Below are positions 1 to 64,000 of a stretch of 64,000 bases of DNA, in pieces (positions within the stretch are counted from its first letter, which is position 1; every line of letters begins with the position of its first letter). The stretch covers positions 186,001 to 250,000 of the forward strand of contig PAPM01000037.1 in NCBI GenBank assembly GCA_002708905.1, read 5' to 3'. The translations under genes were made by a program, and so were the position numbers. The notes under the pieces are model-generated. The model saw nothing but the letters and a program-made list of their open reading frames with translations. It ran no database searches and was not told the origin of the DNA. Source of the DNA: Pseudomonadales bacterium (GTDB taxonomy: Bacteria > Pseudomonadota > Gammaproteobacteria > Pseudomonadales > Ketobacteraceae).

Positions 1-837
1 GGAATAGCTCTGATTAATCAGGAAGGGAGCAGCGTCGGCCATCACGGCCAGCAAACCGGTCATATCCCCCAGCATGGCATTGATGGTGAGGTAGACACCG
101 GCGGTACCCATGATATTGCGCACACTGTGTTGTTCCGTCACATGGGCAATTTCGTGGGCCACCACGCCCAATACTTCATCGGCGGAATCCGCCTTCAGGA
201 TCAGCCCGCTGTTAATCACGATATAGCCGCCAGGCAGGGCAAATGCGTTTACCTGTTCGTCCCGGCTGATGTGAAAGCGATATTGGTAGCGGTCGTTGTT
301 GAGATTATCCAGCAGTGGTTGCACCAAAGGTGTTAACAAGCGGTCGGTGTCCTCCTGGTCCAGAAATTCCTGGCCGAGGGTGTATTGCTCAAAGGCCGTT
401 TCTCCCAGGGACTCTTCCCACTCAGCGGGCACATGAGGCGCCAACACGCCGGTAATGCTGTCCATAAACAGGATGATGCACAGGGGGATGGCGATCAGTA
501 ACGCACCCACCGAACCAAAGATACCCCAGGCCAGGCGTTTGGTATTGCGGGCTTTTTTGACCTGCTGTTGCACGACTGGATCATTGTGCAGCGCGGGATG
601 CTTGAGAATGCTCAGGTCTGAGGTATACAGATTCCACTCCGGATGGGACGGGTGGCTGATAAACAACAGGCGATCACTGGCACCACCCAGTTTGAATTGG
701 GCGCCGCTGATACTGAAACGCACCTGGCCATTGTCATTTTCAAACTGCACGTGGACGTCGGTGAGGGAAATTACCCCGGAGGCTTTGCCGTTGTTGAACG
801 ACTCATGAAAGGCATGGCCGGCATAGGAAGCTGTCAT
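1..837 (-). CDS. M48 family metalloprotease (partial, C-terminus beyond window)
   Basis: Membrane-associated zinc metalloprotease. The visible 279 codons begin at ATG 835-837. They give an N-terminal soluble beta-rich region (about residues 1-80), one hydrophobic segment (about 97-122), then the peptidase domain with ALPGGYIVINSG and the zinc motif HEIAH (H228, E229, H232). The third ligand Glu must lie past the left edge. The start is 3 bp after the stop of the upstream lipoprotein gene, so the two are probably one operon. N-terminal domain plus membrane segment plus M48 is a common gammaproteobacterial arrangement; substrates are unknown. Confidence 0.88.
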   Translation of the reverse strand, partial: MTASYAGHAFHESFNNGKASGVISLTDVHVQFENDNGQVRFSISGAQFKLGGASDRLLFISHPSHPEWNLYTSDLSILKHPALHNDPVVQQQVKKARNTKRLAWGIFGSVGALLIAIPLCIILFMDSITGVLAPHVPAEWEESLGETAFEQYTLGQEFLDQEDTDRLLTPLVQPLLDNLNNDRYQYRFHISRDEQVNAFALPGGYIVINSGLILKADSADEVLGVVAHEIAHVTEQHSVRNIMGTAGVYLTINAMLGDMTGLLAVMADAAPFLINQSYS

Positions 838-840
838 GGA

Positions 841-1446
841 TTAGCCTTTCAATATCGGCAGCGGACGCAACAGGCTGCGGATGATGTAATCAAAACGCTG
901 GTCGCGCTCTTCACCGGTTAACTCCTGGGAGGTAAACACCTGCACCACCGCCCGCCAGTCGGTGTATTGGGTGTCGGGGTCCACCAGCATCAGCAGCAGA
1001 CTGCCTTTCTCATACTTTTGGCTATGGCTTACCAGGCCGGGTTCAAAGCCCAGCACATCCCTCAGTTGCTGTTCATTCAGTTCATTGCCCATCACGATCA
1101 GGCCGTGAATCAGGTAGTCGGGCTGCTGTCCCAAGGGGGTGAAGGCATAACCCTTGGCCACCAGCTGACTGTCGATCTTGGCTTTGAGGTCGTCCACCAA
1201 CGCCTGGGGCACAGTGATGCCTTCGGGGGCATGGACAGTGATGCTGTCTTTCCAGGCGACGGTTTCCCCGGGTCTGGGGGCGAATTCCGGGGCGCTGGTG
1301 GACACCACAGAGGTTTGGCGCAGAGCCGGATTGATCGATTCCGCTGGTTGTTCCACCACGCAACCGCTGTTGAGCAGGGTCAGTATTGCAATGCCGGCGG
1401 GGAGAGCAATGCGTGGGAAAAATGAATTCAGCATTCGGGTCCTCAT
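841..1446 (-). CDS. DUF4136-like lipoprotein
   Basis: Predicted outer- or inner-membrane lipoprotein of 201 residues. A hydrophobic signal peptide ends in a lipobox-like NSGC with Cys29. The mature part has a periplasmic alpha/beta domain with a 'KGSLLLMLVDPDTQYTDWRA' region and a final 'IIRSLLRPLP' helix, the pattern of DUF4136 proteins. ATG 1444-1446 is used; an internal ATG at residue 5 is also possible. It is upstream of and nearly abuts the M48 protease gene, which suggests a shared envelope-maintenance role. Function is not known. Confidence 0.7.
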   Translation of the reverse strand: MRTRMLNSFFPRIALPAGIAILTLLNSGCVVEQPAESINPALRQTSVVSTSAPEFAPRPGETVAWKDSITVHAPEGITVPQALVDDLKAKIDSQLVAKGYAFTPLGQQPDYLIHGLIVMGNELNEQQLRDVLGFEPGLVSHSQKYEKGSLLLMLVDPDTQYTDWRAVVQVFTSQELTGEERDQRFDYIIRSLLRPLPILKG

Positions 1447-1586
1447 TTCTTTTGTGGTCTTTCAGTTTATCGTGTGCAGCGGCCAACAGTAGAGCCGGTA
1501 GTGTTATGATACGGATCTTATTGTCGAATTATGTAGGACATGTGCCTGCCACGTGATCTGTTTCAAGACTGTAAAGAGAGTCTAGC

Positions 1587-2225
1587 ATGTTGAAATATAG
1601 AATTATTCCTGTGACCCCCTTTGACCAGAACTGTTCCCTGATCTGGTGTGATGAAACCATGCAGGGGGCCGTCGTGGATCCCGGTGGTGATCTGGACCGA
1701 GTCTACGCTGCCGTCAAGGCGGAGGGTGTGACCCTCGACAAAATTTTGCTGACCCACGCGCATATTGACCATGCCGGTGCCACGGCCGATCTGTCAGATG
1801 AACAATCTTTGCCCATTATCGGCCCTCATCAGGGGGACGATTACTGGATCCAGGGCTTGGCCGAGCAGGGTAAGATGTTCGGTTTCAAGGAAGCCCGGGT
1901 GTTCGAACCTACTCAGTGGCTGCAGGATGGCGAATCGGTGCAGGTGGGCAATGTGACCCTCAGCGTTTTGCATTGTCCGGGTCATACTCCGGGCCATGTA
2001 GTGTTTTTTGATCCGGTCACCAAGCTGGCCATTGTGGGTGATGTGCTGTTCAACGGTTCCATCGGACGGACCGACTTCCCCGGCGGTAATCATGCCACCC
2101 TGATCAGTTCCATCAAGGACAAGCTGTTTTCCCTGGGCGACGATGTGGAATTTATTCCCGGTCATGGACCCATGTCTACTTTTGGTTATGAGAAGAAGAC
2201 GAATCCGTTTGTGCGGATGGCGTAG
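1587..2225 (+). CDS. MBL-fold metallo-hydrolase (YcbL/glyoxalase II-like)
   Basis: Cytosolic metallo-beta-lactamase-fold hydrolase of 212 residues, the size of the YcbL group of type II glyoxalases. Metal ligands are all visible: THAHIDH (H57, H59, D61, H62), PGHTPGH (H133), GDVLF (D152) and PGHGP (H193). YcbL-type enzymes hydrolyse S-lactoylglutathione or other thioesters with short C-terminal regions; the substrate here is inferred only from family. A Shine-Dalgarno-like AAGAGAG precedes the ATG. The 3' end overlaps the convergent alpha/beta hydrolase gene by 50 bp. Confidence 0.88.
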   Translation: MLKYRIIPVTPFDQNCSLIWCDETMQGAVVDPGGDLDRVYAAVKAEGVTLDKILLTHAHIDHAGATADLSDEQSLPIIGPHQGDDYWIQGLAEQGKMFGFKEARVFEPTQWLQDGESVQVGNVTLSVLHCPGHTPGHVVFFDPVTKLAIVGDVLFNGSIGRTDFPGGNHATLISSIKDKLFSLGDDVEFIPGHGPMSTFGYEKKTNPFVRMA

Positions 2226-3126
2226 GGGCCGATTCCGTATTTGGTCGGGGGTCCCCTGTGGGATCCTCCAGAGGGTTTTCTAAAAAGTTGAGCAGGACTT
2301 GCCGATAGTGAAGGTTGCCGAAGGTGGCAATGTGGGGGCCGTGACTGGTCACCCAGAATTTCGGCGCCTTGGCCTGTTCGAATACCATTCTGCCCTGGTC
2401 GAAAGGAATGATCTGGTCATCCGGACTGTGTATGAACAGCAGGGGCGTCGGGCTGAAGCCGGCCACATGATCTTTGGGATTGTATTCCGTGGGCAGGAAC
2501 AGGGGTACGATGAATTGCAGCGGCCAGGTGATTACATTGCGATTGAGCACATCTTTGGCAATGTCGCGATGACCGGCAAACACAGCATCCAGCGCAATGG
2601 CCTGATAGATGCGCTTTTCCGGTGGCAGCTGGCTGAAGTACACGCTGGAAATGGCGGCCCCCAGGCTTTGCCCCAGGATAAACACCGGCAGCTGTTTTTC
2701 CTTCGCGTAGTTTTCCAGCCATTGGTACATGGCATCCACATCCCAAAACACTTCCGGGAAATCCGGCGAGCCCTCGGAACGACCATAACCGCGATAGTCC
2801 ATCAGCAGCACATCGTAACCTTGTTCCGGTAGCCAATACACGCTGTTGATATGGGTGCTGATGTTTTCGGCGTTGCCATGGAGAAAAAAGACAATTCCCT
2901 TGGGATTTTGTGCCGGTAACAACCAACCATGAATCTTGACCTGGTCCCGGGTTTTCACCACTACATCTTCGTACTCCAGCCCGCCTTCATCCGGTGTGTG
3001 CAGGATTTCTTTCATCGGGTAAAAGAAGTAACTCGAACAGGCGCTCATTTGGGTCACCAGAAAGATAGCCAGAGCGCCGTAAAACAGCACTCTAAAAGTA
3101 ATGGCGGAATTCCAGGCTAACTTCAT
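2176..3126 (-). CDS. alpha/beta hydrolase, probable lipoprotein
   Basis: Serine hydrolase of the BAAT/ABHD13-like group (316 residues). The N-terminal hydrophobic helix ends in MSAC (C30), suggesting a lipid anchor. The fold shows oxyanion HG (83-84), nucleophile elbow GQSLG (S154), acid in 'HSPDDQIIP' and His in 'SHGPHI'. The C-terminal 30 residues are Pro/Ser/Thr/Asp-rich tail. Its start overlaps the end of the DUF4105 gene by 35 bp, so it is translated in the same operon, and its end overlaps the convergent metallo-hydrolase gene. The substrate is unknown; lipid or ester cleavage at the envelope is a guess. Confidence 0.85.
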   Translation of the reverse strand: MKLAWNSAITFRVLFYGALAIFLVTQMSACSSYFFYPMKEILHTPDEGGLEYEDVVVKTRDQVKIHGWLLPAQNPKGIVFFLHGNAENISTHINSVYWLPEQGYDVLLMDYRGYGRSEGSPDFPEVFWDVDAMYQWLENYAKEKQLPVFILGQSLGAAISSVYFSQLPPEKRIYQAIALDAVFAGHRDIAKDVLNRNVITWPLQFIVPLFLPTEYNPKDHVAGFSPTPLLFIHSPDDQIIPFDQGRMVFEQAKAPKFWVTSHGPHIATFGNLHYRQVLLNFLENPLEDPTGDPRPNTESAPTPSAQTDSSSSHNQK

Positions 3127-4957
3127 CGATCAGCGTGTCTACTTGTTTTTGGTGTGTGGCAAACAATCGTACGGCATTATCCCGGCCGATGGGAATATTC
3201 TGGATCAATTTATGCTGATACCGTTCCAGGCCGTCGCTGAACTGATAGTAATCGGATTCCAGCTGCAGGGTGCCGAAGGGCAGGTACACCAGGGTGCCCA
3301 CAAGGCCGCCGACCCCGGCGGCCCAGTTGTGATCCAGCAGCTCGTTGTATTCCAGTCGACCCATGGCCATGGTGTACACCAGAACGTCATCGCCCCATCC
3401 GTAAGTAACACCGGCACCACTGTGCACCTGCGCCGTAAGGTCGTCGTCGGTCCTGGAGTAGAGCCGTTCAAAGCCGGCCTGCACCCGCCAGGTAATGGGT
3501 TTCAAAAACAAGGTGCGGGGAGCATGGGAATTAATGTCGACAAAGTTGATCTGTTCAATTTGCAGGGAATCGCTTTCCCGTTTGCGTAAGCGCGCTTCAA
3601 ACAGATTGATGGCTGCGCCATCCAGATAGCCGATGCGGTTATCCGCCAGATCGTGATAGCTCATGCGCAGGCGCAGATCGCCAAAGCCGATACTGTCCTG
3701 TTCGCCGCCGGTAAATCCCAGCAGCAGGGTTTTGTGCCCCTGTTCCGGAGCATGTTCCGGGGTGGGGACAGCGTGTTGTTCCACCGGTAGTTGGCTGACC
3801 TTTCTTAATAATTGCAGACTGTATTGGGCGCCTTCCTGGGTGCGGGGGTTATCCAATTCCAGATAGCGTAAATATTCATAGGCAGCGGAAAAGATTTGCC
3901 CTTGTTCTGCCGGCGATAATGCGGTGACCGCAGGATCATCCGGTGCAATTTCACGACGGGCCAGTTGCCAGGTGAGTTTCTGGTGTTCATCGCTCAAGCG
4001 GTTAACATCGTTTTCCAGTTTGGTAGCAACCGAAGGGCGATAAGTGACGCTTGCCACAAAGCCCCCATCAATTACGGCGCGTACGGTATCAATGGGAATG
4101 GCGCGTACACCGAACTCCTCCCGCAGGCTGCTGCCGGGACGCGCGAATTCCAGTAATTCCAGCAAGCGGTAGGAACAGTTTTCGTCAAAGAAATAGTATT
4201 CGAAATCCACATTGCGCAGTTCCCACAGGTGGGTGACCATGCGGTGGGTTTCTTCCGGTGTCAGGTTCAGGTTGTATTCCCACAGGTCACGATTCTCGAT
4301 GCGGCTGTATTCTTTTATTTTCTCGTAATACTTAATCACGCTGAAAAAGCCGGGATAGCCGCCGAACAAGCCTTTGTAGGCGTAAAGAATCGAATTGTCT
4401 TCTGCATTCAACTCTGCGCCGAAATTCACAGCATAGGATAACCAGGTGGAACCCGCTTCGACATTCTCCGGATCAACGCGGAAAAAAGTGTGGCCAAACA
4501 TGGAAGAAGGACTGTTTAAATAGGAAGAGGCAAACACCAGGCTGACGCTGTGGGGTTTTAATGTATTAATCCACTGGTTGAACTCAGGGCATTGCTCAAG
4601 GGCGAAGGGTGGAGCGGGTAGACTGAGTTCTGAATTCAGAAAATGCCAGCGTGCCGGAAAACGACACAGCGGATGTTGGTCCAGGTCCGTGGCAGGTTGG
4701 TAGAAAGCTTCGATGGTGGCATTCAGTTCTGTGACTGGATTGGTTTTACCGTCAACAGCAAGGAAAAAGTCATCATCGTCCACCTGGCTTTCAACGCTAT
4801 TGCCATAGCCTGGTTCGTAGTGTAACAGTCGATGCCAGGTTGGGGAGGTGGCCAGAGTTTCTATCTGCTGTGGCGTAAATTCGTTAGCAAAGGCGTGAGT
4901 CGTCACGCCAAAAAAAAGCAACCAGAAGACCGCTGTAAAGCGCTTGGATGGTGTCAT
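3092..4957 (-). CDS. DUF4105 family envelope protein with outer-membrane C-terminus
   Basis: A 621-residue exported protein. Residues 1-24 are a signal peptide ending near HAFA. Residues about 90-280 hold the DUF4105 (Lnb N-terminal periplasmic) region with 'FASSYLNSPSSMFGHTFFRV' and 'FDENCSYRLLELLE', including conserved His and Cys. The last 250 residues have alternating beta-strand character and finish in a terminal Phe (EFRHYF), as outer-membrane barrels do. Likely role: envelope enzyme or adaptor related to lacto-N-biosidase-type domains; activity is unproven. It is followed by an overlapping lipoprotein hydrolase gene and separated from the upstream DUF3015 gene by a strong terminator. 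Confidence 0.82.
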   Translation of the reverse strand: MTPSKRFTAVFWLLFFGVTTHAFANEFTPQQIETLATSPTWHRLLHYEPGYGNSVESQVDDDDFFLAVDGKTNPVTELNATIEAFYQPATDLDQHPLCRFPARWHFLNSELSLPAPPFALEQCPEFNQWINTLKPHSVSLVFASSYLNSPSSMFGHTFFRVDPENVEAGSTWLSYAVNFGAELNAEDNSILYAYKGLFGGYPGFFSVIKYYEKIKEYSRIENRDLWEYNLNLTPEETHRMVTHLWELRNVDFEYYFFDENCSYRLLELLEFARPGSSLREEFGVRAIPIDTVRAVIDGGFVASVTYRPSVATKLENDVNRLSDEHQKLTWQLARREIAPDDPAVTALSPAEQGQIFSAAYEYLRYLELDNPRTQEGAQYSLQLLRKVSQLPVEQHAVPTPEHAPEQGHKTLLLGFTGGEQDSIGFGDLRLRMSYHDLADNRIGYLDGAAINLFEARLRKRESDSLQIEQINFVDINSHAPRTLFLKPITWRVQAGFERLYSRTDDDLTAQVHSGAGVTYGWGDDVLVYTMAMGRLEYNELLDHNWAAGVGGLVGTLVYLPFGTLQLESDYYQFSDGLERYQHKLIQNIPIGRDNAVRLFATHQKQVDTLIDEVSLEFRHYF

Positions 4958-4994
4958 GTTGGTGGGGAAAGTGATGGTTATTGTTGTTGTAAAT

Positions 4995-5021
4995 AAAAAG
5001 GGGGCGAGGGCCCCCTTTTTT
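4995..5021 (-). terminator. Rho-independent terminator, probably bidirectional
   Basis: A six-base GC stem (GGGGGC / GCCCCC) with a GAGG loop is flanked by five A on one side and six T on the other, so it can end transcription on either strand. It lies directly after the DUF3015 stop codon and ahead of the DUF4105 start. Confidence 0.85.
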
Positions 5022-5034
5022 CAGCTTGGCTTAA

Positions 5035-5517
5035 TTAAGCCGCGTACTTGGACAGACGCTCGTCAGCTTTCATGACGCTCACGATGTTGTTCAGTACTTC
5101 TTCCGCTGTCGCGTCAGCCGATACGAAGATGTTGGAGAAGTTGGCGTGAACGGCTTCTGCGAAATGCGCGCGATCTTCAGGAGCAATACCCATGGAAACG
5201 GCAACCGCAGTCATCGCTTCACCTTCACCTTTTGCCGCGTCAGCAACGAATTCATCCATTACCTGAGTCAGGTTAACCAGGGACTGGCCACCATAAGACA
5301 GAGTACCATTGGAGGAACAACCGTTGGTTCCAGTAGTCATACCAAAAGTGGCGTTACCTGAAGTACCGTTGGTCCAGGAAGCCAGGAAGTGGGGACCCAG
5401 GCCGCTCTGGCCTTCAAAAAGCATGTTACCCCAACCGCAGTCCGGGCCACCAGGCGCTTCAGCCATGGCGAAAGTGGTTGAACCCATAAGTACTGCGCCG
5501 ATTAGCAACTTTTTCAT
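5035..5517 (-). CDS. DUF3015 family periplasmic protein
   Basis: Small exported protein of 160 residues with a classic signal peptide (MKKLLIGAVLMGSTTFAMA). The mature form begins with 'PGGPDCGWGNMLFEGQSG', contains a second Cys in 'GTNGCSSNGT' and ends in an Asp/Ala-rich helical part. This is the DUF3015 layout (Cys pair, 'GWGN', 'Q.N.ATFG' core). No enzymatic motif is evident. It is monocistronic: a terminator follows at once, and 135 bp separate it from the thioesterase gene upstream. Confidence 0.85.
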   Translation of the reverse strand: MKKLLIGAVLMGSTTFAMAEAPGGPDCGWGNMLFEGQSGLGPHFLASWTNGTSGNATFGMTTGTNGCSSNGTLSYGGQSLVNLTQVMDEFVADAAKGEGEAMTAVAVSMGIAPEDRAHFAEAVHANFSNIFVSADATAEEVLNNIVSVMKADERLSKYAA

Positions 5518-5652
5518 ATCCGTTGATCTCCAATATTGTTAGTTTTGGTATGTCTCGGTATCCGTATCGGTACTGCACCGTAAACAATAACATTCCCGAT
5601 ATTGATCGAAACACCCTTGTAAGTAAAGGATATTTGGGAAAAATGTCCAATG

Positions 5653-6081
5653 CTATTCAACGGCTTTAGCAGGCGGTGGAATTGAGTAAGTAATCGTGAC
5701 ATGGGCCACAGATTGATCAATTCCTTCACTGTATAGAAGCACATCCCCAACCGCCAGTCGGGCACCCATTTTCAAAATGCGCGCTTCGGCGCGCAGTTTT
5801 CCAGGCTCCGGCTTGCGATAAAAATTGATATTGAGATTGGTGGTGACCGCCAATGCAACTTTACCGATGTTGCCGAGCACAGCGACATACATTGCAGCAT
5901 CCGCTAGTGCCATCAAGGTTGGTCCGGATACGGTGCCGCCCGGTCGCAAATGTTGCTCGCCTGTTGGTAGTTCCAAAACAGCCCCATTGCGATCGATGTG
6001 GGTGATGGTGGCGTCGAACTGGGGGAAAATTTCGGCCAGATACGCTTGTACCTGGCTGGGTGTCAATGTGGTATCCGTCAT
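5653..6081 (-). CDS. PaaI-family hotdog thioesterase
   Basis: A 142-residue hotdog-fold acyl-CoA thioesterase. The core 'GGTVSGPTLMALADAAMY' is the family helix region, followed by 'TTNLNINFYRKPEPG' strand residues. The ATG at 6079-6081 is chosen because it lies 2 bp after the stop of the acyl-CoA dehydrogenase gene and starts the conserved domain. As third gene of the TetR-dehydrogenase-thioesterase operon, it probably releases or corrects acyl-CoA intermediates of the same pathway. Confidence 0.83.
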   Translation of the reverse strand: MTDTTLTPSQVQAYLAEIFPQFDATITHIDRNGAVLELPTGEQHLRPGGTVSGPTLMALADAAMYVAVLGNIGKVALAVTTNLNINFYRKPEPGKLRAEARILKMGARLAVGDVLLYSEGIDQSVAHVTITYSIPPPAKAVE

Positions 6082-6083
6082 GG

Positions 6084-7781
6084 TCAAGCCTGTGGTTGGG
6101 CGCGCTGGATGATGGCCTGGCAATCCACGCCCTTGGGAATGGTGCCGTACATTTGATGGGTGCCGGTTTGCAGGCGGGAAGCGCAATATGCGTCAGCCAC
6201 GATGTCGTTGTCAGCCCGCAACAGGATGCTGGCCTGTAGCGAGAGCGCTAAATGTTCCACCAGTCCTCTGGCGCGATATTCTACATCGGACAAGTCGGTG
6301 AACAGATTTTTTGTGGCCACCACAAAACTGTCAAATTGCTTGTTTATGCCTTTGGATTCATCGATTTCTGCGAACAGGGCTTCCAATGAACCCGGCGTGC
6401 GGCTCATGGCCCGCAGCATGTCGAGACATTGCACATTGCCGCTGCCTTCCCAGATGGCGTTCACCGGTGCTTCCCGATACAGCCGGGGCATGATGCTGTC
6501 TTCCATTACGGCACTGCCGCCGATGCATTCCATGGCTTCGTAGGCATGACCGGGAGTGCGTTTGCAGATCCAGTATTTACCGATGGCGGTGCCGATGCGG
6601 GCCACCAGTTGCTCGTGCTCATCTTCCGGATTATCCAGGGCTCGGGCCATGCGCATGGTCAGTGCCATGGACGCTTCACTTTCGATGGACAGATCTGCCA
6701 GCACGTTTTGCATCAGCGGCTGATCCGACAGTAATTTGCCAAACGCTTTACGCTGGCTGCAGTGGTGAAGAATCTGTGTCATGGCCTGACGCATGCCGGA
6801 GGAAGAGCCGATCATGCAGTCGAAGCGGGTAAGGGCCACCATTTCCAGAATATTGGCGATGCCGCGACCCTCATCGCCGATCAGCCAACCCATGGCACCG
6901 CGCAATTCGGTTTCCGAAGACGCATTGGAGACATTGCCCATTTTGTTTTTCAGTTGCTGGATCTGCAGCGGATTCTTGCTGCCGTCCGGTCGCCAGCGGG
7001 GTACCAGAAAACAGGAGATGCCGCCCTCGGCCTGGGCCAATACCAGAAAGGCATCACACATGGGGGCAGACACAAAATATTTATGGCCCACCAGTTCGTA
7101 GATTTCGCCACCGCCTCTTTGTGCGATGGGATAGGCGCGGGTGCTGTTGGCGCGCACGTCGGAACCACCCTGTTTTTCCGTCATCGCCATACCGATGGTG
7201 ACACCGGGTTTTTGTTCTACCGGAACATTGCGCGGATCGTAGCTGCGGCTGGTTACCAGTGGTTCCCAGATGTTGGCAATTGACGCCTGCTTGCGAAGGG
7301 TGGGGATGGCCGCGAAGGTCATGGTGATGGGGCAGCCGTGGCCGGCTTCCACCTGGGACTGCAGATAAAACATGGCCGCCCGGTAAACGTTTTTGCCAGG
7401 ACGGTTATCGGTCCAGGGTATGGAATGAATGCCGTTGACGATGGCGGTCTCCATCAGCTTGTGATAGGCGGGGTGAAATTCGATCTCATCCACCCGGCGG
7501 CCGTGACGGTCATGGCTGCGGAATTCCGGTTTGACCTTGTTGGCCTGGAAACCCCATTTGATCACTTCAGCGGAGCCGGTGAGTTGGCCGAAGGCCGTAA
7601 GATCCGTGTGGGAGGCAGCGGCGCCTTCCCGTTTGACGGCTTCCTGCAGGGCGACGTCCGACAGGTACAGGTTGTAGTTCTCCAGCGGATAAGGCTGATT
7701 TTCCACCTCATGGGTGACCGCCTGCATTGAGTCGGCCATGGGGTGTTCAGGGTTGGCTGCAAAGGGGTGTTGGGAGTTCAT
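6084..7781 (-). CDS. AidB-like acyl-CoA dehydrogenase
   Basis: FAD-dependent acyl-CoA dehydrogenase superfamily enzyme of 565 residues. It follows E. coli AidB across its length: 'NLYLSDVALQEAVKREGA' near the N-terminus, 'CPITMTFAAIPTL', 'GMAMTEKQGGSDVRANSTRA' (FAD loop), 'LVGHKYFVSAP', 'ARIGTAIGKYWICKR' and 'LYREAPVNAIWEGSGNVQC'. AidB is linked to the alkylation response, but relatives next to TetR and thioesterase genes more often act in fatty or branched acyl-CoA metabolism. Start overlaps the TetR stop by 4 bp (ATGA), so translation is coupled. Confidence 0.87.
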   Translation of the reverse strand: MNSQHPFAANPEHPMADSMQAVTHEVENQPYPLENYNLYLSDVALQEAVKREGAAASHTDLTAFGQLTGSAEVIKWGFQANKVKPEFRSHDRHGRRVDEIEFHPAYHKLMETAIVNGIHSIPWTDNRPGKNVYRAAMFYLQSQVEAGHGCPITMTFAAIPTLRKQASIANIWEPLVTSRSYDPRNVPVEQKPGVTIGMAMTEKQGGSDVRANSTRAYPIAQRGGGEIYELVGHKYFVSAPMCDAFLVLAQAEGGISCFLVPRWRPDGSKNPLQIQQLKNKMGNVSNASSETELRGAMGWLIGDEGRGIANILEMVALTRFDCMIGSSSGMRQAMTQILHHCSQRKAFGKLLSDQPLMQNVLADLSIESEASMALTMRMARALDNPEDEHEQLVARIGTAIGKYWICKRTPGHAYEAMECIGGSAVMEDSIMPRLYREAPVNAIWEGSGNVQCLDMLRAMSRTPGSLEALFAEIDESKGINKQFDSFVVATKNLFTDLSDVEYRARGLVEHLALSLQASILLRADNDIVADAYCASRLQTGTHQMYGTIPKGVDCQAIIQRAQPQA

Positions 7782-8422
7782 GAGTTACCCTCCGGTGTAA
7801 CCACTGCGCGCATACAGAACGCGATGATCTGCTGGCAATGGGCTTGGGTTAAGGGGTGAATAACGGGGTTGTTTTCAGGTGTGCCGTGTCGAGCCTGTTG
7901 CAGAGGAATGATCACCGTTTCCGCCATCGCCCCCACCAGGGCCGTGGCGCAGAGGCGTTCCGGTTGGGCGATGAAAGCCCCTCGCCGAATACCTTGTTGC
8001 AGTAAGCGGGAAAACACCTCGGCCCACTGTGCCCGGTAGTTGAGTCGGGTCTGTTCCAGCTCCGGGTCCACCGGTTCGGCGATCAGTGCATAGGCCAGAT
8101 TGGGATTTTGCATGGCCCGCTGGATAAAGCATTCCAGGGCAGCACGCAGTTGCTGCACCGGCCCTTCTATCTGTTCGCTGGCGGCAGTGACAGCCTCTAT
8201 TTCACGCTGTGTCGCCACTTCAAATACTGCTACACACAGCTCTGATTTGGAAGGGAAATAGCGGTACACCGTGCCGGTTGCAATGGCGCTGCGACGGGCA
8301 ACCTCAGCGATGGACAGGCCGCGAAAGCCCTCTCGGGATACCAGTTTCCTGGCCTCTTTCAACAGCCGGGCCCGGGTCTGGGCCTTGCGGCTTTCAGTGA
8401 ATTCTGTGGCTCGGTATGCCAT
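7778..8422 (-). CDS. TetR/AcrR family regulator
   Basis: Transcription regulator of 214 residues. The N-terminal helix-turn-helix spans about residues 10-60 ('GLSIAEVARRSAIATGTVYR YF' region), followed by an all-helical ligand domain. It is first gene of the operon with the AidB-like dehydrogenase and thioesterase and probably represses it in response to an acyl-CoA or fatty acid. A perfect 14-bp palindrome lies 4 bp upstream of its ATG, well placed for autoregulation. Confidence 0.88.
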   Translation of the reverse strand: MAYRATEFTESRKAQTRARLLKEARKLVSREGFRGLSIAEVARRSAIATGTVYRYFPSKSELCVAVFEVATQREIEAVTAASEQIEGPVQQLRAALECFIQRAMQNPNLAYALIAEPVDPELEQTRLNYRAQWAEVFSRLLQQGIRRGAFIAQPERLCATALVGAMAETVIIPLQQARHGTPENNPVIHPLTQAHCQQIIAFCMRAVVTPEGNS

Positions 8423-8426
8423 AAAG

Positions 8427-8440
8427 TGAATCCGGATTCA
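8427..8440. promoter_or_regulatory. palindromic operator TGAATCCGGATTCA
   Basis: Perfect 14-bp inverted repeat 4 bp upstream of the TetR start codon. Its symmetry and position suggest the autoregulatory site of that TetR protein, which would also control the downstream dehydrogenase and thioesterase. No second copy was noticed in the window. Confidence 0.5.
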
Positions 8441-8482
8441 TTTCTTGATTAAAGTAAAGCACGCCGGCAGGTTGCGGTCAAC

Positions 8483-10450
8483 CTAACCGTTGTGCTGGTT
8501 GAGGGATGCTGAAAAGTTCGGCAGGGCGAAATTTACCTGATTACGACCATTGGCCTTGGAGGTGTAGAGCGCACCGTCCGCCGCAGCGATGAAGCGATCC
8601 ACATCCTGGTGGCGTTCCGGAATGCAGGAGGTAACGCCGATGCTGGCGGTAATCATCACCTTCTGTCCATCCACATCGAAATTAATGCTGCGGATGGTTT
8701 CACAGACCTGTTCAGCCACTTGCATGGCACCGGTCTGATCTGTGTTGGGCAGTAATACGCAGAACTCCTCGCCACCGTAGCGAGCGACCACGTCATACTC
8801 CCGCAGGGCGCATTGTTGGATACTCTGAGCCACTTCCCGCAAACAGTCGTCGCCCACCAGATGGCCGTGGGTGTCGTTGAACTGTTTAAAGTGGTCAATG
8901 TCGATCAGCAGTGCTGCCACCGGCGACTTTTCGCGACGGGCGCGGGCGAACTCCCGCTCCAGTGCGCGGTTCAGGTAGCGGCGATTGCGAATGCCGGTCA
9001 AGCCGTCCGTATAGGTCAGTTCCTCCAGACGCTGGTTGGCAATTTCCAGCTCGTGGGTGCGCTCGCGGACCCGGTTTTCAAGCGTTTCGGTGGCCTGACG
9101 TTGCACCGCCAGCGCAGAGGCCTGGGCTTCGCGGGCTTCCCGTTCGTGTTTCAGCGCCTGTTCCTGCGCCTTGCGCGCGTTCTTCTCTTGCTGCAATGCC
9201 TCCGCCTGCGCCAGCCTGGCCACCCGCTCATTCTCCAGCGCGTGCAGTTGTGCTTCAAAGCGGCGGCGCTTTTCAATATTCAAACGATCCGCCAGAGCAA
9301 AAGACAACAAAATCACTTCCATGGCGGAGCCGAACTGGGTGGCGTTTTCGGTGAGGAAGTTGCGTGGAATGATATCAAATTTGTTCAAAGCCAGAATCAC
9401 GCCGCCAATCAGGAACGTGAACCAGGAGATACAGTAGTACTTGGCAGAGGAATCACCCAGCACCCAGCGATACATGCCCACCGTCAGTGCCATGGAAATC
9501 CCGATCACCGCCCAGGTGATCACCACCGCGATCATGGTTCGATATTCAAACAGCAGGGTCGATACAACAATAAAGGCACTGATGATCACCACGCCTGTGC
9601 CGATATGGTGGAGCCGTGGGAAAGTTTCCTCAATGCGCAGAAAACGAATGGTAAACAGTGCGGCGAACAGCACCACGCAGGAAAGGAAGAACACAATACT
9701 CTGATCATTCCACCAGGTGTTGTTGGGCCATAGATACTGGAATGAAATGCCGCTGAGGCTGGAAAAGAACAGCGAAACACTGGCGACGTATAATACATAG
9801 TAGAGATAGTTCGACTCCCGCACGGAGAAAAACACAAACAGGTTGTACAGCACCATTACGCCCATGGTGCCGAAGTAGATTCCCAGGCCCAGCATTTCTG
9901 CCTGGCTGTTTTTCAGTAAGCTGACCTCCCGCCACAGAAACAGGGGAACCTGCATGGAACTGGTGGTTTGGACGCGTAGATAAAAGGTGGCGCTGGCATT
10001 CGCGTCCAGGTTAAGGGGTACGATAAAGTTACGATGCTCCACCAGGCGATTATGAAAAGGGTGTTTGTCGCCCATTTCGTAGAGCAGTACCTCCCGGTTG
10101 GGTCGATCGACATAGACATCCACGTTGTCGAGCACCGTGTAGCCTATCTCAATGTTGGCGGATTGGTCGGTATTCGCGGTGTTTTTTATTCGGAGACGAA
10201 ACCAGTACACGTCATCGGTATAACCGAAATTCAGGCTTTCCCTGTGTTGGGGGGCTGCCCTCCAGTTGGTGGTGTTCTTGCGGATTTCATCAAAGGACAG
10301 GGTATGCGCAGAATCCGGCAGATACTCCAGGTAAGGCAACAAATTAATCCGGTCCGTATGATCGGACAGCATTAAGCTTTCAGCCGACCAGCTCAGGGCA
10401 CTGGTAAGCAGCAGAAACAAAAGCGCGAACGGTTTAAATAGTTTGCTCAA
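8483..10450 (-). CDS. 7TMR-DISM diguanylate cyclase
   Basis: Makes cyclic di-GMP. 655 residues: signal peptide (1-24), periplasmic 7TMR-DISMED2 beta-sandwich (about 30-170), seven transmembrane helices (about 180-400), a long Ala/Gln/Arg-rich coiled coil (about 400-475) and a C-terminal GGDEF domain (about 480-640). The active motif is GGEEF and an allosteric I-site REYD sits five residues before it, so product inhibition is expected. The periplasmic domain probably binds a carbohydrate-like or other small ligand. A separate minus-strand cyclase gene lies upstream. Confidence 0.9.
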   Translation of the reverse strand: MSKLFKPFALLFLLLTSALSWSAESLMLSDHTDRINLLPYLEYLPDSAHTLSFDEIRKNTTNWRAAPQHRESLNFGYTDDVYWFRLRIKNTANTDQSANIEIGYTVLDNVDVYVDRPNREVLLYEMGDKHPFHNRLVEHRNFIVPLNLDANASATFYLRVQTTSSMQVPLFLWREVSLLKNSQAEMLGLGIYFGTMGVMVLYNLFVFFSVRESNYLYYVLYVASVSLFFSSLSGISFQYLWPNNTWWNDQSIVFFLSCVVLFAALFTIRFLRIEETFPRLHHIGTGVVIISAFIVVSTLLFEYRTMIAVVITWAVIGISMALTVGMYRWVLGDSSAKYYCISWFTFLIGGVILALNKFDIIPRNFLTENATQFGSAMEVILLSFALADRLNIEKRRRFEAQLHALENERVARLAQAEALQQEKNARKAQEQALKHEREAREAQASALAVQRQATETLENRVRERTHELEIANQRLEELTYTDGLTGIRNRRYLNRALEREFARARREKSPVAALLIDIDHFKQFNDTHGHLVGDDCLREVAQSIQQCALREYDVVARYGGEEFCVLLPNTDQTGAMQVAEQVCETIRSINFDVDGQKVMITASIGVTSCIPERHQDVDRFIAAADGALYTSKANGRNQVNFALPNFSASLNQHNG

Positions 10451-10593
10451 AAGTGTCCTTCCGTTACTTCTGGTAGCGATTAGGAAGTGGATCGCTTTCT
10501 TCTCTGTTCAGTTTAGACCTTGATGGTAAGAAAAAGTGTCCGGTTTCAAATAATAACAAAATGGGTTTAGGTAGAACGTTTTGTTACGCACGC

Positions 10594-11784
10594 TTACTTC
10601 ACGATATGGGCAATGTTGTTCTCGTCTCCAAGATCCTGAATGATGATGCGGTTGCGGCCACTGTCTTTGGCGCGGTACAGGCTTTGGTCGGCTTGATGGA
10701 CAATGGCTTCCGCCTGGTCGGGCCGGGCGGGAATCCCGGTGACCATGCCGCCGGAGAGCGTGACGATGTTACTGATTTCTGAAGCGTCATGGGGGAAATT
10801 CAATTGGTCCACACTGCGTTTGGTTTTTTCGGCAAAGCTGCGCGCTTCATTGGGGGCGGCGTCAAACCACATCAGCAGGAATTCCTCGCCACCATAACGT
10901 CCGACAAAATCCAGTGGGCGCTGGCAGTTTCTGGCCAGGGCTGAGGCCACCCTAATCAGGCATTGGTCACCTTTGATATGGCCGTATAAATCGTTGAAGT
11001 TTTTAAAAAAATCCACGTCCACCAACATCAGGGTAATGGGTTTCTTTTCGCGGAACGCATATTCCACCAGATGAGTCAGTTTCTGATTAAGGGCGCCACG
11101 ATTATACAGGCCGGTTAATGGGTCCGTTTTGGCGAGCGCCTTCAGTGCGCCCCGCTGTAAAAAGGAAGTTCGAACCTGATATTCCAGGGTGTAAGCACTG
11201 ACGCCGCCAATCAGGCAGGTGGCAAAAATGAAAAAGTACTGATGTAATTTGGTTGGGTACGGCCCGACATAGATTTCGCTGAGAATGAGATAACTTAAGG
11301 CGATAATAACGATGCAGGTGAGGGATTGGCGGAAATACATGCCACCTAAAAAGAAGGCCACCATGATCAGCAGCATGGCACCTTCGTAGGGTGCATAAAC
11401 GCCTGCCTGCAAACCATACACCACCTGTATGTTGGTGGTAATGCCAATAAAAGTAATGATGAAAAAACTGAATACGGAAAAATACCGGCGAAAGCCTTCG
11501 CGAAAGGTGAATATCAGGGCAACCACCAGAATCGGTATGGTAATCCAGGCGCGGGCGATCAGGTAAAAATCCAGGATTTCTCCCTGCAGGTGACTCATAT
11601 CCAATGGGATCAGCAGCAACAGCAACAAAATGCCGACAATAATCGCGCCCCGCTGTTTAACAACATTGCGTGTCTGAAAATAACTGCGGAACTCAGATTC
11701 CAGCTCTGCCGAAAAGGTGAGAGATTTAAATCCTTTTGCGAGTTGCCGATCGTACTTTTGTAGGTCCGAGTCGAATTCTGGCAT
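10594..11784 (-). CDS. membrane diguanylate cyclase
   Basis: About 396 residues. Six hydrophobic segments fill roughly residues 45-215, without an obvious large periplasmic sensor, then a GGDEF domain (about 230-390) with 'DPLTGLYNRGALNQ', active-site GGEEF and I-site RPLD. It should be an active, feedback-inhibited cyclase. I use the ATG at 11782-11784 with a weak GGTGA in front; a TTG five codons earlier is the alternative. Neighbour of another diguanylate cyclase; the two are not overlapping and may be transcribed separately. Confidence 0.87.
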   Translation of the reverse strand: MPEFDSDLQKYDRQLAKGFKSLTFSAELESEFRSYFQTRNVVKQRGAIIVGILLLLLLIPLDMSHLQGEILDFYLIARAWITIPILVVALIFTFREGFRRYFSVFSFFIITFIGITTNIQVVYGLQAGVYAPYEGAMLLIMVAFFLGGMYFRQSLTCIVIIALSYLILSEIYVGPYPTKLHQYFFIFATCLIGGVSAYTLEYQVRTSFLQRGALKALAKTDPLTGLYNRGALNQKLTHLVEYAFREKKPITLMLVDVDFFKNFNDLYGHIKGDQCLIRVASALARNCQRPLDFVGRYGGEEFLLMWFDAAPNEARSFAEKTKRSVDQLNFPHDASEISNIVTLSGGMVTGIPARPDQAEAIVHQADQSLYRAKDSGRNRIIIQDLGDENNIAHIVK

Positions 11785-11801
11785 TTCACCAATACACAAA
11801 T

Positions 11802-11831
11802 TTAATTAGTGTGAGTATAGCAACTAATTAA
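11802..11831. promoter_or_regulatory. A/T-rich inverted repeat
   Basis: Arms TTAATTAGT and ACTAATTAA (9 bp, perfect) separated by 12 bp, located 18 bp upstream of the diguanylate cyclase start. This could be an operator or promoter element for that gene; no T-run follows, so it is not a terminator. Confidence 0.35.
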
Positions 11832-11862
11832 TTCGATAAGTGAAATGGCGGCGCTCAGCGCT

Positions 11863-12255
11863 TTACTGGAACAGGGTGAGCGCCGCCTGACGGCTGGCTT
11901 GGTCGGCCTGGGCAGCGAGGGCGTTGCCCGGGGCTTCATTGAACTGCCGACGGACGGATTCGGTGGCAGCTGAAGCCTGCTGTTGATCGCGAATATCCGT
12001 GTCGGGGGCAGGGAATTCAGTATCGCCTGTCTGGATCGGATTCAGCCCGGCCTGTTGGGTTTGGCCCAGACTTTCAACCACTTGGCTGCGTTGTAACTGC
12101 AATTCGCTCACCGGATTGCTGCTGCTGAAACGATCTTCGTCGGCGCGCTGGGTTTGGTTCTGCGTCTGGGCCTGGCTGTCGTCCCGAACTTGCTTTTCGG
12201 CTGTGCCCTTGGGCTGAATCAGAGCGGTTGAGCTATTGCTGTTAATGGGTTCCAT
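11863..12255 (-). CDS. Gln/Ala-rich hypothetical protein
   Basis: A 130-residue protein that I do not recognise. Most of it is polar and low-complexity (rich in Gln, Ser, Asp, Thr), probably disordered, with a C-terminal Ala-rich helix 'GNALAAQADQASRQAALTLF'. There is no signal peptide or membrane segment. It lies upstream of, and in the same direction as, a diguanylate cyclase gene, 78 bp apart. The codon pattern is normal for the window, which supports it being coding, but no function can be given. Confidence 0.6.
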   Translation of the reverse strand: MEPINSNSSTALIQPKGTAEKQVRDDSQAQTQNQTQRADEDRFSSSNPVSELQLQRSQVVESLGQTQQAGLNPIQTGDTEFPAPDTDIRDQQQASAATESVRRQFNEAPGNALAAQADQASRQAALTLFQ

Positions 12256-12483
12256 CTGTCAAAACCTGTGCTGGATCCTGTGATCCTTCAACATAGCCAA
12301 TGTCTCCGGGGGCGTCCAATAACATACAGTTGCAAAACTCAGGTTGGTTATAAATCTGCTCGCGCTGGTGCAGGTCATCGGATTAGCCGTTAGTTCCTAT
12401 GGTTTAGCCGTTTTGTAAATAGATAGCATGACTCCCAATTCTCACTCTGTCAGGTTCCGATAAGAAAAATAAAGGTGAGACAA

Positions 12484-13299
12484 ATGATCCAAGCGCGTAT
12501 CTGCCCGGTGCAAGAGGGGGACTTTCCGGTTCTCTGGATTCCGCAACAGAAGTTTGCCAGCTTCGTTTTGAACGTCACCCATCTCGTGTTGCCACCGGGT
12601 GAGCTGTGGTTCTGCCGCCTGTTCAATCAGGCGCTGCCGTTGGTGCAAGATGAGGCCTTGCAGCAGCAGGTGAAGGGGTTTATTGCGCAGGAAGGTGCTC
12701 ATGCCCGTGCCCATCGAAATGTGCTGGCTGACTACGAACGCCAGGGACTGGATTTCTCCATTTCCCGGGCCCGGTTGACCAGCATTTTCAACGGCTTGCT
12801 GGGGGATAAAGTCATGGGGCGGTGGCAGCCTGAAGGTCGTTGGCAGTTTCGCTGGCTGCGCATGCGTATTGGTATGGTGGCCGCCATCGAGCATATCACT
12901 TGTGTGTTGGGCAATTGGATTCTGGCGAATCAGGCGATTGCACGGGCCGATCCGGATCCGCGTATGTTGGAGCTGTTGCGTTGGCACGGTTGGGAGGAAG
13001 TGGAGCATCGCGCGGTGGCCCATGACCTTTATATTCATTTGGGGGGTGGCAGTGTTGGGCGGATGCTGTGGTTTGTACTGGCATTGTTTGCCGTTATCCT
13101 GACCTGGAAACGGGGCACCCAGGTGTTTATTCGTCAGGACCGCCAGGGTCCCCGATCTTATGGATTCCGCACCTATGTGAGGGTCAGCCGCCAGGGCTAT
13201 TTACCTACGGTGGGCTATCTGGCCAAATCCTTTCTGCGTTATTTCCGCTGGTCGTATCACCCCGACCAGGAAGGTGCTGCCGCTCCCGGTGGGGTGTAG
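12484..13299 (+). CDS. PF10118 metal-dependent hydrolase-like protein
   Basis: A 271-residue helical protein of the PF10118 family (annotated as predicted metal-dependent hydrolases). Likely metal ligands are visible as 'GFIAQEGAHARAHRN', 'AAIEHITC' and 'WEEVEHRAVAHDLY': Glu and His pairs as in ferritin-like or di-iron helical enzymes. A membrane-like segment follows near residues 195-215. ATG at 12484 is preferred over an upstream GTG because AAAGGTGAG forms a good ribosome site. A paralogue is encoded at 58618-59508. The real reaction is unknown; these genes often sit beside lipid-metabolism genes. Confidence 0.8.
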   Translation: MIQARICPVQEGDFPVLWIPQQKFASFVLNVTHLVLPPGELWFCRLFNQALPLVQDEALQQQVKGFIAQEGAHARAHRNVLADYERQGLDFSISRARLTSIFNGLLGDKVMGRWQPEGRWQFRWLRMRIGMVAAIEHITCVLGNWILANQAIARADPDPRMLELLRWHGWEEVEHRAVAHDLYIHLGGGSVGRMLWFVLALFAVILTWKRGTQVFIRQDRQGPRSYGFRTYVRVSRQGYLPTVGYLAKSFLRYFRWSYHPDQEGAAAPGGV

Positions 13300-13419
13300 G
13301 CGGAGTGCTGGGACGAGTGTGCAGTCGCTCGGCTGCGTCACTTGGGCAAATACTTTTGGTTAACGATCATGCTATCCTTTGGAAAAAAGTAAACCAAGTG
13401 ACTTAATCTAGAGGGAAGT

Positions 13420-14196
13420 ATGATCTGGCATCACATCGAAAAGGGCCATGGACGCCCCTTGATCCTGCTGCACGGAATCGGCATGAACAGCGAGGCCTGG
13501 GCGCCTGTTATGGAGCGGCTGGCCATTCAGCGCCGGGTAATAGCGTTTGATATTCCGGGCTTCGGCAAAACTCCGGGCATTGAGGGCCGCGAGCCCAATT
13601 CCGCAGCCATGGTGGACAGCCTGGCTCAAAGCCTGGACATGATGGGCATTAACGAGCCGGTGGATATGGTGGGCAATTCGTTGGGTGGGCGTATCATGCT
13701 GGATGCCGCTGCCGAGGGCCTGGCCCGCAGCGTGGTGGGAATATCCCCTGCAGGCCTGTGGCGGGAGACCGGCCCGTCGCACTTGGAGCCGCTCTTCGGT
13801 GCCATGCGCAAGGCCTACAAAGTGGCCCCTGGCCTGACCGACCAATTGCTGAAAACCACCCTGGGCCGCACCGTAATCATGGCGGGAGCCGTGTCTGCCC
13901 GGGGGTGGAAAATGCCGGCTAAGGATGCCATTCGCTCGGCCCAGATGTTTGCTGAATCCCACTACTTTGAGCCGATTTTTGAGGCCTTTCGTCCGCCGTT
14001 TGTGCGGGGTGAGGAAATCACCGTGCCCTGTACCGTCGCCTTCGGTGATCTGGATATGGTGTTTCCCATCGGTACCCGTGACAAAAGCCGGCTACCGGCC
14101 CATACCCGGTGGGTGCGGCTACCGGCCTGCGGCCATGTGCCCATGTGGGATGATCCGGAGCTCCTGAGCCATGTGATTCTGCGGGGCACACACTGA
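13420..14196 (+). CDS. alpha/beta hydrolase
   Basis: Cytosolic alpha/beta hydrolase of 258 residues. Visible: 'LILLHGIGMNSEAW' (oxyanion HG), the nucleophile elbow 'MVGNSLGGR' (GNSLG, Ser near residue 88), acid Asp in 'AFGDLDMVFP' and His in 'LPACGHVPMWDDP'. The fold resembles the MhpC/BioH-type esterase or C-C hydrolase group; the substrate is not deducible. A strong AGAGGGAAG ribosome site precedes the ATG. It ends about 90 bp before the vgrG gene and is probably independent of it. Confidence 0.85.
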   Translation: MIWHHIEKGHGRPLILLHGIGMNSEAWAPVMERLAIQRRVIAFDIPGFGKTPGIEGREPNSAAMVDSLAQSLDMMGINEPVDMVGNSLGGRIMLDAAAEGLARSVVGISPAGLWRETGPSHLEPLFGAMRKAYKVAPGLTDQLLKTTLGRTVIMAGAVSARGWKMPAKDAIRSAQMFAESHYFEPIFEAFRPPFVRGEEITVPCTVAFGDLDMVFPIGTRDKSRLPAHTRWVRLPACGHVPMWDDPELLSHVILRGTH

Positions 14197-14233
14197 TCCC
14201 CGGGATGACCTCCTGAAAAAGCCCCGAAATTCT

Positions 14234-14286
14234 GTGCTCCCCCTGTCTATGTAGAAGGCCCAATTTGCATGACAGACAGGGAGCAC
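14234..14286 (+). promoter_or_regulatory. long inverted repeat covering the vgrG ribosome site
   Basis: Left arm GTGCTCCCCCTGTCT (14234-14248) pairs with AGACAGGGAGCAC (14274-14286) over 13 bp with a two-base C bulge, closing a 25-nt loop. The right arm contains the GGGAG Shine-Dalgarno of vgrG and stops 1 base before its ATG. In mRNA this would hide the ribosome site; no T-run follows, so it does not look like a terminator. Confidence 0.5.
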
Positions 14287-14287
14287 C

Positions 14288-17200
14288 ATGTCTTTTCCCG
14301 CCAACAACAGTCGCTTTGCCCTTCAGATACCTTCACTGGACGATGAAGTCCGGGTTGTGGCCTTTCGCTACCAGGCAGCTATTGCCACACCCTTCGAGTG
14401 CGTTGTGGAGCTGGCCAGCGAGCGCCGTGACCTGCCGCTGGATAAGCTGCTGGGCAAGTCGGCGGTATTAACCCTGTTTGACGAACGCCATCCCCGTTAC
14501 ATTCACGGTGAGATGGTGCAGTTGGCGCAAGGCCCTATCGGTAAGCGTTTCACCTCTTATCAAATCACCCTGCGGCCCAAGATCGCCCTGCTGGCAATGC
14601 GCAGCGGCATGCGCATTTTTCAGGATAGGACGGCGCAGGAGATTGTGACACAGGTGCTGCAGGAAGCCGGTCTGCCGGATGACCAGGTGCGCTGGCAGAA
14701 CCAAGCCAGGCCCTCAGCCCGGGAATACTGTGTGCAATACCGGGAGACCGATCTTCAGTTTATCAGTCGCTTGCTTGAGGAAGAGGGGCTGTTCTATTTC
14801 TTCGAGCACGGTCTCGCCGGCCACATTCTGGTGATTGCGGATCACAACCGGGCTTTCCAGCCCATGCCGGGCGAGGCCGGTTTGCCTTACCGTGCCCGCA
14901 GCGGCATGGTGAGCGGCGAAGAGTCGGTTTATGAGTTCCATGCTCAGCAGCAATTGCAGTCCGGTGCGATTGTGCTGCGGGATTATGGCTTTCAAAAACC
15001 GGCCAACCGCTTGGAGACCAAGGCTGAGGCCCGGGACTTTCCTCAGTTGCAGCATTACCGTTACCCCGGCCATTTCCAGGACAACGGGCAAGGGCGCGCT
15101 TACGTGCAGGCGCAGTTGCAGGGCCATCAGGTTCAAAGTGAATGCTATGAACTGGAATCCGATTGCTTACGGCTGGCGTTAGGTTGCCGCTTTGGTTTGA
15201 AGCAGCATGGTACGCAGGGCTTTAATCAGGAATACGTGGTGACCGCGTTAACCGTGGAAGGCAAACAACCCCAGGTACTGGAAGAAGGTGCGTCGGAAGA
15301 AGGTAGCCGTTTCGCTGTGCAGGCGCGGGTAATTCCGGCCAGTGAGAACTATCGGCCAGAGCTGCAGCACCCGCGCCCCCGGATTTCCGGGGTGCAGACG
15401 GCTTTTGTGACCGGGCCGAAAGGCGAAGAAATTTATACCGATCAATACGGCCGCATCAAAGTGCAGTTTCATTGGGACCGGGAAGGAAAACGGGATGAGA
15501 ACAGCAGTTGCTGGTTGCGAGTGAGCCAGGCCTGGGCGGGCAACCAATGGGGAGCGCAATCATTGCCCCGCATTGGTCAGGAAGTCATCGTGAGCTTCCT
15601 CAATGGTGATCCGGATTCCCCGTTGGTAACGGGTTCACTTTATAACGCCGCGACACAACAACCCTACAACCTCCCCGCGAACAAAACCCGCACCACCTTC
15701 AAATCGCAAAGCTCCCCCGGCGCCGGTGGCTATAACGAACTGCGCATAGAGGATAAAAAGGGCAGCGAGCAGCTGTTTATTCACGGGCAGAAAGATGTGG
15801 ATCTTTATGTCAAAAATGATCGTATGGAGAGCATCGATCATGACCGGCATCGTATCGTGACCGCGGCGGCGATGGAAAAAGTGGGCAAGGATTACAGCAA
15901 CAAAACCGGCGCCAACCGCAACATAAAAGTGGGGCAGACCCTGTCGCAAAACGTTGGCGGCAATGTTAACCAAAAGGCCGGGCAGAACTGGCTGGAGAAA
16001 ACCGGCGCGGATTACAGCCTTAAGGCCGGCACCAGCGTGGTACTGGATGCGGGCATGTCGGTCACCCTGAAAGCCGGTGGCGGCACCATTGTCTTGAACC
16101 CCGGTGGCGTCGCCATCACCGGCACCATGGTAAGAATCAACAGTGGTGGGGGAGCGGGATCTGCCAAAAGCGCTTCCCCAACCTCGCCCAAGGCGCCAAA
16201 GCCGGTGGACCCCGGCAAGCCGGGTTCTGCGATACCTGCTTTGGGGGCAAGTGCGCGTTTCAAACAGCAGCCGGTTGAGTTTGATGAGAGTAAGGGGAAA
16301 GAGGTTGATGAGGGTGCTTTGAAAGCGTTGGAGAAGACCTATGTGCATGGTTCGCCCAATACCCCCCCAGTGTCCGCATCACCAGTTGCTGTTGCCAGTG
16401 TGGGAACAGCAGCTGTAGCAGCGAGTTTAAGCCGTGTTACCGGTGGCAGTGCAGACCCAGCAGGCAAAGTATTTACACCAGAGCGCATCGAGCAGCTTCT
16501 ATCGGACCGGGGCTTTGGTGGGCAAATGAGCCGTCACAATGGCGCAAGGCAGGATGCAGCAACGCTCAGGGAAATGGGGGTATCAGGAGAAGATACGGTG
16601 GTGGATCTTACTGGCCTGAGCCGGGATCAAAAACTGGATACCGTATTCAGTCAAACCGGATACTTCCTTTCTGATCACACTGCTGAAGCCCTGGTGCAGT
16701 CAATCGATAGCGGTGCCCAAAGCGTGGTGATTACCGATGCAGTGGCCGAAGGTGAAGCCAATGCCCGAGCTTACATCCAATCCCAACCGGAAGTGAAAGC
16801 CTATGCCGAGACTCTGCAGGCAGCCATTCAAGACCCGGAAGGCAGCGCTTACGGGGGTGGAACCGGATATGTGGCCGGGCTTTCCGAAGGGGCTCGTCAG
16901 GCCAACAATATCTTGACGGTGAATAATGATAAAATGCCCGCGGGATTGAAAGATGCCGCGTTGGATGAGTTGCTGTTGGATGCGGGTGGTCTGGCGTTGT
17001 CTGCGGCGGGTGGTGTTGGCGCGGTCGCAAAGAGTGCAGAGGTTAGTAAAGCCCTGGGCTCGGCATCAAATTTCACATTGGCTAAAAACCAAAGAATTGA
17101 GGCATGGTCTGATACGTTTGGGCAGTCGGGAGAGGGCTTGGCAGCGCGTCTTAAAGATCTGCCAAAGTGGGATCCTATGAGAACGAAATGGGCGCGCACT

Positions 17201-17539
17201 CTTAAGGAGATGAGAGCAAATGGTGTTCCAGTTCGAACAATGAAAGAACCTGGGCCGACGATAGGTGTGTTTGGTGGTGAAAGTCTTGAAACAGGCCTGT
17301 GGTTCAGATATGACGCAAACCGAATTAGATCAGTAGACATGCTAGAAGAAGCTCTTCATTGGGAGCAGATGAAAAAAGGATTGCCAACCAAGGGGTATTC
17401 TCCGGAAGCCTTGGAAATTTTGGCTAAGCGTTCGATTATTGACAACTATGATCTATCTCCAGCTTTGAGAGCTGAATTGAAAGACGATATCCGGCGTGTG
17501 AATAGTGGTTCGTATTTTGATATTTGGAATGGGCAATAA
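14288..17539 (+). CDS. evolved VgrG: type VI secretion spike with C-terminal toxin-like domain
   Basis: A 1083-residue T6SS tip protein. Residues 1-about 500 are the VgrG/gp27-gp5 core ('YRETDLQFISRLLEEEGLFY', 'DQYGRIKVQFHWD', 'WAGNQWGAQSLPRIGQEVIV'). About 500-625 is the DUF2345 needle with KxG-type repeats ('NRNIKVGQTLSQNVGGNVNQ'). A Pro/Lys/Ala linker leads into an unrecognised domain (about 725-900) and a small terminal domain (about 935-1083) with 'SVDMLEEALHWEQMKKGLP', an ExxxH-type helix reminiscent of zincin metallopeptidase toxins but with the first His replaced. The last part is visibly more A/T-rich than the core, as expected for a swapped toxin tip. No T6SS structural genes are near, so this is an orphan spike. 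The stop overlaps the next start by one base. Confidence 0.88.
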   Translation: MSFPANNSRFALQIPSLDDEVRVVAFRYQAAIATPFECVVELASERRDLPLDKLLGKSAVLTLFDERHPRYIHGEMVQLAQGPIGKRFTSYQITLRPKIALLAMRSGMRIFQDRTAQEIVTQVLQEAGLPDDQVRWQNQARPSAREYCVQYRETDLQFISRLLEEEGLFYFFEHGLAGHILVIADHNRAFQPMPGEAGLPYRARSGMVSGEESVYEFHAQQQLQSGAIVLRDYGFQKPANRLETKAEARDFPQLQHYRYPGHFQDNGQGRAYVQAQLQGHQVQSECYELESDCLRLALGCRFGLKQHGTQGFNQEYVVTALTVEGKQPQVLEEGASEEGSRFAVQARVIPASENYRPELQHPRPRISGVQTAFVTGPKGEEIYTDQYGRIKVQFHWDREGKRDENSSCWLRVSQAWAGNQWGAQSLPRIGQEVIVSFLNGDPDSPLVTGSLYNAATQQPYNLPANKTRTTFKSQSSPGAGGYNELRIEDKKGSEQLFIHGQKDVDLYVKNDRMESIDHDRHRIVTAAAMEKVGKDYSNKTGANRNIKVGQTLSQNVGGNVNQKAGQNWLEKTGADYSLKAGTSVVLDAGMSVTLKAGGGTIVLNPGGVAITGTMVRINSGGGAGSAKSASPTSPKAPKPVDPGKPGSAIPALGASARFKQQPVEFDESKGKEVDEGALKALEKTYVHGSPNTPPVSASPVAVASVGTAAVAASLSRVTGGSADPAGKVFTPERIEQLLSDRGFGGQMSRHNGARQDAATLREMGVSGEDTVVDLTGLSRDQKLDTVFSQTGYFLSDHTAEALVQSIDSGAQSVVITDAVAEGEANARAYIQSQPEVKAYAETLQAAIQDPEGSAYGGGTGYVAGLSEGARQANNILTVNNDKMPAGLKDAALDELLLDAGGLALSAAGGVGAVAKSAEVSKALGSASNFTLAKNQRIEAWSDTFGQSGEGLAARLKDLPKWDPMRTKWARTLKEMRANGVPVRTMKEPGPTIGVFGGESLETGLWFRYDANRIRSVDMLEEALHWEQMKKGLPTKGYSPEALEILAKRSIIDNYDLSPALRAELKDDIRRVNSGSYFDIWNGQ

Positions 17540-18057
17540 TGAAAGCATTTAAGTTACTAGAATTTGATAAGCGACCGATGAAGATCAAAGGCAGCAAAGT
17601 AATTGCTGCTACGGTAATTCCGTTAACCGCTGACTCTCTTGTTAACGGCCATTTTGTTGCGCTGCCATCTGGTAAGAAAGTTGAGCTCAAATCAGGTGGG
17701 ATGTTGGCTAAAGGCAGTCACGAAGCAAAGGAAGTGTTCTCGCTAATGAAAGCGAGAGGTGCCAGCTTAAGTGAAAATTTATTAGAGCTAGACAACCCGG
17801 TAGAAGAAGTTTTTGTTGAGGAGTCAGTCGCAACGTCTGTAACACACTTCGTTTTTGAGATTGATTCGGTGAGACCCGAATTGCAAGGTTATTGGATTCC
17901 AGGAGTTTTTGTTGTCGCTGATGGTTCCACTTACGAAGGGTGGTTCAAATTGATGGATTCGTCTCTGGAAATTCTTGTGCTTGGTTGTGTTGGTGAGCTT
18001 CCTTCAAACCTGAAAGTGATTGCGAAGAATGATGGGCATTTGGAAATAAATATATAG
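17539..18057 (+). CDS. putative immunity protein for the VgrG toxin tip
   Basis: A 172-residue soluble protein with no family that I recognise. The ATG at 17539-17541 overlaps the vgrG stop (TAATG), giving tight translational coupling. It is acidic in its second half, A/T-rich like the toxin-coding end of vgrG and unlike the rest of the window, and has no signal peptide. Position immediately after an effector-bearing VgrG is the usual place of the cognate immunity gene; this is inference from context. If the toxin acts in the periplasm, the missing signal peptide would argue against the role. Confidence 0.6.
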   Translation: MKAFKLLEFDKRPMKIKGSKVIAATVIPLTADSLVNGHFVALPSGKKVELKSGGMLAKGSHEAKEVFSLMKARGASLSENLLELDNPVEEVFVEESVATSVTHFVFEIDSVRPELQGYWIPGVFVVADGSTYEGWFKLMDSSLEILVLGCVGELPSNLKVIAKNDGHLEINI

Positions 18058-18073
18058 TTACACTTATGGCTTT

Positions 18074-18148
18074 ATGAGTGAAAGTATGGAAATTTTGAGT
18101 TGGATCCTTACCGCTGTGGTGCTGCTAGACAACAGCGGGGTAAATTGA
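18074..18148 (+). CDS. tiny reading frame, 24 residues, doubtful
   Basis: ATG to TGA frame with a hydrophobic stretch 'ILSWILTAVVLL'. Its stop overlaps the next ATG by one base (TGATG). No convincing ribosome site. It may be a translated leader, or a remnant of a longer gene in this A/T-rich region downstream of the immunity gene. Confidence 0.2.
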   Translation: MSESMEILSWILTAVVLLDNSGVN

Positions 18149-18246
18149 TGACTGATAAAACAATTACTACATGCGCCTGCTTTGTTTGTTTGCAAGAATC
18201 AACTGATTCAAAAAAACGTTCTCACTGCGGTGCCACGATTGAATAG
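18148..18246 (+). CDS. tiny reading frame resembling a decayed zinc ribbon, doubtful
   Basis: 32 codons containing CACFVC and then KKRSHCGATIE, close to the zinc-ribbon pattern CxxC...KKCxHCG except that the first Cys of the second pair is Ser. It starts within the stop of the preceding tiny frame. Probably a relic or a very small protein; low support. Confidence 0.25.
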   Translation: MTDKTITTCACFVCLQESTDSKKRSHCGATIE

Positions 18247-18252
18247 CTGGAT

Positions 18253-18519
18253 ATGAGTGGGTCAACTATTTTGCCTCCTGAGTATGGGAGCGTTGTTGTA
18301 AAATCAGCAGGAGACCGAATTTAAATTAGAGCGTTGGTTTCTAAGGCTATTGATGAGCTCAGTCAAAACTATAAAGATTTTTTTGAGGTGGAAGAGCAAG
18401 GTGATTCATTGGTTGTGAAATGCAATAGCATAGCGGGTGAGAGATTTGTGTTTGTTCTAAATGACAAAATTTCTGAAGAGGATGTCTTGTTACCGTTGTC
18501 TTTCAGATCGTATGATTAA
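18253..18519 (+). pseudogene. small gene interrupted by one in-frame stop
   Basis: From ATG 18253 the frame runs 23 codons, meets TAA at 18322-18324, then continues without further stops for 64 codons to TGA/TAA at 18517-18519. The downstream part ('KAIDELSQNYKDFFEVEEQG', 'GERFVFVLNDKISEEDVLLP') reads like a normal small alpha/beta protein, so a single nonsense change in an 88-codon gene is the simplest explanation. The part after the stop could restart at a TTG (18334). Context suggests an extra, decaying immunity-type gene. Family unknown. Confidence 0.4.
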
Positions 18520-18550
18520 ACAAAAATGCCGAAGAATTGCAGGGTGAACA

Positions 18551-18676
18551 ATGAGCCAGCTATTAGATGAGTCTGCAGATCCAATAAGCGCAGACAATCG
18601 ACTTTTTAACGAAGCTTTATTGTCTGGCAGTGAAATTAAACAGGAAGAGTACGAGTTGGGTAAATCTAGTGAGTGA
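18551..18676 (+). CDS. small acidic protein upstream of HD hydrolase
   Basis: 41 residues (starts MSQLLDESADPIS), Asp/Glu-rich, no known family. AGGGTGA precedes the ATG at good spacing, and the stop overlaps the probable GTG start of the HD-domain gene by 8 bp, so it may be translationally coupled to it. It could be a true small protein or the N-terminal remnant of a longer gene. Confidence 0.35.
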   Translation: MSQLLDESADPISADNRLFNEALLSGSEIKQEEYELGKSSE

Positions 18677-19091
18677 TCTTGAACAAGCCATTTCAATTGC
18701 GGTAAAGGCCCATGCTGGACAAGTCGATAAGGCAGGTCAGCCATACATTCTGCATCCGTTAAGGCTAATGCTCAAATTCAATTCCACTGATGCAATGATA
18801 GTTGCGGTGTTGCATGATGTGGTTGAGGACAGCTCAATAATGATTCAGGAATTAGAAGGGTTTGGGTTTTCTGACGTTGTGGTCGATGCTGTTGCGAGCC
18901 TCACCAGGAAACGCGGCGAGAGCTACGAAGACTTTGTAGTGCGTGTTTCTAAAAATGAATTGGCAAGAATGGTTAAGATTGAAGACGTTAAGGATAATCT
19001 GAATCTAACAAGACTGTCGACAATAACAGACAAAGATCTGGTTAGAATTCAAAAATATCATTCAGCTCTAATGGTGCTAATGCGCGGGTAG
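18669..19091 (+). CDS. stand-alone SpoT/MESH1-like HD-domain hydrolase
   Basis: A 140-residue HD-domain phosphohydrolase. Key residues match the (p)ppGpp hydrolase half of SpoT: 'KAHAGQVDKAGQPYILHPLR' (first His), 'VLHDVVEDS' (HD and ED) and 'KIEDVKDNLN' in place of KLADRLHNL, keeping Asp and Asn. There is no synthetase, TGS or ACT domain. The GTG at 18669 is chosen because the homologous region starts there; a GTG 13 codons upstream is possible. The gene is in the A/T-rich patch after the VgrG effector region and may have been transferred with it. Substrate could be (p)ppGpp, pppApp or another nucleotide. Confidence 0.72.
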   Translation: MSDLEQAISIAVKAHAGQVDKAGQPYILHPLRLMLKFNSTDAMIVAVLHDVVEDSSIMIQELEGFGFSDVVVDAVASLTRKRGESYEDFVVRVSKNELARMVKIEDVKDNLNLTRLSTITDKDLVRIQKYHSALMVLMRG

Positions 19092-19246
19092 ATTAGCACA
19101 AACTTGGTCAAGCAAATCAACTTAGTCAAATTTATCGCTCGCTCTCTATCCAAACTCCCTCTTATGCCGATAGAATCTATCAATATCCAGAAGCAATCTG
19201 CCCATAACGTATACTTAATAACAATAAAGCACGGAAGAGGCTGGCC

Positions 19247-20380
19247 ATGTTCGATCTGGAAGTATTGCATCGCAGCAAGATTCTTTTGGTGGACGACGAC
19301 GCCACCAATCTGCAAATCCTGCGGGCGATGCTGAAGAAGGATGGATACCATAATGTAACCACGCTGGATGATCCCACCCGGGTTTCCCTGATGTACAGCC
19401 AGCAGGCCTATGACCTCATTGCGCTGGACATACATATGCCGGTGATGAACGGGTTCGATGTGATGGCGGCGCTGTCCGATTCCTACCCCGGGGAATTCAT
19501 CCCCATCGTTATTCTGACCGCCGACGAAGACAACTATACCCGCGACCTGGCGTTGGCCAGCGGTGCTCGGGATTTTATTCGTAAACCTTTCAATAATCGG
19601 GAAGTGTTGTTGCGCTTTCGCAATTTGCTGGAAACCGTGCATCTGCAGAAAGCCCTGAAACAACAGAACGAATTGCTGGAAGAAAAAGTGGAAGAGCGGA
19701 CCCGACAGTTACATTACTCCCAGGTGAAGTTGATTGAGTGCCTGGGGCGGGCTGCAGAATTCAAGGATAACGAAACCGGTGCCCATGTTATGCGCATCAG
19801 CAAGATGACCGGTGTGGTGGCCCGGGCGTTGGGGCTGCGTGCAAAGGATGTGGAAATGGTGGAGCAGGCCAGCCCCATGCACGATATCGGCAAGATCGGC
19901 ATTCCGGACCGGGTGCTGTTGAAGCCCGGCAAGCTGGAAGGGGATGAATGGAGTACCATGCAGACTCATGCGTCCTTGGGGGCGCATATCCTGCAAGGGG
20001 ATGACAACGATTCGGAGCTGCTGAGAGTGGCGGCAGAAATCGCATTGAATCATCACGAGCGCTGGGATGGCACCGGATATCCGAATGGTTTGAAAGGGGA
20101 GGAAATCCCCCTTTTTACCCGTATCACCAGTGTTTGCGACGTGTTTGATGCCCTGACTTCCCGCCGCCCTTATAAAGATCCCTGGTCGGTGGATGAGGCG
20201 GTTCGATTCATTGAGGATCAAAGCGGCCGCGCCTTTGATCCCACCATCGTGGCCTGCTTTAAATCACAGTTGCATAAACTGCTGGCAGTGAAGGCGGCTT
20301 TCCCGGACCAGGATATTGAGGAAGAAGTTCAGGTCCAGCCGACCATGAAACCGACTAGCCGCAGCCGTAAACATCATTAA
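19247..20380 (+). CDS. response regulator with HD-GYP phosphodiesterase domain
   Basis: Degrades cyclic di-GMP under control of phosphorylation. 377 residues: receiver domain (about 10-125) with acidic D16-D18, phospho-acceptor D61 ('LIALDIHMPVMNGF') and 'FIRKPF'; a short coiled coil (about 130-160, 'EEKVEERTRQL'); then HD-GYP (about 165-350) with 'MHDIGKIGIPDRVLLKPG' and 'HHERWDGTGYPNGLKGEEIP'. This is the RpfG-like layout. No cognate kinase is adjacent. GGAAGAGG precedes the ATG. The end overlaps the convergent puuD gene by 4 bp. Confidence 0.9.
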   Translation: MFDLEVLHRSKILLVDDDATNLQILRAMLKKDGYHNVTTLDDPTRVSLMYSQQAYDLIALDIHMPVMNGFDVMAALSDSYPGEFIPIVILTADEDNYTRDLALASGARDFIRKPFNNREVLLRFRNLLETVHLQKALKQQNELLEEKVEERTRQLHYSQVKLIECLGRAAEFKDNETGAHVMRISKMTGVVARALGLRAKDVEMVEQASPMHDIGKIGIPDRVLLKPGKLEGDEWSTMQTHASLGAHILQGDDNDSELLRVAAEIALNHHERWDGTGYPNGLKGEEIPLFTRITSVCDVFDALTSRRPYKDPWSVDEAVRFIEDQSGRAFDPTIVACFKSQLHKLLAVKAAFPDQDIEEEVQVQPTMKPTSRSRKHH

Positions 20381-21558
20381 CGCTGATTTATCCAATTGCC
20401 CAGGGTCACCCTTTCCTCGTCCGTCATGCCGGTTTTGTTCATAAACGGCATGTCGTGACTGGAGACGGTACGGGCCAGTATCCGCGGCGCCCACTGCTCC
20501 ATTTGCTGAATGCTGTCCAATTGCACGCCACTGGGGGCTACCTTAAAAACATCATCCGTTGGGGTGGCGCTGTGACAACTGCTGCAGCGTTGTTGCACGA
20601 TGCTGAATGCCTGTTCGGTTGTTACCCTCGTGGTAGCCTGTGGTTGGGCCGGTGCTGCCGGTGCGATTACCCAGGCCAACGCGATGGTGGCGATGGCCGC
20701 GCTCACCAGAATGCCCGGCTTGATTACACCTTTGTGTTTCAGATTAAAAAAGTGCCGGGTCCAGGCGCCGATCAGCAGGATCGCCATAAGCACCGCCCAG
20801 GCCTGGGGGTGACCATAGGTCATCGGGTAGTGATTGCTGATCATCAGAAACAGCACCGGCAGGGTCAGGTAGTTGTTGTGTACTGAACGGATTTTGCTGG
20901 CTATGGCGTATTTGGGGTCCGGCGCCTGCCCTTGTGCAACAGCGGAAACCAAGGCTCTTTGCCCCGGCATGATGACAAAGAAGACATTGGCTGCCATGCA
21001 GGTGCCGATCAAGGCGCCAACATGCAGATAGGCTGCTCGGGCGCTAAATATCTGGTTCAGCCCCCAGGCTACGAAGGCGATGAAAATCAGCAGCAGTAAC
21101 GCAAGCACAATGGGTTGTTTGGCGAGCGGGCTTTTACACAACAGATCGTAGACAATCCAGCCGCCAGCCAGCGTGCCCAGACTGATGGCAACGGCGACCC
21201 ATGGATGCAATGCCAATTTGGTGGGATCAATCAAATAACTTTCCGCACCCACATAGAACATCAGCGACAGCAACAGAAAACCGCTGATCCAGGTACTGTA
21301 AGCTTCCCATTTAAACCAATGCAGATGAGCGGGCATAAAGGGCGGTGCCAGTTTGTATTTGGCCACTTCATAAAAGCCACCGGCGTGAATGGAAGAGAGC
21401 TGGCCACCGATGCCTTTCTTTTTGTTTTCCTCGTTGGGTTCTTCCAGGGAATTATCCAGCCAGACAAAATAAAATGAGGCGCCGATCCAGGCGATGCCGG
21501 TGATGAGGTGCACCCATCGTAACAACAGGTTTAACCAATCGATGATGTAGGCGCTCAT
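20377..21558 (-). CDS. puuD: urate hydroxylase PuuD (membrane, with cytochrome c domain)
   Basis: Oxidises urate to 5-hydroxyisourate and passes electrons to the respiratory chain. 393 residues: about eight transmembrane helices starting with 'LLLRWVHLITGIAWIGASFY' and several conserved His, then a C-terminal periplasmic class I cytochrome c domain (CSSCH haem site and Met in 'SHDMPFMNKTGMTDEE'). This replaces soluble uricase or HpxO. Last gene of the purine operon; its ATG overlaps the guaD stop by 4 bp. Confidence 0.93.
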   Translation of the reverse strand: MSAYIIDWLNLLLRWVHLITGIAWIGASFYFVWLDNSLEEPNEENKKKGIGGQLSSIHAGGFYEVAKYKLAPPFMPAHLHWFKWEAYSTWISGFLLLSLMFYVGAESYLIDPTKLALHPWVAVAISLGTLAGGWIVYDLLCKSPLAKQPIVLALLLLIFIAFVAWGLNQIFSARAAYLHVGALIGTCMAANVFFVIMPGQRALVSAVAQGQAPDPKYAIASKIRSVHNNYLTLPVLFLMISNHYPMTYGHPQAWAVLMAILLIGAWTRHFFNLKHKGVIKPGILVSAAIATIALAWVIAPAAPAQPQATTRVTTEQAFSIVQQRCSSCHSATPTDDVFKVAPSGVQLDSIQQMEQWAPRILARTVSSHDMPFMNKTGMTDEERVTLGNWINQR

Positions 21559-22886
21559 TTGAACTCCTTCTGATGAACACAGCGACCCAGGGCATAGGTA
21601 CGTTCCACACAGCGGTCGTCACCCAGGGTATTCAACGCAAACAGGGTTTCCCGCACGTTACGGCAATGGGCCATGCGGAACGCCATCAGTGGGGTGGCCT
21701 GCAGATCCAGTATGCAAAAATCCGCTTCGAAGCCCGGCTGTAGACTGCCGATGGTTTGGTCCAGGTCCAGGGCTTTGGCACCGCCCAAGGTAGCGAAGTA
21801 CAACGCCTGGAACGGATCCAGTGTGTTGCCACGTAGTTGCTGGATTTTGTAGGCCTCATCCAGGGTGCGCAACATGGAGAAACTGGTGCCGCCGCCGACG
21901 TCGGTACCCAGGCCGATGTTAATGCCTTGCTTTTGCAGCTTATCCAGTGGCAACAAGCCGGAACCGAGGAATAAATTGGACGTGGGGCAGTGGGCGATGG
22001 CGGATGCGGTTTCCGCTAATCGAGCGCATTCATCGTCGCACAGGTGAATGCCGTGGGCGAAGACACTGCGACGGCCCAATAACCCGGCCTGGTCATAGAC
22101 ATCCAGATAGTTTTTGGACTGGGGAAACAGTTCATGTACCCAGGCAATTTCGTCGGTGTTTTCAGAAAGGTGAGTGTGCAGGTAAACGCCCGGATGCTCC
22201 TGCAGTAATTGCCCGGCCTTATTTAATTGTTGTTGGGTACTGGTGGGAGCAAAGCGGGGTGTGACCGCGTACTGCAAACGATCCACTCCATGCCAACGTT
22301 CAATTAATGCTTTGCTGTCGGCGTAACTTTGTTCTGCAGTATCGCACAATCCTTCCGGGGCGTGCCGGTCCATCATGACTTTACCAGCAATCATCCGCAG
22401 GCTTCGCTGTTGGGCCGCCTGAAAAAAAGCATCAACAGATTGTGGGTGCACCGTGCCGAATACCAATGCGGTGGTGGTACCGTTGCGAAGTAATTCATCC
22501 AGGAAAACCTCGGCCACGGAGGCAGCGTACTGTTCATCTGCGAATTGCATTTCCGTGGGAAAGGTATAGGTGTTGAGCCAACTCAGCAATTGCTCGCCGT
22601 AGGCGGCGATCATTTCTGTTTGTGGGTAGTGAATATGCGTGTCGATGAATCCGGGCAGAATCAGATGGTGTGCAAAGGTTTCCAACGGAATCCGCTGCGG
22701 TAACAGCGCGAGAACCTGGTCTGCGGGACCCACCGCTTTGATATGGCCATCCTCTACCCACAGAACACCATCTTCATGATAATGCCATGCCTGTTCACCC
22801 AGCTGGTGGGGATCGCCCACAAAATACAGAATGGCAGCGCGATAGGCACAGGAACTTTCATGATCCGTTATGCTTTTGTCGTTCAT
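21555..22886 (-). CDS. guaD: guanine deaminase
   Basis: Converts guanine to xanthine and ammonia. 443-residue amidohydrolase with metal-binding 'DTHIHYPQTEM', 'LHTHLSENTDEI', 'FAHGIHLCDDE' and 'GLGTDVGGGTSFSM' (catalytic Asp), the bacterial/mammalian GuaD signature. Cytosolic zinc enzyme. Its start overlaps the allA stop by 4 bp, and it supplies xanthine to the XdhAB enzyme encoded by the same operon. Confidence 0.95.
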   Translation of the reverse strand: MNDKSITDHESSCAYRAAILYFVGDPHQLGEQAWHYHEDGVLWVEDGHIKAVGPADQVLALLPQRIPLETFAHHLILPGFIDTHIHYPQTEMIAAYGEQLLSWLNTYTFPTEMQFADEQYAASVAEVFLDELLRNGTTTALVFGTVHPQSVDAFFQAAQQRSLRMIAGKVMMDRHAPEGLCDTAEQSYADSKALIERWHGVDRLQYAVTPRFAPTSTQQQLNKAGQLLQEHPGVYLHTHLSENTDEIAWVHELFPQSKNYLDVYDQAGLLGRRSVFAHGIHLCDDECARLAETASAIAHCPTSNLFLGSGLLPLDKLQKQGINIGLGTDVGGGTSFSMLRTLDEAYKIQQLRGNTLDPFQALYFATLGGAKALDLDQTIGSLQPGFEADFCILDLQATPLMAFRMAHCRNVRETLFALNTLGDDRCVERTYALGRCVHQKEFK

Positions 22887-23410
22887 GCAGTGATTCCCTG
22901 CAGGTCGATGATAAAAGGTTGCTGCAGTGGTTGTTCATCGCAGTTGTTCAAGGTTTCACCCTCAACGTCTCCCCGATCGATGACCAGGAAATCGCTGACC
23001 GTATTCAATGCCAGACTGAAGTGATGCCAGGTGCCGGCGTGATAATTTACCCCTTGCCCCGGCTGCGCCAGAAAAACCCGGATAGCGCTTTCATCCAGAT
23101 CACCCGGCGGTGCGACCACCACCAGATAGGGTTGTGTTCCCAGTGGCATGAACGCCTGGCTGGAATGCGGGTGGCGTTCCAGCAATTTAATGGTGACAGG
23201 TGACGACAACGGCGTGCTGCGAAACAGGCTGACAATCGCCCGGCCTTCATGCTCGCTCACATTAATATCGGCCAGGTCGTGGTAACGCTCGGTCTGGCCG
23301 TAATTAATGGCGAAGTGCTTTGCGTCGTTATGGGCTTCGATTACGTCGCCGAAAGGTGCGAACTCTTCCCGGGTCAATGGCTGCGGGGCGCGAAGCGGAA
23401 GCGTCATCAA
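22883..23410 (-). CDS. allA: ureidoglycolate lyase
   Basis: Last allantoin step: ureidoglycolate to glyoxylate plus urea. 175 residues, the usual size. The cupin-like family pattern is clear: 'PLTREEFAPFGDVIEA', 'ISLFRS'-type strand, 'LERHPHSSQAFMPL', 'YHAGTWHH' and 'FLVIDR'. Both ends overlap neighbours by 4 bp (uraH upstream, guaD downstream), so synthesis is coupled within the purine operon. Confidence 0.94.
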   Translation of the reverse strand: MMTLPLRAPQPLTREEFAPFGDVIEAHNDAKHFAINYGQTERYHDLADINVSEHEGRAIVSLFRSTPLSSPVTIKLLERHPHSSQAFMPLGTQPYLVVVAPPGDLDESAIRVFLAQPGQGVNYHAGTWHHFSLALNTVSDFLVIDRGDVEGETLNNCDEQPLQQPFIIDLQGITA

Positions 23411-23760
23411 CTACCTCGATAGGTGGAATAGCCGAAGGGACTCAACAACAACGGAATGTGGTAATGGTCCCCGCTGCTATCAATGCTGAAGACGACATCG
23501 GCGTAGGGATAAAACACGGCTTGTCCGGTGGCATTTAAGTAGGGCGCAATGGAAAAGCGCATGCGATAGGTGCCGGCATCCAATTTATCCGGGCCGAAAT
23601 CCGGCACTCTCCCATCCTCATTGGTAATGCCTTCGGCCACCTTGCCCCATTGTTCGGGCCGGTCCGGTTCCACCGGTATGGCTTGGCTCAATAGTACAGG
23701 GACACCCACGGCGGGTTTGCCCTGAGCGGTATCCAGTACATGGGTGGTAATCTGGCTCAT
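23407..23760 (-). CDS. uraH: 5-hydroxyisourate hydrolase
   Basis: Transthyretin-like enzyme that opens the 5-hydroxyisourate made by PuuD to give OHCU. 117 residues. Diagnostic features: 'HVLDTAQGKPAVGVPV', Arg in 'TYRMRFSI', 'HYHIPLLLSPFGYSTYRGS' with the C-terminal YRGS that separates the hydrolase from transthyretin. Its stop overlaps the allA start, and it follows uraD by 19 bp, so three consecutive steps are encoded side by side. Confidence 0.95.
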   Translation of the reverse strand: MSQITTHVLDTAQGKPAVGVPVLLSQAIPVEPDRPEQWGKVAEGITNEDGRVPDFGPDKLDAGTYRMRFSIAPYLNATGQAVFYPYADVVFSIDSSGDHYHIPLLLSPFGYSTYRGS

Positions 23761-23779
23761 GGTTCGCTCCTAAAAAGGT

Positions 23780-24298
23780 TCACGCCTGAAAAAGTTTCTG
23801 CAAACGTAACGCGGTGATCTTGCGTTGCTCTTCCGCTGCGTTTATGAGTTCTTGCGCGCGGCTGTTGGGCAGGCGTTCCTGCAACAGGGCCAGCATCTCA
23901 CCGGCGGATTTGCCGGTGGCGCAAACGATAAAGATAAAACCGTTTTTCTCCAGGTAGTCCTGGTTGCCGGTGGCGAGTGCCTGCAGGGTGGTTTCGTCCG
24001 CGTCGCTGACGGCTGATTGTTCACCGGAAGCCAGTACTTTGGTGTTGGCGTACTTTGCCCGCAGAGTGTCCACATTACCGATTTGAGGATGGGCGCTGAA
24101 GGCCTCCAGCAAGTTGGCTACGTCCATGGTGGCCCAATGTTTATCGGCCTGCTGCAACACTGCGCTCAGTGTGTCATAGGGCCTCGAAGCCACCATGGCT
24201 TTGATCCAGGCCTCTGCGGCACAACACTGCCGTAGTACGTCCGCGGCATCAGCCTCACTTAACGCATTAAACTGTTGCAGCGTAAGCGCGACACTCAT
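23780..24298 (-). CDS. uraD: OHCU decarboxylase
   Basis: Decarboxylates 2-oxo-4-hydroxy-4-carboxy-5-ureidoimidazoline to S-allantoin. 172 residues, all-helical. Signature parts: 'FNALSEADAADVLRQCC', 'FSAHPQIGNVDTLRAKY' (catalytic His) and 'GFIFIVCATGKSAGEMLA'. ATG at 24296-24298 is chosen because the conserved domain begins there; an open frame extends upstream only within alc. It overlaps the alc stop by one base. Confidence 0.94.
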   Translation of the reverse strand: MSVALTLQQFNALSEADAADVLRQCCAAEAWIKAMVASRPYDTLSAVLQQADKHWATMDVANLLEAFSAHPQIGNVDTLRAKYANTKVLASGEQSAVSDADETTLQALATGNQDYLEKNGFIFIVCATGKSAGEMLALLQERLPNSRAQELINAAEEQRKITALRLQKLFQA

Positions 24299-25320
24299 CA
24301 GGTTTCCCCCATGACAGCGGGATAGCCGAAAATACGCAGCCGGCTGACACCGCCGTCGGGAAATATATTCAGGCGTACGTGCGTAAACAGTGATTCCGTA
24401 TCCAGTATGGCATCCTGATATGTGTGCACGGTATGCGCCTGCAGTTTGGTGTCGGCAATCACTGTTTGCCATGGCAGATCGTCGGCGGTGATGTCCTCGC
24501 GGTCGGTATGAATGGCTTCCAGAGTGAAACTGTCCGGATAGTTGCCTTTGAAATGACAGGTGTCCACCAGCACCCGTTTGATCTGTCCGGCACAGGCCAG
24601 TTTCACAATTAACCAGTCGTAACCCGGACCGCGGCGGCGACGGGTTTCCCAACCGTCGCCCATGTTCACACCCCGCCCCGGTGCCACAATGTTGTTCATG
24701 GGGCTGAAGAACATATCGGAGCAGGCCAGCGCGCGTCCGCCGTTGGTGCTGGCGGCCAGATCCACCAGTTCGTTAGGCAGGGTGCGGGACCAATCCACCC
24801 CGGGCTCGCCGTACACCCGCAGGCGGGCAACGCCACCATCGGGATAAATATGCAAACGCAAGTGACTCCAGCTGCGCTCACTGTTTGGTTCAGCTTTCAG
24901 TTCAAACAGGTTGTGGCTGTGGGGATTGATATTGGTTTGCTCCAGCAACACCTCCCACACTTGATCCTCACCGGGATCAGATTCGCTGTAACAGGCTTCG
25001 ATCATCACGGATTGGGGCGCATTACCGCGAAAGAAGGTGGTGTTCACATCGATGGCACAAATGCGGCCTTGCAAACCCAGACGTAAAACACACCAGTCGT
25101 GCCCCGGTGTGCGCCGACGGCGGGTTTCCCAGCCATCCATCCATTTACCCCGGTCGGTGTATTTTTCCTCGATAAAAACCGGCTCGGATCGTTTCATCAA
25201 GTTACTGGCTTCCGCGAAGAACTCATCGTTGCAGTGTAGAGCTTGTCCGCCATAGCGTTCGCTAAGCAGATCCACGTGGGTCAAGGCCCAGGGAGAAATG
25301 TTGGTGTCCAATTGGCTCAT
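24298..25320 (-). CDS. alc: allantoicase
   Basis: Hydrolyses allantoate to ureidoglycolate and urea. 340 residues made of two similar jelly-roll repeats: 'DGWETRRRRTPGHDWCVLRL' in the first half and 'DGWETRRRRGPGYDWLIVKL' in the second, plus 'IYPDGGVARLRVYG' and 'IFPDGGVSRLRIFG'. This internal duplication is the hallmark of the family. In the purine operon between allB and uraD. Using Alc rather than an allantoate amidohydrolase fits with AllA downstream. Confidence 0.95.
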   Translation of the reverse strand: MSQLDTNISPWALTHVDLLSERYGGQALHCNDEFFAEASNLMKRSEPVFIEEKYTDRGKWMDGWETRRRRTPGHDWCVLRLGLQGRICAIDVNTTFFRGNAPQSVMIEACYSESDPGEDQVWEVLLEQTNINPHSHNLFELKAEPNSERSWSHLRLHIYPDGGVARLRVYGEPGVDWSRTLPNELVDLAASTNGGRALACSDMFFSPMNNIVAPGRGVNMGDGWETRRRRGPGYDWLIVKLACAGQIKRVLVDTCHFKGNYPDSFTLEAIHTDREDITADDLPWQTVIADTKLQAHTVHTYQDAILDTESLFTHVRLNIFPDGGVSRLRIFGYPAVMGET

Positions 25321-25362
25321 AAAAATTCCGGTTTCCTGAAAAGGGTTTCCTGTTAATTGGGT

Positions 25363-26748
25363 TCAACGCGCACCACGCAGCAGGCTGCGACCCCGGGCGG
25401 ACCCCACATACTGGTCATACTGGTAAATGGGGCGTCCCCTCAACCAGGTTTCAGTGACCACACCGGTGAGGGTTTTACCCAGGTAAGGGCTGATCTTGTG
25501 TTTGTGTTTGATGGTGTCGGCGGTGACAGTTTGTTGGGCCTGGGTATCGAATACCAGAAAGTCGGCGTCATAACCTGCGGCGATGCGGCCTTTGAAGTTT
25601 CCCAGTCCGGCGATGTCCGCCGGGGTTTGTGCCATCAAGCGGGTCAAATCGGTTAGGGTAAAGCCACGTTGTTGGCCTTCACTCCAAATCAAAGACAGAC
25701 CAAATTGCAGTGCCGAAATGCCGCCCCAGGCATCGCCGATATCGCCGCTGTCCATGGCTTTCAGTTGTGGCGTGCAGGGACTGTGATCGGAAACGATAAA
25801 ATCGATATGCCCGTCTTTCAGTGCCTGCCACAACAGATCGCGGTTGGCGTCTTCCCGAATGGGTGGGCAGCATTTGTAGAGGGTCGCACCATCGGGAATG
25901 TCCTCTGCCCACAAAGTGAGATAGTGAGGGCAGGTTTCCACAGTCAACAGCAAGCCTTCTTCCCGTGCTGCAACAATCATGGGTAGGGCATCACTGGAAG
26001 ACAGGTGCACAATGTGCGCCCTGGGTTCTAAACCTTCCGCTTTCAAATCGCGCATCACCCGGATCACCATGGCGATGGCGTCATTCTCCCAGGCCCGTGG
26101 TCGCGATTGCAGAAAGCGGGCGTAGCTGCGGCCGATGGTCGGGGGTGTTTGCTGTGATGCGTTGTGCTCATGCCGATCCAGCTCCGCGTGCACCAGATGC
26201 GGCAGTCCCGCCTTCGCCAGATAACGCATGGCGTCTTTCAGTTGGGCTTCATCCACACATTGGAACTCATCAATGCCGGAATGAATGGTGAAGGATTTTA
26301 CGCCCAGTACACCGGATTCCAGCAGTTCCGGCAGATCTTCCAGGTTATCCGCTGTGGCACCACCCCAGTAGCCGGTGTCTACCCACAGTTTGTTGTCAAC
26401 GGATTCCAGTTTTGCCGCCAAGGCTTCTGCGGTAATGGTGACGGGAATGCAATTAAGCGGCATATCCACCAGGGTGGCAATGCCGCCTGCAGCGGCGGCA
26501 TGAGTGGCAGTATCAAAGCCTTCCCAATCGGTACGTCCGGGTTCGTTAACATGCACATGACTGTCCACCAGCGCCGGCATCAGCACATTCTCAACATTGA
26601 CAACTGTGCAGTCGGGGTAGCAGTCAAACGCTAACACGGCTTCAATTTTCTCGCCGTTCACCACTACCGTAGCCGCTTGTTCTCCGTTGGGTGTAATAAC
26701 GCTGCGGGCGCGCAAGGCAAATCGTTCGGGTAAATCCAGTAACGTCAT
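25363..26748 (-). CDS. allB: allantoinase
   Basis: Opens the hydantoin ring of allantoin to allantoate. 461-residue amidohydrolase with 'DSHVHVNEPGRTDWEGFDTA', 'GVKSFTIHSG' (site of the carboxylated Lys), 'HAELDRHE', 'IVHLSSSDA' and 'FIVSDHSPCTPQLK', all typical of AllB. Cytosolic, metal dependent. Sits 5 bp downstream of xdhC and 42 bp upstream of alc in the purine operon. Confidence 0.94.
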   Translation of the reverse strand: MTLLDLPERFALRARSVITPNGEQAATVVVNGEKIEAVLAFDCYPDCTVVNVENVLMPALVDSHVHVNEPGRTDWEGFDTATHAAAAGGIATLVDMPLNCIPVTITAEALAAKLESVDNKLWVDTGYWGGATADNLEDLPELLESGVLGVKSFTIHSGIDEFQCVDEAQLKDAMRYLAKAGLPHLVHAELDRHEHNASQQTPPTIGRSYARFLQSRPRAWENDAIAMVIRVMRDLKAEGLEPRAHIVHLSSSDALPMIVAAREEGLLLTVETCPHYLTLWAEDIPDGATLYKCCPPIREDANRDLLWQALKDGHIDFIVSDHSPCTPQLKAMDSGDIGDAWGGISALQFGLSLIWSEGQQRGFTLTDLTRLMAQTPADIAGLGNFKGRIAAGYDADFLVFDTQAQQTVTADTIKHKHKISPYLGKTLTGVVTETWLRGRPIYQYDQYVGSARGRSLLRGAR

Positions 26749-26753
26749 AATGG

Positions 26754-27635
26754 TCAGGCGCTCCCGTTCTCAGTGTCTTCAGAACGAATATTGTCAGGGT
26801 CGGGCTGTTCCAGAATCGGCAGTGCTTTGAGGTTGGGTTGAATACCTTGTAATGCTCTCTGCTGGTAAAGGCCTATCAACTCGGCGGCAATGGACACCGC
26901 TACTTCCATGGGGTGTTTGCCGGGCACGCTGCTCAAACCCACCGGGCAGCGCATATGATCAATGGCTTCCCGTGGAAGACCCCAGTACTTGAGGCGCATG
27001 CGGAAGCGCCCGGCCTTGGTATTGGAGCCGATCACGCCCACATAGGCGGTGTCGTTACGTTTCAGTGCGGCTTCGGCGATGGCGTAATCCAGGGGGTGAT
27101 TGTGGGTCATCACAATCACATACGCGCCGGGTTTCAGCTTGCTGATTTCTGCTTCCGGATTATCGCTCAGGATTTTTTCCACGCCGGGTGGAATGGTATC
27201 GGGGAATTCTTCAGCACGACTGTCGATCCAGCGCAGGCGCACCGGCAGTTGGGCGAGTATGCTCGTCAATGCCCGCCCAACATGACCGGCACCAAACAAC
27301 GCAATCTCCACCGCGCTGGGGGCGAAACACTCATACAGCAAATGCACACGTCCGCCACAGCACTGGCCCAGCTTGGGCCCCAGTGGGTAATCGATGATTT
27401 GCTGTTGATCACGCCCCTGCAGCAATAAATCGCGAGCGGTTTGAATGGCGTCGTGTTCCAACTGTCCACCGCCGATGGCATTTACCGTGCGGTCGGCGCT
27501 CACCAGCATCTTGGTGCCGGTATCCCGGGGAGCAGAGCCTTTGACACTGAGCACGGTGACCAGCACATAACCCTCGCCCTGTTCCCGCAACGCGGCGGCG
27601 GCATCCGCCCAGTGCTGAAATGCAAACGGATTCAT
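26754..27635 (-). CDS. xdhC: xanthine dehydrogenase accessory protein XdhC
   Basis: Molybdenum cofactor insertion and protection factor for XdhAB. 293 residues: N-terminal XdhC/CoxI domain ('SVKGSAPRDTGTKMLVS', 'GGQLEHDAIQTARDLL', 'GPKLGQCCGGRVHLLYE') and a C-terminal Rossmann-like domain ('LFGAGHVGRALTSIL', 'VIMTHNHPLDYAIAEAAL'). ATG 27633-27635 is chosen because it overlaps the xdhB stop by 4 bp and starts the domain. Confidence 0.93.
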   Translation of the reverse strand: MNPFAFQHWADAAAALREQGEGYVLVTVLSVKGSAPRDTGTKMLVSADRTVNAIGGGQLEHDAIQTARDLLLQGRDQQQIIDYPLGPKLGQCCGGRVHLLYECFAPSAVEIALFGAGHVGRALTSILAQLPVRLRWIDSRAEEFPDTIPPGVEKILSDNPEAEISKLKPGAYVIVMTHNHPLDYAIAEAALKRNDTAYVGVIGSNTKAGRFRMRLKYWGLPREAIDHMRCPVGLSSVPGKHPMEVAVSIAAELIGLYQQRALQGIQPNLKALPILEQPDPDNIRSEDTENGSA

Positions 27636-29980
27636 GAGGCGGTTCCTCCGTTGTTGGTGGTGGCAAGATGCTGCTGCGCTGCCTGGATCGCCCGGAACAC
27701 CCGCTCCGGTGTGGCGGGCGTATCCAGTGGCGGACTGATTGCATAATCGACCACGCTGCTGATGGCATCCCGCAATGCCGACCACACAGAAATGGCCAGC
27801 ATAAACGGTGGTTCGCCCACCGCTTTGGAATGGTAAATGGTGGCTTCTTCGTTGGGTTGGTTTTCCATTAACGCCACGTTGAAGATCGGTGGAATGTCCG
27901 CCGCAGTGGGAATTTTGTAGGTGGCCGCACCGGTGGTCATCAGTCGGCCCTGGTCATCCCAGCGCAACTCTTCGGTGGTGAGCCAACCCATGCCCTGTAT
28001 AAATCCACCTTCCACCTGGCCTTTATCCAGGGCTGGATTCAAGCTGCGCCCCACATCATGCAGAATGTCCACCCGCATAACCCGGTACTCGCCAGTTAAG
28101 GTATCCACCAAGACTTCTGACACAGCAGCCCCGGTAGCGTAATAGAAAAACGGCCGGCCGCTGGCTTTGCTTCGATCGTAGTGAATTTTAGGGGTGCGGT
28201 AATAGCCGGTGGCAGAGAGTGACACCCGGGCCATATAGGCGGCTTCCGTCAGCTCGGCAAACGACATGCTTTGCGTGCCGGTGTTGTCGGTAAACTGCAC
28301 TCTGTTATTGGTAAACTTAATACTGTTCGTCACTGCGCCCCGTTGTTCGATTAAAAATTCCGTCAGGCGCTGACGAATTTTACGCGCGGCGTCTTTTGCC
28401 GCCTGCCCATTCAGATCAGCACCGCTGGAGGCTGCGGTGGGCGAGGTATTCGGGACCTTGTCTGTGCGGGTGGCGGTGATATGAATGTGTTGCAGATCCA
28501 CCTGGAATTCTTCGGCTACCACCTGTGCCACTTTGGTATTGAGGCCCTGGCCCATTTCGGTACCGCCGTGATTTAAGTGAATGCTGCCGTCGGTGTAAAC
28601 GTGAATGAGTGCACCCGCCTGATTCAGGTGTTGCACCGTAAAGGAAATGCCGAATTTCACCGGGGTCAGTGCCAGGCCTTTTTTCAGAATCGGGCTACCG
28701 GCATTGTAGTCGCTGATGGCCTGGCGCCGCTCCCAATAATCACTGCTGATTTCCAGTTCCTGAATGACTTTGGTGAGCGTTTCACTTGCCACCGTTTGGT
28801 GATAGGGCGTGACATTTCGGTCCGGCCCCCGGTACAGATTGCGCTTGCGAATCTCCAAAGGGTCCTTACCCAGGGCGCGGGCAATATCGTCCATGGCTTT
28901 TTCAATGATCAGCATACCCTGCGGTCCACCAAAACCACGGAAGGCGGTAAGTGAGACCAGATTGGTGTAAGCGCGATGACCGGTGATTTTAGCTGCGGGT
29001 AAATAGTAGGCATTGTCGGCGTGAAACATGGCGCGGTCGACGATGGCGTCGGACAAATCCGGCGAACAACCACAGTTTCCGATCACCGTAATGTCGGCGC
29101 CCAACAAGGTACCGTCGTCATCAAAGCCGACGCGATAGTGATTTTCAAAGGGGTGCCGCTTGCCGGTGAGCATCATGTCGGCGGCGCGGGGCAAGCGCAT
29201 TTTCACCGGGCGTTTGGTTTTGTTTGCCAGCAGGGCAGCGATGCAGGCCCACTGCGCCGCGTGGGTTTCCTTGCCGCCGAAGGCGCCGCCCATGCGTCGC
29301 GTTTCCACCGTAATGGCACCGATGGGCAGGTTCAACTCCTCGGCCACCAGCTTTTGCACTTCACTGGGGTGCTGGGTTGAGCTCCAGACCTGCATGCCCC
29401 CATCTTCAGTGGGAGCCACCATGGAAATCTGGCCCTCCAGATAGTAGTGCTCCTGGCCGCCGATACTTAATTTCGCTTCCAGAATGTGGGGGGCTAATGC
29501 AATCGCACCGGCAGCATCACCCCGTTGCATTGTGTGCACAGGGCGGACCGTCCGATTCTGTGCAATGGCTTGCTCGGGATCGAGCAGCGGCGCTGTTGCT
29601 TCGATTTCCACCTGCGCCAACAGCGCAGCGCGGCGGGCGTTATCCAGCGTGTCCGCCGCGACGGCAAACAAAGGCTGGCCGTGGAATTTCACTTCTCCAT
29701 CCGCCAGGATGGGATCACCGGGAAACACCGGACCAATATCTGTGTGACCGGGAATATCGTTTAACGTCAGTACTGCGGCCACGCCGGGGGCGGATAACAC
29801 CGCAGACAGATCCATGGACAGGAGCTTGCCGCGGGCTACTGGGCTATGACCCACGGCAGCATGCAATAGTTGGCGAGGTTCGGGAATATCGTCCACGTAG
29901 ACGGCTTCGCCGGTGACGTGTTTGACGGCGCTTTCATGCTGCATGCTCTGGCCGGTGGCGCCGTTGATTGCTTTGCTCAC
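27632..29980 (-). CDS. xdhB: xanthine dehydrogenase, molybdopterin subunit
   Basis: Catalytic subunit that hydroxylates hypoxanthine to xanthine and xanthine to urate. 782 residues. Visible: 'HVTGEAVYVDDIPEP' start of the a/b hammerhead, 'VETRRMGGAFGGKE' cofactor loop, 'RAYTNLVSLTAFRGFGGPQG' substrate Arg region, 'HLNHGGTEMGQGLNTKVAQV' and 'DLNGQAAKDAA', and the catalytic Glu in 'KAVGEPPFMLAI'. Starts 4 bp inside the end of xdhA. Works with XdhA (FeS/FAD) and XdhC. Confidence 0.95.
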   Translation of the reverse strand: MSKAINGATGQSMQHESAVKHVTGEAVYVDDIPEPRQLLHAAVGHSPVARGKLLSMDLSAVLSAPGVAAVLTLNDIPGHTDIGPVFPGDPILADGEVKFHGQPLFAVAADTLDNARRAALLAQVEIEATAPLLDPEQAIAQNRTVRPVHTMQRGDAAGAIALAPHILEAKLSIGGQEHYYLEGQISMVAPTEDGGMQVWSSTQHPSEVQKLVAEELNLPIGAITVETRRMGGAFGGKETHAAQWACIAALLANKTKRPVKMRLPRAADMMLTGKRHPFENHYRVGFDDDGTLLGADITVIGNCGCSPDLSDAIVDRAMFHADNAYYLPAAKITGHRAYTNLVSLTAFRGFGGPQGMLIIEKAMDDIARALGKDPLEIRKRNLYRGPDRNVTPYHQTVASETLTKVIQELEISSDYWERRQAISDYNAGSPILKKGLALTPVKFGISFTVQHLNQAGALIHVYTDGSIHLNHGGTEMGQGLNTKVAQVVAEEFQVDLQHIHITATRTDKVPNTSPTAASSGADLNGQAAKDAARKIRQRLTEFLIEQRGAVTNSIKFTNNRVQFTDNTGTQSMSFAELTEAAYMARVSLSATGYYRTPKIHYDRSKASGRPFFYYATGAAVSEVLVDTLTGEYRVMRVDILHDVGRSLNPALDKGQVEGGFIQGMGWLTTEELRWDDQGRLMTTGAATYKIPTAADIPPIFNVALMENQPNEEATIYHSKAVGEPPFMLAISVWSALRDAISSVVDYAISPPLDTPATPERVFRAIQAAQQHLATTNNGGTAS

Positions 29981-31446
29981 TGGCTGGTCCCTCCTGCCTC
30001 GGCAAACAGACTCACCCCTTGCTGATTTAATTCCAAATGCGCCCGGGTTAACAGGTTGCCCGCCACCGCCAGACGATAGGCTGCGCTGGCCCGTATATCA
30101 TCGATGGGTTGGAAATCCTGCGCCAGCGCTTGTTTGGCAAGATTGATAGAGGTCTCCGAAAATGGTTTGCCCAGCAATGCCTGCTCAGTGGCCTTGGCCC
30201 GTTTGGGAATTGCAGCCATGCCGCCACAGCCGATACGAACCGCCTGCACTACATTATGTTCCCGGCGCATCCAGATGGCCATACAGACTGCGGAAATATC
30301 GTCTTCAAAACGTTTGGAAATTTTGTAGACCTGGAGGGTTTCGTCCGCTTTTAATTTTGGAATCATTATCGCTTCGATAAATTCTCCTGTGCGCAGTACA
30401 GTCTGCCGATAACCCGTGAAAAAGTCTGCTATGGCCACGTGCCGGCTGCCTTGGATGCTGGTGAGTTTCAGGGTGGCGTTCAACGCCAACAATACGGGAG
30501 GGGTGTCGCCAATGGGTGAAGCGTTGGCAACGTTGCCGCCGAGAGTGCCCTGATTGCGAATTTGCAGTGAGCCCAATCGATTGAACAGATCCGCGAATGC
30601 CGGAAAGTGCTGGTGCAGTGTGGATTGTGCCGACGAGTAGGTGACGGCGGCACCGATAATCACCTGATCGGGCGTGTCCTGCAATTGGGTAAGTTCTTTA
30701 ACGCCACCGGTGTAAATCAGTTTGGAAGGTTGATGCAACTGTTGGGTGAATTCCAGACCGAGGTCCGTGGCACCGGCTACCAGTTGCGCCTGGGGGTGCG
30801 CTTCCAGTAGCCGGGCCAGTTCGGACGCCGTACCCGGCCGATAGAAACCCCTTTCGGTGCGAAGAGATTCAGCGCCAGGCGTACCTTGTATGGCTTGCAA
30901 CAGTTGCACCACTTCCTGCTGGTGCTGCAGAAAATGGTCCTGGCAAAGCCGCAGCGACTGCTCCGCCGCCTGGATAATGGGTTGGTAACCGGTACAACGG
31001 CAAAGATTTCCTGAGAGCGCCAGCTCAATGCCATGGCGGTCCGGTGCAGCCGTTCCCCGTTGCACGCCCAGCCACCAGGCTAGCAGCGACATGACGATAC
31101 CCGGTGTACAAAAGCCGCATTGTGAGCCGTGGCAATCCACCATGGCTTGTTGCACCGGATGCAGTTGGCCCTGATGCTGCAGATGTTCGATGGTGATTAG
31201 CTGTTTGCCGTGGAGGCTGGCCATTGGCGTGATGCAGGCGTTCACAGCTTTATACTGAAGGCTGGGGTTTTGAGGGTCGCCGGTCAGCTCACCGACGACA
31301 ACAGTGCAGGCGCCGCAGTCTCCGGCCGCGCAACCTTCTTTGGTACCTACTTGCACGAGCACAGTGCGCAGGTACTGCAGCACGCTCATTGATGGCGCCA
31401 CATGCTCCAGCGCGGTGGGCTGGTCGTTGAGCAGAAATTGGATCAC
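29977..31446 (-). CDS. xdhA: xanthine dehydrogenase, FeS/FAD subunit
   Basis: Electron-transfer subunit. 489 residues: plant-type [2Fe-2S] domain with 'CAAGDCGACTVVV' (C39, C44, C47), second [2Fe-2S] domain with 'CGFCTPG' and 'CRCTGYQ', then a FAD-binding domain ('VAGATDLGLEFTQQL', 'NQGTLGGNVANASPIGDTPP'). I take the GTG at 31444-31446 because GGAAGGA lies 8 bases ahead; an in-frame GTG 24 codons upstream adds unconserved sequence. First gene of the ten-gene catabolic operon, facing the ABC transporter genes across a region with two palindromic operators. Confidence 0.93.
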   Translation of the reverse strand: MIQFLLNDQPTALEHVAPSMSVLQYLRTVLVQVGTKEGCAAGDCGACTVVVGELTGDPQNPSLQYKAVNACITPMASLHGKQLITIEHLQHQGQLHPVQQAMVDCHGSQCGFCTPGIVMSLLAWWLGVQRGTAAPDRHGIELALSGNLCRCTGYQPIIQAAEQSLRLCQDHFLQHQQEVVQLLQAIQGTPGAESLRTERGFYRPGTASELARLLEAHPQAQLVAGATDLGLEFTQQLHQPSKLIYTGGVKELTQLQDTPDQVIIGAAVTYSSAQSTLHQHFPAFADLFNRLGSLQIRNQGTLGGNVANASPIGDTPPVLLALNATLKLTSIQGSRHVAIADFFTGYRQTVLRTGEFIEAIMIPKLKADETLQVYKISKRFEDDISAVCMAIWMRREHNVVQAVRIGCGGMAAIPKRAKATEQALLGKPFSETSINLAKQALAQDFQPIDDIRASAAYRLAVAGNLLTRAHLELNQQGVSLFAEAGGTSQ

Positions 31447-31615
31447 AGCAACGTTCCTTCCGCGGTGCTCTGGCCTGACCTGGCACCTGTTTGTGGTCTG
31501 TGGGACATCCGGTTTCACCCATTAATATATTGATAATAATGCAGTTTTTTAAATCAGCAAGGTAATTCGCCCGTTCTGATCAAGGGCTGCCCAGGGTGGT
31601 TCTGGAATACTGAAA

Positions 31616-31637
31616 AACCTGTCCAATTGGACAGGTT
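31616..31637. promoter_or_regulatory. purine-regulon operator 1 (perfect palindrome)
   Basis: A 22-bp perfect palindrome with core CCTGTCCAATTGGACAGG in the divergent xdhA / ABC transporter region. It fits yTGwCCA-nn-TGGwCAr, close to the E. coli RutR consensus TTGACCA-nn-TGGTCAA. Related sites occur at 31682, 42967, 42996, 45352 and 45391. Confidence 0.72.
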
Positions 31638-31681
31638 ATTGCATATTGTTTGCCAACGCTGGCCGGGCCGTCAACAAAAAC

Positions 31682-31697
31682 CTAACCAAGTGGTCAG
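31682..31697. promoter_or_regulatory. purine-regulon operator 2
   Basis: CTAACCAAGTGGTCAG, a 16-bp near-palindrome with halves CTAACCA and TGGTCAG, very close to the RutR consensus. It ends 18 bp upstream of the ABC ATPase start and may block that promoter; centre-to-centre distance from operator 1 is 63 bp. Confidence 0.55.
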
Positions 31698-31715
31698 AAA
31701 ATTAATCAGGATGGA

Positions 31716-33296
31716 ATGAGTATGCATTCAGACTCAAGACTTGAAGATCGGCCGGTTGCCTCGGCACAGGATGGTTTGCCAATGCCATCCCGCCTGGCCT
31801 TACGGGGCATCACCAAACAGTACCCGGGGTGTCTGGCCAATGATCGGGTGGACCTGGATATTAAACCGGGGGAGATCCATGCTCTGTTGGGGGAAAACGG
31901 TGCCGGGAAGAGCACCCTGATGAAAATAATCTACGGCCTGGTAAAACCGGATCAGGGTCAGCTTTACTGGCGCGGCAGTCCTATGCAGATTGCCGATCCC
32001 GGTCATGCTCGCAGCTTGGGTATTGGTATGGTGTTCCAGCACTTTTCACTGTTTGAAACCCTGAGCGTTACCGAGAATATCGCTTTGGCCCTGGGCACAC
32101 CGGCGCGGGAAATGAAAGCGCTGAGCCAGAAGATTGCCGAGGTGTCGCAGAAATACGGTATGACCCTGAATCCGGATCGACTGGTACACACACTCTCCAT
32201 CGGCGAACGACAGCGGGTGGAGATCGTGCGTTGCCTGGTACAGGACATCAAATTACTGATCCTGGATGAGCCCACTTCTGTGTTGACGCCACAGGAGGTG
32301 GAAACGCTTTTCATAACGTTGCGGCAGCTGGCAAAAGAAGGCTGCAGCATCCTGTTTATCAGCCATAAGCTCAACGAGGTGCAGGCATTGTGTGATGGCG
32401 CCACGGTCTTGCGCGGTGGCAGTGTTTCCGGTAACTGCAATCCGCAGCAAGAGACGCCTGCCAGTATGGCACGTATGATGGTAGGCGATGACACGCCCAT
32501 CGCCACGGAGTATGTAAAGGTGGCGGGCGGTGAGCCCTTCCTGATCGTCAGTGGATTAAGCAAGACCACCCATGATCCATTTGGCACGAACCTGAAGAAC
32601 ATCCAGTTGCAAGTGCGTAGTGGTGAGATTGTGGGTGTGGCCGGTGTGGCGGGCAATGGCCAGGAAGAACTGCTGGCGGCGTTGAGCGGCGAGGAGCCGG
32701 TCGCTGATGGCAGTCGCATCCGGTTATCCGACACTGCTATTGGTCGGTTGCCGCCGGATCAGCGTCGTCGTTTGGGTGTGGCATTTGTACCGGAAGAACG
32801 CCTGGGGCGGGGGGCTGTTCCGAGCATGAGCCTGCGGGAAAACGGCTTGTTGACCGGTTTTCTCCAGGGCTTGGTAAAAAAAGGCATGGTGCAAAGCGAT
32901 AAGACCGAAGCGTTCGCCCGTCAGATCATCGAGCGTTTTAAAGTGAAAACGGCAGGCACTCACAGCCCGGCGAAAAGTCTGTCCGGCGGTAACTTGCAGA
33001 AATTTATTATCGGGCGGGAAATTCTGCAGAATCCCAAATTGCTGATTGCAGCCCATCCCACCTGGGGCGTAGACATTGGTGCCGCGGTTGCCATTCATGA
33101 AGCACTGATTCAATTGCGGGACCAGGGCGCGGCCATTCTGGTGGTGTCGGAAGACATTGATGAACTGTTTCAGATTTCCGATCGCATCTGCGCGATCTGC
33201 CATGGCGAATTATCGCCGTTGAAAGCCACCGCCGATACCACAATCGAACAAGTAGGCCGCTGGATGGCCGGTGACTTTGTGGAGGATGCCGCATGA
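31716..33296 (+). CDS. purine/nucleoside ABC transporter, ATPase with two nucleotide-binding domains
   Basis: Energises uptake across the inner membrane together with the next two permeases and probably the BMP protein at 43055. 526 residues with tandem ABC domains: first with Walker A 'GENGAGKSTLMK', Q-loop 'GMVFQHFSLFETL', signature 'LSIGERQRVEI', Walker B 'LLILDEPTSV'; second with 'VAGVAGNGQEELLAALSG' (degenerate Walker A) and 'LSGGNLQKFIIGRE'. This matches NupA/YufO-like ATPases. AGGATGGA precedes the ATG. The 4-bp overlap with the following permease marks an operon. Confidence 0.92.
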   Translation: MSMHSDSRLEDRPVASAQDGLPMPSRLALRGITKQYPGCLANDRVDLDIKPGEIHALLGENGAGKSTLMKIIYGLVKPDQGQLYWRGSPMQIADPGHARSLGIGMVFQHFSLFETLSVTENIALALGTPAREMKALSQKIAEVSQKYGMTLNPDRLVHTLSIGERQRVEIVRCLVQDIKLLILDEPTSVLTPQEVETLFITLRQLAKEGCSILFISHKLNEVQALCDGATVLRGGSVSGNCNPQQETPASMARMMVGDDTPIATEYVKVAGGEPFLIVSGLSKTTHDPFGTNLKNIQLQVRSGEIVGVAGVAGNGQEELLAALSGEEPVADGSRIRLSDTAIGRLPPDQRRRLGVAFVPEERLGRGAVPSMSLRENGLLTGFLQGLVKKGMVQSDKTEAFARQIIERFKVKTAGTHSPAKSLSGGNLQKFIIGREILQNPKLLIAAHPTWGVDIGAAVAIHEALIQLRDQGAAILVVSEDIDELFQISDRICAICHGELSPLKATADTTIEQVGRWMAGDFVEDAA

Positions 33297-34369
33297 TCAA
33301 GATGGAGCCCCGGCAGGAATCCTCGCCCTGGATGCCCTATGTGTCTCCGCTGCTGGCGGGTGGGTTAACACTGATTACCGGCGCGATTTTGTTTGCCGCT
33401 TTGGGGCAGGATCCTATATTTGCGCTGAAGACCGTGTTGATTACGCCCATCTCCGATGCTTATGGCGTCGGTGAGTTATTTGTGAAGGCAGGCCCCATTC
33501 TGTTATGCGCACTGGGATTGTCAGTGGCCTATCGGGCTAACGTCTGGAATATCGGTGCCGAAGGTCAGTTATTAATGGGTGGTTTGGCCGGCAGTGCGCT
33601 CGCGGTGCAATTCACAGAGAGCGAAGGTTTGTGGTTGCTGCCGGCGGTGCTGTTTTTCGGCATCGTGGCGGGCATGCTTTGGGCGGCGTTGGCGGCGCTG
33701 CTGAAAACCCGATTCAATACCAATGAAATTCTCACCACCATTATGCTCAATTACATCGCATTCAATTTGCTGCAGTACTGTGTGCATGGACCGTTGAAAG
33801 ACCCCCATGGTTTTAATTTTCCTGAGTCCGCCATGTTTGCTGATGCGGCACGGCTGCCCTTGTTGATGGAGGATGCCCGGGTACACCTGGGTATTATCCT
33901 GGCCCTGGTGTCGGCGGTTGCGGTGTGGGTGCTGCTGGGAAAAAGTTTTCTCGGCTACCAGATTCAGGTGTTGGGCCGGGACAGTCGTGCCGCCAAGATG
34001 GCGGGTTTCAAGGAAAAGCGTCTGGTCTGGCTGGCGCTGGTGCTGAGCGGGGGACTGGCGGGATTGGCCGGTGTCGGCGAAGTGGCGGGCCCCATTGGTC
34101 AGCTGGTGCCGCAGATTTCGCCGGGCTACGGTTATGCCGCCATCATCGTGGCGTTTCTGGGGCGCTTGCATCCGGTGGGTGTCACCCTGGCCAGTATCCT
34201 CATGGCTTTACTCTTTATGGGGGGCGAAATGGTGCAGATCGAGCTGAATTTACCATTGGCTTTGGTGGGTATGTTTCAGGGCATGTTGCTGTTTTATCTG
34301 TTGGCCTGTGACGTTTTGATTTTGTATCGCATTCGCTGGGTGAGCAAACCCGCAGTACAAACCGCGTGA
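33293..34369 (+). CDS. ABC transporter permease (YufP/NupB-like)
   Basis: Inner-membrane subunit of 358 residues with about nine hydrophobic helices. It has the BMP-type permease marks 'GLSVAYRANVWNIGAEGQLLMGG' region and 'GRDSRAAKMAGFKEKRLVWLALVLSGGLAGLAG' coupling loop region, in the order of branched-chain/nucleoside permeases (PF02653). Overlaps the ATPase gene by 4 bp and is 9 bp ahead of the second permease. Substrate is inferred as a purine or nucleoside from the locus. Confidence 0.92.
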   Translation: MIKMEPRQESSPWMPYVSPLLAGGLTLITGAILFAALGQDPIFALKTVLITPISDAYGVGELFVKAGPILLCALGLSVAYRANVWNIGAEGQLLMGGLAGSALAVQFTESEGLWLLPAVLFFGIVAGMLWAALAALLKTRFNTNEILTTIMLNYIAFNLLQYCVHGPLKDPHGFNFPESAMFADAARLPLLMEDARVHLGIILALVSAVAVWVLLGKSFLGYQIQVLGRDSRAAKMAGFKEKRLVWLALVLSGGLAGLAGVGEVAGPIGQLVPQISPGYGYAAIIVAFLGRLHPVGVTLASILMALLFMGGEMVQIELNLPLALVGMFQGMLLFYLLACDVLILYRIRWVSKPAVQTA

Positions 34370-34378
34370 GGTTCGGTA

Positions 34379-35305
34379 ATGGATATTGAGTTGGTGAATA
34401 ATGTTTTGCAGGCGGCGGTGCGTACCGGCACTCCGCTGTTATTGGTGGCGCTGGGTGAAACCGTGGCGGAAAAAAGTGGGGTACTGAACCTGGGTCAGGA
34501 AGGCATGCTGTTGGTGGGTGCAGTGATGGGTTTTATTGTTACCCTCACCACCGGCAGTTTAATGCTGGGATTTATGGCCGCGATGTTAGCAGGCGTGCTG
34601 ATGTCCATGCTGTTTGGCGTATTGGTGTTGAAACTGAATGCCAACCAATACGCCACCGGTTTGGCGTTAACCATTTTTGGTACCGGTCTGTCTGCTTTCA
34701 TCGGTGCGGGTTACGTGGGGCAGCCGGTAACGGGTCTGGAACCCATCGCCATACCCTTGCTTAGCGACATTCCCATTGTCGGCAGTGCCCTGTTCAACCA
34801 GGATTTGATGGTGTACCTGTCGTTTGTTGCGACCGCTGTTCTGTTCTGGTTTTTCAAAAGTACCAGGGGCGGTTTGATCGTGAAAGCCGTGGGAGAGAGC
34901 CCGGATTCCGCCAATGCTATCGGCCTGCCGGTACTGCCGACCCGCTATCTGGCGGTGGCCTTTGGTGGTGCCATGGCCGGTGTGGCCGGTGGTTACCTGT
35001 CATTGGCTTACACGCCGCTATGGGCGGAGAATATGAGTGCGGGACGCGGATGGATTGCTCTGGCACTAGTGGTGTTCGCCAGCTGGCGCATAGAGCGTGT
35101 AATGCTGGGTGCTTATCTGTTTGGCTTGGCCAGCATTCTGCATTTGGTGGCGCAGGGACTGGGTTTCTCTTTTTCGCCCAATCTTTTGGCCATGCTGCCT
35201 TACGTGGCGACTATTCTGGTATTGGTGATGCTGTCCAGCAACCCGGCCCGCAACAAACTGTATGCGCCGGTGTCCCTGGGACAGCCATTCTTCAAATCGA
35301 CCTGA
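34379..35305 (+). CDS. ABC transporter permease (YufQ/NupC-like)
   Basis: Second permease, 308 residues, about eight helices. Diagnostic pieces: 'PLLLVALGETVAEKSGVLNLGQEGMLLVGA', broken here as two segments around 'GETVAEKSGVLNLGQEG', and 'SPDSANAIGLPVLPTRYLAV' in the coupling loop. It completes a heterodimeric membrane unit with the preceding gene. The typical partner is a BMP/PnrA-like binding protein, encoded 7.7 kb downstream at 43055 under a similar operator pair. Confidence 0.92.
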   Translation: MDIELVNNVLQAAVRTGTPLLLVALGETVAEKSGVLNLGQEGMLLVGAVMGFIVTLTTGSLMLGFMAAMLAGVLMSMLFGVLVLKLNANQYATGLALTIFGTGLSAFIGAGYVGQPVTGLEPIAIPLLSDIPIVGSALFNQDLMVYLSFVATAVLFWFFKSTRGGLIVKAVGESPDSANAIGLPVLPTRYLAVAFGGAMAGVAGGYLSLAYTPLWAENMSAGRGWIALALVVFASWRIERVMLGAYLFGLASILHLVAQGLGFSFSPNLLAMLPYVATILVLVMLSSNPARNKLYAPVSLGQPFFKST

Positions 35306-35329
35306 TGAACAAATGAAAACAGAAACAAC

Positions 35330-36672
35330 ATGAACAGAATCTGGATTAAAAATCCGTTGGCCATACTAGCCGAAGAAAATGCCGGCGGCGGCCTGGTGAT
35401 CGAACAGGATCGTATTGTGGAACTGGTGCCGGGAGGCAAGGAGCCCAGTCTTCCCTGCGCACAGGTTTTCGATGCCAGCGAGCATGTGGTAACGCCGGGA
35501 TTGGTGAATTGTCATCATCACTTTTATCAAACCCTGACCCGAGCGTTGCCTGCAGCGCTGAACCAGGAACTGTTCCCCTGGTTGCAAAGCCTGTATCCGG
35601 TTTGGGCCGGGCTGACGCCGGAAATGATCTCACTTTCCAGCAGGCTGGCGCTGGCGGAATTGATGCTGTCCGGTTGTACCACAGCGTCGGATCATCATTA
35701 TCTTTTTCCCCGGGGATTGGAGCAGGCCATCGATCAGCAGGTGGAGGCGGCACAGCAGTTGGGTATTCGGGTAGTGTTGACCCGGGGTTCCATGAGTCTG
35801 GGGCAGGCCGATGGTGGCCTGCCGCCGCAAACCGTGGTGCAAAAGGAATCGGATATCATCGCAGACAGCGAGCGCCTGATTAAAACCCATCATCAAAGTG
35901 GTACCGGTGCCATGGTGCAAATCGCATTGGCACCCTGTTCGCCGTTTTCGGTCACGCCGGATATCATGCGGGCAAGTGCCGAACTAGCGCAACTGTATGG
36001 AGTGGGCCTGCATACCCATCTGGCTGAAACCCTCGACGAAGAAACCTTCTGTGAGCAACAGTTTGGCATGCATACGGTGGACTATCTGGAATCCGTTGGT
36101 TGGTTGCGTCCCGGCACCTGGTTGGCCCATGGTATTCATTTTAATGATGATGAAATTCAACGTCTGGGTGCCGCGAGCATTGGAGTCAGTCATTGTCCCT
36201 GTTCCAATATGGTGTTGGCCTCCGGCATTTGCCGCACCCTGGAACTGGAAGCCGCCGGTTGTCATGTGGGGCTGGGGTGGATGGTTCCGCGTCCAACGAT
36301 GGCTCCAATATGATTGGTGAAGTGCGGCAGGCCATGCTGCTGCAACGCCTGCGCTATGGTGCGGCTCAGGTGAGTCATCTTGACGCCTGGCGTTGGGCCA
36401 CTGAAGGCGGGGCCCGCGTTCTGGGGCGTACGGATATCGGTAAACTGGCGGGGGGTCAACAGGCGGACCTGGCCCTGTTCAAACTGGATGAGCTGCGGTT
36501 CTCCGGCAGTCATGAACCACTGGCGGCGTTGTTGCTGTGCGGCGCCCAGCGTGCCGATTGGGTGATGGTGAATGGACAGTGGACGGTTGAGGAAGGGGCA
36601 ATTCCCGGTTTGGACCTGGAACAGTTAATGGCGGATCATTGGCAGGCAGCACGTCGTTTGGCAGCGCCCTGA
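35330..36672 (+). pseudogene. 8-oxoguanine deaminase, disrupted by a one-base frameshift
   Basis: Amidohydrolase that would deaminate 8-oxoguanine directly to urate. The first frame (35330 onward) carries 'VNCHHHFYQTLTRALPAALN', 'LFPWLQSLYPVWAGLTPEMI', 'CTTASDHHYLFP', 'GLHTHLAETLDEE' and 'SHCPCSNMVLASGICRT'. At the GGGG run 36274-36277 the frame breaks: adding one G restores 'GLGVDGSASNDGSNMIGEVR', which is found in the next frame and continues to 36672. Total length, about 448 residues, is normal for the family. Either a genuine recent inactivation, phase variation at a G-run, or a sequencing error. Between the ABC permease and DUF3445 genes in one transcription unit. Confidence 0.82.
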
Positions 36673-36693
36673 AATTTATGAAAAGATAGAGGC

Positions 36694-37557
36694 ATGTCTA
36701 TACGAAACCCCGATCCCTTTGCGTTTCTGTCCGGCGATTCCCTGTTGCGAATGGGATTGACACCAATCTCCGATCAGGAATGGGTGGCACCTTTTTCCAG
36801 GGCTGAGTACGAAACGTTTTCTCAGCACAAACGGTCAGTGCTTGAACGAAATCCGAAGGCCTTGTTGGTTGATGGCGCGGCGGATGTGGCGCTGGCTGAG
36901 TTTTATGTCGCGTTGAAACAGCATCTGCAGCGGGATCACCCCGGCGCAGTGCTGAGTTGCAGTCTGGACTTTCATGATCCGGAAGCAGCGACACCAGCGG
37001 CCTTACTCAGAAAGATGACACTATGGGTGCCCGATGATATCTGTATTCTGCAGGCTGAAGACGGCGGGGAATACCAACTTACCGCCGTCAGCGTACTCAG
37101 TCCCAGTGCGTGGAATCCCGTTGCAAAGTTCCGGCGCTCCTTATCTGACATTCACCAGCCGATTCCAAAATTCAAGCAACGCTTGATGCCGTCCGTAGAT
37201 CGCTTTTTCCATCATATAAAATCGGGAAGGCCTGTGGTGAGGTACAACTGGGGAATCCAGCAGGGTGATCGCCTGGACCGCATGCCGGGAACAGAGGTTG
37301 TCTCAGAAGACTGCTTGTACTACCGCAGCGAACGGCAAACTCTGTTGCGCCTCCCGGGCTCGCAAGCGGTAGTGTTTCTGATTCGGACACAATTATGGGA
37401 ATTAGCCAAGCTGGACGAAATGAGCGGGGAAGAAAATACCTTGCAGCGTTTGCTGAATCACATTAGCGGACTGTCACAGGAAGAGCGCGACTATAAAGGA
37501 TTGACCGGGAAGAGGTTGACCGGATTACAGTGCGCGCTCGAACGTCTTAGGAATTAA
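36694..37557 (+). CDS. DUF3445 / haem-dependent oxidative N-demethylase-like protein
   Basis: A 287-residue protein of the DUF3445 family, related to the alpha subunit of the haem-dependent oxidative N-demethylase that acts on dimethylamine. Conserved segments: 'AVSVLSPSAWNPVAKFRRSL', 'IHQPIPKFKQRL', 'RYNWGIQQGDRL', 'YYRSERQTLLRLPGSQAVVF'. It follows the 8-oxoguanine deaminase gene by 21 bp and so belongs to the purine transport unit. The gene for partner subunits of the known amine enzyme is not present. A role on methylated purines is a hypothesis only. Confidence 0.75.
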   Translation: MSIRNPDPFAFLSGDSLLRMGLTPISDQEWVAPFSRAEYETFSQHKRSVLERNPKALLVDGAADVALAEFYVALKQHLQRDHPGAVLSCSLDFHDPEAATPAALLRKMTLWVPDDICILQAEDGGEYQLTAVSVLSPSAWNPVAKFRRSLSDIHQPIPKFKQRLMPSVDRFFHHIKSGRPVVRYNWGIQQGDRLDRMPGTEVVSEDCLYYRSERQTLLRLPGSQAVVFLIRTQLWELAKLDEMSGEENTLQRLLNHISGLSQEERDYKGLTGKRLTGLQCALERLRN

Positions 37558-37573
37558 TGCAACCACTCGGCGC

Positions 37574-37780
37574 TTAACCTGGAAGCTGTTTTTGGTGCCA
37601 TTTGGAACAGTAATGGGCGCGCTCCAGCCCGATCTCAATCAATTCGTCCAACAGGCGACGGTACTGATCCATATTACGGTGAACCATGCCGCGCCGTTCA
37701 AGTTCACTCAGTCGTTGCTGCACTTGTGCATGTCTGTCTGTAAATACTTCCAAGCCTGAACGAAATTCCGACGTTTCCAT
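37574..37780 (-). CDS. small hypothetical protein
   Basis: 68 residues, charged and helical ('VQQRLSELERRGM', 'DQYRRLLDELIEIG'), Cys and His near the C-terminus ('ERAHYCSKWHQKQ'). The ATG at 37778-37780 has AGAGG nine bases ahead; longer starts at 37807 or further have no ribosome site. No family recognised. It ends 16 bp from the convergent DUF3445 gene. Confidence 0.5.
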   Translation of the reverse strand: METSEFRSGLEVFTDRHAQVQQRLSELERRGMVHRNMDQYRRLLDELIEIGLERAHYCSKWHQKQLPG

Positions 37781-38118
37781 ATGCTTCAACCTCTGTTTAC
37801 AGCTCATGAAACCAGTCTCACAAGCAAAGTTTTTAATCGCTCTTCGTGTTGCTGTCTTTTGTACTCCTAACGGATATCGCAAACAATGCGGCAGATCAGG
37901 GTAAACAGGCCAATCACAGGGGATCGATGCTTGGGTGTTTGGTTAAATATGAGTCAGTTTAGCGGCAAGGTTCAATGAAAACAGCTGTTTAGGAGGGCAG
38001 GTGTTGGCTGAAAAAATGGGGGTGATTTTTTTATTACGCTTTGTAAGGCGTGTGTTTCAATTGGTAATTATGACAGTGTTGTTTCAGTTGGGTTGCAGTT
38101 GTGGTGTCCAAAGCGTCG
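37781..38118. other. gene-free stretch
   Basis: 338 bp between the small hypothetical gene and the hybrid kinase gene, A/T-richer on its right half with a T-run near 38030. I see no open frame with a ribosome site, no operator of the purine type and no terminator with a T-run on the correct side. Confidence 0.5.
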
Positions 38119-41100
38119 TTAGAGCGAATTGATAGCATTTTGATGCTTGCTGAATTCTTCCATCAACATGCGAAGTTCCTGCTGGATGCCGCGACCGAAT
38201 TGTTCAAGTGCCTTTTGGTTGCTGGGCTGGTTGCTGGTTTGGCTGCCAGATTCAACTTTTACTTCAGTCTCAATTAACTGACACAACTCCTGCAACCGTA
38301 TGGCACCGATATTGCCGGCTGAACCCTTGATGGAATGCGCCAGCTCCTGCACCTGTTGCTTTTCCCCCGACTGAATGGCGGACTGTAATTGCCTGACTTT
38401 GCCTGGGGTGATCTCGGAAAAAATGCGCAGCATTTCCTGCATGCGCTCTTCTTTCCGGCGTACTCTTTTGAATAATGCTTCCTGATCCCAAATCGGCAGT
38501 CTGGATAGTGCAAGAACCGGTGAGTCGTCCCGTTTGCCCTCCGAGGGCATATCGCCGTCCTGTTTCAACCAGTAGGCAAGTTTGGGAAACAGTTCCTCAG
38601 GGTTCAATGGCTTGGTAATGTAGTCGTCCATCCCGGCCAACAGACAGCGATCCCGATCACCGGCCATCGCGCTCGCCGTCATGGCGACAATGGGGATGTG
38701 TTTCGCAGTTTCGCCGGCCGCGCCGCAGCGAATTTCTTCAGTGGCAGTGTAGCCATCCATCACCGGCATTTGGCAATCCATCAGAACCAGATCGTACTGT
38801 TTGGAACGCAGTGCATTGATGGCGTCGCGGCCATTCTCGGCTGTGTCAATGTCGGAACCAAAGTCTTCGATTAATCCGATGGCCACCTGCTGGTTGATGG
38901 CGTTGTCGTCCACAATCAGGATACGACAGTCTTTCAAATCCAGTGATGCGGTTGTGATACCCGTGTTCAGCAGATCGGATGACAAACCGGGTGTTGTGTT
39001 GCCCGCAATGGAATCCATACTGAAGTGCTCAATCAGTCCCGCTTGCTGTAACAGCCGGGCAAGTTTGAAGGGGGTGATGGGCTTGGTCAGATGAAAAACA
39101 TTATCCTGCTGGCAGTTGGCCGTGGTGTTGCCGTCGGTATGTGTCATTATGATTCCGATGGGGGTTATGCGGTTTTGAGTTTGCAGTGGTTCCGCCAGAG
39201 ACTCGTCCACAATCATCAGATCCGGTTTCTGTTGCTCCAGTTTCAGCGGGGATGACATGCCCGGGTTTGACGTGGCCGTTTCCACCTGTGTGGCATGCCA
39301 GGCTTCCAGTTGATCGGCGATGTTATAGGCCAGCGGTTTGGAAGGCGCCAACACTTGAAAGCATTTGCCCGAAAGATCAATGTTGGAAAAGTAATTCGGC
39401 TGCTCCTCCATTTTTTGTTGTCTGATAGTACAGGTGAAAGTGCTTCCCACACCTTTGGAACTTTCCACCTTGATGTCGCCACCCATGAGCTTGCAGAGCT
39501 GTTGGGTGATGGATAAGCCCAGCCCGGTACCACCAAAGCGGCGGGTAACGCTGCTGTCTTCCTGGGAAAATGCTTCGAAAATGGAATCCAGTTTATCCAT
39601 GGCGATCCCGACGCCGGTGTCCTTGACCTGAATGGTAAGTTCCACTGCATTGTCGTGACGGGCTTTGGTGGCAACATTGACACCGATATGACCTGAGTGG
39701 GTGAATTTGATCGCGTTCCCCAACAGGTTGGTCATGATCTGGCGCAGGCGGGCGGCATCGCCGATCAAGCCGGGAATATCAATGTCCAGCGTGTCCAGAA
39801 TCAGATCGATGCCTTTTTCCTGCGCCCGCAGGGACATGGACAGCATGATCTCAGACATCACCTGCATCACATCATAGGGGGAGTTGTCGAACTCCAGTTT
39901 GCCGGCTTCGATTTTTGACAGGTCGAGCACATCGTTGATCAGAGACGCCAATGCCTGGGCGCTGGTTTCCGCCATGTTAAGGTAGTGGTTGCGTTGTTCC
40001 TCCGTCTGGGCTTTGCGCAGCATATTGTGCATGCCGATGATACCGTTAAGGGGGGTGCGGATTTCGTGGCTGACGTTGGCAATAAAGTTGCTCTTGGTGC
40101 GGCTGGCTGACAGGGCTTCGTTGCGGGCTTCTTCCAACTCATGAATGCGCTCCTGAATCTGCTTTTCCAGCGAGGCATTGATGTTTTTGATTTCGTCTTC
40201 CGCTGCTACCTGAGAGGAAATGTCACGCACAATCGCCGCAACCCCCATGACCTGGTGGGCATCCAGCATAATGGGCGACAGCGCCATGGAAACATGAATC
40301 TGGGTCTGATTGCGTTTGGTGAGCAACAGCCGAATGGGCTCCTGGTATTTCCCCATGGCCACTTGCTTCAGTGCTGCAGCTACTTCTTCTTTTTTATCTT
40401 CTATCACCAGCAGGTTTTCAAACAACTGGCCGATGGCTTGGCGGGAAGAATAACCTAAAATATCCTGGGCCGCGGTATTCCAACTGGTGACGTGGCCGGA
40501 GGGTGACACGCTGATGATGGCATCCGACGATCCCTCAATAATGGCTTCGAACTGGGCCTGGGCTTCGCTGAGTCGAGTGGCTTTGGTGATGTTGGCCTGG
40601 TAGATCAGCAGAAACACAATGACCAGCAACAACACGCCACCGGCCAGTAACAGTAGCTGGGTGCTTTGCCGAAAGAGTTCTTCCTCCACGGCTTCGCTGG
40701 GTAACAACAAAACCAAACGCATGAAGCGACCACTGTCTACATTGGTGATCGGAATAAAAGTGTTCTTGCTGTAGTACTCAATGCCGGACTCCGTTTCTTG
40801 CAGGCGCTCAAGCCCCGGTTCAGATTCGGGTAAATTCTCATAGTAATCCTGCCAGCTGGCTTTGGTGCCCAGCTCTTGCTGGAAAGCCAGACTGGCGTTG
40901 GGGTGGGTGATAAAGCCGTCCTTCGGATTCAACAGGATCAACTGCATGGGACTGGGAAGATCATCGAGCATTTCCCGGATGACTTTTTTGGCGTCAATGT
41001 TCAAAACAACCATACCAAACAGCTGGTGATGCGCGTCGTAAACCGGCATACCCACGCGATAGGTGGGTTGGTAGGGGACGACAATCTTGCCGTATTCGCG

Positions 41101-41634
41101 ATTGAGGTTGATTTCGGATACAAAAGACTGTCCAGGAGGGATCTGGCTAATGGCCTTGAAGTAGTCGCGGTTACCCTTTCGTTGCAGGTTGGCAGGATGG
41201 GTTGCATTAATTCCCCCGGTTTGGCGGTCAATCCGCACCAGTTCCATGCCATTGTCGGCCAGCCCGATATAGCGCGCCTGGGAAACGGAAGGATTGTTTT
41301 CAAGAAAGGCCTTGAATATGGTTTCCAGTCTTACTTTCCACTGGGAAAGCTGAGTGCCGTCATAGGGGTCTACGCCGTTATTCTGGGAGGCCCTGACAAT
41401 GCCCTGAACGGGGGGAGTGGAGTAAAGAAAGCGTACTTTCAGGCGGCTTTCTTCCAGCTCACGGTTGATAATGTTCTCGCGCAGGCTCAGTTGCTGTTTG
41501 AGCTCAACGGCTTTGTTTTCCAGAATGTGCTTGCGGGTGTTTTCGTGCAGGAACCAACCTGATGCAAGGGTCAGCAACAGCAGAATTGGGATAACGGCCT
41601 TTAACGGAATCCAGCTATCATGAATCATGTTCAC
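38119..41634 (-). CDS. hybrid sensor histidine kinase with Cache, PAS, REC and Hpt domains
   Basis: Membrane phosphorelay kinase of 1171 residues. Order: membrane helix (about 11-28), periplasmic double-Cache sensor (about 35-315), second helix (about 325-347), PAS (about 360-480), coiled coil, HisKA with 'NVSHEIRTPLNGIIGM', HATPase ('DAARLRQIMTNLLGNAIKF', 'VKDTGVGIAMDKL', 'GGTGLGLSITQQL'), a degenerate receiver-like segment, a receiver with 'ILIVDDNAINQQVA' and 'LVLMDCQMPVMDGYTA', and C-terminal Hpt with 'LAHSIKGSAGNIGA'. The layout is BarA-like, but with a Cache ligand sensor. No response regulator is adjacent. Signal unknown. Confidence 0.92.
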   Translation of the reverse strand: MNMIHDSWIPLKAVIPILLLLTLASGWFLHENTRKHILENKAVELKQQLSLRENIINRELEESRLKVRFLYSTPPVQGIVRASQNNGVDPYDGTQLSQWKVRLETIFKAFLENNPSVSQARYIGLADNGMELVRIDRQTGGINATHPANLQRKGNRDYFKAISQIPPGQSFVSEINLNREYGKIVVPYQPTYRVGMPVYDAHHQLFGMVVLNIDAKKVIREMLDDLPSPMQLILLNPKDGFITHPNASLAFQQELGTKASWQDYYENLPESEPGLERLQETESGIEYYSKNTFIPITNVDSGRFMRLVLLLPSEAVEEELFRQSTQLLLLAGGVLLLVIVFLLIYQANITKATRLSEAQAQFEAIIEGSSDAIISVSPSGHVTSWNTAAQDILGYSSRQAIGQLFENLLVIEDKKEEVAAALKQVAMGKYQEPIRLLLTKRNQTQIHVSMALSPIMLDAHQVMGVAAIVRDISSQVAAEDEIKNINASLEKQIQERIHELEEARNEALSASRTKSNFIANVSHEIRTPLNGIIGMHNMLRKAQTEEQRNHYLNMAETSAQALASLINDVLDLSKIEAGKLEFDNSPYDVMQVMSEIMLSMSLRAQEKGIDLILDTLDIDIPGLIGDAARLRQIMTNLLGNAIKFTHSGHIGVNVATKARHDNAVELTIQVKDTGVGIAMDKLDSIFEAFSQEDSSVTRRFGGTGLGLSITQQLCKLMGGDIKVESSKGVGSTFTCTIRQQKMEEQPNYFSNIDLSGKCFQVLAPSKPLAYNIADQLEAWHATQVETATSNPGMSSPLKLEQQKPDLMIVDESLAEPLQTQNRITPIGIIMTHTDGNTTANCQQDNVFHLTKPITPFKLARLLQQAGLIEHFSMDSIAGNTTPGLSSDLLNTGITTASLDLKDCRILIVDDNAINQQVAIGLIEDFGSDIDTAENGRDAINALRSKQYDLVLMDCQMPVMDGYTATEEIRCGAAGETAKHIPIVAMTASAMAGDRDRCLLAGMDDYITKPLNPEELFPKLAYWLKQDGDMPSEGKRDDSPVLALSRLPIWDQEALFKRVRRKEERMQEMLRIFSEITPGKVRQLQSAIQSGEKQQVQELAHSIKGSAGNIGAIRLQELCQLIETEVKVESGSQTSNQPSNQKALEQFGRGIQQELRMLMEEFSKHQNAINSL

Positions 41635-41778
41635 AGCCCTGTGACTGATGTCATTTCAGAATCTTTAGCGCGTTGTGTGGCAGTGGGGGGCCGCCGGATA
41701 CGTTCTGTCCGGTCCTTTGAATTATAGAAGAGCTGTCATCATTTAGCCCCTCGAACCGAAAAAATCCCATTAAGTTTT

Positions 41779-42000
41779 TTAGTCAATGTCCAACAACCAT
41801 TGAATCAGGAGTTTGGCCACGAAACCGATCATGCCCAGCGTCAGTACCAGAAACAGCACAAAGGTGCCGAAGCGACCGGCTTTCGATTCCCGCGCCAATT
41901 GGGCCACGATGAACACCATATAAATCATGAAGGCGGCCAGGCCAATGGTCAGGCCGAAGGAGGCGATTTCCTGTTCGCTGAAGCCCAATACCGTGTTCAT
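41779..42000 (-). CDS. DUF2788 family small membrane protein
   Basis: 73 residues with two transmembrane helices: 'FGLTIGLAAFMIYMVFIVAQ' and 'FVLFLVLTLGMIGFVAKLL' joined by the conserved loop 'LARESKAGRFG'. This is the DUF2788 pattern. The ATG (41998-42000) overlaps the stop of the DUF2189 gene by 4 bp, so the two are co-translated. Function unknown. Confidence 0.86.
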   Translation of the reverse strand: MNTVLGFSEQEIASFGLTIGLAAFMIYMVFIVAQLARESKAGRFGTFVLFLVLTLGMIGFVAKLLIQWLLDID

Positions 42001-42800
42001 CGGATATCCCGGGCCCTGGGGGGCAAGTGATCGGCACGCACTGCATCCCGATAGGCATGCCAGCTGGCGTGTCCCAGTACCGGAACCACGATAATGCTGC
42101 CGGCCAGTGCCAGCAGCCCAAGCAGGGAGCTGCCCATGATCAGAAGTGCCCACAACGCCATGGGTAAGGGGTTCTGCATCACCACTTTCCAGCTGACAAG
42201 CACCGCGTCGAGAATCGGAATCTTGCGGTCCAGCAGCAATGGCAGCGTGACGACGGTGCTGGCATACACCGGGGCTGCCAGGGTGACGCCCATTACCCAC
42301 CAGATTTCAAACAGGTGATTATCCCTGGCTAATACCACGTGGCGTAAAAAGTCCTCGGGCCGATGGATGGCATGTTCGGAAAAAAGTGTGATGAAGGCAG
42401 CAGAGGTAAGTACCCAGCCGGTGCCGGACAGGCACAGCAGCAGGCCAAAACGGACCAGGCGCCAGTCATGGTGGGGTTTGCCGCGCCAGCTCCACCAGGT
42501 ACGAAACACCAGCAGAAGAGTGGCCGGCTTATCCTGTTCCAACGCCTGGCTCACGGCATATAGCCCTACGGCGACCACCGGTGCCACTGCCAGAAACCCC
42601 GTGAATGCCCCCGCTAGCAGCCAGAATTTGTCGTAGGCTATCAGCAACAGCAGGAAGCCGAAGGCGGAGACACCAACCCCATGCAGTAACCCGATCAGGG
42701 GTGCCCGCTTGAAGTCCTGCCAGCCTTTCTGCAGCCACTGCCACGGGGCATTAAGCGTCAGTGATCGTATTTCTACCTCAGATACGGCGGTGGATGTCAT
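41997..42800 (-). CDS. DUF2189 family membrane protein
   Basis: A 267-residue inner-membrane protein with six hydrophobic helices. The N-terminal 'APWQWLQKGWQDFKRAPLIG' and 'GFLAVAPVVAVGLYAVSQAL' are DUF2189 marks; the family is annotated as possibly linked to cytochrome oxidase but has no proven role. Overlaps the DUF2788 gene, the usual partner in this short operon. 254 bp of regulatory DNA separates it from the purine binding-protein gene. Confidence 0.86.
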   Translation of the reverse strand: MTSTAVSEVEIRSLTLNAPWQWLQKGWQDFKRAPLIGLLHGVGVSAFGFLLLLIAYDKFWLLAGAFTGFLAVAPVVAVGLYAVSQALEQDKPATLLLVFRTWWSWRGKPHHDWRLVRFGLLLCLSGTGWVLTSAAFITLFSEHAIHRPEDFLRHVVLARDNHLFEIWWVMGVTLAAPVYASTVVTLPLLLDRKIPILDAVLVSWKVVMQNPLPMALWALLIMGSSLLGLLALAGSIIVVPVLGHASWHAYRDAVRADHLPPRARDIR

Positions 42801-42966
42801 TGTGAGGATCCCTTATCAAAGTCTTCTTAAGCCCGCTACGCTTGTTGTTTTAGTCTACTGTAATCCGCCGAATCCGCACCAAGTTAATGCCTGGCTTCCT
42901 GCTGTGCTCTGCTTGTGTACGGTTTCTATCATGGCCTAGAAGTTCAAAGCTATGCAAATCAAGGAG

Positions 42967-42982
42967 TTGATTAGTTGGTCAA
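42967..42982. promoter_or_regulatory. purine-regulon operator 3 (half-degenerate)
   Basis: TTGATTAGTTGGTCAA. The right half TGGTCAA matches the RutR half-site exactly, the left half TTGATTA only in part. It is 35 bp centre-to-centre upstream of operator 4. Confidence 0.45.
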
Positions 42983-42995
42983 GTTTTTGCTTTAT

Positions 42996-43023
42996 GAAAA
43001 CCTGTCCAAATAGACAGGTTTTC
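42996..43023. promoter_or_regulatory. purine-regulon operator 4
   Basis: Perfect 11-bp arms GAAAACCTGTC and GACAGGTTTTC around a 6-bp centre; core CTGTCCAAATAGACAG. The same arms as operator 1. Ends 31 bp before the start of the BMP binding-protein gene, so it would overlap that promoter or leader. Confidence 0.68.
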
Positions 43024-43054
43024 AATCAACCATTAAAACTGGAGCATTCTCAGT

Positions 43055-44143
43055 ATGAACTTTAAGGGGATAACGCATCATCTTGTGGGCCTGATGGCCA
43101 TCATGGCCGCACTGATGGGCATGTCGACAGCACTGGCGGAAGAACCGTTCAAAGTGGGCTTTGTGTATGTGGGCCCCATTGGTGATCACGGTTGGAGCTA
43201 CCAGCATGACCAAAGCCGACTGGCACTGGAAAAGCATTTTGGTGACAAGGTGAAAACCACCTACGTGGAAAACGTGCCGGAAGGAGCGGATGCGGAACGG
43301 GTCATTCGCAATCTGGCCAAGTCCGGTAATAAAGTCATCTTTACCACGTCGTTTGGTTTTATGAACCCTACGGCAAAAGTGGCCAAGCAGTTTCCCAAGG
43401 TCACCTTCCTGCATGCTACCGGCTACAAGCGCAGTAAAAACCTGGGAACTTACATCTCCAAGACCTATGAAGGTCGTTACATTGCAGGCTATGTGGCGGC
43501 AAAGATGACCAAGAGCAACAAGATCGGTTATATCGCTTCTTTCCCCATTCCGGAAGTGATTCGCGACATCAACGCCGTGCAACTGGCGCTGAACAAATAC
43601 AATCCGGAAGCGGAACTGAAGGTGGTGTGGGTCAACACCTGGTTCGATCCCGGTAAGGAAGCAGACGCCGCCAATGCCATGATGGATCAGGGCGTGGATG
43701 TGATTCTGCAGCACACTGACAGCCCTGCGGCCATGCAGGCGGCAGAACGCCGCGGCAAGTACGCGGTGGGTCAGGCTTCGGATATGTCCCGCTTTGGCCC
43801 CAACGCTCACTTGATGTCGGTGGTGGATGATTGGGCCTGGTATACGATTCATACGGTGCAATCGGTGATGGACGGCACGTTCAAGTCGGAGGATTTCTGG
43901 GGTGGCATGAAAGAAGACATGATTCAGGTACCGGGCTTTGGTCCGGCGGTACCGGAGGATGTGAAGAAGCATGCAGAAGAGTTGATTGCCGGTATCAAGG
44001 ATGGTTCATTTCATCCGTTCACCGGCCCCATCAAGGATCAATCGGGAAAGATTACCGTACCTGAGGGTAAGGTGTTAAACGATCAGGAACTGGCAGGCAT
44101 GAATTATTATGTGGAAGGGGTGGAAGGCACCATTCCCAAGTAA
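43055..44143 (+). CDS. BMP/PnrA-like purine nucleoside-binding protein
   Basis: Periplasmic solute-binding protein of an ABC importer. 362 residues with signal peptide (1-28, ending STALA), then the BMP family core: 'KVGFVYVGPIGDHGWSYQHD', 'VIFTTSFGFMNPTAKVAKQ', 'YEGRYIAGYVAAKMTKSNK', 'VWVNTWFDPGKEADAANAMM'. It is the missing partner of the ATPase/permease operon at 31716-35305 and is controlled by a like pair of operators. First gene of a unit with the 2OG oxygenase. Confidence 0.92.
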   Translation: MNFKGITHHLVGLMAIMAALMGMSTALAEEPFKVGFVYVGPIGDHGWSYQHDQSRLALEKHFGDKVKTTYVENVPEGADAERVIRNLAKSGNKVIFTTSFGFMNPTAKVAKQFPKVTFLHATGYKRSKNLGTYISKTYEGRYIAGYVAAKMTKSNKIGYIASFPIPEVIRDINAVQLALNKYNPEAELKVVWVNTWFDPGKEADAANAMMDQGVDVILQHTDSPAAMQAAERRGKYAVGQASDMSRFGPNAHLMSVVDDWAWYTIHTVQSVMDGTFKSEDFWGGMKEDMIQVPGFGPAVPEDVKKHAEELIAGIKDGSFHPFTGPIKDQSGKITVPEGKVLNDQELAGMNYYVEGVEGTIPK

Positions 44144-44160
44144 GTATCGAGCCATTTAAG

Positions 44161-44208
44161 TGCCGGGCCATGAAGGTCCGGCATGCTACGTTTTACCGGC
44201 CGGGTAAA
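44161..44208 (+). promoter_or_regulatory. two intercistronic inverted repeats
   Basis: TGCCGGGCC (44161-44169) pairs with GGTCCGGCA (44175-44183), a 9-bp stem with one G-U pair. TTTACC (44192-44197) pairs with GGTAAA (44203-44208), and this second repeat covers the likely ribosome site of the oxygenase gene. No T-run follows the first stem. Likely mRNA-stabilising and attenuating structures that keep the binding protein in excess over the enzyme. Confidence 0.4.
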
Positions 44209-44213
44209 CAAAC

Positions 44214-45176
44214 ATGAATACAGCAAGCAACATTCCGGTTATATCCCTGGCGGACCTGCACAGCGAAGATCGGCGCCGACGACAGTCGGTAGCCGATGCC
44301 GTGGGTCAAGCCTGTCGTGAAATCGGGTTCTTCTATGTGGTGGATCATGGCGTACCGAATTCGTTGCGCAACAAGGTATTCGCTCAGTCCAAACGTTTTT
44401 TTGATTTGCCCGTTGAGCGCAAGCAAATCCTTTCAATCAAACAATCGCGCCACAATCGCGGCTACATTGCGTTGGCGGATGAGCGTTTGAATCCGCAGCA
44501 GGGGGCCGATCAGAAAGAAGCGTTTAATATCGGTGTGGCCCTGCCGTTGGACCATCCGGATGTGGTGTCCGGCAAACCGTTTCGCGGCGTGAATTACTGG
44601 CCCGACCTCAGTGACTGGAAAGCCGATATGCTGGCGTATTTTGACGCCTGCCAACAACTGGGACGTTTGATTCACCGGGCCTTCAGCCTGGATCTTGGTT
44701 TGCCGGAAAATACCTTTGACCGGCATTTGATTGAACCCATCGCTACTCTGCGACTGTTGCATTACCCTGCCGCGAAAGAGCAAGCATCAGAGCGACCGGA
44801 TGCCGGCGCAGGTACCCATACGGATTACGGCAACATTACTCTGCTGGCCACCGATGGGGTTGCCGGGCTGCAGGTCTCCAATCGTAATGGCGAGTGGATG
44901 GATGCACCGTCCATTCCTGATGCCTTCGTTTGCAACATCGGTGACTGTCTGATGCGTTGGACCAACGATCTGTATGTGTCTACGCCCCACCGGGTGCAGG
45001 CGCCCACACGGGAACGCTATTCCATAGCCTTTTTTCTGGAAGTGGATCCGGATGCAGTGGTGGACAGTCGCAACCTGTTTCCCGACCAGCCGGCGAAGTA
45101 TCCGCCTGTCACCTGTGCGGAGTATCTGGCGAGCCGGCTCAATGCCACCTATGAGTATCGCCAGCCTGCACCCTGA
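44214..45176 (+). CDS. 2-oxoglutarate/Fe(II) oxygenase, isopenicillin N synthase family
   Basis: Non-haem iron dioxygenase of 320 residues. N-terminal DIOX_N region ('PVISLADLHSEDRRRRQSVA', 'REIGFFYVVDHGVP'), then the jelly-roll with iron ligands H202, D204 ('THTDYGN') and H259 ('TPHRV') and the 2-oxoglutarate site R268-x-S270. Complete catalytic set, so probably active. Cytosolic. It is cotranscribed with the purine binding protein and ends in a terminator; its substrate is unknown, but a purine derivative is suggested by location. Confidence 0.88.
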   Translation: MNTASNIPVISLADLHSEDRRRRQSVADAVGQACREIGFFYVVDHGVPNSLRNKVFAQSKRFFDLPVERKQILSIKQSRHNRGYIALADERLNPQQGADQKEAFNIGVALPLDHPDVVSGKPFRGVNYWPDLSDWKADMLAYFDACQQLGRLIHRAFSLDLGLPENTFDRHLIEPIATLRLLHYPAAKEQASERPDAGAGTHTDYGNITLLATDGVAGLQVSNRNGEWMDAPSIPDAFVCNIGDCLMRWTNDLYVSTPHRVQAPTRERYSIAFFLEVDPDAVVDSRNLFPDQPAKYPPVTCAEYLASRLNATYEYRQPAP

Positions 45177-45197
45177 TCATTCATCTGCTTTTCTCAG

Positions 45198-45222
45198 GGC
45201 GCCAAATGTAGGCGCCTTTTTT
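45198..45222 (+). terminator. Rho-independent terminator
   Basis: GGCGCC stem, seven-base loop AAATGTA, GGCGCC, then six T. Located 22 bp after the oxygenase stop codon; ends the binding protein/oxygenase unit. Confidence 0.85.
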
Positions 45223-45351
45223 ATTTCTGTTGATCTGCATTCCGACAAACTTTGGAAATGCAGCTAGATTGATAGAGAGGCTGATTTGTAACTGCCTAAT
45301 TTTACAACAATTATGTGGCTGAAATTAAAAGTGCCGGTGGCATCTTGAGAA

Positions 45352-45373
45352 AACCTGTCCATTTGGCCAAGTT
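45352..45373. promoter_or_regulatory. purine-regulon operator 5
   Basis: Core CTGTCCATTTGGCCAA within a 22-bp imperfect palindrome, same layout as operators 1 and 4. It is 39 bp centre-to-centre from operator 6, upstream of the porin gene. Confidence 0.62.
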
Positions 45374-45390
45374 TTTGCTTTTAGGGTTGC

Positions 45391-45412
45391 AACCTGACCA
45401 TTTGGACAACTT
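45391..45412. promoter_or_regulatory. purine-regulon operator 6
   Basis: Core CTGACCATTTGGACAA, the closest of the set to the RutR consensus (one mismatch per half-site). It ends 40 bp before the porin start codon. Confidence 0.65.
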
Positions 45413-45452
45413 TTAAATTCACACAACCTGAAACCTCAAGGGGATACATAGC

Positions 45453-46181
45453 ATGTTTAAGCAGTCTTTTGCCGCCATGGGCGGGGCACTGGTTCTGGCG
45501 TCTGGTTTGATTTCCAGTCATGCCCACGCGGAAATGTACTGGAGCACCTTCAGTCTCAGCTACTTGAAAGGGGATCATTACAAGGTGGGCGACAAATCGC
45601 GGGAGGTGCTCACGGTGGAGCACGCCAGTGGCCACAACTGGGGCGATAACTTTTTCTTCCTGGATCATCTGAAGTCTGATGACGGCACGGTTTCCAACTA
45701 TGGTGAGCTGGCTCCACGCTTGAGCCTGTCCTACCTTTCCAACAGTGAACTCAGTGCCGGCATTATCAAAGATGTGTTTATCGCCACTACCTGGGAAATG
45801 GGGCAGGGTTTCGATAACTATCTTTACGGTTTGGGGTTGGCGCTGGATCTGCCGGGCTTTAAATATTTTGGCGTGAACGTTTATAAAGCCAATAACGGTG
45901 TGTGGGAGGACGATGAACAGTTGACCCTGACCTGGGGCGTGCCTTTCACTCTGGCCGGTGCCGAGTTTCTTTATGACGGCTTCCTGGATTACTCCACAGA
46001 ATCCGACACCAATGCAAAAGAGATGAACTTCACCTCCCAGCTCAAATGGAACGCTGGTAAATTGGTTGATAGCAAATCGCCTTTCTACATTGGTATTGAA
46101 TATGCTTACTGGAATAACAAATTTGGTATCGACGGTGTTGATGAAAGGAATCCCAACCTACTCGTGAAATGGCATTTCTAA
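45453..46181 (+). CDS. Tsx/OmpK-like nucleoside-specific outer-membrane channel
   Basis: Outer-membrane beta-barrel of 242 residues. Signal peptide 1-26 (ends SHAHA), mature N-terminus 'EMYWSTFSLSYLKGDHY', regular aromatic-bounded strands, and terminal Phe ('PNLLVKWHF') needed for barrel assembly. The pattern follows the Channel_Tsx family (PF03502), which admits nucleosides and nucleobases. It precedes the NCS2 permease by 15 bp and has its own operator pair, giving an outer-to-inner membrane route. Confidence 0.87.
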   Translation: MFKQSFAAMGGALVLASGLISSHAHAEMYWSTFSLSYLKGDHYKVGDKSREVLTVEHASGHNWGDNFFFLDHLKSDDGTVSNYGELAPRLSLSYLSNSELSAGIIKDVFIATTWEMGQGFDNYLYGLGLALDLPGFKYFGVNVYKANNGVWEDDEQLTLTWGVPFTLAGAEFLYDGFLDYSTESDTNAKEMNFTSQLKWNAGKLVDSKSPFYIGIEYAYWNNKFGIDGVDERNPNLLVKWHF

Positions 46182-46196
46182 GCGGAGGGTAATCCC

Positions 46197-47579
46197 ATGA
46201 GTTCATCTCAATCGGATTTGATTTATCCACTGGATGCCCGGCCTCCGTTTATGGAGGCCACCTTCGCAGCCATTCAGCATGTGCTGGCCAGTTTTGTTGG
46301 CATCATTACCCCCACCTTGATCATTGGTGGGGTGTTGGGGTTGGGGGAGCACATTCCCTACCTTATCAGTATGGCGTTGATGGTGTCCGGGGTGGGGACG
46401 TTTATCCAGGCGCGGCGTCCATTGGGTGTGGGGGCCGGTATGATCTGTGTGCAGGGCACCAGCTTCGCCTTTCTGGGTTCGATTCTGGCGGCGGGTTTTA
46501 TTGCCAAAGGCAAAGGGGGTGGTCCCGACGAAATTCTCTCGTTGATCTTTGGTGTCTGTCTGCTGGGTGCGTTTATTGAAATTTTCCTGAGTCAGGTGAT
46601 GCATAAACTGAAGCGGGTGATTACACCTTTGGTAACCGGCATCGTCATTACCATCATCGGGGTCAGCCTGATCAAGGTGGGGATGACGGATCTGGCTGGT
46701 GGTTTTAAGGCGGAAGATTTCGGCTCCCTGCAGAATCTTGGTTTGGGATTATTTGTCCTCACCCTGATCATTATTTTGAACCGCTCCAAAAACCAGTTTC
46801 TGCGTTTGACCTCTATTGTGGTTGGTTTGGCTGCGGGGTTTGTGGTGGCAGGCTTGATGGGTAAATTGAATTTCTCCCACTTGTCGAGTCTGCCAATGGT
46901 GAGTATCCCGGTGCCGTTTAAATACGGCTTCAGTTTCGATTTCTCTGCGTTTCTTCCTATTGCCCTGATCTACGTGATCACCACCATTGAGACCACCGGT
47001 GATATCACAGCGAATTGCCTTATCTCCAAACAACCCATTGAAGGTAACACCTACCTGCAACGGATCAAGGGCGGAGTGTTGGGCGATGGTGTGAATTCAG
47101 CGCTGGCGGCCGTGTTTAATACCTTTCCTAATACCACGTTCAGTCAGAACAATGGTGTGATTCAGCTTACCGGGATCGCCAGTCGCTACGTCGGCATGTA
47201 CATTGCGGGTTTGCTGGTTTTGTTGGGATTTTTCCCGATCATTGGTGGCGTGTTGCAGCAAATTCCCAAGCCGGTACTCGGGGGAGCTACCCTGGTGATG
47301 TTTGGAACGGTTGCGGCGGCCGGTGTCAAAATTCTCGCAGGGGAAGATCTGGACCGGCGCAAGATGCTGATTATGGCAGTGTCATTCGGGGTTGGCCTGG
47401 GGGTGTCCATGGTGCCGGATCTGCTGGCGGCGACACCCAAACTGGTGCAGAACGTGTTCGGTTCCCCCATCACCACCGGGGGCTTGACGGCGATCATCTT
47501 GAGCCTGATCTTGCCGGACGAATCCGTTAGTGAAAAAACGGTGGAGACTATAGAGAAAGGTGAAACTGCCGGAGTCTAA
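46197..47579 (+). CDS. NCS2 family purine (xanthine/urate) permease
   Basis: Inner-membrane nucleobase:proton or sodium symporter, 460 residues, 12-14 helices. Marks of the xanthine/urate branch: 'AIQHVLASFVGIITPTLIIGG', here the QH motif and following helix, 'VQGTSFAFLGSILAAG', 'TTIETTGDITANCLIS' (substrate Glu and NAT motif area) and 'FNTFPNTTFSQNNGVIQLTG'. Downstream of the Tsx-like porin in one unit; overlaps the convergent adenine deaminase gene by 4 bp. Confidence 0.92.
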   Translation: MSSSQSDLIYPLDARPPFMEATFAAIQHVLASFVGIITPTLIIGGVLGLGEHIPYLISMALMVSGVGTFIQARRPLGVGAGMICVQGTSFAFLGSILAAGFIAKGKGGGPDEILSLIFGVCLLGAFIEIFLSQVMHKLKRVITPLVTGIVITIIGVSLIKVGMTDLAGGFKAEDFGSLQNLGLGLFVLTLIIILNRSKNQFLRLTSIVVGLAAGFVVAGLMGKLNFSHLSSLPMVSIPVPFKYGFSFDFSAFLPIALIYVITTIETTGDITANCLISKQPIEGNTYLQRIKGGVLGDGVNSALAAVFNTFPNTTFSQNNGVIQLTGIASRYVGMYIAGLLVLLGFFPIIGGVLQQIPKPVLGGATLVMFGTVAAAGVKILAGEDLDRRKMLIMAVSFGVGLGVSMVPDLLAATPKLVQNVFGSPITTGGLTAIILSLILPDESVSEKTVETIEKGETAGV

Positions 47580-49318
47580 AACGACTCCAGCAGGCAAAAC
47601 TGATCGACGTCCACCAGTCCCTGGTCGGTGATTTTCAAATGGGGAATCACCGGCAGGGGCAGGAATGCCAATTGTAAGAAAGGTTCCGGCAGGGTACAGC
47701 CCAATTTTCTAACAGCGGTACGCAAGAGTGTTAATTGCTCACGTACGGTTTCGTGGGGTTCCAGGCTCATCAATCCCGCTAATGGCAGTGCCAGTTCCGC
47801 TATGATCCTACCGTTTACGCAGATCGCAAAACCTCCGCCGATTTCAATCAGGCGGTTCACCGCCTGCGCCATATCCTGATCGTTGCTGCCTACTACGCAA
47901 ATGTTGTGACTGTCGTGGCCAACGGAAGAGGCAAGGGCGCCCTGTTGCAAGCCAAAGCCCTGGACAAAACCGCGGCCGATGTCACCGCTATGGCCGTGGC
48001 GCTCCAGCACGCAGATTTTCAGTATGTCCTGTTGTGGCTGGACAAGATATTCAGAACGTCGCACCGGCACCGCCAGTTTGCGGTGCTCGGTGATAATACT
48101 GCCGGCGTTCACGCCGATCACCGGAACAATGGTTTCGCCATCTGACTGATGGGCGGGAATACGGAGGTCACCGGCGGTTATCACAGAGCGTTTGACGCTG
48201 TTCAGGCCGACAGGTGCGACTTTATTTCGCTGCGCGAATAATTCAGGGGTAACCACTCGACCGGCACTGATTACCGAGTGTACCCGGCATTGTTCATAGT
48301 TGGACAATAACACCAGGTCGGCACGCTTGCCGGGCGCCACCAGTCCCCTGTCCCGTAAGCCAAAGGCACGGGCGGCGGACCAGGTGGCAGCACGGTAGGC
48401 ATCGTCGGGGGCGATGCCCAGTTCAATGGCGTGACGAATCAGGTAATCCAGATGACCTTCTTCTGCAATGTCCAAGGGGTTGCGGTCATCGGTGCAAAAG
48501 CCCATGGCGTTGGACGTTTTTGCATTTAACAGTGGCGCCAGAGCATTCAGGTCTTTGGAAACCGTGCCTTCTCGAATCAGTACGTGCATGCCCTTGCGTA
48601 ACTTTTCTGCCGCTTCATCGGCATTGGTGGTTTCATGGCAGGTGCAAATGCCGCAGGCCAAATAGGCGTTCAGATCCTTGCCCCGTACCAGGGGGGCATG
48701 GCCGTCAATGTGCCAGCCCTGGAAGGCGGCCAGTTTGTCCACGACGTCAGGTGCCTTCGACAGCAGGCCGGGGTAGTTCATAAACTCTGCCAGGCCGATG
48801 ACGCTGGGATGATCCCGCAGAGCTACCAGGTCGTCTGCTTCCAGGCGAGCTCCTGAGGTTTCCAGATGAGTAGCCGGTACACAGGAAGACAATTGGACGC
48901 GCAGATCCAGGCAGGTTTGTTCGGCACACTGCATAAAATAGCGGATGCCTTCGGCACCCAGCACATTGGCAATTTCGTGTGGGTCGCAGATGGCTGTGGT
49001 GGTGCCCCTTGGCAGCACACAACGATCAAATTCCAGGGGCGTGACCAGGCTGGATTCGCAGTGAGCATGGGTATCGATAAACCCGGGAACGACCACCAGA
49101 CCGGTACCGTCTATTTCTTCTGCGCCGGTGTAGGTTTCGCATGTGCCGACAATGCGGTCGCCGCAGATGGCGATATCACCGTAGATCAATTCACCATTGA
49201 TGACGTCCAGAAAACGGGTGTTGCGAATGACCAGGTCTGCCGCGATCCGCCCCAGAGCCTGATCGATACAGCGTCCGACGAATTGGCGTTGGCTTTCGCG
49301 CTCTTTGGATTGGGACAT
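47576..49318 (-). CDS. ade: adenine deaminase
   Basis: Converts adenine to hypoxanthine, feeding XdhAB. 580 residues, the usual Ade length. Metal and catalytic motifs: 'PGFIDTHAHCESSLVTPLEF', 'RGTTTAICDPHEIANVLGAE', 'DGHAPLVRGKDLNAYLACGI', 'GFCTDDRNP', and the C-terminal domain with 'SSVGHDSHNICVVG'. Start ATG 49316-49318 has GAGAGG six bases upstream; an ATG nine codons earlier lacks this. Faces the RutR-like regulator gene across a 107-bp gap without the purine operator. Confidence 0.93.
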   Translation of the reverse strand: MSQSKERESQRQFVGRCIDQALGRIAADLVIRNTRFLDVINGELIYGDIAICGDRIVGTCETYTGAEEIDGTGLVVVPGFIDTHAHCESSLVTPLEFDRCVLPRGTTTAICDPHEIANVLGAEGIRYFMQCAEQTCLDLRVQLSSCVPATHLETSGARLEADDLVALRDHPSVIGLAEFMNYPGLLSKAPDVVDKLAAFQGWHIDGHAPLVRGKDLNAYLACGICTCHETTNADEAAEKLRKGMHVLIREGTVSKDLNALAPLLNAKTSNAMGFCTDDRNPLDIAEEGHLDYLIRHAIELGIAPDDAYRAATWSAARAFGLRDRGLVAPGKRADLVLLSNYEQCRVHSVISAGRVVTPELFAQRNKVAPVGLNSVKRSVITAGDLRIPAHQSDGETIVPVIGVNAGSIITEHRKLAVPVRRSEYLVQPQQDILKICVLERHGHSGDIGRGFVQGFGLQQGALASSVGHDSHNICVVGSNDQDMAQAVNRLIEIGGGFAICVNGRIIAELALPLAGLMSLEPHETVREQLTLLRTAVRKLGCTLPEPFLQLAFLPLPVIPHLKITDQGLVDVDQFCLLESF

Positions 49319-49365
49319 GGCACACCTCTCATCACACAGCTGCACTATACCGCTATGAGTTTATG

Positions 49366-49371
49366 TATAAT
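49366..49371 (+). promoter_or_regulatory. possible -10 element TATAAT for the TetR gene
   Basis: A consensus TATAAT 55 bp upstream of the regulator start, in the gap shared with ade. No convincing -35 hexamer at 17 bp. Weak support. Confidence 0.3.
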
Positions 49372-49425
49372 GGTTTAAATTATACCCATTGAGCTTGGGA
49401 AAAGATAAAGGAAGTTTGGACTCAG

Positions 49426-50076
49426 ATGATGTTGATGGAAATTGGATCACACCGAAGTGATAAGCCCGGCGGCAGGATCCGTCAGAAGAATGAGCAAATC
49501 ATCATAGCCGCTGCGGAAGCCGAGTTTGCGGCCAACGGTTTTAAGGGCGCCACGATGAATAATATTGCCGTGAAGGCGGGACTGCCCAAATCCAATATTC
49601 ATTACTATTTCAAGAACAAGCTGCAACTCTATATTGAAGTGCTGATCAATATTATCGACCTGTGGGATAACGCACTTAATGAATTAGACGCAGACTCCGA
49701 ACCGGCCGCCGCCCTGCGGGAGTACATCGCCGCCAAAATGCGTTTCTCCCGCGAATATCCGTTGGCATCCCGCGTTTTTGCCAAGGAAATCCTGTCCGGT
49801 GCACCCAGAATGAAACAGTATTTCAGTGACGAATACCGGGAGTGGTTTCAGCGCAAAACCGAGGTTTTCTCCAAATGGGCGCAGCAGGGAAAAATCGATG
49901 ATATTGAGCCGGCCCATATTGTGTTTTTGCTGTGGAGTTCCACTCAGCACTATGCGGATTTTGAAGTGCAGATTGCGGCGGCCCTCGGCAAAAAGTCTTT
50001 GAGCAAAAAAGATTTTGAAGAGGCAACGGAAGTGTTGACGAAGGTTATTATCCGCGGCATTGGTTACCAGGGATAA
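49426..50076 (+). CDS. RutR-like TetR family regulator, probable purine-catabolism regulator
   Basis: TetR protein of 216 residues. Helix-turn-helix at about 20-66 ('FKGATMNNIAVKAGLPKSNI', 'HYYFKNKLQLYIEVL'), and a RutR/YcdC-type C-terminal domain ('YIAAKMRFSREYPLASRVFA', 'HIVFLLWSSTQHYADFEVQI'). E. coli RutR binds TTGACCA-nn-TGGTCAA and responds to uracil or thymine; sites of the same form precede the xdh, ABC, BMP and porin units here. I infer that this protein controls them with a purine ligand. Three in-frame ATGs (49426, 49429, 49435) compete as start. Its own upstream region lacks the operator. Confidence 0.85.
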   Translation: MMLMEIGSHRSDKPGGRIRQKNEQIIIAAAEAEFAANGFKGATMNNIAVKAGLPKSNIHYYFKNKLQLYIEVLINIIDLWDNALNELDADSEPAAALREYIAAKMRFSREYPLASRVFAKEILSGAPRMKQYFSDEYREWFQRKTEVFSKWAQQGKIDDIEPAHIVFLLWSSTQHYADFEVQIAAALGKKSLSKKDFEEATEVLTKVIIRGIGYQG

Positions 50077-50081
50077 CGACT

Positions 50082-52064
50082 CTAACGGTGTTTGCCACTG
50101 AACAGGTAGTAGCTGGCGTCGTCTTTGCCCTTGGCGGCGTACATGGCAATGTCGGCGGCCCGAGTCAGCTCAACGTCGTTGTTGCCATCCCTTGGATATA
50201 CGGCGATGCCAATACTGCAGCCAATGGTGATGGTTTGGCCGGACACGGTGAACGGCTGCTGCAAATGGCGTATGACCTTTTCCGCGATTTGTGATGCAGC
50301 CTCAACGCCGGCCAGATCCTCAACGATCATGACAAATTCGTCGCCGCCCAATCTGCCTACTGTATCGTTTCTGCGGCTGGATTCCAGCAGGCGTAGTGCC
50401 GCCTGTTTGAGTAATTCGTCCCCCACAGCATGTCCGAACTGATCATTCACCGGTTTGAATTTGTCGAGGTCGATAAACAGCAAGGCGCATTGTGATTGGT
50501 GGCGTTGCGCGCGGTGAATGGCGGTGTTCAAACGGTCGGAGAACAGACTTCGGTTGGCCAAACCTGTGAGATGATCGTAGTGCGCCAGGTTTTTCAGATC
50601 CTGTTCCATGGCTTTGCGGGCACTGATGTCCGAGAACACGGCAACATAGTGACTAACGCTACCCTGATTCGTCAGTACTGTACCAATACTTGCCCTTACC
50701 GGTAAGGGCGTACCGTCCGCCCGCAAAATTTCCGTATCGCCCTGCCAATAGTGTTGCTGTTGCAGTGCCTGTTCGATCTGGTTTTCTTCCTCTGAATTGG
50801 CTGAATGATAGAAACAGGCATGTTGTTCTTGCAGCTGCGCATTGGAAAAGCCGGTCATTTCCAGATAGGAGCGGTTGGCGGAGAGAAAAGCGCGGTGCGC
50901 GTCGCAGATGATGATCCCATCCCGGCTGGCTTCCAAAACGGTAGCGGACAACCGCAATTGCGCTTCCATTTTTACCTCATTGGAGCGATCCACCACGAAG
51001 GCGATACCCTGGTGGCTGCTGCCATCTATCATGGTTCCTCCGACCAGCACGGGTACGGTTCGACCATCCCGGTGCACAAACTCCTTGGCGAACGGCAGGC
51101 AATAACCTTGTTGCGCGATTTGTGCCAGAGCACGTTCATCATCGGCCAGGTCACCGTGGGTGAGTTGACGCCAGTTCAGTTTTCCCTGTTCCAGATCGTG
51201 GCGCTGATAACCGAGCGTGTTGAGAAAGTGGTCGTTACCATCGTAGATTTCCCCGTTCTCACCCCAGATAATGATGCCGATGACGTTTGCGTCGTAAAGG
51301 GAATTGAAACGCAGCTCGCTTTCCCGCAACTTGCTTTCCGTTTCGTCTATGCGCTGTAGCACCCGGCGGGAAACCAGCGCTACGATTAACAGCATGACGC
51401 CGATCAGGACGAAACCCACCAGCAGCAGGATTTCGCGCAGCCAGCGGGCGCCCTGGCTTAATTCACTGGAGAAGGCGGTTTCCAGCTCGTTCAGGGAATG
51501 GTTCAAGGCATGCAGCTGGTTTTGATACCGCTGCAGGTGCTCCGGTTTATCCAGTTGCCCCCGTTGATGAGCGGCTGCGATCTTGTGAGCCAACCGGCGA
51601 AGTTGGTCGATCTGGGCGTCCGCTTCCGTCCAGATGCGGATGGCGTTGCGCATGTGGTGCACGTCACCCAAGTAGATGAACAGATTAATCATGTTCTGGA
51701 TATCGTCGGGATGATTGCCGCCTCCCAGGAAGCCTTGCCGTGCCGACACCTCGTCGGGGGGAATCTGTTGTAATGACAACCGGGCTTGGCGGTCCGCCAA
51801 ATTGATTCTCAGCGTGTGATGGAACTGCTCCATCAATTCAGCGGAGGGATGTTCCAGGTAACGGTACAACAGCAGTACAGCATCCTTTTGGGATTTTGCC
51901 CACAGGCCTTCGCCACGCACATAGGCCCGTACCCCGCTCATTAACTGCACCTGGAGTGCTCCAAGGGCGAAGATGATAAAGCAGACTGCCAGCAGCAACC
52001 AGATGATGTGCTTTACACGGTGTTTTATGGGGGGAAGAGATGCCCGTTTTTCCCTGGCCTGCAA
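50082..52064 (-). CDS. membrane diguanylate cyclase with two PAS domains
   Basis: 660 residues: N-terminal membrane helix (about 18-38), periplasmic helical sensor (about 40-205), second helix (about 210-235), two PAS domains (about 250-370 and 375-495), GGDEF domain (about 500-655). The active motif is intact GGDEF with I-site RRND five residues before it. 'GLANRSLFSDRLNTAIHRAQ' opens the domain. No EAL domain. Cytosolic PAS modules may sense redox or a small ligand. It stands alone, convergent with the TetR gene. Confidence 0.9.
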   Translation of the reverse strand: MQAREKRASLPPIKHRVKHIIWLLLAVCFIIFALGALQVQLMSGVRAYVRGEGLWAKSQKDAVLLLYRYLEHPSAELMEQFHHTLRINLADRQARLSLQQIPPDEVSARQGFLGGGNHPDDIQNMINLFIYLGDVHHMRNAIRIWTEADAQIDQLRRLAHKIAAAHQRGQLDKPEHLQRYQNQLHALNHSLNELETAFSSELSQGARWLREILLLVGFVLIGVMLLIVALVSRRVLQRIDETESKLRESELRFNSLYDANVIGIIIWGENGEIYDGNDHFLNTLGYQRHDLEQGKLNWRQLTHGDLADDERALAQIAQQGYCLPFAKEFVHRDGRTVPVLVGGTMIDGSSHQGIAFVVDRSNEVKMEAQLRLSATVLEASRDGIIICDAHRAFLSANRSYLEMTGFSNAQLQEQHACFYHSANSEEENQIEQALQQQHYWQGDTEILRADGTPLPVRASIGTVLTNQGSVSHYVAVFSDISARKAMEQDLKNLAHYDHLTGLANRSLFSDRLNTAIHRAQRHQSQCALLFIDLDKFKPVNDQFGHAVGDELLKQAALRLLESSRRNDTVGRLGGDEFVMIVEDLAGVEAASQIAEKVIRHLQQPFTVSGQTITIGCSIGIAVYPRDGNNDVELTRAADIAMYAAKGKDDASYYLFSGKHR

Positions 52065-52154
52065 ACCGCTATTCCTGTGCTCAGATTTGGTGTATTAAAT
52101 ATGCTTAGAATATAGACTAAATCCAGCCCGGGGTGTGAGTTAGGTTACTGATTC

Positions 52155-53315
52155 TCAGCGCCACAGGGACTCGTAAATGGATACCATTTCGTTGATCGAC
52201 GGAACCCTCGGATTATTACCCGGTGAACCGGAGGCCAAAGCCTGTTCGGCCATCAGTTGCAGCTTGTCAAAATAGTCTGTTTTGTCGATGCCGAATTCGG
52301 CGGGGGAAGGAACCTGCAGCTCGGTATTCAGATCCTTCAACTCCTGCAGCAATTTCTTATTGGCAATCAATACGTTCTCGTTCGGTGGGGCCAGCCCCAT
52401 GGCTTTGGCGCAGTCGGCGTAGCGTTCTGCTGCAGAGGCGATGGAATACTCGGTGACACTGGGCAGCAGCATGGCGTTGGACAAGCCATGGGGCACGTGA
52501 AAATGCGCGCCAATAGGCCGGCTCATACCATGTACCAAGGCCACAGACGCCGCCGAGAACGCAACACCGGCCAGGGTGGCCCCCATCATCATCTGTTCAC
52601 GGGCGGCTTCGTTGCTGCCGTCATGGAAAACGGTTCTCAGGTTGGGTGCCAGCAAACGCATGGCGGCCAGGGCCTGGCTGTCGCTGTAAGCATTGGCTTT
52701 TTTGCTGACATAGGCTTCGATGGCATGGGTGAGTGCGTCGATGCCGGTGTCGGCGGTGATGCGCGGAGGCACACTCATGGACAGGGTGTAATCCACCAGA
52801 GCCGCCACCGGCAGGAAGCCCATGCCGACACACAGCATTTTTTCATCTACTTCGTCGTCGGTGATGATGGTGAAGCGGGTCATCTCGGAACCGGTGCCTG
52901 CGGTCGTGGGAATGGCAATCACCGGCAATCCGGTTTCACTCACATTGCGGGGGAATTTGTAATCCCGCATTGCACCTCCATGGCAGGCCAGGATGGCGAT
53001 GGCCTTGGCGCTGTCGATGGGGCTGCCGCCACCCAAGGCAATCAGGCAATCGAAGTTGTCGGCTTTGGTGGCACGGACGCCGGCTTCGATGGAGGACACT
53101 GTGGGTTCCGGTACGGTGTCGGAAAATACGCTGCAGCGCAAGCCGGACTCTTCCAGTACGGCCTGCACCCGGGTGATATAACCCAGGTTCACCATCATGG
53201 GATCCGTGATAATCAATGCATTGGAACAGCCCAATTGGGTCATGATACTGGCAACAGACTCACAGGCGTTACGACCCACCTGTAAAATGCGGGGCAAAAT
53301 AATGGTGGCCGACAT
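52155..53315 (-). CDS. iron-containing alcohol dehydrogenase
   Basis: NAD(P)-dependent alcohol dehydrogenase of type III, 386 residues. Nucleotide loop 'ALGGGSPIDSAKAIAI', 'IPTTAGTGSEMTRFTIIT', metal ligands in 'TGIDALTHAIEAY' and 'LVHGMSRPIGAHFHVPHGLSNAMLLP'. Probably oxidises primary or secondary alcohols made in lipid or ketone breakdown; the exact substrate is unknown. Same strand as the FabR/DesT-like TetR gene, 59 bp apart, so possibly cotranscribed with that repressor. Confidence 0.9.
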   Translation of the reverse strand: MSATIILPRILQVGRNACESVASIMTQLGCSNALIITDPMMVNLGYITRVQAVLEESGLRCSVFSDTVPEPTVSSIEAGVRATKADNFDCLIALGGGSPIDSAKAIAILACHGGAMRDYKFPRNVSETGLPVIAIPTTAGTGSEMTRFTIITDDEVDEKMLCVGMGFLPVAALVDYTLSMSVPPRITADTGIDALTHAIEAYVSKKANAYSDSQALAAMRLLAPNLRTVFHDGSNEAAREQMMMGATLAGVAFSAASVALVHGMSRPIGAHFHVPHGLSNAMLLPSVTEYSIASAAERYADCAKAMGLAPPNENVLIANKKLLQELKDLNTELQVPSPAEFGIDKTDYFDKLQLMAEQALASGSPGNNPRVPSINEMVSIYESLWR

Positions 53316-53374
53316 GGCGTTGTTCTCCTTGCGCTCTTCAGGCTTTGCTGCCCGTCTAATTTCTTATTTTCGTT

Positions 53375-54082
53375 CTATTCCGTCTGCAATGCGCCCATCA
53401 GAATGGCGCCGTGACCATGCAGCACTGCACTCCCCATGGTCAGGGAGGTAATCATTTTTTCCGCCTTGATGCAGATCTGTTCCCGCCGTTCCGGTTGCTC
53501 GATGTATTCCATGGAGAGCTGGAACATTTCCCGGGTAATGGTTTCCGCAATGTCGTACAGGCTGTCCTGGGTCAGCTCCGGCATCAGTTTCAGTTCGCGA
53601 ACGTCATCGGCCATATCCTGGGAGAAATCATCCATGACCTGGCGCAGAGCCCGTCGCAGGATGGGGGAGGCGCCATGCAGTTCCCGAATGCCCAGAATAA
53701 ACGCATTGGGATTCTCTGCAACGTAATCAAAAAACAATTTTACCGTTTCCCGATTCACCTGCATGGCACGGGCGAGGTTGAGGCGGGGATTTTCCTGCCA
53801 GGTGACCACGGGGCTGTCCGCTGGCACCACCGATTCCGCGGCTTTACGTCGCAGCTCCCGCAGTGGAGAGCGGATCTGCTGGGTCATTTCTTCGATGATG
53901 GCCAGGCCCAGCTCATCGAAGTCCTTGAAATGTCGATAGAAAGTGTTGGGATTCAGGCCAGCTTCGCGGGCCAGTTCACGCAGGCTCAGGGCATTCAGGC
54001 TGCGGGTGCTGGCGTTGAGTTTGAGGGCGGCCTCCATCAACAGGCGTTTGCCCTGGGCCAGTACGGATTTGGAAAGGCTCAT
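53375..54082 (-). CDS. FabR/DesT-like TetR family regulator
   Basis: A 235-residue TetR protein. Its N-terminal HTH 'LSLRELAREAGLNPNTFYRH FK' region and following 'DFDELGLAIIEEM' and 'PNAFILGIRELHGASPILR' closely follow FabR/DesT, repressors that sense the saturation of acyl-CoA or acyl-ACP. Two tandem palindromes resembling a DesT site lie between it and the divergent flavoprotein operon. It likely represses that operon and itself. Confidence 0.87.
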   Translation of the reverse strand: MSLSKSVLAQGKRLLMEAALKLNASTRSLNALSLRELAREAGLNPNTFYRHFKDFDELGLAIIEEMTQQIRSPLRELRRKAAESVVPADSPVVTWQENPRLNLARAMQVNRETVKLFFDYVAENPNAFILGIRELHGASPILRRALRQVMDDFSQDMADDVRELKLMPELTQDSLYDIAETITREMFQLSMEYIEQPERREQICIKAEKMITSLTMGSAVLHGHGAILMGALQTE

Positions 54083-54146
54083 GGATAGTCTGATTTTTGT
54101 CCAATTGTATACAGCAGTGTGATGAATTGTACCGCCTCTTGACCGA

Positions 54147-54168
54147 GAAGTATACGCTTGTATACTTC
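54147..54168. promoter_or_regulatory. DesT-like operator A
   Basis: Perfect inverted repeat with core AGTATACGCTTGTATACT (9-bp arms over 22 bp, 4-bp centre GCTT). It has the ACGCTTGT centre that I recall from the Pseudomonas DesT site. 65 bp from the repressor start and 107 bp from the flavoprotein start. Confidence 0.65.
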
Positions 54169-54177
54169 GCTTTCTGA

Positions 54178-54195
54178 GGTAGACGTTTGTCTACC
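54178..54195. promoter_or_regulatory. DesT-like operator B
   Basis: GGTAGACGTTTGTCTACC, perfect 7-bp arms around GTTT, sharing the GTAkACGyTTGTmTAC pattern with operator A. Centres are 29 bp apart, close to three helical turns, so two dimers could bind on one face. Confidence 0.58.
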
Positions 54196-54274
54196 CCAAT
54201 TGAATTATCCGGGATTTGGCCTGCTCACCCCAATGGAGCTCGCCGCGACACACAATAATCACCAGGACTACAAC

Positions 54275-55807
54275 ATGAGTAAACAATCAGTAGAGCACCA
54301 TAAGGTGGCGATTATCGGTACGGGATTTTCCGGCCTTGGCATGGCGATTCGCCTGAAACAGCAGGGAGAGAACGACTTCATCGTGTTTGAGAAAGAAGGC
54401 GGCGTTGGTGGCACCTGGCGTGTCAATCACTATCCCGGTTGTGCCTGTGATGTGCCCTCGCATCTGTACTCGTTTTCCTTCGCCCCCAATCCCAACTGGA
54501 GCCGGATGTTTGCACCCCAGCCGGAAATCAAAAAGTATCTGGAATACTGCGCGGATCATTATGGTGTGATGCCTCATGTCAAACTTAACAACGCCGTTAA
54601 GTCAGCCCATTGGGATGAGCAGCAGCAGTTGTGGATGGTGACTGATCAACAGGGTAAGCAATACAGTGCGAATCTGCTGGTGGCCGGTGCCGGGGGCCTG
54701 TCGGTACCGGCTTACCCCAATATTCCCGGTCTGGAAAAATTCGAGGGTAAGGCGTTCCACTCCCAGGATTGGGATCACAATTATGATCTGCATGGGAAAC
54801 GGGTGGCGGTTATCGGGACCGGTGCTTCCGCCATCCAGTTTGTACCCGAAGTGCAAAAGCAGGCAGCGCAACTGGACCTGTATCAGCGCACACCACCCTG
54901 GATTCTCAGCAAGCCGGATCGGGCCATGAACTTTGCGGAAAAAGTCCTGTTCAAGCGCTTCCCCAAAGCGCAGCTGGCCCTGCGGGAAAAAATCTATTGG
55001 ACGCTGGAAAGCCGGGTGTTGGGTATGCTGGTCAATCCCCGTTTGATGGCCATCGCCAAACGCTGGGCCTTGAATCACATCCGTAACCAGATCAGCGATC
55101 CCGAACTGCGCAAGAAAGTTACTCCGGATTACACCATCGGCTGTAAACGCATTCTGATGTCCGACAACTATTACCCTGCGCTGGATCAGCCCAATGTGGA
55201 TGTGATTACCACCGGCATCCGTGAAGTGACTGCCAACAGCGTGATCACGGTGGATGGGGAAGAGCGGGAAGTGGACGCCATCATTTACGGCACCGGTTTC
55301 AAAGCCACGGATCCGATGCCCCGGGGTTTGTTCTTTGGTCGCAATGGCACCGACATTGTGGACACCTGGCCGGAAGGCCCGGAAGCGTACAAGGGGACTA
55401 CCGTTTCCGGTTTCCCCAATTTCTTTATTCTTATGGGGCCTAATACGGGGCTGGGTCATAACTCCATGGTTTATATGATCGAGTCCCAGGTGAATTATGT
55501 TTTAAGCGCCATGAAGTACATGGAGAATAAACGTATCAAGCAGATCGATGTGGCGCCTTCTGCGCAGGCAGAGTACAACGATCGCATTCAAAACAAACTG
55601 CAGGGCTCCGTATGGAACAGCGGTGGTTGCCAGAGCTGGTACCTGCACCCGGTCAGTGGTAAGAATGTGACGCTATGGCCCGGGTTTACCTGGCAGTTCC
55701 GACAGCAAACCCGCCGCTTTGATGCAGGAGCCTACCTGTTCAACGGCGCTCAGGAATCTTTGCAAACAGAAAACACAGTGAAAGGTACAGTAGGGGCATC
55801 GGCATGA
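54275..55807 (+). CDS. Baeyer-Villiger-type flavin monooxygenase
   Basis: FAD/NADPH monooxygenase of 510 residues. First Rossmann GTGFSG (15-20) with 'VFEKEGGVGGTWRVNHYPGC', fingerprint FEGKAFHSQDWD (FxGxxxHxxxW type), second Rossmann 'RVAVIGTGASAIQFVPEV', and 'YGTGFKATDPMPRG'. Such enzymes insert oxygen into ketones or oxidise heteroatoms. ATG 54275 is chosen because the FAD domain starts there, AGGA precedes it, and longer starts would run through the operators. Forms an operon with the following SDR gene. Confidence 0.9.
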   Translation: MSKQSVEHHKVAIIGTGFSGLGMAIRLKQQGENDFIVFEKEGGVGGTWRVNHYPGCACDVPSHLYSFSFAPNPNWSRMFAPQPEIKKYLEYCADHYGVMPHVKLNNAVKSAHWDEQQQLWMVTDQQGKQYSANLLVAGAGGLSVPAYPNIPGLEKFEGKAFHSQDWDHNYDLHGKRVAVIGTGASAIQFVPEVQKQAAQLDLYQRTPPWILSKPDRAMNFAEKVLFKRFPKAQLALREKIYWTLESRVLGMLVNPRLMAIAKRWALNHIRNQISDPELRKKVTPDYTIGCKRILMSDNYYPALDQPNVDVITTGIREVTANSVITVDGEEREVDAIIYGTGFKATDPMPRGLFFGRNGTDIVDTWPEGPEAYKGTTVSGFPNFFILMGPNTGLGHNSMVYMIESQVNYVLSAMKYMENKRIKQIDVAPSAQAEYNDRIQNKLQGSVWNSGGCQSWYLHPVSGKNVTLWPGFTWQFRQQTRRFDAGAYLFNGAQESLQTENTVKGTVGASA

Positions 55808-56646
55808 AATCATTCAAGAACAAGGTAGCCGCCATCACTGGCGCGGCATCTGGAATCGGGCGGGCTTTGGCGGTTGAACTGGCCAAACAGCAATGCCACT
55901 TGGCTCTAAGCGACGTGGATGTCCAGGGATTGGCAGAAACCGCCAAGCAAGCGGAAGCGCTGGGTGTTAAAGTGACCACTGCCAAGGTGAATGTGGCGGA
56001 TCGTGAAGCGGTGCACGCCTGGGCGGATCAGGCAGTGAAAGAGCACGGCAAAGTGAATATGGTCTTCAACAACGCCGGAGTGGCGCTGGGTGGAACGGTT
56101 GAAGATACGGACTATGCCGATTACGAGTGGATCGTGGGAATCAATATGTGGGGCGTGGTGTATGGCACCAAGGCGTTTCTGCCCTACATCAAACAGGCCG
56201 GCGAGGAAGGGCACATCATCAATATTTCCAGCGTGTTCGGCTTGTTTGCCCAACCCACTCAGAGCGGCTATAACATGTCGAAGTTTGCGGTACGTGGTTT
56301 CACCGAATCCCTGCGCCAGGAGCTGGATATAGAGGGTGGTAAGGTGTCCTGCACCTGTGTGCATCCCGGTGGTATCAAAACCAATATCGCCCGCAATGCC
56401 CGTATGAGCAACAGTATGGAAAAACTCACCGGCGGCGCCAGTGCGGAGAAAATGCGGGATCAGTTCGAAGCGCTGTTCATGACCACATCCGAGCAGGCAG
56501 CGGAGGTGATACTATCCGGTGTGAAAGCCAACAAGCGTCGGGTGTTGATTGGACCGGATGCCCGGGTGCTGGATTTGATGCAGCGAACTCTGCCAGTGAT
56601 TTATCAGCGCTTGGTGACCACCTCGTTCAAGTGGGCCGGTCGCTAA
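55804..56646 (+). CDS. short-chain dehydrogenase/reductase
   Basis: Classical SDR of 280 residues. NAD(P) motif 'ITGAASGIGRALA', 'NNAGVALGG', catalytic Ser in 'IINISSVFGLFA' and YxxxK in 'SGYNMSKFAVRG'. Overlaps the flavoprotein gene by 4 bp; together they suggest an alcohol-ketone-ester oxidation pair. Ends in a strong terminator. Substrate not deducible. Confidence 0.9.
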   Translation: MKSFKNKVAAITGAASGIGRALAVELAKQQCHLALSDVDVQGLAETAKQAEALGVKVTTAKVNVADREAVHAWADQAVKEHGKVNMVFNNAGVALGGTVEDTDYADYEWIVGINMWGVVYGTKAFLPYIKQAGEEGHIINISSVFGLFAQPTQSGYNMSKFAVRGFTESLRQELDIEGGKVSCTCVHPGGIKTNIARNARMSNSMEKLTGGASAEKMRDQFEALFMTTSEQAAEVILSGVKANKRRVLIGPDARVLDLMQRTLPVIYQRLVTTSFKWAGR

Positions 56647-56662
56647 ACAACAGCATACAATC

Positions 56663-56688
56663 ACCCGGGCAATAGCCCGGGTTTTTTT
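56663..56688 (+). terminator. Rho-independent terminator
   Basis: ACCCGGGC, AATA loop, GCCCGGGT followed by six to seven T. Lies 17 bp after the SDR stop and ends the flavoprotein-SDR operon. Confidence 0.88.
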
Positions 56689-56832
56689 GCCTGGGCAATG
56701 TCAATCCTGGGGCAATTTCAACCAATAACCTGAAAGCAGATTCCAAGAACTATAATCAAGATCCAGAATCAAAGACCAATAACGAATAACCAAAACCTTA
56801 AACGAAGAAACCCAAAACGCGAGGAGAACACC

Positions 56833-58449
56833 ATGCACGGATTGATGATGGATACCCAACTTTCCATTTCATCCATTCTGCGTCATGCAGAAAAAGTGCA
56901 TCAGCACTGTGAAATTGTCAGCCGCAAACCGGAAGGCGGCGTTTTTCGATACACCTACAAGGATGCCGGCAGACGCGCTCGTCAGGCAGCCAATGTACTC
57001 ACCAGACTGGGTGTAAAGCAGCAGGACCGGGTGGCCACCCTGGCCTGGAACACCCACCGCCATTATGAATTGTATTTTGCGGTATCCGGCAGCGGTGCGG
57101 TGCTGCATACGGTGAATCCCCGCCTGTTCCCGGAACAGATTATTTATATTCTCAATCACGCGGAAGACGAAGTGCTGTTCGTGGACATCCAGTTCGTACC
57201 CTTGATTGAAGCCATCCATGACCAGCTGCCATTGTTGAAGCACATCGTACTGATGGTGGACAAAGACAAGATGCCGGAATCCAAACTGGATCTGTTGTGC
57301 TATGAAGAATTGATTGACGCCGCCAGTGAAGAATACGAGTGGCCATCCTTCGATGAAAACATGGCCGCTACCCTTTGCTATACCTCCGGGACCACCGGCA
57401 ATCCCAAGGGTGTACTGTACAGCCACCGCTCCACCGTCATTCATGCCCTGGCTTCGGTCAGCAACGACGCTTTAGGTGTTTGCAATCAATCGGTGGTGTT
57501 GCCGGTGGTGCCCATGTTCCATGTCAACGCCTGGGGTGTCCCCTATGGTGCCACGGCCGGTGGAGCCAAGTTGGTATTGCCGGGCGCGGGTATGGACGGT
57601 GCTTCTCTCTACGAATTAATCAGTGGTGAAGAAGTGTCTTTACTGTTGGGTGTACCCACTGTCTGGCTGGGTCTGTTGCAATACTGCGATCAGGAGAAGC
57701 TGACGTTGTCTTCCGTGGAAGAAGTGGTCATCGGTGGTTCTGCCGCCCCCATGTCCATGATCAAGGCGTTCCAGGAAAAACACGATGCCTTTGTTATCCA
57801 CGCCTGGGGTATGACCGAACTGTCGCCCATGGGGACAGTGAACAGCATGAATAATTACATGGCCAGTCTGTCCCAGGAAGAACGCTACAAACTGCAGACC
57901 AAGCAGGGCCGTCCCATCTACGGTATTGAAATCCGTATCGTCGATGCGGAAGGCAAGGAGCTGCTCCAGGACGGTAAGGCGTTTGGTCGCCTGCAGGTAC
58001 GCGGCCCTTGGGTGGCCAGTTCCTATTACAAGCATGAGGATCAGTCCGACTGGGAAGATGGTTGGTTTGATACCGGTGATGTGGCCACCATTGATGAGCA
58101 CGGCTACATGAATATCGTGGATCGGGCCAAGGATGTGATCAAGTCCGGTGGCGAGTGGATCAGCTCCATCGACGTGGAAAACATTGCCATCGGTCATGAG
58201 GCTGTCGCCGAGTGCGCCGTGGTGGGCGTACCCCATCCCAAATGGGATGAACGCCCATTGCTGCTGGTAGTATTGAATCCGGGGACGTCCCTCACCAAAG
58301 AGGAAATGCTGGAATATTTGTCCGATAAAATCGTCAAATGGTGGATGCCGGATGAGGTGATGTTTGTGGAGGAACTGCCGCACACGCCCACCGGCAAACT
58401 GCTGAAACGGGAACTGCGCGATCAGTATCAGGATGTTTATACCCAGTAG
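56833..58449 (+). CDS. fatty acid-CoA ligase (AlkK-like)
   Basis: Adenylate-forming acyl-CoA synthetase of 538 residues. Motifs: 'LCYTSGTTGNPKGVLYSHRS' (ATP loop), 'HAWGMTELSPMG', 'GWFDTGDVATIDEHGYMNIV', 'DRAKDVIKSGGEWISSIDVE' and catalytic Lys in 'PTGKLLKRELRDQY'. Length and start ('MHGLMM') match medium-chain AlkK-type ligases. GAGGAG sits ahead of the ATG in an A-rich leader. Single-gene unit with its own terminator, next to other lipid genes. Confidence 0.92.
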   Translation: MHGLMMDTQLSISSILRHAEKVHQHCEIVSRKPEGGVFRYTYKDAGRRARQAANVLTRLGVKQQDRVATLAWNTHRHYELYFAVSGSGAVLHTVNPRLFPEQIIYILNHAEDEVLFVDIQFVPLIEAIHDQLPLLKHIVLMVDKDKMPESKLDLLCYEELIDAASEEYEWPSFDENMAATLCYTSGTTGNPKGVLYSHRSTVIHALASVSNDALGVCNQSVVLPVVPMFHVNAWGVPYGATAGGAKLVLPGAGMDGASLYELISGEEVSLLLGVPTVWLGLLQYCDQEKLTLSSVEEVVIGGSAAPMSMIKAFQEKHDAFVIHAWGMTELSPMGTVNSMNNYMASLSQEERYKLQTKQGRPIYGIEIRIVDAEGKELLQDGKAFGRLQVRGPWVASSYYKHEDQSDWEDGWFDTGDVATIDEHGYMNIVDRAKDVIKSGGEWISSIDVENIAIGHEAVAECAVVGVPHPKWDERPLLLVVLNPGTSLTKEEMLEYLSDKIVKWWMPDEVMFVEELPHTPTGKLLKRELRDQYQDVYTQ

Positions 58450-58480
58450 TCCGACATTAAGTTCGTAGTGAGTAGCGCGA

Positions 58481-58510
58481 AGCCCGTTGAGTATATCAAC
58501 GGGCTTTTTT
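58481..58510 (+). terminator. Rho-independent terminator
   Basis: AGCCCGTTGA pairs with TCAACGGGCT (10 bp) around loop GTATA, followed by six T. About 30 bp after the acyl-CoA ligase stop. Confidence 0.88.
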
Positions 58511-58617
58511 ATTCAGAGTGACGTCTTTCCACAAAACATCGTCATTCAATCACCTAACCCAGTGGCGGCCAGTGATCTAATCTTGATAGAGACAATAAAA
58601 ACAGAGGCAGCAAAAGA

Positions 58618-59508
58618 ATGTTAGGTAAACGTCGCGCACAGACTCCGTCAACGTTAAAACTGCTGGCCCGCAGTGTTCGTTTCAATTATCTGGAATCCAT
58701 GCAGAAAAACCGCTATTGGCATGATAACGACCCGGTAAAAACCCACTTCTTTAATGCCCTGCAAGCCCTGTTCCCCGAGGGGGAGCGTTTCTTTATGGAT
58801 TCTGCCCGGGATGTGCGGGATGAATTAGGCAAAGGCAATATTCCGCCTGCACTGCTGGAGCAGATTCAGTTGTTTATTCGGCAGGAGGCCATGCACGGAC
58901 GGGAACACGATAACTGGTCCGAAGCCTTAATTGAATTGGGTTATCCGGCGATGGAAATGTTTGATGAGAAACTGAAACGGGATAACGCCTGGTCCCGCAA
59001 GAATCTGGCGCCCATTACCCGCCTGGCCATGACGGCGGCCTCGGAACACTTCACTGCGTCGCTGGCACACTTGTTTATTTATCATCGCCCGGATCTGGTG
59101 GAAAAGGCGGAGTCGCCGTTCCGTGAGTTACTGATCTACCATGCCCTGGAAGAAGTGGAGCACAAGGCGGTCTGTTACGACCTCTATCAACAGGCCGAAG
59201 GCAGTTACTGGAAGCGGGCCTCCGCCATGGTGTTTGTGACGGTGGATCTGTTGCTGCGCCTGCGAAACCGTATGCAGTACCTGTTGGAGCAGGATGGGCT
59301 CTGGGACGCCAAACATCGTCGCGCCATGCGGGCTTTGATCTGGGGTAAGGATGGCATCATGCGGGCATTGGCACCGTTTCTGTTGCAGTATTTCCGGCCG
59401 GACTTCCACCCTTGGGAAACCGACGAGAGACGGGACCTGATGGAGCGTTTCCGTGAGGAAATGGACCTGATTGAGAAAATGCAGGAACCATCGGCCGATG
59501 CGGCATGA
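58618..59508 (+). CDS. PF10118 metal-dependent hydrolase-like protein
   Basis: A 296-residue paralogue of the protein at 12484-13299. Probable metal-binding helices: 'LFIRQEAMHGREHDNWSEAL', 'AASEHFTASLAHLFIY', 'YHALEEVEHKAVCYDLYQQA'. The Glu-xx-His spacing recalls di-iron or carboxylate-bridged enzymes more than a hydrolase. It follows the acyl-CoA ligase gene but after a terminator, so has its own promoter. A role in lipid modification is inferred from neighbours only. Confidence 0.82.
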   Translation: MLGKRRAQTPSTLKLLARSVRFNYLESMQKNRYWHDNDPVKTHFFNALQALFPEGERFFMDSARDVRDELGKGNIPPALLEQIQLFIRQEAMHGREHDNWSEALIELGYPAMEMFDEKLKRDNAWSRKNLAPITRLAMTAASEHFTASLAHLFIYHRPDLVEKAESPFRELLIYHALEEVEHKAVCYDLYQQAEGSYWKRASAMVFVTVDLLLRLRNRMQYLLEQDGLWDAKHRRAMRALIWGKDGIMRALAPFLLQYFRPDFHPWETDERRDLMERFREEMDLIEKMQEPSADAA

Positions 59509-59514
59509 CGAACA

Positions 59515-60495
59515 TTATTTATAGGTATCCAGCAGCTTGGCCTGGGCCTGTACGGCACTGGTGAATTCTGCGTGCATACGCTCAATCATCTCCGCCACCG
59601 GCAATACATCGTGAATGCCGGCACAGCCCTGGCCTGCGGACCAAACGGTTTTCCAGGCTTTGGCTTCGTCGCTCACGGGCTTCAATTTCTCCCCGTAATT
59701 CACATCGCCAGGTTGACTGAGCTTCGCTAAATCATAGCCATTGGCTTCCATGCTGGGGCGCATAAAGCTGGCGGGTATGCCGGATACTGCGGGAGTGTGC
59801 ACAATATCCTTACTGCTGCAGTCAATGATCATTTGTTTGTAGTCAGCCACGGCTTCGCTTTCGACAGTGTTGATAAACCGCGTCCCCATGTAGGCCAGGT
59901 CCGCCCCCATTTGCAGGGCCGCCGCCACGTCTGAGCCACTGTTGATGCAACCGGCCAACAACAGCGTCTTGTCGAAGAAGCTGCGGATCTCCTGGATCAG
60001 AGCAAAGGGATTGGTGGTCCCGGCATGGCCCCCGGCCCCGCCACTCACGGCAATCAGACCGTCAACACCGGCTTTGGCGGCGCTTTCCGCGTGCCGGCGA
60101 TTGGTCACATCGTGGAATACCACACCACCATAGCCATGCACAGCATCCACCAGGTCCTTGACTGCGCCCAGAGAGGTAATGATCAGAGGAACTTCATGCT
60201 TGACGCACAACTCCAGATCCGCCTGCACCCGGGGGTTGGTGTGATGGACGATCAGATTGATACCGAAGGGTGCCGCTTTTTTGCCGGTCTCAGCCTCAAA
60301 CGCAGCCAATTCCTGCTTGATCTCAATCAGCCATTCCTCAAACCCCTCGCTGGTGCGTTGATTGAGTGCCGGCAGCGTACCGACCACCCCGTTCTTACAG
60401 TTCTCAATCAACATCTTTGGCCCGGATACCAGGAACATGGGAGCGGCCACAACGGGAAGTTTTAATCTGCCTTCAAAACTGCTTGGAATCGGCAT
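59515..60495 (-). CDS. nitronate monooxygenase-like FMN enzyme
   Basis: TIM-barrel flavin oxidoreductase of 326 residues. Visible: 'LPVVAAPMFLVSGPKMLIEN', 'VKHEVPLIITSLGAVKDLVD', 'DGLIAVSGGAGGHAGTTNPF' (FMN/His site), 'GADLAYMGTRFINTVESEA' (phosphate loop). Family members oxidise alkyl nitronates or reduce quinones. ATG 60493-60495 is used: the domain begins there and AAGGTG lies eight bases ahead. It ends 6 bp from the convergent PF10118 gene. Confidence 0.85.
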   Translation of the reverse strand: MPIPSSFEGRLKLPVVAAPMFLVSGPKMLIENCKNGVVGTLPALNQRTSEGFEEWLIEIKQELAAFEAETGKKAAPFGINLIVHHTNPRVQADLELCVKHEVPLIITSLGAVKDLVDAVHGYGGVVFHDVTNRRHAESAAKAGVDGLIAVSGGAGGHAGTTNPFALIQEIRSFFDKTLLLAGCINSGSDVAAALQMGADLAYMGTRFINTVESEAVADYKQMIIDCSSKDIVHTPAVSGIPASFMRPSMEANGYDLAKLSQPGDVNYGEKLKPVSDEAKAWKTVWSAGQGCAGIHDVLPVAEMIERMHAEFTSAVQAQAKLLDTYK

Positions 60496-60637
60496 GGAGG
60501 TACACCTTACTCTCGGTAGAAAATCGAATATAAAGAAGCGCCAAGAATAGCATGTAAATCCCCAGCGCGGAAAAGCTGGAAACGCTACAATGGCGGTTTT
60601 GACCCCCAAAGCCATTCCTTCTATACAGCGAGTATCC

Positions 60638-61387
60638 ATGGCCATTGAATTTGATCGCGTCCACCAGGGCAGGCATTACCAGGTGCGCAGTGCCGGACGC
60701 ACGCGACGTCTTTACACTGATGGTGTTTTTCACAGTCAGTACAATCCAAACCATCCCGTCACCGGCAGTGTATGGGATTTGCTTTTCCTGCCCAGTCAAT
60801 TCTATCTGCCGGAAGATATCCGCCGGGTTCTAGTACTGGGAGTGGGCGGTGGTGCGGTCATTCATATGCTGAACCGGTTTATGCAGCCGGAATCCATTGT
60901 CGGGGTTGAGCTGAGTAAGCTGCACATCCAGTTGGCACGGCGCTACTTTGATTTGAAATATCCCAACCTGGAACTGGTGCAGGCCAATGCCATTGACTGG
61001 ATGATCGAATACCAGGGAGAACCTTTTGATCTCATTATCGATGATCTTTATTTCGAAGAGGAAGGCGAGCCGCAGCGGGCGATTGCGGCAGATGCCAGTT
61101 GGTTTGATCTGCTGACAGAGCATCTGACGGATCAAGGTGCTTTGGTGATGAATTTTGTCAACTATCGGGAGTGGCGCAACAGTGCTTACTTTTCTGAAGA
61201 ATTTGTGCGAGAAAGCTTTGCATCCGTTTATCAATTTGCCACCCCCACCTGCCACAACGCGGTGGTGGGATTTTTACGTAAACCTACAGAAACCCGGATG
61301 CTGCGCCAGACGCTGATTACCAAACCCGGTCTGAATCCTGAACTCAGCAGCAGCCGCCTGCGTTATGCGGTCAAGAAGATAGCTTGA
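60638..61387 (+). CDS. spermidine synthase-like SAM-fold protein
   Basis: A 249-residue protein of the spermidine synthase/methyltransferase fold. 'VLVLGVGGGAVIHMLNRF' is the nucleotide-binding loop and 'IVGVELSKLHIQLARRYF' the acidic strand. In place of the usual aminopropyltransferase D-S-x-D-P-x-G-P there is 'IIDDLYFEEEGEP', so true polyamine synthesis is doubtful. ATG 60638 starts the conserved part; ATG 60590 would add 16 unconserved residues. The end overlaps convergent rsmC by 17 bp. Confidence 0.78.
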   Translation: MAIEFDRVHQGRHYQVRSAGRTRRLYTDGVFHSQYNPNHPVTGSVWDLLFLPSQFYLPEDIRRVLVLGVGGGAVIHMLNRFMQPESIVGVELSKLHIQLARRYFDLKYPNLELVQANAIDWMIEYQGEPFDLIIDDLYFEEEGEPQRAIAADASWFDLLTEHLTDQGALVMNFVNYREWRNSAYFSEEFVRESFASVYQFATPTCHNAVVGFLRKPTETRMLRQTLITKPGLNPELSSSRLRYAVKKIA

Positions 61388-62408
61388 AGACTTTGAAACT
61401 CTTGTCGCGATAAACAATTTCGACACATTTAAAATACGCCGGCGCCACCGCTTCCACCGGGATAAACTGATTCACCACCACAAAGGCGACGCCATCATTT
61501 TTAAGATGATGGCGGGCACTGCGAATGAATTTTTCGGTCAGGTCCGTTTCGGTATCAAAGCCTTTGTGGAAGGGCGGATTGCAGAGCACAACATCGTATT
61601 GATGATGAATACCGGCAGCGCAGTCGTCCGCAATCACTTCACCGTTAATACCGTGGCGGTCGAAATTCGTTTGGCAGCTGTCGACCGCTGCCGCGTTGTT
61701 GTCAGTTGCGACGATTTGTTTGCTACCCAGTGCCCAGGCCATCACCGAGAGATAGCCATAGCCACAACCCAGATCCATAACAGTACCGGGGGGCTGGGTT
61801 TGCTGAACATGTTCGGCAAAGGCATCAATCAACAACTCGCTGCCCTTGTCGATTTTGTTCCAGCCGAACTGGCCGGGTTTGCTGAACAGCTCCAGGTTGC
61901 GCTGCTCACCAATGCAGACGGTCTCATCGTAGTTTCGGTCATCCAGTGGGTCCCCCAACTTATGCAGGGAAAACTCCGCCAGCTTTAATTGACGCTCACC
62001 TTTGCTGACGTCCGCCTTGCAGCCAAAATAGTGTTCAGCCTTAGTAATGTAGGTTTTGATGCCCTCATTTTTATAGCCGCAAATCAACAAGTTGCCTTTG
62101 GCGGTAAGGTGCCGGGGGGCTTGGTTGATAATGTGGTGGACAATGGCTTTCTCTTTGGAAACCCGATAGGCGATCAGATCAAATGCCTGCTCCAGTTCAC
62201 CGATGTTCATATCGTTGAAGGTACAACGAATGTTGTTCTCCAGGGCCGTTTGGTAAACATCGTAGCGGTTGGTGAGCAGGCTCAGGTTCTCCATAGTCTT
62301 GAGAGAAAGCAAGAGCGTGCTGTCCAGTTGTTCATCGGCAACCAGCAGTGATTGTCCGGGGTATTCCGATAAGGCACTGCAGAGTAGCTCCAGGGCGGGG
62401 TCCATCAT
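61371..62408 (-). CDS. 16S rRNA (guanine-N2) methyltransferase, RsmC/RlmG type
   Basis: SAM-dependent base methyltransferase of 345 residues with the two-domain layout of RsmC: a degenerate N-terminal half and a catalytic C-terminal half with 'GTVMDLGCGYGYLSVMAWAL' (SAM loop), 'VLCNPPFHKGF' (catalytic NPPF) and 'VAFVVVNQFIPVE'. RsmC modifies G1207 of 16S rRNA; RlmG (G1835 of 23S) is similar, so the target base is uncertain. Start overlaps the rsuA stop by 4 bp: two rRNA modification enzymes in one operon. Confidence 0.85.
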   Translation of the reverse strand: MMDPALELLCSALSEYPGQSLLVADEQLDSTLLLSLKTMENLSLLTNRYDVYQTALENNIRCTFNDMNIGELEQAFDLIAYRVSKEKAIVHHIINQAPRHLTAKGNLLICGYKNEGIKTYITKAEHYFGCKADVSKGERQLKLAEFSLHKLGDPLDDRNYDETVCIGEQRNLELFSKPGQFGWNKIDKGSELLIDAFAEHVQQTQPPGTVMDLGCGYGYLSVMAWALGSKQIVATDNNAAAVDSCQTNFDRHGINGEVIADDCAAGIHHQYDVVLCNPPFHKGFDTETDLTEKFIRSARHHLKNDGVAFVVVNQFIPVEAVAPAYFKCVEIVYRDKSFKVFKLSS

Positions 62409-63100
62409 GATAAACGCTCAATCTCTTCCTGATATAGAGGTCGGTATGCACCGGGCTCGAGTTCCGGGTCAAGGCTTATGGGACCAATGCTGGCCCGGTG
62501 CAGTTCGAGTACGTGATTACCGAGGGCGGCAAACATTCTTTTTACCTGATGATATTTGCCTTCGTAAATGGTGAGTTCGACATGGTGAGGATCAAGGACA
62601 AGTAATTCAGCCGGTCGGGTACGCTTGTGTTCGTTACGTAATAGGATTCCTTCGGCAAACCGGTCGGCAGCATCGTTTGCAATGGGATCTTGCAGTGTCA
62701 CCTGATAGCGCTTCGGCATTTTGTGTTTGGGCGAAGTAATACGATGGCTCCATTGTCCGTCATCCGTCACCAACACCAGGCCGGTGGTATCGAGGTCGAG
62801 GCGCCCGGCTACATGCAGGTCGGTATAGTCTTCTTCCTCGCAAAACAAACCAATCACCGTTGCATGTTGTCCATCACTGTTTGCACACACACAACCTTGC
62901 GGTTTGTTCAGCATAAAATAGCGGGGGCCTCGCGGCGCAATGCGCAGTCCGGCGAGCCGAATATCCTGTTGTTCGTGAATAACCTGTTGCGGCCCTGTGG
63001 CGGGAATCCGGTCCACCAGCACATCGCCCTGTTTTATCGCTTGTTTGGCCTCTTTGCGAGACAAACCGGAATAATTGCTTAGATATTTGTCAAGTCTCAT
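62405..63100 (-). CDS. rsuA: 16S rRNA pseudouridine(516) synthase
   Basis: 231 residues: N-terminal S4-like RNA-binding domain ('MRLDKYLSNYSGLSRKEAKQ' start) and the RsuA/RluB catalytic domain with catalytic Asp in 'AGRLDLDTTGLVLVTDDG', 'PKRYQVTLQ' and 'TIYEGKYHQVKRMFAALGN'. Size and 'KQAIKQGDVLVD' linker favour RsuA over RluE/RluB. Upstream gene of the rsuA-rsmC pair. Confidence 0.88.
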   Translation of the reverse strand: MRLDKYLSNYSGLSRKEAKQAIKQGDVLVDRIPATGPQQVIHEQQDIRLAGLRIAPRGPRYFMLNKPQGCVCANSDGQHATVIGLFCEEEDYTDLHVAGRLDLDTTGLVLVTDDGQWSHRITSPKHKMPKRYQVTLQDPIANDAADRFAEGILLRNEHKRTRPAELLVLDPHHVELTIYEGKYHQVKRMFAALGNHVLELHRASIGPISLDPELEPGAYRPLYQEEIERLS

Positions 63101-63441
63101 TAATATTCGATGACAGAAATTCGAAGTTTGCTTTTCCTTAGTGTGTCAGGAAACAAGCTACTTCGTCTAGGTTGCATTCAGATTAAGTGCATCGTTTGTA
63201 CGTCATTTAGACTGATTCGTTACATGGTGTTTCCGAATATCTTATATGAGTAATTTGCGGGAATTCAAAAACTCCCTGTGCATCATAGGGCTTGCGTCAT
63301 AAAGGTAAAGTTCACGTCAACTTTTGTGGAAAACTGCCATGCGTGTTTTCGTTTGCAGGTTCACAATCCATCATTACACTGATCAGTATCAAATCACACA
63401 CACTGATCGGGATGTCGGGGTGTCAAGGCTAGGAGGGTGTT
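63101..63441. other. gene-free stretch with promoter region of the small membrane peptide
   Basis: 341 bp between divergent rsuA and the 50-residue peptide gene. Contains a short direct repeat ACACTGATC (near 63375 and 63399) and A/T-rich segments. No other open frame with a ribosome site and no stable hairpin with T-run noticed. Confidence 0.45.
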
Positions 63442-63594
63442 ATGAACAACGTAAGATTTCTGGATCGCTTGGGGTCTGCCGCGTTAACCATTGCGTTGTT
63501 GTCTGTTTTACTTCTATTCGTTCCCGGTCTGGTGCGTGCTGAAGGCGGTGCCGTGAATACCGTAGATGATTTTATCGGTCGTGCCGACCTTTAA
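63442..63594 (+). CDS. 50-residue exported or membrane peptide
   Basis: Short gene with an excellent ribosome site (AGGAGGGTG, 5 bases before ATG). The product has a positively charged start (MNNVRFLDRLG), a long hydrophobic stretch 'ALTIALLSVLLLFVPGLV' and possible signal-peptidase site after VRA, leaving a 17-residue acidic tail ('EGGAVNTVDDFIGRADL'). Either a cleaved small secreted peptide or a single-pass membrane protein. Family not recognised. Followed by a long inverted repeat and a convergent surface-protein gene. Confidence 0.6.
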   Translation: MNNVRFLDRLGSAALTIALLSVLLLFVPGLVRAEGGAVNTVDDFIGRADL

Positions 63595-63608
63595 AAGACC
63601 GGGGAACA

Positions 63609-63646
63609 GCCACAGGGTTTCAGCTGGCAGTCTGAAATCCTGTGGC
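63609..63646. repeat. long inverted repeat between convergent genes
   Basis: Arms GCCACAGGGTTTCAG and CTGAAATCCTGTGGC (15 bp, one G-U pair) around an 8-base loop. No T-run on either side, so it may stop 3' exonucleases or act with Rho rather than as an intrinsic terminator. Confidence 0.55.
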
Positions 63647-63658
63647 GCCTGTACGCTA

Positions 63659-64000
63659 TTATTTCACACTCTTTCGAACATGGTTTGCCAGCAGGAACAA
63701 GCACAGCATACCCAGTAAGAACAAGCTGGTGCTGCCGCCACTTCCAGACGCGTAGTATTCCTCTTCAATCACCACCACATAGGCATCATTGTCCCAATCG
63801 GTACTTTCGAGGCGCAGTGGCGTGCTGCCGGGAGAGGTGCTGGTTAACAGCAGGCTGCCGCTGTCGGCGTCATAAATCTGCACGGCCAGTCGGTAGCGAG
63901 CGGGCTCAAAGCCATAGTCCAGTACCAGGCGCGTATAGTAGCGATCGTTGCTGCTGTAATCCTGCAACAGAAAATCATTACTGGTTTTTATTTCGGTCCA
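63659..64000 (-). CDS. surface protein with Gly-rich C-terminal membrane anchor (partial; choice-of-anchor H-like)
   Basis: The frame is open to the right edge; 113 residues of the C-terminus are visible. 'KTSNDFLLQDYSSNDRYYTR' and 'FEPARYRLAVQIYDADSGSL' form a beta-sandwich-like domain as in choice-of-anchor H proteins. The end has 'YYASGSGGSTSLFLLGMLCL' then a short hydrophobic helix and basic 'RKSVK': the Gly/Ser, helix, Arg/Lys arrangement of GlyGly-CTERM-type sorting tails. Suggests an exported protein processed by a rhombosortase-like enzyme, not encoded here. Confidence 0.65.
   Translation of the reverse strand, partial: WTEIKTSNDFLLQDYSSNDRYYTRLVLDYGFEPARYRLAVQIYDADSGSLLLTSTSPGSTPLRLESTDWDNDAYVVVIEEEYYASGSGGSTSLFLLGMLCLFLLANHVRKSVK

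Follow-up and report, generated by a model that had tools for sequence, protein, structure and literature searches.

A TetR-type regulator encoded at 49426..50076 (+ strand) of the window (the whole stretch of 64,000 nucleotides analysed) is best read as a ligand-released repressor of sigma-54 promoters for purine uptake and breakdown, forming an AND gate; on the sequence evidence set out below, we put the probability of this reading at roughly three in four. The dimer would bind palindromes of the form AAACYTGWCCA-nn-TGGWCARGTTT before three targets (xdhA and the ABC transporter operon on either side of one pair, bmp, and tsx-ncs2). As the right half of one operator per pair would serve as the -24 element, bound repressor should bar sigma-54 RNA polymerase, and in this genus the second operator would lie at or just past the predicted start. 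Release would come when the nucleobase clamp takes up a purine-type ligand, either xanthine or a base like it and perhaps uracil; the promoter would then be fired by an enhancer-binding protein, probably NtrC when nitrogen is limiting. Overlapping sigma-54 promoters with one -12 GC in common would drive xdhA one way and the ABC operon the other. Since the repressor sites are fused to the sigma-54 promoter, the genes should be on only with both purines and the activator signal, so that expression would require substrate and need together.

Operator pairs and sigma-54 promoters

The initial annotation of this DNA had described six palindromes in three pairs, and all six are present within a few bases of the positions it gave. 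Operator 1 (24-mer 31615..31638, 16-base core 31619-31634) is conserved in the congeners G002 and G003 and overlaps both the -24 element of the abc sigma-54 promoter and the predicted xdhA transcript start; operator 2 (31678..31701, core 31682-31697) is weak in its own genome and lies past the predicted abc start. Before bmp, the right half of operator 3 (42963..42986, core 42967-42982) forms the -24 element, its left half being degenerate in this genome and better in G002 and G003, and operator 4 (42998..43021, core 43002-43017) lies at the predicted transcription start. The same arrangement is seen before tsx, where the right half of operator 5 (45351..45374, core 45355-45370) is the -24 element of the tsx-ncs2 promoter and operator 6 (45390..45413, core 45394-45409) falls at the predicted start. 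A perfect 22-base palindrome, also claimed earlier, is found inside operator 1, in which 11 of 12 half-site positions match and the odd one is outermost. The form then proposed, yTGwCCA-nn-TGGwCAr, matches exactly in only two of the six sites, and AAACYTGWCCAW describes the half-site better. Centre-to-centre spacings within pairs are 63 (xdhA/abc), 35 (bmp) and 39 (tsx). When each site is left out in turn and scored against the window, four sites stand at ranks 2-4, and those at 31689.5 and 42974.5, with a half-site identity of 6/12, take ranks 7 and 8, under the best background match. These two, operators 2 and 3, are weak alone and are kept at the same spacing in both congeners.

One feature absent from the initial annotation is the fusion of the upstream operator of each pair to a sigma-54 -24 element (GG-N10-GC). 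The promoter of the ABC operon occupies 31628..31644 on the + strand (TGGACAGGTTATTGCAT; GG 31629-31630, GC 31641-31642) and a second sigma-54-type promoter, facing xdhA, occupies 31640..31655 on the - strand (TGGCAAACAATATGCA); GC 31641-31642 is common to both, and the block 31639-31659 is identical across this genome, G002 and G003. Those of bmp (42976..42992, TGGTCAAGTTTTTGCTT) and tsx-ncs2 (45364..45380, TGGCCAAGTTTTTGCTT) are on the + strand, and all three + strand promoters show GG-N10-GC with a TTGCW-type -12. Transcription would start at about 31654, 43002 and 45390, and toward xdhA near 31629. RpoN is encoded in the genome (TIGR02395, 494.5 bits, over the cut-off). Sigma-70 promoters over the operators were also considered and rejected, a consensus scan of 31000-50200 giving 12 against a shuffle mean of 14.1.

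Across the whole set of operators, the GC lies at exactly N10 in 84 of the 104 that face a gene, compared with 4/54 facing away, and this GC is outside the 28-column matrix by which operators were selected; among the gene-facing sites there are no gaps of N8, N9 or N12 and five of N11. Sigma-54 geometry this strong could mean that the TGGNCA half is kept only as a -24 element and that the palindrome is incidental. We consider this very improbable, as sites picked by their sigma-54 half alone have at least 4/6 left-arm matches in 80 of 82 cases upstream of targets (7 of 30 elsewhere), and GC at N10 is missing from the downstream operator of all three window pairs, of which those at 43009.5 and 45401.5 score high as palindromes. 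The fusion is weak in the basal relatives G020 and G023, where it is found in 1/5 abcA-upstream sites and where the compound pattern (operator plus -12) has no match in either genome.

Two-site cooperative binding had been put forward earlier as the defining feature of the system. The spacings 63, 35, 38-39 and 44 share no helical phase and most Pseudomonas promoters have a single site at the score used, and a cooperative pair was rejected as a general rule on these grounds, although spacings of 38-39 turn up in several genera (L083, L127, L149, L154), mainly before tsx, so that pair geometry may matter there. Alongside this recurrence, the keeping of pairs within the genus and the de-repression of carAB by RutR in E. 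coli (PMC10891134, in excerpt) could be taken to indicate that the TetR protein activates rather than represses, or that two sites form a cooperative repression complex; we think this unlikely, given that an activator of a sigma-54 promoter would not be expected to sit over the -24 element and the predicted start, where the sites lie, and that neither the helical phasing nor the prevalence of single sites in Pseudomonas at that score fits cooperation. The other parts of the earlier interpretation, a purine regulon, a confined motif and a RutR-related TetR protein, are supported.

A provisional NtrC-like palindrome at 31353..31367 (GCACGAGCACAGTGC, unstranded), located within xdhA, fits GCACN7GTGC with 0 mismatches, and G002 and G003 each have an equally exact site at a similar distance. 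A second provisional one (42876..42890, unstranded, 1 mismatch) precedes operator 3 by about 99 bases; no site at ≤1 mismatch was found before tsx in the window. Palindromes of this kind (0-1 mismatch) occur upstream of 68 of 83 starts, a count that leaves out L073, against 42/255 control starts. NtrC-family matches in the genome reach 424 bits at most, under the curated 558.6, which leaves NtrC a candidate for the activator.

Confinement to purine genes

The genes around the sites belong to purine uptake and catabolism. On the - strand lie xdhA (29977..31446, xanthine dehydrogenase small subunit, TIGR02963 599.9 bits; likely start GTG 31446 in an ORF opening at 31518), the ORF 27632..29980, which we take to be xdhB, the large subunit, allB (25363..26748, allantoinase, TIGR03178 568.3 bits) and the ORF 24298..25320, presumably the allantoicase-like alc. 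On the + strand, abcA (31716..33296, ATPase of a BMP-type ABC uptake system) is followed by two ORFs that from the ORF list and their position we assume to be the permeases abcP1 (33293..34369) and abcP2 (34379..35305), and by a shortened 8-oxoguanine deaminase-like ORF (35330..36313; NF006055 507.4 bits against a cut-off of 532, residues 2-316). Further along the same strand are bmp (43055..44143, BMP/PnrA-like substrate-binding protein, PF02608), a 2OG-Fe(II) oxygenase gene 3' of it (44214..45176; PF14226, PF03171), the Tsx-like nucleoside porin gene (45453..46181, PF03502 43.3 bits) and ncs2 (46197..47579, xanthine permease of the PbuX subfamily, TIGR03173 442.2 bits, over the cut-off), and then, on the - strand, an adenine deaminase gene (47576..49345, TIGR01178 619.7 bits, over the cut-off).

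The bare 14-base core TGWCCANNTGGWCA is not rare: it occurs at three places in this genome, two of them here and the other at C34:33545, and its reversed control at four, so that it was dropped as genome-wide evidence. It is in its extended form that the site is distinctive. When a model built from sequence alone on the six sites is run on the whole genome, it returns those six, which are its training set, and the next match only at E=1.63, with no seventh site below E=0.05 when the best 150 of 2268 first-look candidates are scored. The compound pattern of operator and sigma-54 -12 has four genome matches, three of them at these promoters, and none in the reversed control. All six extended sites lie upstream of purine uptake or catabolism units, in three promoter regions, and G002 has all six and G003 all three pairs despite a split cluster, at spacings of 63/35/39 and 63/35/38. 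The genome-wide scan and the comparison with related genomes that the initial annotation had proposed bear out its view of a motif that is not scattered and of pairs that each precede a purine-pathway unit, and show the paired layout again in congeners.

The purine regulon gains support from relatives, in which sites (PWM 15) are enriched before unit-first genes: abcA 20/36, bmp 11/21, ncs2 26/37, tsx 12/16 and xdhA 6/7, with the window's sites, on which the matrix was trained, among those counted, and with xdhC left out. Internal genes have none (abcP1 0/33, abcP2 0/33, xdhB 0/8), and random segments give 1.8%; gene starts were projected from tblastn matches, and the Pseudomonas loci are not independent of one another. 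Starts with no site at PWM 15 number 16/36 for abcA, 10/21 for bmp, 11/37 for ncs2 and 4/16 for tsx, and a broader matrix finds more, its training set (the 38 sites of A3) overlapping the 115 counted. The broader model has further matches in other genera, at places where genes are unassigned, so the extent of the regulon outside Ketobacter is provisional.

We infer that the TetR protein is what binds these sites. An alternative, which we rate as improbable, is that another regulator does so and the TetR protein is a bystander; single motif matches do occur in G018 (E 0.0093), G013 and G025, all lacking a close TetR homologue, and the TetR gene has no visible autoregulation. However, the core of the sites is of RutR type, and the TetR gene is recurrently near its targets in Pseudomonas, Marinobacterium, Amphritea, Nitrincola and Cellvibrionaceae loci. 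A nearly identical core also stands next to the genes of the pyd-type paralogues in Marinobacterium and Nitrincola. In addition, 3/3 genomes with an ABC-BMP operon and no close TetR homologue also have no sites: G015 and G028, with operons 46-69% identical, have no site >10 in 20 kb, and G037, with an operon only 31-37% identical, none >11 in 20 kb. These three genomes, one of them remote, lend modest support to a link between TetR protein and motif. The congeners that lack the TetR gene (G001, G004, G005) were rejected as a test of this link because bmp is missing from them too.

The proposed regulator and its possible ligand

The proposed repressor is a RutR relative in sequence, domains and fold, as had been suggested. 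It scores 178.1 bits against PF08362 (TetR_C_3; cut-off 25) and 46.4 against TetR_N (cut-off 24), which places it in the superfamily, and 182.1 against the RutR equivalog TIGR03613, below the cut-off of 368. Nor does it show the rut/pyd linkage of RutR equivalogs, its neighbours being purine genes with no further extended site (E<0.05) in the genome, where it is the only close RutR relative. The eight best Foldseek matches of its AlphaFold model are RutR chains, and like E. coli RutR (TIGR03613; PDB 3loc, 4jyk, 6z1b) it has the TetR_C_3 fold, at 37-38% identity in the fold alignment. Its clade has support of 97/95, is frequent next to purine genes in Pseudomonas and Oceanospirillaceae, and is distinct from the pyd-type proteins; type labels on the tree come from the neighbourhoods of 15 fetched loci and 6 others, read by eye, those of L171 and L184 being given by analogy, and for several rows of its own type (e.g. 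L080, L084, L100) 8-oxoguanine deaminase is the only marker. Autoregulation was dropped as a candidate, as 0/88 TetR gene starts have a site at PWM 15. Two Pseudomonas loci (L093, L134) have a partial element 50-60 bases before the TetR gene.

The uracil clamp is present in both proteins: the residues that contact uracil in E. coli RutR (W77, Y97, W167, Q171 and Q179; PMC10891134, in excerpt) correspond to W80, Y100, W170, Q174 and Q182 here. These five are conserved in 18/18 clade rows and likewise in 6 pyd-type rows, and the AlphaFold model is nearest to uracil- and dihydrouracil-bound RutR, so the protein may sense uracil or thymine as E. coli RutR does, reading free pyrimidine as a sign that nucleic acids are being degraded and opening purine uptake in response. 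We hold this to be possible but doubtful, since all six genome sites lie before purine or nucleoside genes and the clade stands apart from the pyd-type rows, with class-specific F107, S124, F133 and Y137. A purine-type ligand, as in the preferred reading, would suit the same pocket. Xanthine offers a uracil-like ring, and the clamp therefore does not discriminate between the two bases.

Relation to known regulators

The core of the sites here is the one we take to be the E. coli RutR operator core, TTGACCAnnTGGTCAA, and a 3-mismatch match to it lies before E. coli rutA. There the centre of the box is about 74 bases upstream of the sigma-54 GG, whereas here the operator is fused to the -24 element; E. 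coli rutA is under NtrC/sigma-54 control (PMC10891134, PMC8743547, both in excerpt). RutR of E. coli targets rut and carAB, in contrast to the purine genes, extended palindrome and half-cut-off equivalog score found here. RutR regulons serve pyrimidine catabolism (PMC5343134, in excerpt), and pyd-type RutR-like regulators of Pseudomonas and Oceanospirillaceae are of the same family, with the same clamp, but form separate branches, their neighbours being dihydropyrimidine dehydrogenase- and dihydropyrimidinase-like as read by eye; in Marinobacterium and Nitrincola they have a similar core operator that is also fused to GG-N10-GC. A further type, also of this family and again on a separate branch, lies beside downstream purine/glyoxylate genes (gcl/uricase type, perhaps PA1504-like); W77 of the clamp is L or I in 9/9, and nearby palindromes tend to CTGACC-n4-AGNCAG.

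UgmR (PA1520), a urate-responsive GntR-family regulator of P. aeruginosa allantoin genes (PMC12694930, in excerpt), resembles our proposed regulator as a purine-catabolism repressor relieved by a purine (urate), but differs in protein family and targets. Among the matches listed from the open-access literature, we found no RutR-type purine regulon and no -24-fused RutR operator. The nearest mention, in the excerpted text of PMC12694930, is a remark that PA1504 is uninvestigated and being looked at.

A repressor related to RutR thus appears to control purine import and breakdown genes here and in Pseudomonas and relatives. Beyond this, we lean towards a broader picture in which RutR-like proteins have split, in Pseudomonas and relatives, into at least three regulators (pyrimidine, glyoxylate/urate and purine-uptake), of which the purine type, along with part of the pyrimidine type, would use a composite half-site/-24 box, about 30 bases that read substrate and nitrogen status; in this genus the element would be doubled, with one copy serving two divergent sigma-54 promoters, for xdhA and for the ABC transporter, that have a single -12 dinucleotide in common. 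These proposals give a widespread, hitherto unassigned TetR regulator of Pseudomonas and Oceanospirillaceae a specific, testable identity, and would tie purine scavenging to sigma-54 control at single base pairs, in a promoter layout unlike that of E. coli rut.

Paired operators and the purine regulon

Within the 5.42-Mb genome, 24-50 kb of the window encodes xanthine dehydrogenase, allantoinase, a BMP-type ABC uptake system, an 8-oxoguanine deaminase-like ORF, a Tsx-like porin, an NCS2 xanthine permease, adenine deaminase and a TetR regulator (49426-50076, forward strand). The six RutR-like palindromes of the initial annotation were recovered with shifts of a few bases at most, in pairs before xdhA and the ABC genes (operators 1 and 2, 31615-31638 and 31678-31701), bmp (operators 3 and 4, 42963-42986 and 42998-43021) and tsx-ncs2 (operators 5 and 6, 45351-45374 and 45390-45413). 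The palindrome form proposed there is exact at two sites but not at the other four, and aligning all six gives the extended half-site AAACYTGWCCAW. The bare core TGWCCANNTGGWCA is not rare (3 places in the genome versus 4 for the reversed control), and under leave-one-out scoring four sites lie far above background while those at 31689.5 and 42974.5 do not. Searching the genome with a sequence-only six-site model returned only these six at E<0.05 (next E=1.63; best 150 of 2268 candidates scored), extending to the whole genome the earlier remark that no further copies were noticed in the window. Because the six matches are the model's own training set, independent support matters. Comparison with related genomes bears the sites out: congener G002 has all six (spacings 63/35/39) and congener G003 all three pairs (63/35/38), kept even with its tsx unit ~59-66 kb from the other two, and in alignments the operators form conserved islands within diverged intergenic DNA.

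Across species, the six-site matrix was scored over -350 to +10 of projected gene starts with a threshold of 15, which 1.8% of random 360-base segments reach. Sites at or above it precede abcA in 20/36 cases, bmp in 11/21, ncs2 in 26/37, tsx in 12/16 and xdhA in 6/7, oguD in 1/68, and none of abcP1 (0/33), abcP2 (0/33), xdhB (0/8) or tetR (0/88); these counts include the window, count sites between divergent genes twice, and draw many rows from related Pseudomonas. Matches at E<=0.1 occur in 8 of 38 genomes, our own included, and at least two distinct sites at E<0.01 only in our own genome, G002 and G003, all with a close TetR. The basal relatives G020 and G023, where a TetR homologue sits beside ABC, BMP and Tsx genes, carry one to two weaker sites. 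Isolated good palindromes also occur in three genomes without a close homologue, G018 (locus L074; a single site, E 0.0093), G025 (L075) and G013 (L076), the latter two weaker; these may reflect chance or another regulator. No site above 10 was found in 20 kb in G015 or G028 (ABC-BMP 46-69% identical), nor above 11 in 20 kb in G037 (a remote operon, 31-37%), all three lacking a close TetR; G027, at a contig end, lies outside this comparison. In nine further genomes, a broader model also matches places beyond the identified target genes. We conclude that the purine regulon is real and conserved.

Three neighbouring genes merit separate mention. The 8-oxoguanine deaminase-like frame (35330-36672) ends at 36313 after covering family residues 2-316, with an overlapping frame (36193-36672) following its stop, and looks frameshifted through a true lesion or an assembly error. 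Downstream of bmp lies a 2OG-Fe(II) oxygenase (44214-45176), an arrangement shared by several loci of Pseudomonas and Amphritea; it suggests a purine- or nucleoside-related oxidation step that has gone unrecognised. Next to the purine genes is a haem-dependent oxidative N-demethylase alpha-like protein (PF11927, 36694-37557), retained in G002 at 57%, lower than most of its neighbours.

Fusion to a sigma-54-type promoter element

In footprint alignments, the upstream operator of each of the three pairs has a TTGC box after it, and exactly ten bases separate its right-half TGG from the GC that follows, the -24/-12 geometry. Among 115 operators upstream of targets in the whole set, GG faces the gene in 104, and GC lies at N10 in 84 of these versus 4 of 54 facing away; GC at other spacings was counted at N7 (2), N11 (5), N15 (12) and N16 (14), with none of the 104 at N8, N9 or N12. 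By gene, the N10 fusion is found at abcA in 32/36, bmp 19/21, ncs2 26/27, tsx 7/19 (low partly because downstream pair members are counted) and xdhA 0/1, and in G020 and G023 at 1/5 abcA-upstream sites. When only the right half and the -12 were used to pick sites, at least 4/6 left-arm matches were present in 80/82 target-upstream cases versus 7/30 elsewhere. Those seven comprise three in Marinobacterium and Nitrincola pyd loci (GG-N10-GC palindromes at L219:8754 and L228:6882 and 7125), two 50-60 bases upstream of tetR in Pseudomonas, one on the opposite strand ~200 bases ahead of G021 xdhA, and a bmp-like element close to the end of locus L126; some pyrimidine paralogues therefore also use the fusion.

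Of the 18 genomes tried, 13 have the compound pattern of operator plus -12, eight of them at known purine promoters and five (G042-G046) elsewhere, with pyd loci among the places in two of the five; it is absent from G001, G004 and G005, which have no TetR, and from G020 and G023. RpoN is encoded in the genome, and NtrC-like palindromes are enriched upstream (68/83 versus 42/255 control starts); as the genome encodes no protein scoring up to the NtrC cut-off, a different activator may serve.

With starts set 12 bases after GC, operators 4 and 6 cover the predicted starts and operator 2 spans roughly +25 to +48. Our genome, G002 and G003 share an identical block at 31639-31659, whose other strand holds a sigma-54-type promoter toward xdhA, with GC 31641-31642 common to both promoters, so operator 1 would cover the predicted xdhA start. 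All three genomes have this shared-GC pattern at the xdhA/abc position, and loci L049, L089 and L046 have it nowhere; given chance-like matches elsewhere in L041, L072 and L128, the pattern alone is not rare. Pairing, earlier read as cooperative two-site binding, is kept in G002 and G003, but at the score applied most Pseudomonas promoters have a single site. Loci L083, L127, L149 and L154 also show a 38-39 spacing, and the pair may therefore matter beyond the genus.

A RutR relative with a conserved pocket

The 49426 protein is, as proposed, a RutR relative: it scores 178 bits against TetR_C_3 and 182 against the RutR equivalog (cut-off 368), and E. coli RutR is the closest solved structure by sequence and, for an AlphaFold model (pLDDT 83.4), by fold. 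It is the sole close RutR relative in its genome, the next TetR match having 27% identity across 167 residues. A scan of one genome per species (84,980 species) gave 463 relatives, the 80 loci taken from these being mostly from Pseudomonas (52-58% identity), with Marinobacterium, Amphritea, Nitrincola, Oceanobacter and Cellvibrionaceae among the others. Among ten such genomes, RutR-like proteins scoring 145 bits or more number two or three in nine and one in the tenth; their neighbourhoods, read by eye, mark them as pyd-type, gcl/uricase-type or of the window's type. A 41-row tree separates the 18 rows of our type from E. coli RutR and the remaining types at one branch (support 97/95); neither the pyd-labelled nor the gcl-labelled rows form a single clade, and deeper joins are unsure because of long branches.

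In E. coli RutR, uracil is contacted by W77, Y97 (via water), W167, Q171 and Q179 of the other subunit (PMC10891134). All five residues are conserved in 18/18 rows of our type and 6/6 of the pyd type, and the window's TetR should therefore hold a flat base. The six-membered ring of xanthine resembles uracil; xanthine is our first guess at the ligand from these residues, and uracil itself is possible. In the gcl type, L or I replaces W77 in 9/9 rows (seven labelled, two joining them in the tree). Paralogues of this type at L217, L222, L226, L227, L230 and L231 have lost this first clamp tryptophan and probably sense a different molecule; CTGACC-n4-AGNCAG-like palindromes occur in most of these loci, with none in L217.

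On sequence grounds, the regulator is most likely a RutR-like repressor, predicted to bind composite sigma-54 operators. In E. coli K-12 a RutR-like box precedes rutA; it has three mismatches to the consensus and its centre lies ~74 bases ahead of the GG in TGGCATCCGCTTTGCA, NtrC-like sites being found still further upstream. The rutA-rutR spacer is listed among RpoN targets (PMC8743547), and RutR regulons are treated as pyrimidine catabolism in PMC5343134. Combined RutR and sigma-54 control is thus already known; the window's system differs in its operator fused to the -24 element and its purine targets.
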